DNA of 24,796 bases from a virus, in IMG/VR virus record IMGVR_UViG_3300037245_000145, positions 1 to 24,796 of that record. One strand, written 5' to 3'. The notes below the pieces were generated by a model. That model saw nothing but the letters and a program-made list of their open reading frames with translations, searched no databases and was not told the DNA's origin. The position numbers were made by a program, and so were the translations under genes. Of the stretch, positions 1 through 24,796 are shown piece by piece; position 1 is the first letter of the stretch, and every line of letters starts with the position of its first letter.

Positions 1-1257
1 GATGGTAGAGCCAATAAAGATTACAGGGTAACAGAAACAATGAGCAGGACACAGATGGATAAGGTTAGAGCAGCTTTTAATAGCAGCACGCCTTTATTCT
101 ATGTAGATGATCCACTTCAAGATGGATCAATGTTCACAACTGAAAATACTGGTATACCTGCTGTACAAGCAATAAGAGGTGATAGACCTATAGACATGCC
201 TAGGCAAGCAAACCGCATTTTAAAGAGTGAACTTAGAGAAGAAGCAGGGAAAGTTTATGATGCTTTAAGTTTAAATTTAAATGCAGCTCTAACAGACAGA
301 ATGGATGCAAGAACTAAATCAGCATCATTTGAGTCAATTAAATTTGGTATTGAAGGAGGCTATGCTGATGTAACAAACAATATTACATTTGAATATGGAT
401 TTAACCCGCTGTCTCCTAATAAAGAAGCATATAATGAAGTAAGAAACATGGCAATGCAATTGGGTGCATTAAAAAGATCAGGAACACCTTTTGGTATTGG
501 TATAGGAAATTTAAACAATGAAGATCAGTTAGTTCAACAAGATCCGTTAGCAGTAAAAGTTTATGAGCTCTTAATGAAGGATGTACAAACTTGGCTTGGT
601 AATCCTAAAAGATCCAACTCAGCTGCTATTGCTCCTATATTTGATCTTAACTACAAATCAGTTTATGACATTGCTTCTAAAGGAGATAAAACTCATGCTG
701 GTTTTGAAATAGATAACATATCTGAATGGTTAGCATCAAAGGTTAAAGGATCTACTGCTGATGTTAATAAACAATTTGGTGCATTAACTACAGATGATAT
801 TGCTAGATTAAAAGGTATTGGAGAAGATAATGAGGGTAGTGGTATATTTATAGTATTCCCACAGTCAGAAGATATTAATATTAAGGCTAGAAAGAATGAC
901 TATTATTCTTCAACTGAAATAGATATCCTTAGCGGTGATAATAGTAGTTATGCTGAATATACTGTTCCTAATGATAACGGTATTACACCAACAGCTACTT
1001 ATAGAGTTACTAAGAATGGAACTGGAAACTATGATTTGATAACAGAGATTAATACATATAATCCATATCCAAGTGATCCAGATCTTCAAGCTAATTGGAA
1101 AGAGTATACTACATCAACTAATACTCATAAAATGGATTTTTCTCAAGGCTTACAAGGAATTGATCAGCAAATAAATAAAGTTCAATTAACTCTAGAGGAA
1201 ATAAGAAGAAACAATCAAGCTCTTAGAAAAAAGGATGAGGCAATACAAGGTAAATAA
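1..1257 (+). CDS. Hypothetical phage protein upstream of the RNA polymerase gene, 5' end outside the window
   Basis: The reading frame is open from the first base of the window to the TAA at 1255-1257, so this is probably the C-terminal part (418 residues) of a longer protein. The first ATG is at 40, but nothing marks it as the true start: there is no Shine-Dalgarno sequence and the frame continues upstream without a stop. I do not recognise the family. The visible part is soluble and polar, with no membrane segment. Its last 40 residues (nt 1129-1254) are rich in Q, K, E and regularly spaced I/L and probably form a coiled coil. It lies 14 bp before the giant polymerase gene on the same strand, so co-transcription is likely. 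By position it may be a virion or injected cargo protein; that is inference only. Confidence 0.75.
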   Translation, partial: DGRANKDYRVTETMSRTQMDKVRAAFNSSTPLFYVDDPLQDGSMFTTENTGIPAVQAIRGDRPIDMPRQANRILKSELREEAGKVYDALSLNLNAALTDRMDARTKSASFESIKFGIEGGYADVTNNITFEYGFNPLSPNKEAYNEVRNMAMQLGALKRSGTPFGIGIGNLNNEDQLVQQDPLAVKVYELLMKDVQTWLGNPKRSNSAAIAPIFDLNYKSVYDIASKGDKTHAGFEIDNISEWLASKVKGSTADVNKQFGALTTDDIARLKGIGEDNEGSGIFIVFPQSEDINIKARKNDYYSSTEIDILSGDNSSYAEYTVPNDNGITPTATYRVTKNGTGNYDLITEINTYNPYPSDPDLQANWKEYTTSTNTHKMDFSQGLQGIDQQINKVQLTLEEIRRNNQALRKKDEAIQGK

Positions 1258-1271
1258 TAAATCAAAAGTAG

Positions 1272-4200
1272 ATGGAAAACGAATCTAATAAGCCATTAGC
1301 GCAAGAGATTAAGAATCAAGAAAGACCTGCCCCAAGTATAATACCTGAAGGGCAGTTCCGCTTTGAGCCAATTGCAGAAATGTTTGACTCACCAGAGGAA
1401 AACTTTAATGACTATTTATTAAGTAGTGATTTAGCAGCTGATGATGTTTCAGGTGTAAATGAATATAAGGCTGATATAGATAAGTATGGTATAGGAGCTA
1501 TGGCTTCATTAGGTGTAGGTGTACCTAGTTTTGCATCAGATACATATAATCCAAGAGCACAAGATTTACCTCCTGAGAATAATTTTACTAAGATTCAAAA
1601 AGCATTAACATTAGAAAAGAAACCAATTTCAGAAACTAGAATGTCTCCTGTGTTTTCAGGAATGAGACAAGGTCAATTTGAAAGATATTATAACCATCCA
1701 GAATTTGATAAACTTGGTTTTACTCCATACTCTAATATGGAGAATTACTATAATGCAAATTCTACTATCTGGGATGACATGACTAGAATGAGAGGTCAAT
1801 GGATGTCTCTTGCTGGTACAGGATTAAATTCTGTATATGGTTCTTTGTTTAGTGGAGGAGATTATCTTGCTCCTGATTTTGAATCTGCAACTGAATTTGA
1901 AGATACAATGGGTATTGCATCATCATCAAGAGGTGGTGGTCTTGCTTTCTTTAATAACCTAGCAGCAAACTCAGCATATACATTTGGTATATTAAGTTCA
2001 ATAGCTATTGAAGAAGTTATTCTAGCTGCTGCCAGTGGTTTATCAGGAGGAGCTTTAGCTGCACCTGCAGCTGTAAAGACTGCTTCAAATGTTGGTAAAG
2101 CTGGGAAAGCTCTTTATAGTTTTACTAAGCTATTTGATAGAACAAGAAAGATACTACAAAAAGCAAAAGAACTTGAGACAGCAAGAGATTTTTATAATGC
2201 TGCCATTACAGGTGGAAAAATGACTCTTAATACATTAGGTAAAGGCTTTACACCAAATACTCTGAAGGCATTCCAAAATATGAAGACAGCACAAAATGCT
2301 GGACAAAACATGACCAACCTAGCTAAAATGGGTACTGGCTTTGGAGGTTTCTATAGAGATCTTAGAGCAGTAAACTTAGCAATGGCTGAGAGTAAGTTGG
2401 AGTCAGGAATGGCTTACAATAAAGTAATGAGACAAGGTCTTACAGATGCCAACAACTTTAGTGGTGGTCAAGGTATTACTGATGGAAGAGATGTATCTAA
2501 TGCAGCTAATCAAGCAGCATTTAAAACTATGTTGGGTAATGCCCCTCTTATATATGCAAGTAACTGGTTTGTTATTGGTAATGCAATGGGAGGTTTTCAA
2601 AGAGGAATACAAAGAACTATTGGATCTACATTTCAGAAAGGTATAAGCAAAAATATTGTTAATACTGCAGGTAAGAAAGTTATAAATGGTGCGGGTGAAG
2701 TAATTAAAAGTCCATTCAAATACATAGGTGGTGGATGGAAAAATACATGGGCAAAAGTTAAAGCAGGAGGCGTTAAAGGTATTGTTGGTTCTGGTGGTAT
2801 AGCTATGCTTGATTATTTTGCAGCTAATGTTGCAGAAGGTATACAAGAGATTGGTCAAGAAGCTATTTCAGCTGCAACTGTAGGGTACTATACAGAAATA
2901 TTAAATAATCCTGCTCAAGGGGGAGAAGCTCTTAAGAATCAAATGATACTATCAGCAATGGGTGATCAGTTTTCTGCACAAGGAGCTGGTACATTCTTAT
3001 CTGGTTTCTTAATGGGTGGTTTAGTAAGCGGTCCTCAAAAGTTATTCTTTCAAGGTGTTCCTTCTATATATAATTATGGTCTTCAACAAGCTGGAATTGG
3101 TTTAGCAAGTAAGTCTCAGAAAGAAGCATATGCTGAGTATAAAACTAACAGAGAGAACATGATTAATAAGGTTGTTGAATCTTATAATAAATCTTGGGAT
3201 TCTCAAGCAATAGATCCTTCAAGTCTATTTGATATAAATAGATTAAACTTTATGGTGCAGAAAGAAGCTGCTGAGAACATGAAGAGCGCTCTTGATATAT
3301 TTAATTTTGTTGACAATGCAGATAGATCTAAGTTCCAACAATATTATACCATGTTTGCTGGTAATGGTTCACAGTATTTTAAAGATCAACTTCAAGGATT
3401 TTTAGAACTAACAGATGAAGAACTAGCTCAAGCATTTCCTGGTGTATCTAATAAAGATAAAAAGGATGGTAAGTTAAGAGGACGTATTAATGATATGCTT
3501 GTTGGTATTGATAAGATGGAACAATCTTATAATGAAAATAAAGATAAGTTTAAGAACCCATATAATAAAAACAAGTTTAATCCAAAAACACAACAAAGAC
3601 AATATATAGCAGAGCTGCTTAATGAAGAAGCATATGAACATGTGCGTTATTTATATATGTTCACTAATGATGGATTTAATAGAGCTTTAGAAAGAGCAGA
3701 TAGTATTTATTCTAAGTTGCAGTCTGATCCTTTATTTGATAAGATGTCTGCAAATGATATTACAAACTTACTTGATGAAAAATCAATCCAGGTTGAAATA
3801 GATATGCTACAACTTGAGATCTTAGCCACAGGTGAAGATAAAACTCAGGGTATTGGAGAATCAAATAAAACCAAAAAAGAAAAAATAAAGAGATTAAAAG
3901 CTATTCAAAAAATTATTAATGATCCACAGAATAGATTTAAAAATGGAACCTTTAAAAGAAACAAACTTTTAAAAGGTAAGCTCAGAACTGAGTTTAGAAA
4001 TTATGTAAGATTTATGGCATCTGCTGCAGGGACATTTGCAGATGAATCTAAAATTGATGCAGCTCTTGAACAAATTGTAGACTATGGTGCACTAAAAGGA
4101 AGAGCACGAGTTTATGACAAAGCTATTCAGTTTATGCAAAATCCTGAAAAGTTTGCTGAGATTCAAGAAAGAGCTTATGAAGTAAATAAAGAAATCTACG

Positions 4201-7200
4201 GTCAGCGTGCTAAGATTACTGAAGCAATGATAAAACAATATGTAGATATTGTTGAGGCAAATGAATTAGTAGTTCAACTTGGTAAGATGGGTGTTTATGC
4301 AGCTACATCAGAAACACAAATGTTTTTACAAACTGGTAATGCCGCATTCTTACAAACATTTTATGATGATAATGGTAGAGTACAACCAGAAATGCATACA
4401 GTATTGTATGAACAAATTCAACAACGTATATCTATTTACAATCAAACAAGAGCAGAACAACTTAAAGAAGAGAATCCACAAACTCAAGAAGAAATAGACG
4501 TTGAACAAAGTGAAGAAGCAAGATCTGCAATAGATATTCTTTTAGAAAAAGCAGGTATAGATGTAAAGATTGATGTAAGTATTAATAGTCCTTTGTTGGT
4601 TAAGGTATTAAAAAGAAGTTATAATAAGTATAGAGCTCAACAAGCTAGATTAGGCTTACCTGTCTTAGATAGTACTGAATGGATAAGTACTGCAGAAGCT
4701 ATAAATATTAGAAACGTTGTTAATGCAGTCAAAAAAGTATGGGCATCAGGTGAACCTCAAGTTGGTGTAGAAGGAGTTTTAGAATACGTTAACCCATTAG
4801 AAACAGATGTAATAAAAAATGATACGGGATTTGAAGAGTTTCTACAAGACCCTGAAGTTTTAATTAACAACCCTGTTATAACATCAATACTAAATCAATC
4901 AGGTGTTGAAATGTCTGATATTGTTGAAAGTAAAGATGTTACTTTAGAAGAAGGGCAAGCGTTAGAAGATACACCTCAAAGAGTTTTCTATAAAGAAGGT
5001 GTTACTGCAGACATATATAAGATATCAGTAGTAGATAATCAAACAGGGGAGATTGTTGAAATGTATAAGCTGTTAGATAAAAAAGGTAATGAGTTACCTT
5101 CTGATGTTCTTGAATTTGTAGATAAGAATTTTAAGTCAGTTCAAGGTGTATTCTTGGCAGGGCAAGGTAAGACAGCTAAACAAGCATTAGATGCTTTGAA
5201 TACAAACCTTGTTGATTCTAATACTCCATTTAGTTTTGATGGTGTAGACAATTTAACATATGGTCAAGTTGTGTATAAAGACGGTGTAAAATACATTGTT
5301 GTTCAGGATCCACGTTTTTCTAAGAAATTTGGTGCAAACCAAAAACTTAAAATAATTAAAGAGTCTGATAATGTAGGTCCATTTTCAGACAGAAAGTTTT
5401 TATTTGTACCGCAAGGAGAGTTTAAAGGCAGGTTTACTTTAGAGGAAACTACATTTGAATTAATACCAGATTCGGTTACTAAAATTCAAATACAAGATCT
5501 TACTACTTTATATCCACATGTAAATTATACTGAGGGAAGTACGGAGTCTGATAACGTTAATGCAAAAGAAAGATATAATGCTATTCTTAGCATGTTAACA
5601 GCAGAAGAAATAGAAGGCTTACAATTAGTTGTTACTCTTGATTCACAAGGTGGAACTAATACTGGATCATATGCAGTTAAAAATAGAGCTGGAAAAGTAT
5701 ATAAAGAAGGCAACCCATTAATAGATAGATTACGTAGTAAATACATAGTTGGTATAAAGATAGCTTCTCCAGAATTAGCTGCATCAATTAATGAAAAACT
5801 AAAAGAGATGGGCATTGAACCATCTAATAGTCCAGAAGGTGTCTTTGCATATTTGAATAATGAATCTTTTTTAATTAGAGATCAACGTACAGGTAGCCCT
5901 ATAGATCCTAGATCTATGACTAAAGAACAAGCAAGTAATGTTATTCTTGCTCAGAAAAACTTAAATGCAGAACAAAAACAACAGGCACTTGAGCGTGTAC
6001 ATAATGCGTTTGCATTAAACGCACTTGTAGTTCAAACGTTTGACAATTTAAATATAGGTGAAGAGGTAACCTATATTATGGCAAATTCAAAAGATCTACC
6101 TTTTGGATTAAACTTAACTCCAGGAGGAGGGAGAGTTGCATATGCCAAATCTAGAGAAAGAGTTTATCCTTTACCTATGGATGCACTGCAATATAATACT
6201 GCAGATCAAGAGGGTAATTTATTTGTATTTGATTTAAAATATGATAAAGAAACAGGTAAAAGAAGTTATGACTTTACTACAAATTTAAAAGGTAAAGAAA
6301 GAGATGCTTTAGAAGATGCAATTGAAAAGCAATTAAAAAAACAAAAGCAATGGGATAATCTATTAGATGCCGGTATGGGAACAGATAGATATCTAGCTAT
6401 GGTTAGATTGCCTAATGGAACTTTTGCTAAAGTAAACTTAAAACCAGTAGAGTATAAACAAGAAGAATTAGAAGAATTATATGTAGATGTAGTTGAGGCA
6501 GCTAAAAGAATAGGTGCAATGACTAATGGTGAAAAGAGTATTGAAGAAGCTGTTAAATATAACAATGAACTATTAAGTAGATTATTTCTAAGTAGTTATT
6601 CAGGTAACTTAATAGAGCTAAATGTAGGGCCTGATGGGTCTATCTTTATTTCTTTAGACAATAAAAATTCTAAGACAAGTTTAAATGTAGGTTTTGATTT
6701 AGCTAAAATAAATTCTAAAGATAACGCCAAACAAGTAATTGAAGATTTAGTTGATGAATACAATAGCAATGAAGAAGTAGACGGATTAAATGCAAAACTT
6801 AAACCTAAAAACTTTAGAAAGTCTTTTGCTACAGGTGTATCACCTCAAGAAATATATGATAATAGTACAACAGAAGTATTACCAGAAGTAGTAGAAGGAC
6901 AAACTGTTGAAGTTTCTGCTGATTCTGATGCTATACAAATGTCACGTGATATAGCTTTTATTCCTAATACAGATAAAAGCAATGAGCTAGAAAGAGAATC
7001 TGCACTAGGTAGAGACAAACCTACAGCAGCAGAAGCAGAAGATTCTGTATCAGATATGGAAGAATCTGAGTTTGAAGAAATGATTGATGAGAATAATTTT
7101 GGAGATTATCAAAAAAATATTGATCATGTTGTAAATGCAATACTTAGAGGTATAGAGTTAAGCTCACGTGAAAAACAATTAATGAAGAATGATGTCTTCC

Positions 7201-10200
7201 GTCAGTCTGTTACTTTCCAGGTTACAGTACAAGGAGGTCCGGGTTCATTGGCTGTTGAGAAAAATGATAAAACAACAAAGCTTGATGCTATTAAAGCTGA
7301 GCTAGAGTCTCTTAGAGAAAAGTTGGAAGAAGGTTTGACAACTAAGAAGGCTAAAATAAAGGCTATTAAAAGTAGTAAGGAGTATCAAGATCTATTAGCT
7401 AAAAGAAAAAAGATGGAAAGGGGTGCTAATAAATTAGTACAGGCATCTTCTGAAACAGAACGCATTGATGACTATAATGAATTTATAGATTGGGCAAATG
7501 AGAATTTACCAGACACAATAACTATAGAAGATTTAGTAACTCTTGCAGATAATGGTATTTCAAAAGGATATGAAAGAGTTGGTTCTTTTGTTTTAAACTT
7601 AGATAGAATAGCAAATGGTGTTGATGTAAACGGTATTATATATACAAGTCCTTTAAGTCCTTATAAATACCATGAAGCTTTTCATAGTATCTTTAGAACT
7701 GTTCTTACTCAAGAGCAAATTAATAGATATAGAAGTATTGCTAAATCAGAAGTCAAAGCTAAGTATGGATCTAAATACAAAATAGAATTAGAAAGGTTTA
7801 GAAATTCTGCTCAGCAATATAAAGATATGTCTGAGATTGAATTAGAAAATGAATTTGCTGAAGAATATATGGCTGATGAGTTTGAAGCTTTTAAAAAGAA
7901 TCCAAGAAGCACTAAAACAAATACAGAAATAAAATCATTCTTTACTAAACTAATAGAATGGATCAAAGGAGTATTCTCTAAGTATTCATCTACAGAGTTG
8001 CTTACATTATATGAAAACATAGATGCTGGTAAATTTAAAAATGCATCCATACAGTCTAATGAATTTACAACTTTAGAAGACTCTTTGGGTGGATCAGTTA
8101 CTGTTGCTAATGCATTAGTTAGATATAGCACTGCATCTAAAGTTGTAGAGGAAGGAGAGCCTGCTGGTCAATTATATGTTGACTCAGATGTAATAGATCC
8201 ATTGATTAGATCTATGGCTGGTATGTTTATAAATAGAGTAAATGATCTTTCATTAACTAAAAAGTCATATAACCCTACTGAGGTTTATAATGATCTTGAA
8301 GTTGACTTTATGATAATGCTTGATCCAAATAGTGAAGCCAACAAAGGTTTTACAGGAGCTAAGAAAGGATATCTTGAACAACTGGATGATGCATTTACAA
8401 ACTACCCGGAAGATATCAAAAAAGAAGTTTTTAATTTGATTAATGTTATTTCTGATATGGATCAGGCTGATCAATTAAAAATAGAAAATGTTGAAGAAAC
8501 ATCAGGTATAAGAAGTACTAGTGATTTTAATAAAGATGCTGCTGAGATAGGTGGCTTTAATTCTTTATCATACAAAGTAAGATCATATATAGCAACCACA
8601 ACTATGGTTGGTGTTGACTTCTTTGGTAAGGAAGAGTTAACAGAAGGAGAGCCTTTGATTGTACCTGTTAAGTTTTTAGAGGCTTATACAGCATTACTCA
8701 AATCAGTTTCAAATGAAAGTAATCCTGCTGTAATGCTTAAGAGAATGTATTCATACTCTAGATTAAATCCACAAGGTAAAGCAGTAGTAGATAAACTATT
8801 TAATGACACAGGTATTACAATAGAAGGTCTAACATCTTCTGAACCATTCAAAGATGTTACTGATGGTTCTCTTTTAATTTCAATCCTAAAAGGATTTGAA
8901 AACTATAAGGTTGATTACTTATTTAATGAAAGAGATTCTAACGGTAACCTTTTAGTTTATACTGCATCAGAACGTGATGATATAAATGCTCAATTAGACG
9001 AATGGTCTCAAGCATATATAACAAAAAGAAAACTTGCTTTAGCAGATCCTAATAGAGTTAAATCTTTCTTAAGACTGACAAAGGATATGAAGGAAGTTAT
9101 GCAGTCATATCCAGAAGAAACAAGCGTGGTATATCAAATGTCCAGAGGGTTTTCTGAACGTATGTTTGATTTGATAGGTATTAGGTTAAGCCCTAACTAT
9201 ATTGCGTATAGTATTGCTTCAGCTAAAACAAATAAAGACTTAGAAAACAGTCCTGAGCTATTAGCATTAAAGGATGCATATAGTCAAGAGCCTATTACAA
9301 ATGAATTACTAGATCAATTATATGAAGGTCTAAGTAGAAATGGAGATATATTTTCTACTAAGGAAGGCGGTATGGCATCAAGGCTTACTAAATTAAGTCT
9401 TGCAAATGCTGTAATGGATGAAACAATTGGTTCATCTACATTTATAAACCCTAATGGTGATATAGTATATGCACATCAGCTACCAACGTTTCATTTAAAA
9501 ACAATGGCAGCTCTTAATAATCAAGCAAAGATTGATGAGTTACTTAACAACCCGTTCTTGTCAAATAACTATTTGCTCAATAGTGAAGCATTTTTAAATC
9601 TATCTAGAGAAAATAGATTAAAAGTAATTAGAGTTGCGGGTAGTAAACTTAAAGAACAAATAACAAATGCTGATAATGATCAAGTAAGTGAAGATTTATT
9701 AAATGAATCTATATCACAAAATAAAGCTACTCAAAGTTTTGGAGAGTTTACCCCACAGGAGTTTGCTATATCTCTTATAAACAACTACATGTCAAACTTT
9801 AACAGAAGAACTGGTAAAGTTGAAACAGTAGTTGGTAAAGACGGTCAAGAAATTGCAACGTCTCCAGTATTTTTAAGAGTAATGGAAGCTGCTAATACAG
9901 GAGACTTAGCATCTTTACCTATAATAAAAGCAGTTACTGATAAAAACGGTAACATTGTTCTTACAGAAGAAGCAATAGGTACATTTATAAATAGTATAGA
10001 AGCAGAGTTCAATAGAATTAGTGCAGAGCTATTAGCATTTGAAACTGAACCAGGTAACATTGAAGGTTTTAATAATGAGAAAAGTGATAGAGCAGATAAT
10101 GGTAGAGCATTTAAATTTACTAATAATGGTCTCTTACTTACTGAAGAAACTAAAAAAGAATTAATAAGAGTTGCTACAGAAAATGCTAAGCTAGGTAAAA

Positions 10201-13200
10201 CTATTTCTTTCAAAGAGGCTTTATCATCAGCAGTTGGAGTAACAAGTTCATCTATCAAAAATGAAGTTAATGCAAGTTTAGAAAATACTTTCTCAGATTT
10301 TATGGGTGTTCTCACATCTCTAAAAGTTACAGATAATTTATCTACACAAGTATTGAAAGGATTGAATATTGCTAATGGGGTTTCAAGAACCACAGTTGAT
10401 TTATCTATGCTGAAGTTAAATCTTACAACTGACAGCACTTATAATTTAAAACAAATATTCTTTAATAACTATATTAATGCAAAAGCATTAAATGATTTAC
10501 TACTAGGTGATCAAGCCATAACTCTAAAAAGTATGGTTGATAAAGTTAAAAGAGCTAAGTTGCAAAATGCTGCATACTATAGTGCTATGAGTCAGATTAC
10601 TGATCCAAGTAAAGGCATTACACATGCTAGTACTAATTTTGATTTATATCCTTTCCAGGATCCAACAGCTAAATCTGATTTTACTGGAAATGATATTGAT
10701 CTGGCTGATGCACAAGTTTACATTACTACAAAAGGTATACGTTATTCAACATTTGCATTTGGTAGATTAAGTCCAGCAATGGCAAGTATGTTAGATGATA
10801 TTGATATAGGTGCACCTATTAGTGCAGATAGAGCATGGGGATCACAAGAAAATTCTATTAATTTATCTAAACAACAAGATTTTATAAACTCTAAGAAGTT
10901 TGTATACATGGATGGTAAGACTGCATTAAAAATGTCAGTTACTGTTTTAACAAAAGAATATACATCTAAATATAATACAGACACCGGCATATGGGAAGCT
11001 AAGCCAAACATGCAACAGCTTCATTACTTGCGTGAGCAAATGGAAGCCAATGAAGAAGTTAATCAAAACTTTGCTATGGCAGCGCCTGTTTCAGCTATAA
11101 AGATGTTGAAGCAAGGGGTTAATTCACTTGTATCAGGGGAATTTGATACAACAGAAGACTTAGCTTCAATTAATTTAGATACTGCATACCTTGGTCTCCA
11201 GGTTATAAACCCTTCTAATAAAGTTATAGTAACTGATATGAATCAGATAAAGGAGCTTATAACTTCTGAACAAGATGATAGTACTCCAGTATCTATAGAA
11301 GGAAGCCCGGAACTAAACAACATAGGTAAGGTAAGAGAAGCATACAATGATGCAGTTAGTAATAGAGTAACTTTAAAATATAAAAATAAAAGAAACCTAG
11401 TATTTAGTTTTGATACAGCACTTGATGAGTTTGAACTATCAAAAGAAAAAGGTGCTATAACACCTAACCTTGCAGCATTTTTATTAGAAGCGCAAAAGGG
11501 CTTAATGTCAGCAGGAGCATCTTCAAACTTACTTGAGTTTTTTGCTGTTGAAGGTGGTGTTCAAAAGTATAATTTAAACAGCCCAATTACTGCTAAAAAG
11601 TTTGAACAGCTTTTCTTAACATACTTTAGTAAGGGTACATTAAAAGAAAAAGTACCGGGTACTTCAGTTGCATTGTTATCTTCATTTGGTCATAAGGTCT
11701 ACAGACGTGTATATGAAATGGAAAATGGTATGCCTAGTAGATCTGAAATTGTAAGAGAAAGTGCTTACAATGGAGAAAGCCTAGAAAATATAAATGATCT
11801 TGTTGATGGTAAACATGGTGGTGTTCTTGTTCTTGATGTTCTAAGAACAGGTGTTATGGAGTACAAAAACAATGATGTTGTAAATGGAGAGCCTACAGGT
11901 GTAAGATATAGCGAAACTATTATGCCTGCTATGGATAGAAATATAATGGAGTTAATTCAAGAAAATCCAGATGCTGCAATACCAGAAGTGATAGCTAAAA
12001 TGTTTGGTGTACGTATACCTACACAGGATAAACACTCTGCAGTAAACATAAGAATTGTTGATTTTATGCCTGTGTATTACGGTTCAACTGCAATATTTCC
12101 TAAAGAACTTGTAGAAATATCAGGAGCGGATTTTGATATTGATAAAGTATATGCGTTAGCAAAAGAATACTACTTAGATAGTAATAAAAACTTTAAGGCT
12201 TATGGTTCTGGCAACTCTTATTTTGAGTATGTAAAGTACATGAACTTAAAAGCATCTGAACCTAATAATATCTTTAGCACGGCATCTTCTTTATATAAGG
12301 ATGAAACACTTGCAATAAGAAGAGATAACGCACTAAGTGCTGCAGAACAGACTAGGGTTACTGATGATCAAGGTGTAAATAAAATTACAGAAGAGGCTCT
12401 TAGAGCAATGTTGATATTAGGCCTGCCTGTTACTAAAGCACAATTTAAATCATACTCTGAAAAACACGGGTCTCCAAATGAAGGAGTACTAAATAATGAT
12501 ATATTAGATTACAGATACACACTAGCAGGTAATACAGGTGTAACAGGTGAAACACTAAAAGCTATTGATCAAGACTCTGGCCAAGGTAAATCAGACTTAC
12601 CTATAGCCTATCAAGCAGCTGATTTAAAAATGCTAGAAGATTTATTTGATGAGCTTTCTGAAATTGAGGGTATAGAATTATTTGCAAGCAGAAAAGATTC
12701 TGATATTGATGTTGATACACTTCATGGAATGATAAAATCTTTTGAAGCAAATAAAGGTGCAGCTATTGGTGCAATTGTAAAACCTAACCTGGCTTTAAGT
12801 CTATTACGTGAGTATAAAATTAAACTAGATAGACCTATAAAATTTGATGGTAAAACATATAATGGCTTTACTAAAGACAAAATAAATGGTGAAAGAATAC
12901 AAGATATTATTTCTACTTTAGTTACAATGGAGACTGATAATGCTAAAGAGCGTTTGATAGCTAAATTTGGACTTAACATTCATGCCGTTGGTTTAGTTGG
13001 TAATATGGTTTCTTTGGGTATTCCATTGAGAACTTCAATCTTATTAGTAAACTCTGCTGAAATAAGAGACTTATATGATCAGGCTTTAAATAAGAGTGAT
13101 CAGTATGATGCAAGTTTAGATACGCTTTTATCAATGCGTATAAATGCAGTAGCATCATTAGCTGCTAAACAAAAAGAGAAGAGTGGTGGTAAACTTCCGT

Positions 13201-15533
13201 TTGTAAAATTATCAGATAAATTTTTAGAGTCAGCTGTAGATAGTACAGAAGACTTAACACCTAATGAAAGACTTCAAATATTATTTTTATTTGATAGACT
13301 TAATAGTGTTAAAAAGTTTACAAACAAGATAAACAAAGTTACAAGTCTTACACAGGGTCTTCCTAAGTCTATACCAGAGATGAAAGATTCTATTGAAGAT
13401 ATTCTTTCTTTATTTGATAAAGATGCTCCTATGGATATTAGACCAATCTATGGTAACAGCAGCAAAACTTGGCAGAGCACTTATTTAAAAATATTTGGTC
13501 AAATACATAATGATCTTTTACCTAACACTATTTTAACCATGAGTCAGGACTTTAATGATATATTAAATCCTACTTATAAGCAAATGAATACTGATGGAAG
13601 AGGGTTTGATAATGAAGCAAAAAATAAAATTGAGCAAGATTTATTATCTTATTTAACAATTAAGTCATATCAACATCTTCTTAATAATAGTTCTGGTAAT
13701 TCTTCTGTAGAGAATTCATTACTTTATCCTGGAGTTGTAGGCACAACAGATTTATCTTTAGTTAAAAGAATAGAAGACCTACGTGCAGACAGGGCTAAGA
13801 AAGGTGAGGAATATAATTACTTCCTTGACAGTTTTGTAGGTACACAATATGCCGGGACAGAAGGTAATAACTCAGGATTAAATTTAGTAAAAGCAGATAC
13901 TTGGAGAAGGCTTAATGCAGCAAACAAAATTGATCTTCAAACATCATTTGCAAAACTATATGGTTCTATTGAGACAAGAGAAATAGCTGAAGACATTCTG
14001 CATTACATGATGGTTAAAGATGGATTGCAACTTAAGTATGGAAGTCTTATGAGTGCAATGAGTCCTTTTATTATGGACAAGTATCTTAAAAATGTTGGTG
14101 CAGTAGAAAGTGCTCTTAAGGGTCAAGTAGAGTTTGAACAAGTTTTTGGTGTATCTAAACAAGATGTAATGAAAGAGTTTAAGTATGGATACTTACAATC
14201 TAATATTGTAGGACCATATCTTTTAACTTATGATGCTAGCAAACTTGTTGCTGGGGAAACATTTGATTTTATCAATAGACCTCACAAGATGGAAATTAGT
14301 TCAGAAGGTTTTGATCACGTAAATGCAAAAGAATTTATAAGAGTTAAAGTAGATAAAGGACGAGGAGAAGAGTATGTATTGCTCAGAGCACTTGCTAAAG
14401 AAGATTCTAATGAAAATATAACTGTATACTCTGAGGTTTCATCAATGGGTTCTAATCAGCAGTTTGGTGGTGGCTTTGTAGGTGGACCTAGACTTACATA
14501 TAATCAAGTAAGAAACGTAGGTAGAGGAACAACACAAAATAGTTTACCTCAAGATAGAGCTGCACAACCAACACAACAAACACAACAAACTAGTGATACA
14601 ATACAAGAACAACAAACTAATGAGGTTGAAGTTGTATCTAGATATACTAATGCTGATGTAGAAGCTAATCCAAATAAGATATATGTATTTGGAGATAATA
14701 CTCAAAGAAAAGGTACTGGAGGACAAGCACAAATTAGAAATAATGAAAATGCTTATGGTATTAGGACTAAATTAAAACCTTCTAATACTTCTGATTCTTT
14801 TATGACTGATGAAAGTCTAGAAAAAAACATGAGAGCTATTGACTATGATATTAACGCTATTCTAGAAGATGGTAGACCTTTAGTATTTCCTAAAGATGGA
14901 TTTGGTACAGGTCTAGCAAAACTTAAAGAAAAAGCTCCTCAAACTTATGCTTATTTAAAACAAAGGCTACAAGAAGAATTTAGTTTTAATAATGATACTG
15001 GAGTAGTTTCTAAACCAACACAACAAACTAGTGAGGTTGAGTATCCTGTTGACACCAACCCTGCAGCTATACAAGATGTAAATGAAGTATTAAATTCTGA
15101 ATCAGCAATAGTTAGTCAAACTACGGATTCTGTAACAGTTCAAGCTGATGTAGATGCGGCAGAAACAAACATATCTGACATGGCAAAAATAATGGCTGAG
15201 TTGTCTAAGAACTCAGATAGTCTTATATTTGATGAGACAGGAAATGCTATTATAGAAGATACGGATCAGAGCATTCCAGAAGCTACAGAAGTTGAACAAC
15301 AACAACAAGAGCAACTAGAAATGGATCTTTTTGCTTCAGAAGAAATTTCAGAAGCTTCAAGTCTATCAGAATGGTGGGATGCAAATGTTGAAGGTAATAG
15401 TGAAGCTTTGAAAAAGCTATCTGCAGAAAATATAAAAAGCCTTGATGATGCAATATCAACATACGGTGATTTATTTTCACAGACAAAAGAAGGAGAACAA
15501 GAAATAATTGAGAGACTTAAATGTCTTATATAA
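1272..15533 (+). CDS. Giant multidomain virion RNA polymerase (crAss-like, DFDID type) with zincin-like and FGDN/GTGGQA domains
   Basis: One uninterrupted 4753-residue protein. The polymerase assignment rests on SGADFDIDK: Asp3620, Asp3622 and Asp3624 match the metal-binding aspartates of the double-psi beta-barrel of beta'-type polymerases (NADFDGD in bacteria). KVPGTS (3460-3465) and RIPTQ (3581-3585) lie upstream, like the bacterial beta' order ending in RRPTLHR. SAIKMLK (Lys3277, Lys3280) may be the lysine site of the other barrel; this is weaker. Other regions: Ala/Gly-rich hydrophobic stretches at about 224-270 and 577-590; coiled coil at about 2004-2055; zincin-like HEAFH at 2134-2138 with EFAEEY at 2194-2199; FGDN/GTGGQA domain at about 4458-4570 between Gln/Thr-rich linkers. 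As I recall, the phi14:2 enzyme is about 2180 residues with the motif near 1361, so this protein has over 2000 extra N-terminal residues, probably a fusion. The ATG at 1272 follows an AT-rich leader without a Shine-Dalgarno sequence. Confidence 0.88.
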   Translation: MENESNKPLAQEIKNQERPAPSIIPEGQFRFEPIAEMFDSPEENFNDYLLSSDLAADDVSGVNEYKADIDKYGIGAMASLGVGVPSFASDTYNPRAQDLPPENNFTKIQKALTLEKKPISETRMSPVFSGMRQGQFERYYNHPEFDKLGFTPYSNMENYYNANSTIWDDMTRMRGQWMSLAGTGLNSVYGSLFSGGDYLAPDFESATEFEDTMGIASSSRGGGLAFFNNLAANSAYTFGILSSIAIEEVILAAASGLSGGALAAPAAVKTASNVGKAGKALYSFTKLFDRTRKILQKAKELETARDFYNAAITGGKMTLNTLGKGFTPNTLKAFQNMKTAQNAGQNMTNLAKMGTGFGGFYRDLRAVNLAMAESKLESGMAYNKVMRQGLTDANNFSGGQGITDGRDVSNAANQAAFKTMLGNAPLIYASNWFVIGNAMGGFQRGIQRTIGSTFQKGISKNIVNTAGKKVINGAGEVIKSPFKYIGGGWKNTWAKVKAGGVKGIVGSGGIAMLDYFAANVAEGIQEIGQEAISAATVGYYTEILNNPAQGGEALKNQMILSAMGDQFSAQGAGTFLSGFLMGGLVSGPQKLFFQGVPSIYNYGLQQAGIGLASKSQKEAYAEYKTNRENMINKVVESYNKSWDSQAIDPSSLFDINRLNFMVQKEAAENMKSALDIFNFVDNADRSKFQQYYTMFAGNGSQYFKDQLQGFLELTDEELAQAFPGVSNKDKKDGKLRGRINDMLVGIDKMEQSYNENKDKFKNPYNKNKFNPKTQQRQYIAELLNEEAYEHVRYLYMFTNDGFNRALERADSIYSKLQSDPLFDKMSANDITNLLDEKSIQVEIDMLQLEILATGEDKTQGIGESNKTKKEKIKRLKAIQKIINDPQNRFKNGTFKRNKLLKGKLRTEFRNYVRFMASAAGTFADESKIDAALEQIVDYGALKGRARVYDKAIQFMQNPEKFAEIQERAYEVNKEIYGQRAKITEAMIKQYVDIVEANELVVQLGKMGVYAATSETQMFLQTGNAAFLQTFYDDNGRVQPEMHTVLYEQIQQRISIYNQTRAEQLKEENPQTQEEIDVEQSEEARSAIDILLEKAGIDVKIDVSINSPLLVKVLKRSYNKYRAQQARLGLPVLDSTEWISTAEAINIRNVVNAVKKVWASGEPQVGVEGVLEYVNPLETDVIKNDTGFEEFLQDPEVLINNPVITSILNQSGVEMSDIVESKDVTLEEGQALEDTPQRVFYKEGVTADIYKISVVDNQTGEIVEMYKLLDKKGNELPSDVLEFVDKNFKSVQGVFLAGQGKTAKQALDALNTNLVDSNTPFSFDGVDNLTYGQVVYKDGVKYIVVQDPRFSKKFGANQKLKIIKESDNVGPFSDRKFLFVPQGEFKGRFTLEETTFELIPDSVTKIQIQDLTTLYPHVNYTEGSTESDNVNAKERYNAILSMLTAEEIEGLQLVVTLDSQGGTNTGSYAVKNRAGKVYKEGNPLIDRLRSKYIVGIKIASPELAASINEKLKEMGIEPSNSPEGVFAYLNNESFLIRDQRTGSPIDPRSMTKEQASNVILAQKNLNAEQKQQALERVHNAFALNALVVQTFDNLNIGEEVTYIMANSKDLPFGLNLTPGGGRVAYAKSRERVYPLPMDALQYNTADQEGNLFVFDLKYDKETGKRSYDFTTNLKGKERDALEDAIEKQLKKQKQWDNLLDAGMGTDRYLAMVRLPNGTFAKVNLKPVEYKQEELEELYVDVVEAAKRIGAMTNGEKSIEEAVKYNNELLSRLFLSSYSGNLIELNVGPDGSIFISLDNKNSKTSLNVGFDLAKINSKDNAKQVIEDLVDEYNSNEEVDGLNAKLKPKNFRKSFATGVSPQEIYDNSTTEVLPEVVEGQTVEVSADSDAIQMSRDIAFIPNTDKSNELERESALGRDKPTAAEAEDSVSDMEESEFEEMIDENNFGDYQKNIDHVVNAILRGIELSSREKQLMKNDVFRQSVTFQVTVQGGPGSLAVEKNDKTTKLDAIKAELESLREKLEEGLTTKKAKIKAIKSSKEYQDLLAKRKKMERGANKLVQASSETERIDDYNEFIDWANENLPDTITIEDLVTLADNGISKGYERVGSFVLNLDRIANGVDVNGIIYTSPLSPYKYHEAFHSIFRTVLTQEQINRYRSIAKSEVKAKYGSKYKIELERFRNSAQQYKDMSEIELENEFAEEYMADEFEAFKKNPRSTKTNTEIKSFFTKLIEWIKGVFSKYSSTELLTLYENIDAGKFKNASIQSNEFTTLEDSLGGSVTVANALVRYSTASKVVEEGEPAGQLYVDSDVIDPLIRSMAGMFINRVNDLSLTKKSYNPTEVYNDLEVDFMIMLDPNSEANKGFTGAKKGYLEQLDDAFTNYPEDIKKEVFNLINVISDMDQADQLKIENVEETSGIRSTSDFNKDAAEIGGFNSLSYKVRSYIATTTMVGVDFFGKEELTEGEPLIVPVKFLEAYTALLKSVSNESNPAVMLKRMYSYSRLNPQGKAVVDKLFNDTGITIEGLTSSEPFKDVTDGSLLISILKGFENYKVDYLFNERDSNGNLLVYTASERDDINAQLDEWSQAYITKRKLALADPNRVKSFLRLTKDMKEVMQSYPEETSVVYQMSRGFSERMFDLIGIRLSPNYIAYSIASAKTNKDLENSPELLALKDAYSQEPITNELLDQLYEGLSRNGDIFSTKEGGMASRLTKLSLANAVMDETIGSSTFINPNGDIVYAHQLPTFHLKTMAALNNQAKIDELLNNPFLSNNYLLNSEAFLNLSRENRLKVIRVAGSKLKEQITNADNDQVSEDLLNESISQNKATQSFGEFTPQEFAISLINNYMSNFNRRTGKVETVVGKDGQEIATSPVFLRVMEAANTGDLASLPIIKAVTDKNGNIVLTEEAIGTFINSIEAEFNRISAELLAFETEPGNIEGFNNEKSDRADNGRAFKFTNNGLLLTEETKKELIRVATENAKLGKTISFKEALSSAVGVTSSSIKNEVNASLENTFSDFMGVLTSLKVTDNLSTQVLKGLNIANGVSRTTVDLSMLKLNLTTDSTYNLKQIFFNNYINAKALNDLLLGDQAITLKSMVDKVKRAKLQNAAYYSAMSQITDPSKGITHASTNFDLYPFQDPTAKSDFTGNDIDLADAQVYITTKGIRYSTFAFGRLSPAMASMLDDIDIGAPISADRAWGSQENSINLSKQQDFINSKKFVYMDGKTALKMSVTVLTKEYTSKYNTDTGIWEAKPNMQQLHYLREQMEANEEVNQNFAMAAPVSAIKMLKQGVNSLVSGEFDTTEDLASINLDTAYLGLQVINPSNKVIVTDMNQIKELITSEQDDSTPVSIEGSPELNNIGKVREAYNDAVSNRVTLKYKNKRNLVFSFDTALDEFELSKEKGAITPNLAAFLLEAQKGLMSAGASSNLLEFFAVEGGVQKYNLNSPITAKKFEQLFLTYFSKGTLKEKVPGTSVALLSSFGHKVYRRVYEMENGMPSRSEIVRESAYNGESLENINDLVDGKHGGVLVLDVLRTGVMEYKNNDVVNGEPTGVRYSETIMPAMDRNIMELIQENPDAAIPEVIAKMFGVRIPTQDKHSAVNIRIVDFMPVYYGSTAIFPKELVEISGADFDIDKVYALAKEYYLDSNKNFKAYGSGNSYFEYVKYMNLKASEPNNIFSTASSLYKDETLAIRRDNALSAAEQTRVTDDQGVNKITEEALRAMLILGLPVTKAQFKSYSEKHGSPNEGVLNNDILDYRYTLAGNTGVTGETLKAIDQDSGQGKSDLPIAYQAADLKMLEDLFDELSEIEGIELFASRKDSDIDVDTLHGMIKSFEANKGAAIGAIVKPNLALSLLREYKIKLDRPIKFDGKTYNGFTKDKINGERIQDIISTLVTMETDNAKERLIAKFGLNIHAVGLVGNMVSLGIPLRTSILLVNSAEIRDLYDQALNKSDQYDASLDTLLSMRINAVASLAAKQKEKSGGKLPFVKLSDKFLESAVDSTEDLTPNERLQILFLFDRLNSVKKFTNKINKVTSLTQGLPKSIPEMKDSIEDILSLFDKDAPMDIRPIYGNSSKTWQSTYLKIFGQIHNDLLPNTILTMSQDFNDILNPTYKQMNTDGRGFDNEAKNKIEQDLLSYLTIKSYQHLLNNSSGNSSVENSLLYPGVVGTTDLSLVKRIEDLRADRAKKGEEYNYFLDSFVGTQYAGTEGNNSGLNLVKADTWRRLNAANKIDLQTSFAKLYGSIETREIAEDILHYMMVKDGLQLKYGSLMSAMSPFIMDKYLKNVGAVESALKGQVEFEQVFGVSKQDVMKEFKYGYLQSNIVGPYLLTYDASKLVAGETFDFINRPHKMEISSEGFDHVNAKEFIRVKVDKGRGEEYVLLRALAKEDSNENITVYSEVSSMGSNQQFGGGFVGGPRLTYNQVRNVGRGTTQNSLPQDRAAQPTQQTQQTSDTIQEQQTNEVEVVSRYTNADVEANPNKIYVFGDNTQRKGTGGQAQIRNNENAYGIRTKLKPSNTSDSFMTDESLEKNMRAIDYDINAILEDGRPLVFPKDGFGTGLAKLKEKAPQTYAYLKQRLQEEFSFNNDTGVVSKPTQQTSEVEYPVDTNPAAIQDVNEVLNSESAIVSQTTDSVTVQADVDAAETNISDMAKIMAELSKNSDSLIFDETGNAIIEDTDQSIPEATEVEQQQQEQLEMDLFASEEISEASSLSEWWDANVEGNSEALKKLSAENIKSLDDAISTYGDLFSQTKEGEQEIIERLKCLI
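7671..7685 (+). other. Zincin-like HEXXH motif in the giant polymerase protein
   Basis: Codons 2134-2138 read HEAFH, the zinc-binding and catalytic motif of zincin metalloproteases. About 60 residues downstream, EFAEEYMADEF (from residue 2194) offers an acidic third ligand, as in gluzincins. After it comes a basic amphipathic segment containing FFTKLIEWIK. Motif and spacing suggest an active peptidase, perhaps cutting the giant protein or other virion cargo. Activity and target are inference. Confidence 0.6.
12129..12143 (+). other. RNA polymerase catalytic motif DFDID
   Basis: Codons 3620-3624 encode DFDID inside SGADFDIDK. The three aspartates would hold the catalytic magnesium. The isoleucine in place of the glycine of bacterial DFDGD is typical of crAss-like phage polymerases and sets this apart from a host rpoC fragment. 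RIPTQ lies 39 residues before it (3581-3585), a spacing close to that between the PTLHR and DFDGD motifs in beta'. Confidence 0.88.
14611..14629 (+). repeat. Left copy of direct repeat flanking the FGDN/GTGGQA domain
   Basis: AACAAACTAATGAGGTTGA, matched with one mismatch (A/G) at 15022-15040. It sits in the Gln/Thr-rich linker before the domain. A second repeated string, ACACAACAAACTAGTGA, occurs at 14580-14596 and again at 15018-15034. Confidence 0.85.
14643..14981 (+). other. C-terminal FGDN/GTGGQA domain, distantly macro-domain-like
   Basis: Residues about 4458-4570 form a compact domain whose sequence style differs from the surrounding linkers. It begins YTNADVEANPNKIYVFGDN, continues with KGTGGQAQIRN and NAYGIRTK, and ends with FPKDGFGTG (4539-4547) and an amphipathic helix. 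The Gly-Asp-Asn and Gly-rich loops recall ADP-ribose-binding macro domains, and similar sequences occur in large phages, but I cannot confirm the fold. It is bounded by near-identical DNA repeats 411 bp apart, which suggests a movable module. Confidence 0.5.
15022..15040 (+). repeat. Right copy of direct repeat flanking the FGDN/GTGGQA domain
   Basis: AACAAACTAGTGAGGTTGA, 18 of 19 bases identical to 14611-14629 and exactly 411 bp (137 codons) downstream, so recombination between the copies would delete the domain in frame. It lies in the linker encoding PTQQTSEVEY, a shorter version of the linker on the left. Confidence 0.85.
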
Positions 15534-15548
15534 TTAAAGAATAATCAA

Positions 15549-18500
15549 ATGGCTAAATGTTACAATAGAAATGATCCAGGATACCAAGCACTAAAAGATG
15601 AGTTTGGAACTAATATCAGAACATCTAAGATTATTAATGATTGGCAACGTGTCAATGGTTCTGACATGTTTCCTAGTGTTGTCCAAGCCCAAACAATGGT
15701 TAAGGATCAAAACATTGCATTTTCATTAAAGACTCAAGCTTTTGGTGAAAGTGTTCTTGACAATTTAAGAAGAGAAAGAATAGGTAAGAATTTTGCAGGT
15801 CAGTTTTTAATTAATAACTCTAATCCTAATACTCAATTATATGATGAAGCCTTTTTAGAAAGTAACCTAAAAAGATTTTACAGATACCTAGATATTAATA
15901 ATATACCAAGAGAATCATTTACGGTAACAAGAACTCCAAAGAGTTATAAGATTGAACCAAACAATGATATGTTTTCTGCCAGAGATATACTAGAAAAATC
16001 AAGATCATGGGATACCAATAGATCAAGGGCGGTTGTTATGCATCTTAAGAGGATGTTTCCACAGGTACAAGTAAAAATGGTATCTGTTGCACAAGCAAGA
16101 GTAATGTATGAGTCATTACCAAAAACTAAAACAAATAATGTTAAATTCAATGAAGTAAATTCTTTTTATATGGATGGTGTAGCCTATCTAATAAAAGGTA
16201 GAGTTACAGATGAAATAGCTATTGAAGAAATGTTGCATCCTTTTATAGATGCAATAAAGATGGAGAATGAAGAATTATTTAACTCACTTCTTGAGGAAGC
16301 AGTAAATAATTTTCCTGAACTATCACAACAAATTGAAGATGCTTACAATGCCAGTACAAGAAATTTCAGTGATACTGAAAGAGATCTTGAACTTGTAACG
16401 CAAGCATTATCAAGACACTTCAAAAAAGAATATGAGACAACACCAACAAAAGGATTTTTAGCAAAAGTTAAAGAAGTCCTTGAATGGTTTAAAGGTGTAA
16501 TTGAAAACCTTAATAAATATATTACAGGCAGAGAGCTTCCTGTATCTGCTATTAAACCAGGTACAAATCTGAGCGATATAGCCAAACTACTTAACACAGA
16601 AGGAATACAGTTTAAGTTAGAGAAAAGAGTAGATGGTAAATTGAGGTATGCTCTATCACCACAAAAAGAAATACAAATAAAAGATGCTTTAGAAAGGGCT
16701 AATGATACACAGAAGCCAATCATAATGCAATTATTTAATGTAGCACAGAGTGAAAATTCAGGCCTTGTTGATTCTCTGTCAGCATCAGTAAAAGATGCAG
16801 CAGCTGGAGATTCAATTGTAACGCTTAATAAAGAAGATCATACATACATAAACTCTAATGATGCTGATAAAGTATACACATCAGTAACTACAGCTATAAA
16901 AGGAAAGCTATCACCGGACAAACAGGTGGCTCATAAGATTAATTTAGATATTGGTAACGAAGTAGATACATTACTAGACGGTGTTATTGCTAATCTTTCT
17001 TTTGAAGATGCATATGCTGCGTTAGAAACAAACATCATATCTAAAGATAAGGCTAAGGAAACTTTTGATACCCTTGGTAGTATTATGGATAGTTTAAAAA
17101 TGAAAGGTGCTATTGTATTATCTCAAGTTGTTTTATTTGATGAAGCATCTAAAATGGCTGGTACTGCAGATGTATTTATTATAGATCAAAATGGTAAGGT
17201 AAATATCATGGATCTAAAAACTACAAAAAATGAACTAAGTAAAACAGTTCCTCTTAATGATAAAAAGGGAAAGCGTGTAGGAAATCAGTACAAGGAAAGA
17301 TTTTATACTTTAGAGAATGACTCTTTTCTAAGGCAGCAAGGTTTAGCAACTCAATTATCAACAGAGCAGCAACACAATCTACAAGTAAATGTATATAGAA
17401 GAATGGCTGAGAATATGGGATATGAAGTATCCTATGATGAATGGGCTACATCTACAATACATTTTAAGGTTGGGATAGAAGGTACTGGTTCTGATCAAGT
17501 ATTTGATGGTTCAGTAGATTTTGATAGATGGGTTCCTCATCCTATAAGCCAAAACTTAAATTTAGTAAATGCACTTGTCCCACAAGCAATAAGCTCTTAC
17601 CAAAAAAGTAAAATAGAACAAGAGCAAGAAGGCTCATATAATAAAACATGGAATGGTAAGGATCAGAATGATGAGACAACTGAAGAAGATAAAAAAGCAG
17701 CAGAAAACTATGATGAATACAATGCTGCAGCTGGCTTATTAGATACATATCAAAAAGCACTAATTGAAAAAAGAGATATGATTCCTTTGTTGACTTCTAA
17801 TATATATATGGAATCAACAAAAGAAAATGAGATTGATCAAATATCCAAGACAATAGCATACATAAATTTAGCTATGGCGGGTAATGTTAAAGGTCAATCA
17901 AAGGCATTGTCTGAGGTATTACAAGATGCATTATCACAAATAAAAGAGTTCAGGGCTTATGTTGAGAATCCAAAAAATGTAAACAAGCCAGAGTATGTTT
18001 CTTATGTTTTAAATTTTGATAAGTATATGAAAACGTTTGAAGGGCTTTTTATACTTAAAGATTTAAAAGGGCTAAATAGGACTCAAAATAATTTAATACT
18101 CTCATTACAAACACAACTTAATTTACTTAGTGGTGCTGGAACTGATACAGGAGGAATAGTAGGTACTGCACTGAAAGACTATGTAAAAGAAATGGTTAGG
18201 TTAAAATCAAACAATGATTATGGTGGTAAAGATAGTTTGTTTACTGAGAAAGACTTAGAGCTTTTATTGGAAAAAGTTCCAGATATAAGTGACACTGAAT
18301 ACGGAACGAAGGATCTGGCAACATCTCCGGATGTTTTGTTAGCTACAATGGATAAGATAAGAAAAGCTCAGAACCAAAAGCTATTAGATCTAGTTGCTCA
18401 AAGAGAATCAATGATTAGAGCTGCAGGTCAAAAGCTTGTAAAATTATCTCCAGAGTTAAAACTTGATGAGCTTTATAAGTTTATGCTAGAGTATGATTCT

Positions 18501-21332
18501 GATGGTGTATTTAATGGTAGATATGTAACAAAAATAGGTGAGCAATACTGGGCTATACAAAATAAGCTTAGAAGTGAGTTATATGATAATGAAGGTACAC
18601 CTTATCAATATAGACCTGTATATGATTTAGAAAATGCAAGTCAAGAAGATATAGATTACAATATAGATCTTGCTGCAAAAAAACAGGCATATGGAAATTT
18701 CTATATGGCAGAAGAAAAAAGAGAAGACGGATCTTTGCGTTCATCTGGTATGTATCATAAATATACTCAAGAGTTTATTGATATTAGAAGTAAGTACGAA
18801 GTATGGATGCCGGGTGCTGATAGTAATCCAAGAGGTAGTTGGGAAAAGAAAAAGAATATATCAGATGCTGACTATGCTGCTTATGTTGCAAAATATTATC
18901 AACCAATAGAATATACTAGAGCTGTTAGAGTTAAGGGTGTAGCAACAGGACAAGTCATACAAGACCGTCAAGACATGATGGTGCCAAAAGTAGAGTTTAG
19001 AGAAGTACTATTAACTACTCTTGATGGGCGTAACATGAAGAACCCAAAGTATGATGCTATAATGAACGGTACAGATGCAAAGTCTATAGCTCAAAGAGAG
19101 TTTTATAATTTGTATGTTGACATGTATGAAAAAGACTTGCTAAAGAAAATACCTATTGGTCAAGCAGCAAATATGCTTGGAAGAGTTCCTTTAGTTCAGA
19201 ATAAATTAATGGCTGAGGTAAAAGAAAAAGGTACTTTATTTACCAAGTTATATGCTAGTTTAAGTGAAAGCAAAGCATGGAACATGTTTAATCAAACATC
19301 TACTCAAAAAAATGTTATACTAGACAACGAAGGATATATAATTGACCAAATGCCTATTTATTATACAGGTAGACCCAAGTTAGATAGTGACATGGCAGAC
19401 CTTCAAAAAGAGATAGACTTTTTAAAATCACAGTATAAAAAGAATGAAATCCAGGATCAAAAATATCAAAAGCAAATAGCTGAATTAAACGGTAAAATGG
19501 TAAGGCTAAGAGCAACACCAAGTAGAGGTCAAGTTAGTACAGACATGGCATCTAGTTTACTTAAGTTTAGTGCTATGGCTCAAAACTATGAAACAATGGG
19601 CGCTGTAGATGATACCTTAAAAGCTTTTGTTAAGGTAATTGAAAACAGAACATATACTCCTGCTCCTGGATTGAGATTAAATCTAGTAGCAAAAGTAAAA
19701 GATAAAGTTGTAGATAATTTAGGTACTAAAGCTAATACAAGTACACAAGAAAAAAATGTAGTACGTAGAGCTAAAAAGTTTATGTCTATGATTCATTATG
19801 ATAATGAAAACATTACTAAGGGTGCTGTAGATAAAATTGCAGATGGACTTATTCAGTTGTCTTCTTTATCATATGTAGCGTTTAACCCATTTGGTAACTT
19901 TAATAACTACTTGATTGGTAGAATAAATAACAATATTGAATCTATTGGTGGTAGATTTTATAGTCAAAGTGCTTTTAAAAGAGCAACATGGGAGTTTAAT
20001 AAAAGAGCTATTCCGGGATTAGTCAATAGAACAGCACATGGTGGTGCAGAAGATTTACTTGACGTAGTAACATTTGGAGTTATACCAGGGTTAGCCAAAG
20101 CTGACTACAATAAAAAATTACCTAATAGCAAGTACGAGGCTTTTGTAGATATGTTTAGAATGATGGATAACATGTCTGATATACGTGAACAAAGCAGAGC
20201 TACTGAAGATGGTAAGAGTTGGTTTGATAGAGCAACTGAATGGGGTTATATAATGCAAGATGCTGCTGAATACAACTCTCAAACAAAAGTAGGTATGGCT
20301 ATACTTATGGATACTATGGTAAGAAATAGTAATACAGGTGAAGAACTATCTTTTTATGATGCATTTGAATATGATGCAAAGACACATAAAAATGAGATTA
20401 AAAAAGGATTTGATACAGTAATAAAAAGAAACGGTCAAGAAGTAGTTTATACTGATGCAATAAGATATGAAATTAGAAATGAGATTAGAGAAGTAAACAA
20501 ACAAATCCATGGTAACTACGCTAAAGAAGATAGAATTGTTCTTCAGTCAAGTACATTAGGTTCTCTAGCTATTCAATTTAAGAAGTGGCTAGCTCCTGCA
20601 ATTAGAGCTAGATATCAAAGAGAATATTTTGATCAAAACTTAGGATGGATGGAAGGCAGATATAGATCCGCTTTATCATTTTTAAATTATGCCAGAAAAG
20701 AACTTGCACAAGGTAACATGAACTTCAGAACAATGGGCAAAGAATATCTTAACCAACAGGTTAATGAATATACTAGAGAGAAGTTTGGTGAAGAAGGAGT
20801 AAGAGACTATGGGCAAGGTGGTAACATAGATCAAAGAGCTAAGAATAGACTGTTTGGTTTCTATAGGAGTATGGCTGATCTAGGTATTATGTTTAGTGTT
20901 ATGTCTATATCTTTATTGTTTGATGATTTATTACTTGGAGATGATGATGATAGTGATACTCAGAAAAGATTTAAAAACTTAACAAGATATCAGGCAGATA
21001 GAGTATACAAAGAACTTGTATTGTTCATGCCTTCTTTTGCAGGATTTGAGCAAGTTGAGCAGATGTTTAACTCTCCAATTGCTGCATCAAGATCAGTTAG
21101 TGAAATGTCTGAGTTTTTTGAGATGTTGTTTATTGGAGGTTTCAAACATACAATGGCAAAAGCAACTGGAAATGAAGAAGCTTTTTATGCCAACTCTAAT
21201 TATGTATATCAAAGAGGTAATAGAAAAGGGGAATTAAAATTATATAAAAACTTTAAAGATGTGTTCCCAATAGTTTATTCTATTCAGAAGTGGGATTCAT
21301 ATCTTAAAAATGCTGATTTCTATATTAAATAA
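15549..21332 (+). CDS. Giant multidomain phage protein with degenerate zincin-like region and PD-(D/E)XK nuclease-like domain
   Basis: A 1927-residue protein starting 15 bp after the polymerase gene, probably in the same transcript and likely a virion or injected partner of it. Near the N-terminus EEMLHPF (226-232) resembles a zincin helix whose first His is Glu. It is followed by a helical ERDLELVTQAL stretch and a WFKGVIENL segment, the same order as around HEAFH in the polymerase protein. Residues about 430-640 match the RecB/Cas4-like PD-(D/E)XK layout: SVTTAIK, IGNEVD (Glu471), GTADVFIID (Asp541), MDLKT (Asp555, Lys557) and QVNVY (Gln612, Tyr616). A coiled coil lies at about 1281-1324. 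Near the C-terminus a hydrophobic segment (about 1777-1795) precedes an Asp-rich run, so this end may contact a membrane. The start is the ATG after an AT-rich leader; no Shine-Dalgarno sequence is visible. The nuclease call is fairly good; the overall role is inferred. Confidence 0.8.
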   Translation: MAKCYNRNDPGYQALKDEFGTNIRTSKIINDWQRVNGSDMFPSVVQAQTMVKDQNIAFSLKTQAFGESVLDNLRRERIGKNFAGQFLINNSNPNTQLYDEAFLESNLKRFYRYLDINNIPRESFTVTRTPKSYKIEPNNDMFSARDILEKSRSWDTNRSRAVVMHLKRMFPQVQVKMVSVAQARVMYESLPKTKTNNVKFNEVNSFYMDGVAYLIKGRVTDEIAIEEMLHPFIDAIKMENEELFNSLLEEAVNNFPELSQQIEDAYNASTRNFSDTERDLELVTQALSRHFKKEYETTPTKGFLAKVKEVLEWFKGVIENLNKYITGRELPVSAIKPGTNLSDIAKLLNTEGIQFKLEKRVDGKLRYALSPQKEIQIKDALERANDTQKPIIMQLFNVAQSENSGLVDSLSASVKDAAAGDSIVTLNKEDHTYINSNDADKVYTSVTTAIKGKLSPDKQVAHKINLDIGNEVDTLLDGVIANLSFEDAYAALETNIISKDKAKETFDTLGSIMDSLKMKGAIVLSQVVLFDEASKMAGTADVFIIDQNGKVNIMDLKTTKNELSKTVPLNDKKGKRVGNQYKERFYTLENDSFLRQQGLATQLSTEQQHNLQVNVYRRMAENMGYEVSYDEWATSTIHFKVGIEGTGSDQVFDGSVDFDRWVPHPISQNLNLVNALVPQAISSYQKSKIEQEQEGSYNKTWNGKDQNDETTEEDKKAAENYDEYNAAAGLLDTYQKALIEKRDMIPLLTSNIYMESTKENEIDQISKTIAYINLAMAGNVKGQSKALSEVLQDALSQIKEFRAYVENPKNVNKPEYVSYVLNFDKYMKTFEGLFILKDLKGLNRTQNNLILSLQTQLNLLSGAGTDTGGIVGTALKDYVKEMVRLKSNNDYGGKDSLFTEKDLELLLEKVPDISDTEYGTKDLATSPDVLLATMDKIRKAQNQKLLDLVAQRESMIRAAGQKLVKLSPELKLDELYKFMLEYDSDGVFNGRYVTKIGEQYWAIQNKLRSELYDNEGTPYQYRPVYDLENASQEDIDYNIDLAAKKQAYGNFYMAEEKREDGSLRSSGMYHKYTQEFIDIRSKYEVWMPGADSNPRGSWEKKKNISDADYAAYVAKYYQPIEYTRAVRVKGVATGQVIQDRQDMMVPKVEFREVLLTTLDGRNMKNPKYDAIMNGTDAKSIAQREFYNLYVDMYEKDLLKKIPIGQAANMLGRVPLVQNKLMAEVKEKGTLFTKLYASLSESKAWNMFNQTSTQKNVILDNEGYIIDQMPIYYTGRPKLDSDMADLQKEIDFLKSQYKKNEIQDQKYQKQIAELNGKMVRLRATPSRGQVSTDMASSLLKFSAMAQNYETMGAVDDTLKAFVKVIENRTYTPAPGLRLNLVAKVKDKVVDNLGTKANTSTQEKNVVRRAKKFMSMIHYDNENITKGAVDKIADGLIQLSSLSYVAFNPFGNFNNYLIGRINNNIESIGGRFYSQSAFKRATWEFNKRAIPGLVNRTAHGGAEDLLDVVTFGVIPGLAKADYNKKLPNSKYEAFVDMFRMMDNMSDIREQSRATEDGKSWFDRATEWGYIMQDAAEYNSQTKVGMAILMDTMVRNSNTGEELSFYDAFEYDAKTHKNEIKKGFDTVIKRNGQEVVYTDAIRYEIRNEIREVNKQIHGNYAKEDRIVLQSSTLGSLAIQFKKWLAPAIRARYQREYFDQNLGWMEGRYRSALSFLNYARKELAQGNMNFRTMGKEYLNQQVNEYTREKFGEEGVRDYGQGGNIDQRAKNRLFGFYRSMADLGIMFSVMSISLLFDDLLLGDDDDSDTQKRFKNLTRYQADRVYKELVLFMPSFAGFEQVEQMFNSPIAASRSVSEMSEFFEMLFIGGFKHTMAKATGNEEAFYANSNYVYQRGNRKGELKLYKNFKDVFPIVYSIQKWDSYLKNADFYIK
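16836..17468 (+). other. PD-(D/E)XK nuclease-like domain
   Basis: Within the 1927-residue protein the order is HTYI and SVTTAIK at the start, Glu471 in a helix, Asp541 in GTADVFIID, Asp555-x-Lys557 in MDLKT, then Gln612-xxx-Tyr616. This is the RecB-family order of acidic, D-x-K and Q-xxx-Y motifs, and all the catalytic positions appear present. Domain limits are estimates. The substrate cannot be read from sequence. Confidence 0.68.
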
Positions 21333-21416
21333 GACAAATTAACAGGTTTAAATCTGATAGATGACATATAATTTACTTATATTATAGTATACAGGCTTAG
21401 ATGTATAATGTAAACT
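21333..21416. other. 84-bp gap before the lysis genes, possible promoter
   Basis: This is the longest gap between genes in the window. It is very AT-rich and contains TATAAT at 21404-21409, only 7 bp before the ATG at 21417, and a near-palindrome CAGGTTTAAATCTG. I see no clear -35 box, no Bacteroidota-type TTTG box at the right spacing and no terminator hairpin with a T-run. A promoter for the lysis genes is possible but not shown. Confidence 0.25.
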
Positions 21417-21791
21417 ATGAAAAGATTATTATTATTATTAATGTTAGGAATGGTTTCATCTTGTGGAACATATAATATATCCACAACCTATAAAATTAAA
21501 AGTATTTTAACTATAACAGAAAAAGGAGATACTCTTGCTGTTCCTGTTAGAGACTTTAAATTTAGAATATTGCGTCAAGATGATCCTTTTAGATATCAGT
21601 ATAGACAAGAATGGCAATATAGAAATTGGAGTAGATATTATATTCCAAACATTAATGTGAGAAATACATACAGTCCACCTGTAATGCACACGAGACCGGT
21701 AACAATACCAATAATTAAACCAGTAAAGCCAATAAAAGTTGTTGCACCGATAAGAGTACAAAAGAAAATTAAATTTAACAATGACAACTAA
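21417..21791 (+). CDS. Proline-rich lipoprotein, candidate outer-membrane spanin or other lysis accessory
   Basis: A 124-residue protein starting MKRLLLLLML, with a lipobox VSSC (Cys16) that predicts signal peptidase II cleavage and lipid attachment. The mature part is basic and Tyr/Arg-rich in the middle. Its last third is rich in proline and lysine, with repeated K-P-V/I steps such as IIKPVKPIKV. Its stop codon overlaps the start of the downstream holin-like gene by 11 bp, so the two are translationally linked. A short proline-rich lipoprotein beside a holin resembles Rz1-type outer-membrane spanins, but no inner-membrane spanin partner or endolysin is visible nearby. The lipoprotein call is good; the spanin role is a suggestion from context. 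Confidence 0.72.
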   Translation: MKRLLLLLMLGMVSSCGTYNISTTYKIKSILTITEKGDTLAVPVRDFKFRILRQDDPFRYQYRQEWQYRNWSRYYIPNINVRNTYSPPVMHTRPVTIPIIKPVKPIKVVAPIRVQKKIKFNNDN

Positions 21792-22194
21792 ACTATTCAT
21801 AGTGAGCATAACAGCATTCTGCACGTACTTATGTACGTACTTTTTTGATTTATCAATGGAAAACATGGAACAATACCTGGCGGTTTGTTCAGTATTATGG
21901 TTGGATGGAATCTTTGGGGTTTGGGCAGGCTGTAAAAGAGAAGGCTTTAAAACATATAAAGCATTAAGAATTACCAGAAACACTTTTGTTTGGATAGCCA
22001 TCCTGACAGTAGTCCTTATGGTAGAGAAAGGATTTAATGGTACAGGTTGGCTATCCGAAGTGGTTGTAGTACCTTTTATGATACTTCAACTTATAAGTGC
22101 TTTAAAGAATGCTTCAATGGCAGGCCTAATAAAAACAGAAGAGCTTAATAAAATTCTAGATAGAATTGATAATCACAAAGGACCTAGAAAATAG
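21781..22194 (+). CDS. Phage holin-like membrane protein
   Basis: A 137-residue protein with about four hydrophobic segments (about 4-22, 31-50, 68-82, 92-108) and a charged C-terminal tail. The pattern LWLDGIFGVWAGCKREGF followed by KALRITRN closely recalls the toxin-secretion/phage-lysis holin family (Phage_holin_4 type), in which a D-G-x-x-G-x-W-A motif ends the second segment and a short basic loop follows. Holins make membrane holes that start lysis. It overlaps the upstream lipoprotein gene by 11 bp at its start and the opposing minus-strand gene by 11 bp at its end. Codons 14-21 contain a 12-bp tandem repeat that can fold into a hairpin followed by six T residues, unusual inside a coding start. 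Confidence 0.8.
   Translation: MTTKLFIVSITAFCTYLCTYFFDLSMENMEQYLAVCSVLWLDGIFGVWAGCKREGFKTYKALRITRNTFVWIAILTVVLMVEKGFNGTGWLSEVVVVPFMILQLISALKNASMAGLIKTEELNKILDRIDNHKGPRK
21820..21843 (+). repeat. 12-bp tandem repeat in the holin gene
   Basis: TGCACGTACTTA is followed directly by TGTACGTACTTT (10 of 12 bases the same). The two units are in frame and encode CTYL and CTYF, residues 14-21 in the first membrane segment. Being self-complementary in part, the repeat also creates the hairpin annotated at 21823-21846. Confidence 0.8.
21823..21846 (+). promoter_or_regulatory. Intragenic terminator-like hairpin near the holin start
   Basis: ACGTAC (21823-21828), a TTAT loop, then GTACGT (21833-21838) form a perfect 6-bp stem; AC and six T residues follow (21841-21846). 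The shape is that of a short intrinsic terminator or attenuator 42 bp into the holin coding region. The stem is short, so it may only slow transcription or translation, or it may be a by-product of the tandem repeat. Confidence 0.35.
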
Positions 22195-22205
22195 AGTCCT
22201 TTTTT
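22177..22205 (+). terminator. Shared intrinsic terminator between convergent genes
   Basis: AAAGGAC (22177-22183) pairs with GTCCTTT (22196-22202). Inside, CTA (22184-22186) pairs with TAG (22192-22194) around a GAAAA loop, leaving one bulged A at 22195. The plus-strand side runs into six T residues (22200-22205). Read from the minus strand the stem is followed only by TTTGTGATT, so it should stop plus-strand transcription better. It contains the stop codons of both converging genes. Confidence 0.75.
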
Positions 22206-22378
22206 AATGAGTCAATATATTTAGCTCTATCATATGCATCTTGTATTGAGTCCTGCTTAGTATAAATAATAAGCTCTCCTTCATCTACATACCAGTCTAA
22301 TACATCCGGATCCTTATCAGGATTATACTGTGGCTTGCAACCTAGGCAAACCAACAGTAATAATAACCTAACCTTCAC
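22184..22378 (-). CDS. Small putative lipoprotein downstream of the reductase large subunit
   Basis: A 64-residue protein starting at GTG (22376-22378), overlapping the end of the reductase gene by 11 bp, which suggests coupled translation. The N-terminus MKVRLLLLLVCLGC is a short signal peptide with a degenerate lipobox (CLGC, Cys14). The mature part is short, acidic and Tyr-rich, including KDPDVLDWYVDEGE and a Lys/Asp-rich helix at the end. I do not recognise a family. Its stop lies inside the shared terminator and overlaps the opposing holin gene. The overlap with nrdA and the clean signal peptide argue that it is real. It could be an anti-superinfection or envelope protein, but nothing in the sequence shows a function. 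Confidence 0.62.
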   Translation of the reverse strand: MKVRLLLLLVCLGCKPQYNPDKDPDVLDWYVDEGELIIYTKQDSIQDAYDRAKYIDSLKKDSIF

Positions 22379-23993
22379 AACTACTACATTCTAAAATGTT
22401 TCTTGCAAAGTCTTGTGCACTACTCTTACTAAATTGATAGTATAAAGTTTTAACACCTTCTTCCCAGGCGTACATGTATAGTTTATTTATATCTTTAGCT
22501 GACACAGATGGATCTATCATTAAGTTTAGTGACTGTGATTGATCAATGTACTTTTGTCTTTGTGCTGCCTGCAATACAATCTCTTTTGGAGATATTTCAA
22601 CAAATGATTTGAATACTTCTTTAGTAGGAAAATCTAAGTGTTGTACACTACCATCTTTCTTTAAGATAGACTTCCAAGTCTTGTCTGTATTTAGACCATA
22701 GTTTTCAAGCTCTTCTTCTAAGAAGGGGTTTTTGTAAATAGTCTTAGACTTAGCAAGATCTTTAATAAAGTAATTAGACTTGATAGGCTCTATACCCATA
22801 GACACAGCACCATGTATAAATGAACTAGACTTAGTAGGAGCAATGGCCATAAGAGTGGTGTTGGCATACCCTTCTCTAAGAGATGTGTATCCATACTCAT
22901 TATGCAACTCTCTAGAAGCAATCTCACTTCTATCTTTAAGTGTTCTAAAGATCTCACTGTTTAATCCTTTAGCTTGTAGTGAGTCAAACTCAAGAAGCTT
23001 TGATTGAAACAGAGAATGGTATCCTAACACACCAAGACCAATTGCTCTATGCTTTTCAGCAAAGTTAAATGCTCTCTTCATACCCGGCATAGTCTCAGAC
23101 TTAATGATGAATTCATCCATCACTGCGTTTAAGAAATATACATATGTTTCAATTGCGTCAGTCTCTTTTATCTGGTCCCAATGTAATAGGTTAATGGAAC
23201 CTAAGCAACATACAAAAGAATTATAACTGTCAGTAGGAAGCTGAATCTCTGAACACAAATTAGATGCTGTGATATCCATTCCAAGCTCTTTATAAGGAGA
23301 GTTGTTATTGGAGTTATCTTTAAACATAACATAAGGAAATCCAAATTCACTTCTGTTCTGAATAATCTTAGCCCATACTTTACGCTTGCTTTTATCTCCT
23401 TCTTTCATCTCAGTCATCCATTGATCAGTAACTGTAACACCATACTGTAAGTTTTGTATAGGGTTACCCTCTGTACCAATATCTAAGAATTCTAAGATGT
23501 CTGCATGCTCAACAGGTAGGTATACTGCACAAGCACCACGTCTAGCCTCAGACTGTTTGCATACATCTACTACAGTATCATAAATCTTAGCATAGTGCAC
23601 TGGACCATCAGCAAAACCACCTGTAGATATTTCAGTTCCTCTTGCTCTAATGTTGCCAATAAAAGCACTTGTACCTCCCCCATATTTACTCATCATTCCA
23701 ATTTCACGGCCTGCATTTAAAATACTATCTAAGTTGTCATCTACATTAGATCCGTAGCAGCTTATAGGTAAACCTTTTTGTTTACCAAAGTTTATCCATA
23801 CAGGTGTAGACAAAGAGTAAAATCCTCTTGCCATATAATCTTCAAATTTCTCAGCAAATCCTTTTATATTTAAGTACTTTTCAGCCTTAATTGCTATGTC
23901 TTTTATTCTTTGCTCAGGAGATTCTGATATATATCCTCTTGATAAAAATGTACGGCTATCTTCATTGAGCCAATAGTATTTATTGTATTCCAT
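22368..23993 (-). CDS. nrdA: Class I ribonucleoside-diphosphate reductase, large (alpha) subunit, compact form
   Basis: A complete 541-residue catalytic subunit that reduces ribonucleotides to deoxyribonucleotides in the cytoplasm together with the small subunit encoded just upstream. Key residues are visible: Cys79 in ISCYGSN (equivalent to E. coli Cys225), NLCSE (Asn245, Cys247, Glu249; the radical-cysteine site), Cys262/Cys263 in FVCCLGSINL (the second active-site cysteine), Tyr518-Tyr519 in KTLYYQ (radical-transfer pair) and C-terminal Cys536 and Cys539 in ECSSCEG (the thioredoxin/glutaredoxin-facing pair). E. coli NrdA has 761 residues; this one starts straight in the catalytic domain and lacks the N-terminal ATP-cone, so dATP feedback through the cone should be absent. 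The ATG follows an AT-rich leader without a Shine-Dalgarno sequence, 10 bp after a 46-codon gene. It is typical of phage nucleotide metabolism. Confidence 0.95.
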   Translation of the reverse strand: MEYNKYYWLNEDSRTFLSRGYISESPEQRIKDIAIKAEKYLNIKGFAEKFEDYMARGFYSLSTPVWINFGKQKGLPISCYGSNVDDNLDSILNAGREIGMMSKYGGGTSAFIGNIRARGTEISTGGFADGPVHYAKIYDTVVDVCKQSEARRGACAVYLPVEHADILEFLDIGTEGNPIQNLQYGVTVTDQWMTEMKEGDKSKRKVWAKIIQNRSEFGFPYVMFKDNSNNNSPYKELGMDITASNLCSEIQLPTDSYNSFVCCLGSINLLHWDQIKETDAIETYVYFLNAVMDEFIIKSETMPGMKRAFNFAEKHRAIGLGVLGYHSLFQSKLLEFDSLQAKGLNSEIFRTLKDRSEIASRELHNEYGYTSLREGYANTTLMAIAPTKSSSFIHGAVSMGIEPIKSNYFIKDLAKSKTIYKNPFLEEELENYGLNTDKTWKSILKKDGSVQHLDFPTKEVFKSFVEISPKEIVLQAAQRQKYIDQSQSLNLMIDPSVSAKDINKLYMYAWEEGVKTLYYQFSKSSAQDFARNILECSSCEG

Positions 23994-24003
23994 GTTGGTT
24001 TAT

Positions 24004-24144
24004 TTAAATTGTTCTGTTTCTTCTTTTACTGTCCCACTGGACCTTTTTAGATTTACCCAACATCATAAATTTAGAAACTCTTTGATTAAAGTTTCCTCTT
24101 TCTGTATTTAGTTGGGTATTACCTGTTGTTTGTTCTGAATTCAT
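24004..24144 (-). CDS. Small basic hypothetical protein between the reductase genes
   Basis: A 46-residue reading frame from the ATG at 24142-24144 to the TAA at 24004-24006. It fits between the stop of the small-subunit gene (10 bp away) and the start of the large-subunit gene (10 bp away). A longer version from 24207 would overlap the small-subunit gene by over 50 bp, so the shorter start is preferred. The protein is polar and basic: the N-terminal half is rich in N, T, Q and E, and the C-terminal half includes KFMMLGKSKKVQW and ends in Lys/Arg residues, which could bind nucleic acid. It has no cysteines and no redox motif, so it is not a glutaredoxin. No family recognised. The tight fit between two co-directional genes supports a real gene. 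Confidence 0.55.
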   Translation of the reverse strand: MNSEQTTGNTQLNTERGNFNQRVSKFMMLGKSKKVQWDSKRRNRTI

Positions 24145-24154
24145 TATGTAATTA

Positions 24155-24796
24155 TTAAAATAGATCATCTTCTGTGATGCTCTTGCTTTTCTTATTATAG
24201 TCAACACTTTTCTTATAAAAGAAGTCTCCTTCTTTGGTACCTGTTATCTCTATGTCAAACCATTCTACTGATTTTAATAGTTCTTCATCTACCTCAAATA
24301 TAGGCTTCATACCTATTTTATCTAAAGAGTTGTTGAATCTGTTTCTTATAAAATGTTGTATTGTTTCTTTAGGTAGAAAACTAAGTTCCCCTTTCTCAAA
24401 GATCCAATCAAGTATACCACACTCTGCACTATAAGCTTTCATGCATGCAGAGTAGATCAAATCTTCAAATTCTTTATCAAACCATTCTGGATTTTCTCTT
24501 TTGATTATATTAATAATCTCAGCACCAAAATTACCATGTATCTCCTCTTCTTTACTGGTGGCCTCAACAACATTAGATATACCTTTAAGTACATTCTTTT
24601 CTTTGTTAAAGCTCATCATAATTAAGAACTGACTAAACAGACTTACGTGCTCTATAAATAAAGAGAATAATAATACAGACTTAGTATACATTTTATTATC
24701 TCTAGAGCGTGTGCCATCTAAATATTTTTTTAAGTATTTGATTCTATTAGCAATAGCAGGCACCTCAACTACATTTTGAAATTCTTTTTCTAGACC
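24155..24796 (-). CDS. nrdB: Class I ribonucleotide reductase, small (beta, R2) subunit, N-terminal part outside the window
   Basis: The frame is open to the right edge of the window, so only the last 213 residues are seen. The family match is strong. FIEHVSLFSQFLIMMSF holds the helix with a metal-ligand glutamate (equivalent to E. coli Glu204), and SKEEEIHGNFG holds the E-x-x-H pair (Glu238, His241). The C-terminal region contains WFDIEITGTKEGDFFYKK and ends SKSITEDDLF, the tail peptide that docks on the large subunit. R2 houses the dimetal centre and radical that starts catalysis. The first metal ligands and the radical Tyr (or its replacement) lie outside the window, so the radical subtype cannot be judged. 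It is the first visible gene of the minus-strand group leading into the large subunit. Confidence 0.93.
   Translation of the reverse strand, partial: GLEKEFQNVVEVPAIANRIKYLKKYLDGTRSRDNKMYTKSVLLFSLFIEHVSLFSQFLIMMSFNKEKNVLKGISNVVEATSKEEEIHGNFGAEIINIIKRENPEWFDKEFEDLIYSACMKAYSAECGILDWIFEKGELSFLPKETIQHFIRNRFNNSLDKIGMKPIFEVDEELLKSVEWFDIEITGTKEGDFFYKKSVDYNKKSKSITEDDLF

Follow-up and report, generated by a model that had tools for sequence, protein, structure and literature searches.

A giant zincin-polymerase chain and paired terminal cysteines at the gene breaks of a crassvirus virion transcription block

Introduction

A background question in phage biology is how megadalton amounts of protein are passed through a narrow tail and in the right order. 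Crassviruses include very abundant phages of the human gut, and giant RNA polymerases (RNAPs) and multidomain transcription proteins are known from this group (PMC7886860, PMC10136315), with RNAPs of up to ~6000 aa already noted (PMC10136315). The cargo detected in crAss001 virions includes three RNAP-associated proteins, and the ejection of crassvirus cargo has been modelled as extrusion with partial unfolding (PMC10172136).

Here, an IMG/VR virus record (IMGVR_UViG_3300037245_000145) of 24,796 bases was analysed in its full length, and this whole stretch is called the window. Its main feature is an open reading frame (ORF) of 4753 codons, initially annotated as a virion RNAP embedded in a polyprotein-like chain for which two fates were suggested: (i) cleavage during assembly or entry; or (ii) passage into the cell as one string of domains. 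The question raised by this locus is whether such cargo travels as one thread or as many pieces.

Sequence sets and scoring

The cysteine counts started from 234 RNAP ORFs, the diverse relatives among them being the product of two further scans. Ten ORFs were dropped (no motif or a short core) and the other 224 were collapsed at 90% core identity to 131. From these, three broken or truncated frames (L076, L087, L180) and one likely chimera (L077) were removed, leaving 127 chains, whose N end could be scored in 85 cases and whose C end in 122. An N-side break was called where the DxDxD motif was preceded by fewer than 2600 residues, and a C-side break where it was followed by fewer than 1500. 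N-terminal cysteines were counted relative to any Met among the first 60 codons, and C-terminal cysteines within the last 15 residues.

A giant chain with a predicted crAss-like virion RNA polymerase

The giant ORF (1272..15533; features lie on the plus strand unless otherwise stated) is uninterrupted and comprises, from its N-terminus onwards: (i) an N-terminal cargo part; (ii) a zincin-like domain; (iii) the body of a crass virion RNAP; (iv) a passenger slot; and (v) a Cys-bearing tail. It is preceded by a partial ORF (1..1257) with 418 aa within the window and no Cys, and a second giant ORF, of 1927 codons, begins 15 bases past its stop. Sequencing errors that hide stop codons between separate genes had been named as a possible undoing of the single chain. 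A complete giant ORF of 4590-4798 aa is found in 21 of the 25 viral loci of the first scan (the remaining four are truncated), and the 12 relatives of full length that were aligned to the window chain share 56-99% identity with it. Hidden stops or frameshifts are, in consequence, excluded, and the 4753 codons stand as one long chain.

The DFDID catalytic aspartate motif lies at residues 3620-3624 (12129..12143), as first annotated, and the figures given at that time for phage phi14:2 (DFDID at 1361 of 2180) proved correct. A phmmer search of the whole chain against PDB sequences gave no matches, so that the identity of the polymerase had to come from profiles and structure. Megablast of positions 1272-13000 against phages found no match, and PHROGs and Pfam searches of the giant chain returned solely the DUF7831 module (see below) above threshold. 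By tblastn, residues 3001-4753 matched crassvirus RNAPs via residues ~3399-3678, including cr11_1 (8e-13) and p-crAssphage gp44, annotated as 'putative RNAP catalytic subunit' (3e-11). By pairwise profile alignment, phi14:2 gp077 (2180 aa) aligns to window residues 3570-3947 (E 7e-7), and a second, collinear stretch of the same protein aligns to residues 2892-3185 (E 5e-4).

Two AlphaFold models were obtained, for residues 2085-3284 (pLDDT 76.5) and 3554-4753 (pLDDT 72.6). For each of them, the phi14:2 RNAP 6VR4 is the sole PDB match with E<=1e-3 (Foldseek, 1e-19 and 5e-13, respectively). In VIA, the first model gave a Z of 19.3 over 825 residues, with window residues 2294-3284 placed on 6VR4 91-1072, and the second a Z of 18.4 over 662 residues, with window residues 3554-4412 placed on 6VR4 1291-2112. 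Since the window maps onto 6VR4 from residue 2294 onward, the polymerase starts just behind the zincin. On these models, residues ~2290-4412 (8139..14507) are predicted to have the fold of a crAss-like virion RNAP of the phi14:2 type (gp66 in PDB 6VR4; gp077 in KC821624), with which the window shares the fold of both modelled parts and the DFDID motif. The structural mismatch that might have spoken against a virion RNAP did not occur, and this part of the initial annotation is borne out. In an alignment (A5) of the window and 44 of the 46 listed relatives (45 rows; L134, which has no C-terminal Cys, and L110 were left out), nine columns are invariant: R, P, D, F, D, D, D and K, together with the C-terminal Cys. 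The D, F, D and D of DFDID are invariant in these 45 rows.

The portal and TerL of crAss001 were each matched in the records of 6 of 7 relatives, the window itself being a fragment without these genes, and by these two genes the relatives of the window fall within Crassvirales. The crAss001 gp32 major capsid protein, used as a single-sequence query, matched 0 of the 7 records in a set that held no positive control.

The zincin-bearing half and the three-member block

An HEXXH zincin motif had been noticed in the extra N-terminal part of the chain, and it is present as HEAFH at residue 2134 (7671-7685), within a zincin-like domain (residues 2080-2258; 7509..8045) recognised by pairwise hhalign and conserved motifs. 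Both tblastn (6e-3) and pairwise hhalign (3e-7) align residues 2133-2258 with the zincin region at the C-terminus of crAss001 gp47. Furthermore, HEAFH and a downstream EEY are invariant across the 39 rows of a second alignment (A6: the window and 38 of 40 listed relatives; L102 and L058 left out), and by analogy we take the downstream Glu of EEY to be the third zincin ligand. No zincin appeared among the structure matches of the model that began at residue 2085, inside the domain, and whose first 45 residues had a pLDDT <50. The ~2080 residues before the zincin (1272..7508) gave no convincing sequence match by tblastn or pairwise profile alignment; by position, they are the counterpart of the regions upstream of the zincin in crAss001 gp47 and p-crAssphage gp45. 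Hydrophobic Ala/Gly-rich stretches had been described in this part; just one stretch, of 19 residues (239-257), exceeds a transmembrane-like hydropathy cut.

The zincin protein is separate from the RNAP in crAss001 and p-crAssphage, and fused to it in the window and many relatives. In p-crAssphage, gp45, annotated as 'RNAP associated protein fused to zincin protease', directly precedes the RNAP gene; in phi14:2, gp078 precedes gp077 and has no HEXXH. A zincin HMM match is carried by 120 of the 147 RNAP-bearing ORFs of a wider locus set in which several contigs were fetched repeatedly and whose scans favour close relatives. An annotated gut record, cr10_1 (Suoliviridae), has HEXXH and DFDID within one protein (gp32, 4460 aa). 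By these comparisons, the extra N-terminus corresponds to the virion protein that bears the zincin in crassviruses (crAss001 gp47), joined in frame to the RNAP, with the fusion point somewhere around residues 2255-2290. Of the earlier proposal of a polymerase fused to a possible protease, the fusion is retained, while the partner turns out to be an already known crassvirus protein. The zincin-RNAP fusion alone is a further case of the known giant multidomain crass RNAPs. As for its function, the zincin may act on the envelope or on the cargo.

The third protein (15549..21332; 1927 aa) is a relative of crAss001 gp49 ('putative RNA-polymerase subunit'): its tblastn matches are crassvirus 'RNA-polymerase subunit' proteins (best 9e-23; crAss001 gp49 5e-20) and are confined to residues ~1308-1902. 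Judged by homology, the window is the usual three-member block with its first two members fused. The same set of a zincin protein, a catalytic RNAP and a third RNAP-associated protein is found in crAss001 (gp47-gp50-gp49) and p-crAssphage (gp45-gp44), which also share the terminal-Cys rule described below. In crAss001, unlike the window, all three genes are separate and gp47 lies on the other strand, whereas in p-crAssphage the RNAP is fused to the third protein instead of the zincin protein. The phi14:2 RNAP likewise has a giant virion protein on either side and is itself annotated as structural by mass spectrometry, but there the three genes are separate, with Cys at all four abutting ends; the window fuses the first two and keeps the Cys at the second joint. 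Outside crassviruses, the P23-45 virion RNAP (5002 aa) also combines a two-barrel RNAP and a giant virion protein in one chain, although in this case the polymerase is N-terminal on the tail tape measure protein (PMC10770324).

Terminal cysteines in the window and in named phages

The 4753-aa chain has one Cys, at residue 4751 (15522..15524, the sole cysteine codon of the ORF), which is invariant in the 45 rows of A5 (L134 left out). It lies in a C-terminal helical tail (residues 4696-4753; 15357..15530) which ends in ..IERLKCLI and whose last 60 residues were modelled by AlphaFold with a pLDDT of 65-86. The next protein has its only Cys at residue 4 (MAKCYN; 15558..15560). What is new in this locus is this pairing of cysteines at the gene breaks of the block, with Cys4751 facing Cys4. 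In the literature consulted on crass-like phages or virion RNAPs together with cysteine or disulfide, no report of these terminal cysteines was found; the Crassvirales review mentions neither cysteine nor disulfide, and the one 'cysteine' in PMC8042965 names a component of the medium.

In phi14:2, the only Cys of gp078 is its final residue; gp077 has two, at residues 3 and 2179 of 2180; and gp076 has one, at residue 3. In crAss001, gp47 has a single Cys at 2339 of 2341, gp50 has three (at 5, at 2404 of 2412 and in the interior), and gp49 has a single Cys at 5. In both phages, if the string runs from the first protein through the RNAP to the third protein, the facing ends carry cysteines and the two outer ends do not. 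The first joint of p-crAssphage is paired (gp45 ..SCM, gp44 MSC), and the C-terminus of its fused RNAP-third protein is free of Cys; the window lacks the pair at its fused first joint and has it at the second. The cr10_1 protein resembles the window chain in having a Cys 10 residues from its end and no N-terminal Cys, and differs from it by six additional interior Cys. Interior cysteines also occur in other gut phages (8 Cys in all in p-crAssphage gp44, 6 in cr11_1 gp66).

The annotated starts in DAC15, cr127_1, cr128_1, cr116_1, cr118_1, cr10_1 and Lbo-JY46 agree with the rule as far as the records were fetched (the next gene of cr10_1 lies outside the fetched stretch, and coverage of the first protein of cr118_1 is limited to its end). 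The RNAP of cr116_1 is split in two genes, the first ending in Cys and the second starting without it, a pattern as expected of an intron. In crAss001, DAC15, cr128_1 and cr116_1, the upstream partner gene is on the opposite strand and the rule still holds, which identifies it as a protein-level feature. Among other virion proteins, taken as a control, terminal Cys are found in 0/16 (N) and 1/16 (C) for phi14:2, and in 0/11 and 0/11 for crAss001.

A terminal-Cys pair between giant proteins was also observed in the Leptolyngbya phage Lbo-JY46 (L247, 3423-16329), a cyanophage not placed in Crassvirales, with one Cys at residue 1552 of 1552 and then one at residue 4 of 2748. As a separate observation, the starts of the third proteins share a recurrent M(A/S)xCxN(K/R)N, and a motif around CPN is common to starts of third proteins and of some RNAP ORFs (L190, L211, L236), at different break points, as if it were a portable docking tag.

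Cysteines at the gene breaks across relatives

Across the 127 chains, an N-terminal Cys is present in all 54 RNAP ORFs with a break at their start versus 2 of the 31 without one, and a C-terminal Cys in 85 of the 87 with a break at their end versus 1 of 35 without one. The partners follow the same rule, with a C-terminal Cys in 40/40 upstream and an N-terminal Cys in 83/84 downstream proteins. The outer ends do not: the third protein has a Cys at its joint (N-terminal) end in 79/79 cases versus 1/76 at its outer C-terminus, and the upstream protein at its joint (C-terminal) end in 38/38 versus 0/8 at its outer N-terminus. Background ORFs from the same loci, under the same lenient rule, have a terminal Cys in 19/101 (N) and 22/101 (C) cases. 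With stricter first-Met scoring, applied to an earlier set of 106 chains that included the four chains later removed, the figures for an N-terminal Cys were 38/45 at breaks and 1/25 without a break. Break points vary, with upstream pieces of 632-2072 aa.

The six chains fused at both junctions (3998-5646 aa), two of which are truncated by the edge of the locus, contain no Cys. Window-type chains, in which the zincin side is long and the third protein separate, have exactly one Cys in 44 of 55 cases, and 49 of the 59 chains with a motif position >=2600 have no interior Cys. Some chains from unspecified habitats carry up to 41 Cys.

Apparent exceptions were checked by hand. Two of them are real breaks with Cys on both sides (in L226, the upstream ORF ends in ..SCGF; in L143, the downstream ORF starts with MAANC), and a third (L192), compared with L196, carries a segment inserted in frame and is not a fusion. 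The exceptions that remain are L212 and L134: each ends at a break, yet its last 15 residues contain no Cys. The single outer-end exception, L146, has a split third protein whose later ORF starts with MSC. Extra splits in L132 and L146 have Cys on both sides; in L132, the added link is 390 aa long, with a Cys close to either end, and the piece after it carries its Cys at a GTG start. In L134, a 162-aa ORF between the RNAP and third genes (16135-16620) was observed to have a Cys at residue 3 (MSC) and another near its end; it adjoins an apparently inserted 615-aa ORF.

On a quick tree of RNAP cores, break states change at least 9 times on the N side and at least 7 times on the C side. Independent contrasts drawn from this tree go in the predicted direction but are too few for significance: on the N side, 5 agree and none disagrees, with 2 ties (p 0.06), and on the C side, about 3.5 agree and none disagrees, with 0.5 tied (p 0.125). 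A count of cysteines in internal-junction intervals gave 18/35 C-side-fused chains and, by the definition used in that count, 6/71 N-side-fused chains; it was set aside as too noisy in Cys-rich chains, and the test of ends was used instead. The RNAP-to-third junction in all-fused chains was not placed by an N-terminal HMM of the third protein. The counts of ends show that cysteines mark the gene breaks of the block, nearly always on both abutting ends.

A proposed thread of transcription cargo

From the cysteine rule we infer that the zincin protein, the RNAP and the third protein probably form one cargo string, whose members are joined either by gene fusion or by a disulfide between terminal cysteines, and which is ejected as one thread and freed by reduction. 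The virion would contain this string and eject it together with the DNA. Each abutting Cys pair would form an intermolecular disulfide once the virion meets oxidising conditions, so that the pieces would exit the capsid in sequence on a single thread; the reducing host cytoplasm would then open the joints and free the polymerase. A gene fusion would substitute a peptide bond for a disulfide joint; in the window phage, one joint would be the fusion and the other the Cys4751-Cys4 pair. Since the abutting ends carry a Cys each and the outer ends do not, threading as one string of domains is the favoured one of the two fates first suggested for the chain. Inter-subunit disulfides have been resolved in tail and portal-vertex proteins of crAss001 virions (PMC10172136). 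In vitro activity has been described for a phi14:2 virion RNAP (PMC10136315), and catalysis therefore does not require the joint.

N4-type virion RNAPs have a T7-like polymerase fold. In common with the crass chains, they are giant ejected polymerases that avoid Cys, and in N4-like phages this absence has been explained by passage through tail and periplasm (PMC3715699, PMC3915230). They differ from the window in being a single chain without any Cys, as are the all-fused crass chains. If the proposed thread is right, (i) the known avoidance of Cys in giant virion polymerases would be extended; (ii) redox release would join the ways in which phages time entry; and (iii) annotators would gain a rule for spotting broken or fused block members. 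Such a joint is recognisable from sequence, which makes the choice between one thread and many pieces directly testable in cultured phi14:2 and crAss001.

The wider generalisation is given only a slight edge over its denial: crassvirus transcription cargo would be a single thread whose links are either peptide bonds or redox-sensitive head-to-tail disulfides that form outside the cell and open in the host cytoplasm, fusion and disulfide would be evolutionarily interchangeable, and the C-terminal slot would carry exchangeable passengers.

Sequence does not separate a disulfide from another use of paired thiols, and the named gut phages keep their terminal Cys although their hosts are anaerobes. 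It is conceivable, if unlikely, that the cysteines pair the ends by sharing a metal ion or as part of a docking motif that uses thiols otherwise. Besides the anaerobic hosts of gut crassviruses, this would fit the N-terminal tag, which exceeds a lone Cys (M(A/S)xCxN(K/R)N, CPN), and the position of the C-terminal Cys of the window within a predicted helix, which together with the tag suggests a specific dock. Nevertheless, two thiols alone are a poor metal site, the scarcity of interior Cys (none in 49 of 59 chains) fits avoidance of disulfide scrambling, and disulfides do occur in crassvirus virions. We regard as decidedly unlikely that each protein dimerises via its own terminal Cys or bonds some other virion protein; nothing in the sequence fixes the partner, but the cysteines are on abutting ends and hardly ever on outer ones (1/76, 0/8), and the partners nearly always bear a Cys too (40/40, 83/84).

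Still less is to be expected of the polyprotein first suggested for this chain, in which the zincin would cut at or near residue ~2250 and free the polymerase. A zincin-like domain with a conserved HEAFH does lie directly before the polymerase start, and the separate genes of other crassviruses indicate that the halves can work apart; however, the zincin also occurs in proteins unfused to a polymerase (crAss001 gp47), so it need not cut the chain, and cleavage during assembly or entry is unsupported. Finally, many block genes abut or overlap, but the idea that terminal Cys are a by-product of some nucleotide-level or translational constraint at gene junctions is barely credible, being largely excluded by the opposite-strand upstream partners (crAss001, DAC15, cr128_1, cr116_1) and at odds with the other tightly packed virion genes of phi14:2, which do not have the pattern.

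A passenger slot near the C-terminus

Relatives of the window differ in the stretch that separates the RNAP body from the C-terminal tail, where they hold unrelated inserts or none. In the window, this slot (14580..15020) holds DUF7831 (PF25176) at residues 4455-4564 (14634-14963; Pfam E 2e-34, 118 bits versus a cut-off of 27), and the separate Gly-rich domain of the initial annotation is, at least in part, this variable module. Two copies of a 17-bp direct repeat, read by eye, flank the passenger (14580..14596 and 15018..15034).

Two relatives (L009, L011) have no insert in the slot and are otherwise ~99% identical to the window; another (L007) has a longer, weakly DUF7831-like insert (Pfam 7e-4, below cut-off); and L012 and L018 have other inserts. 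Two chains that are otherwise 37-46% identical (L108, L112) share one slot module of ~130 aa, for which Pfam gave no match, and L115 is without it though 94.7% identical to L112 over residues 1-4438. The slot looks like a site for the exchange of putative cargo that would ride into the cell with the polymerase. A scan for DUF7831, which by design finds close copies, gave 12 loci; in 11 of them the carrier ORF also has an RNAP HMM match, and the twelfth (L142) is cut off.

Variants of a linker, PTQQTSEVE, recur beside unrelated slot modules. A NADAR-like identity of the L108/L112 passenger, suggested by eye, is not claimed, as Pfam gave it no support. The occurrence of DUF7831 upstream of a window-clade polymerase in L077/L140 was likewise set aside, since the contig is possibly chimeric via the shared module (cf. 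L141). Beyond the block, the window has a holin-like gene (21781-22194) and, on the minus strand, genes for the large (541 aa) and small subunits of ribonucleotide reductase (22368-24796).
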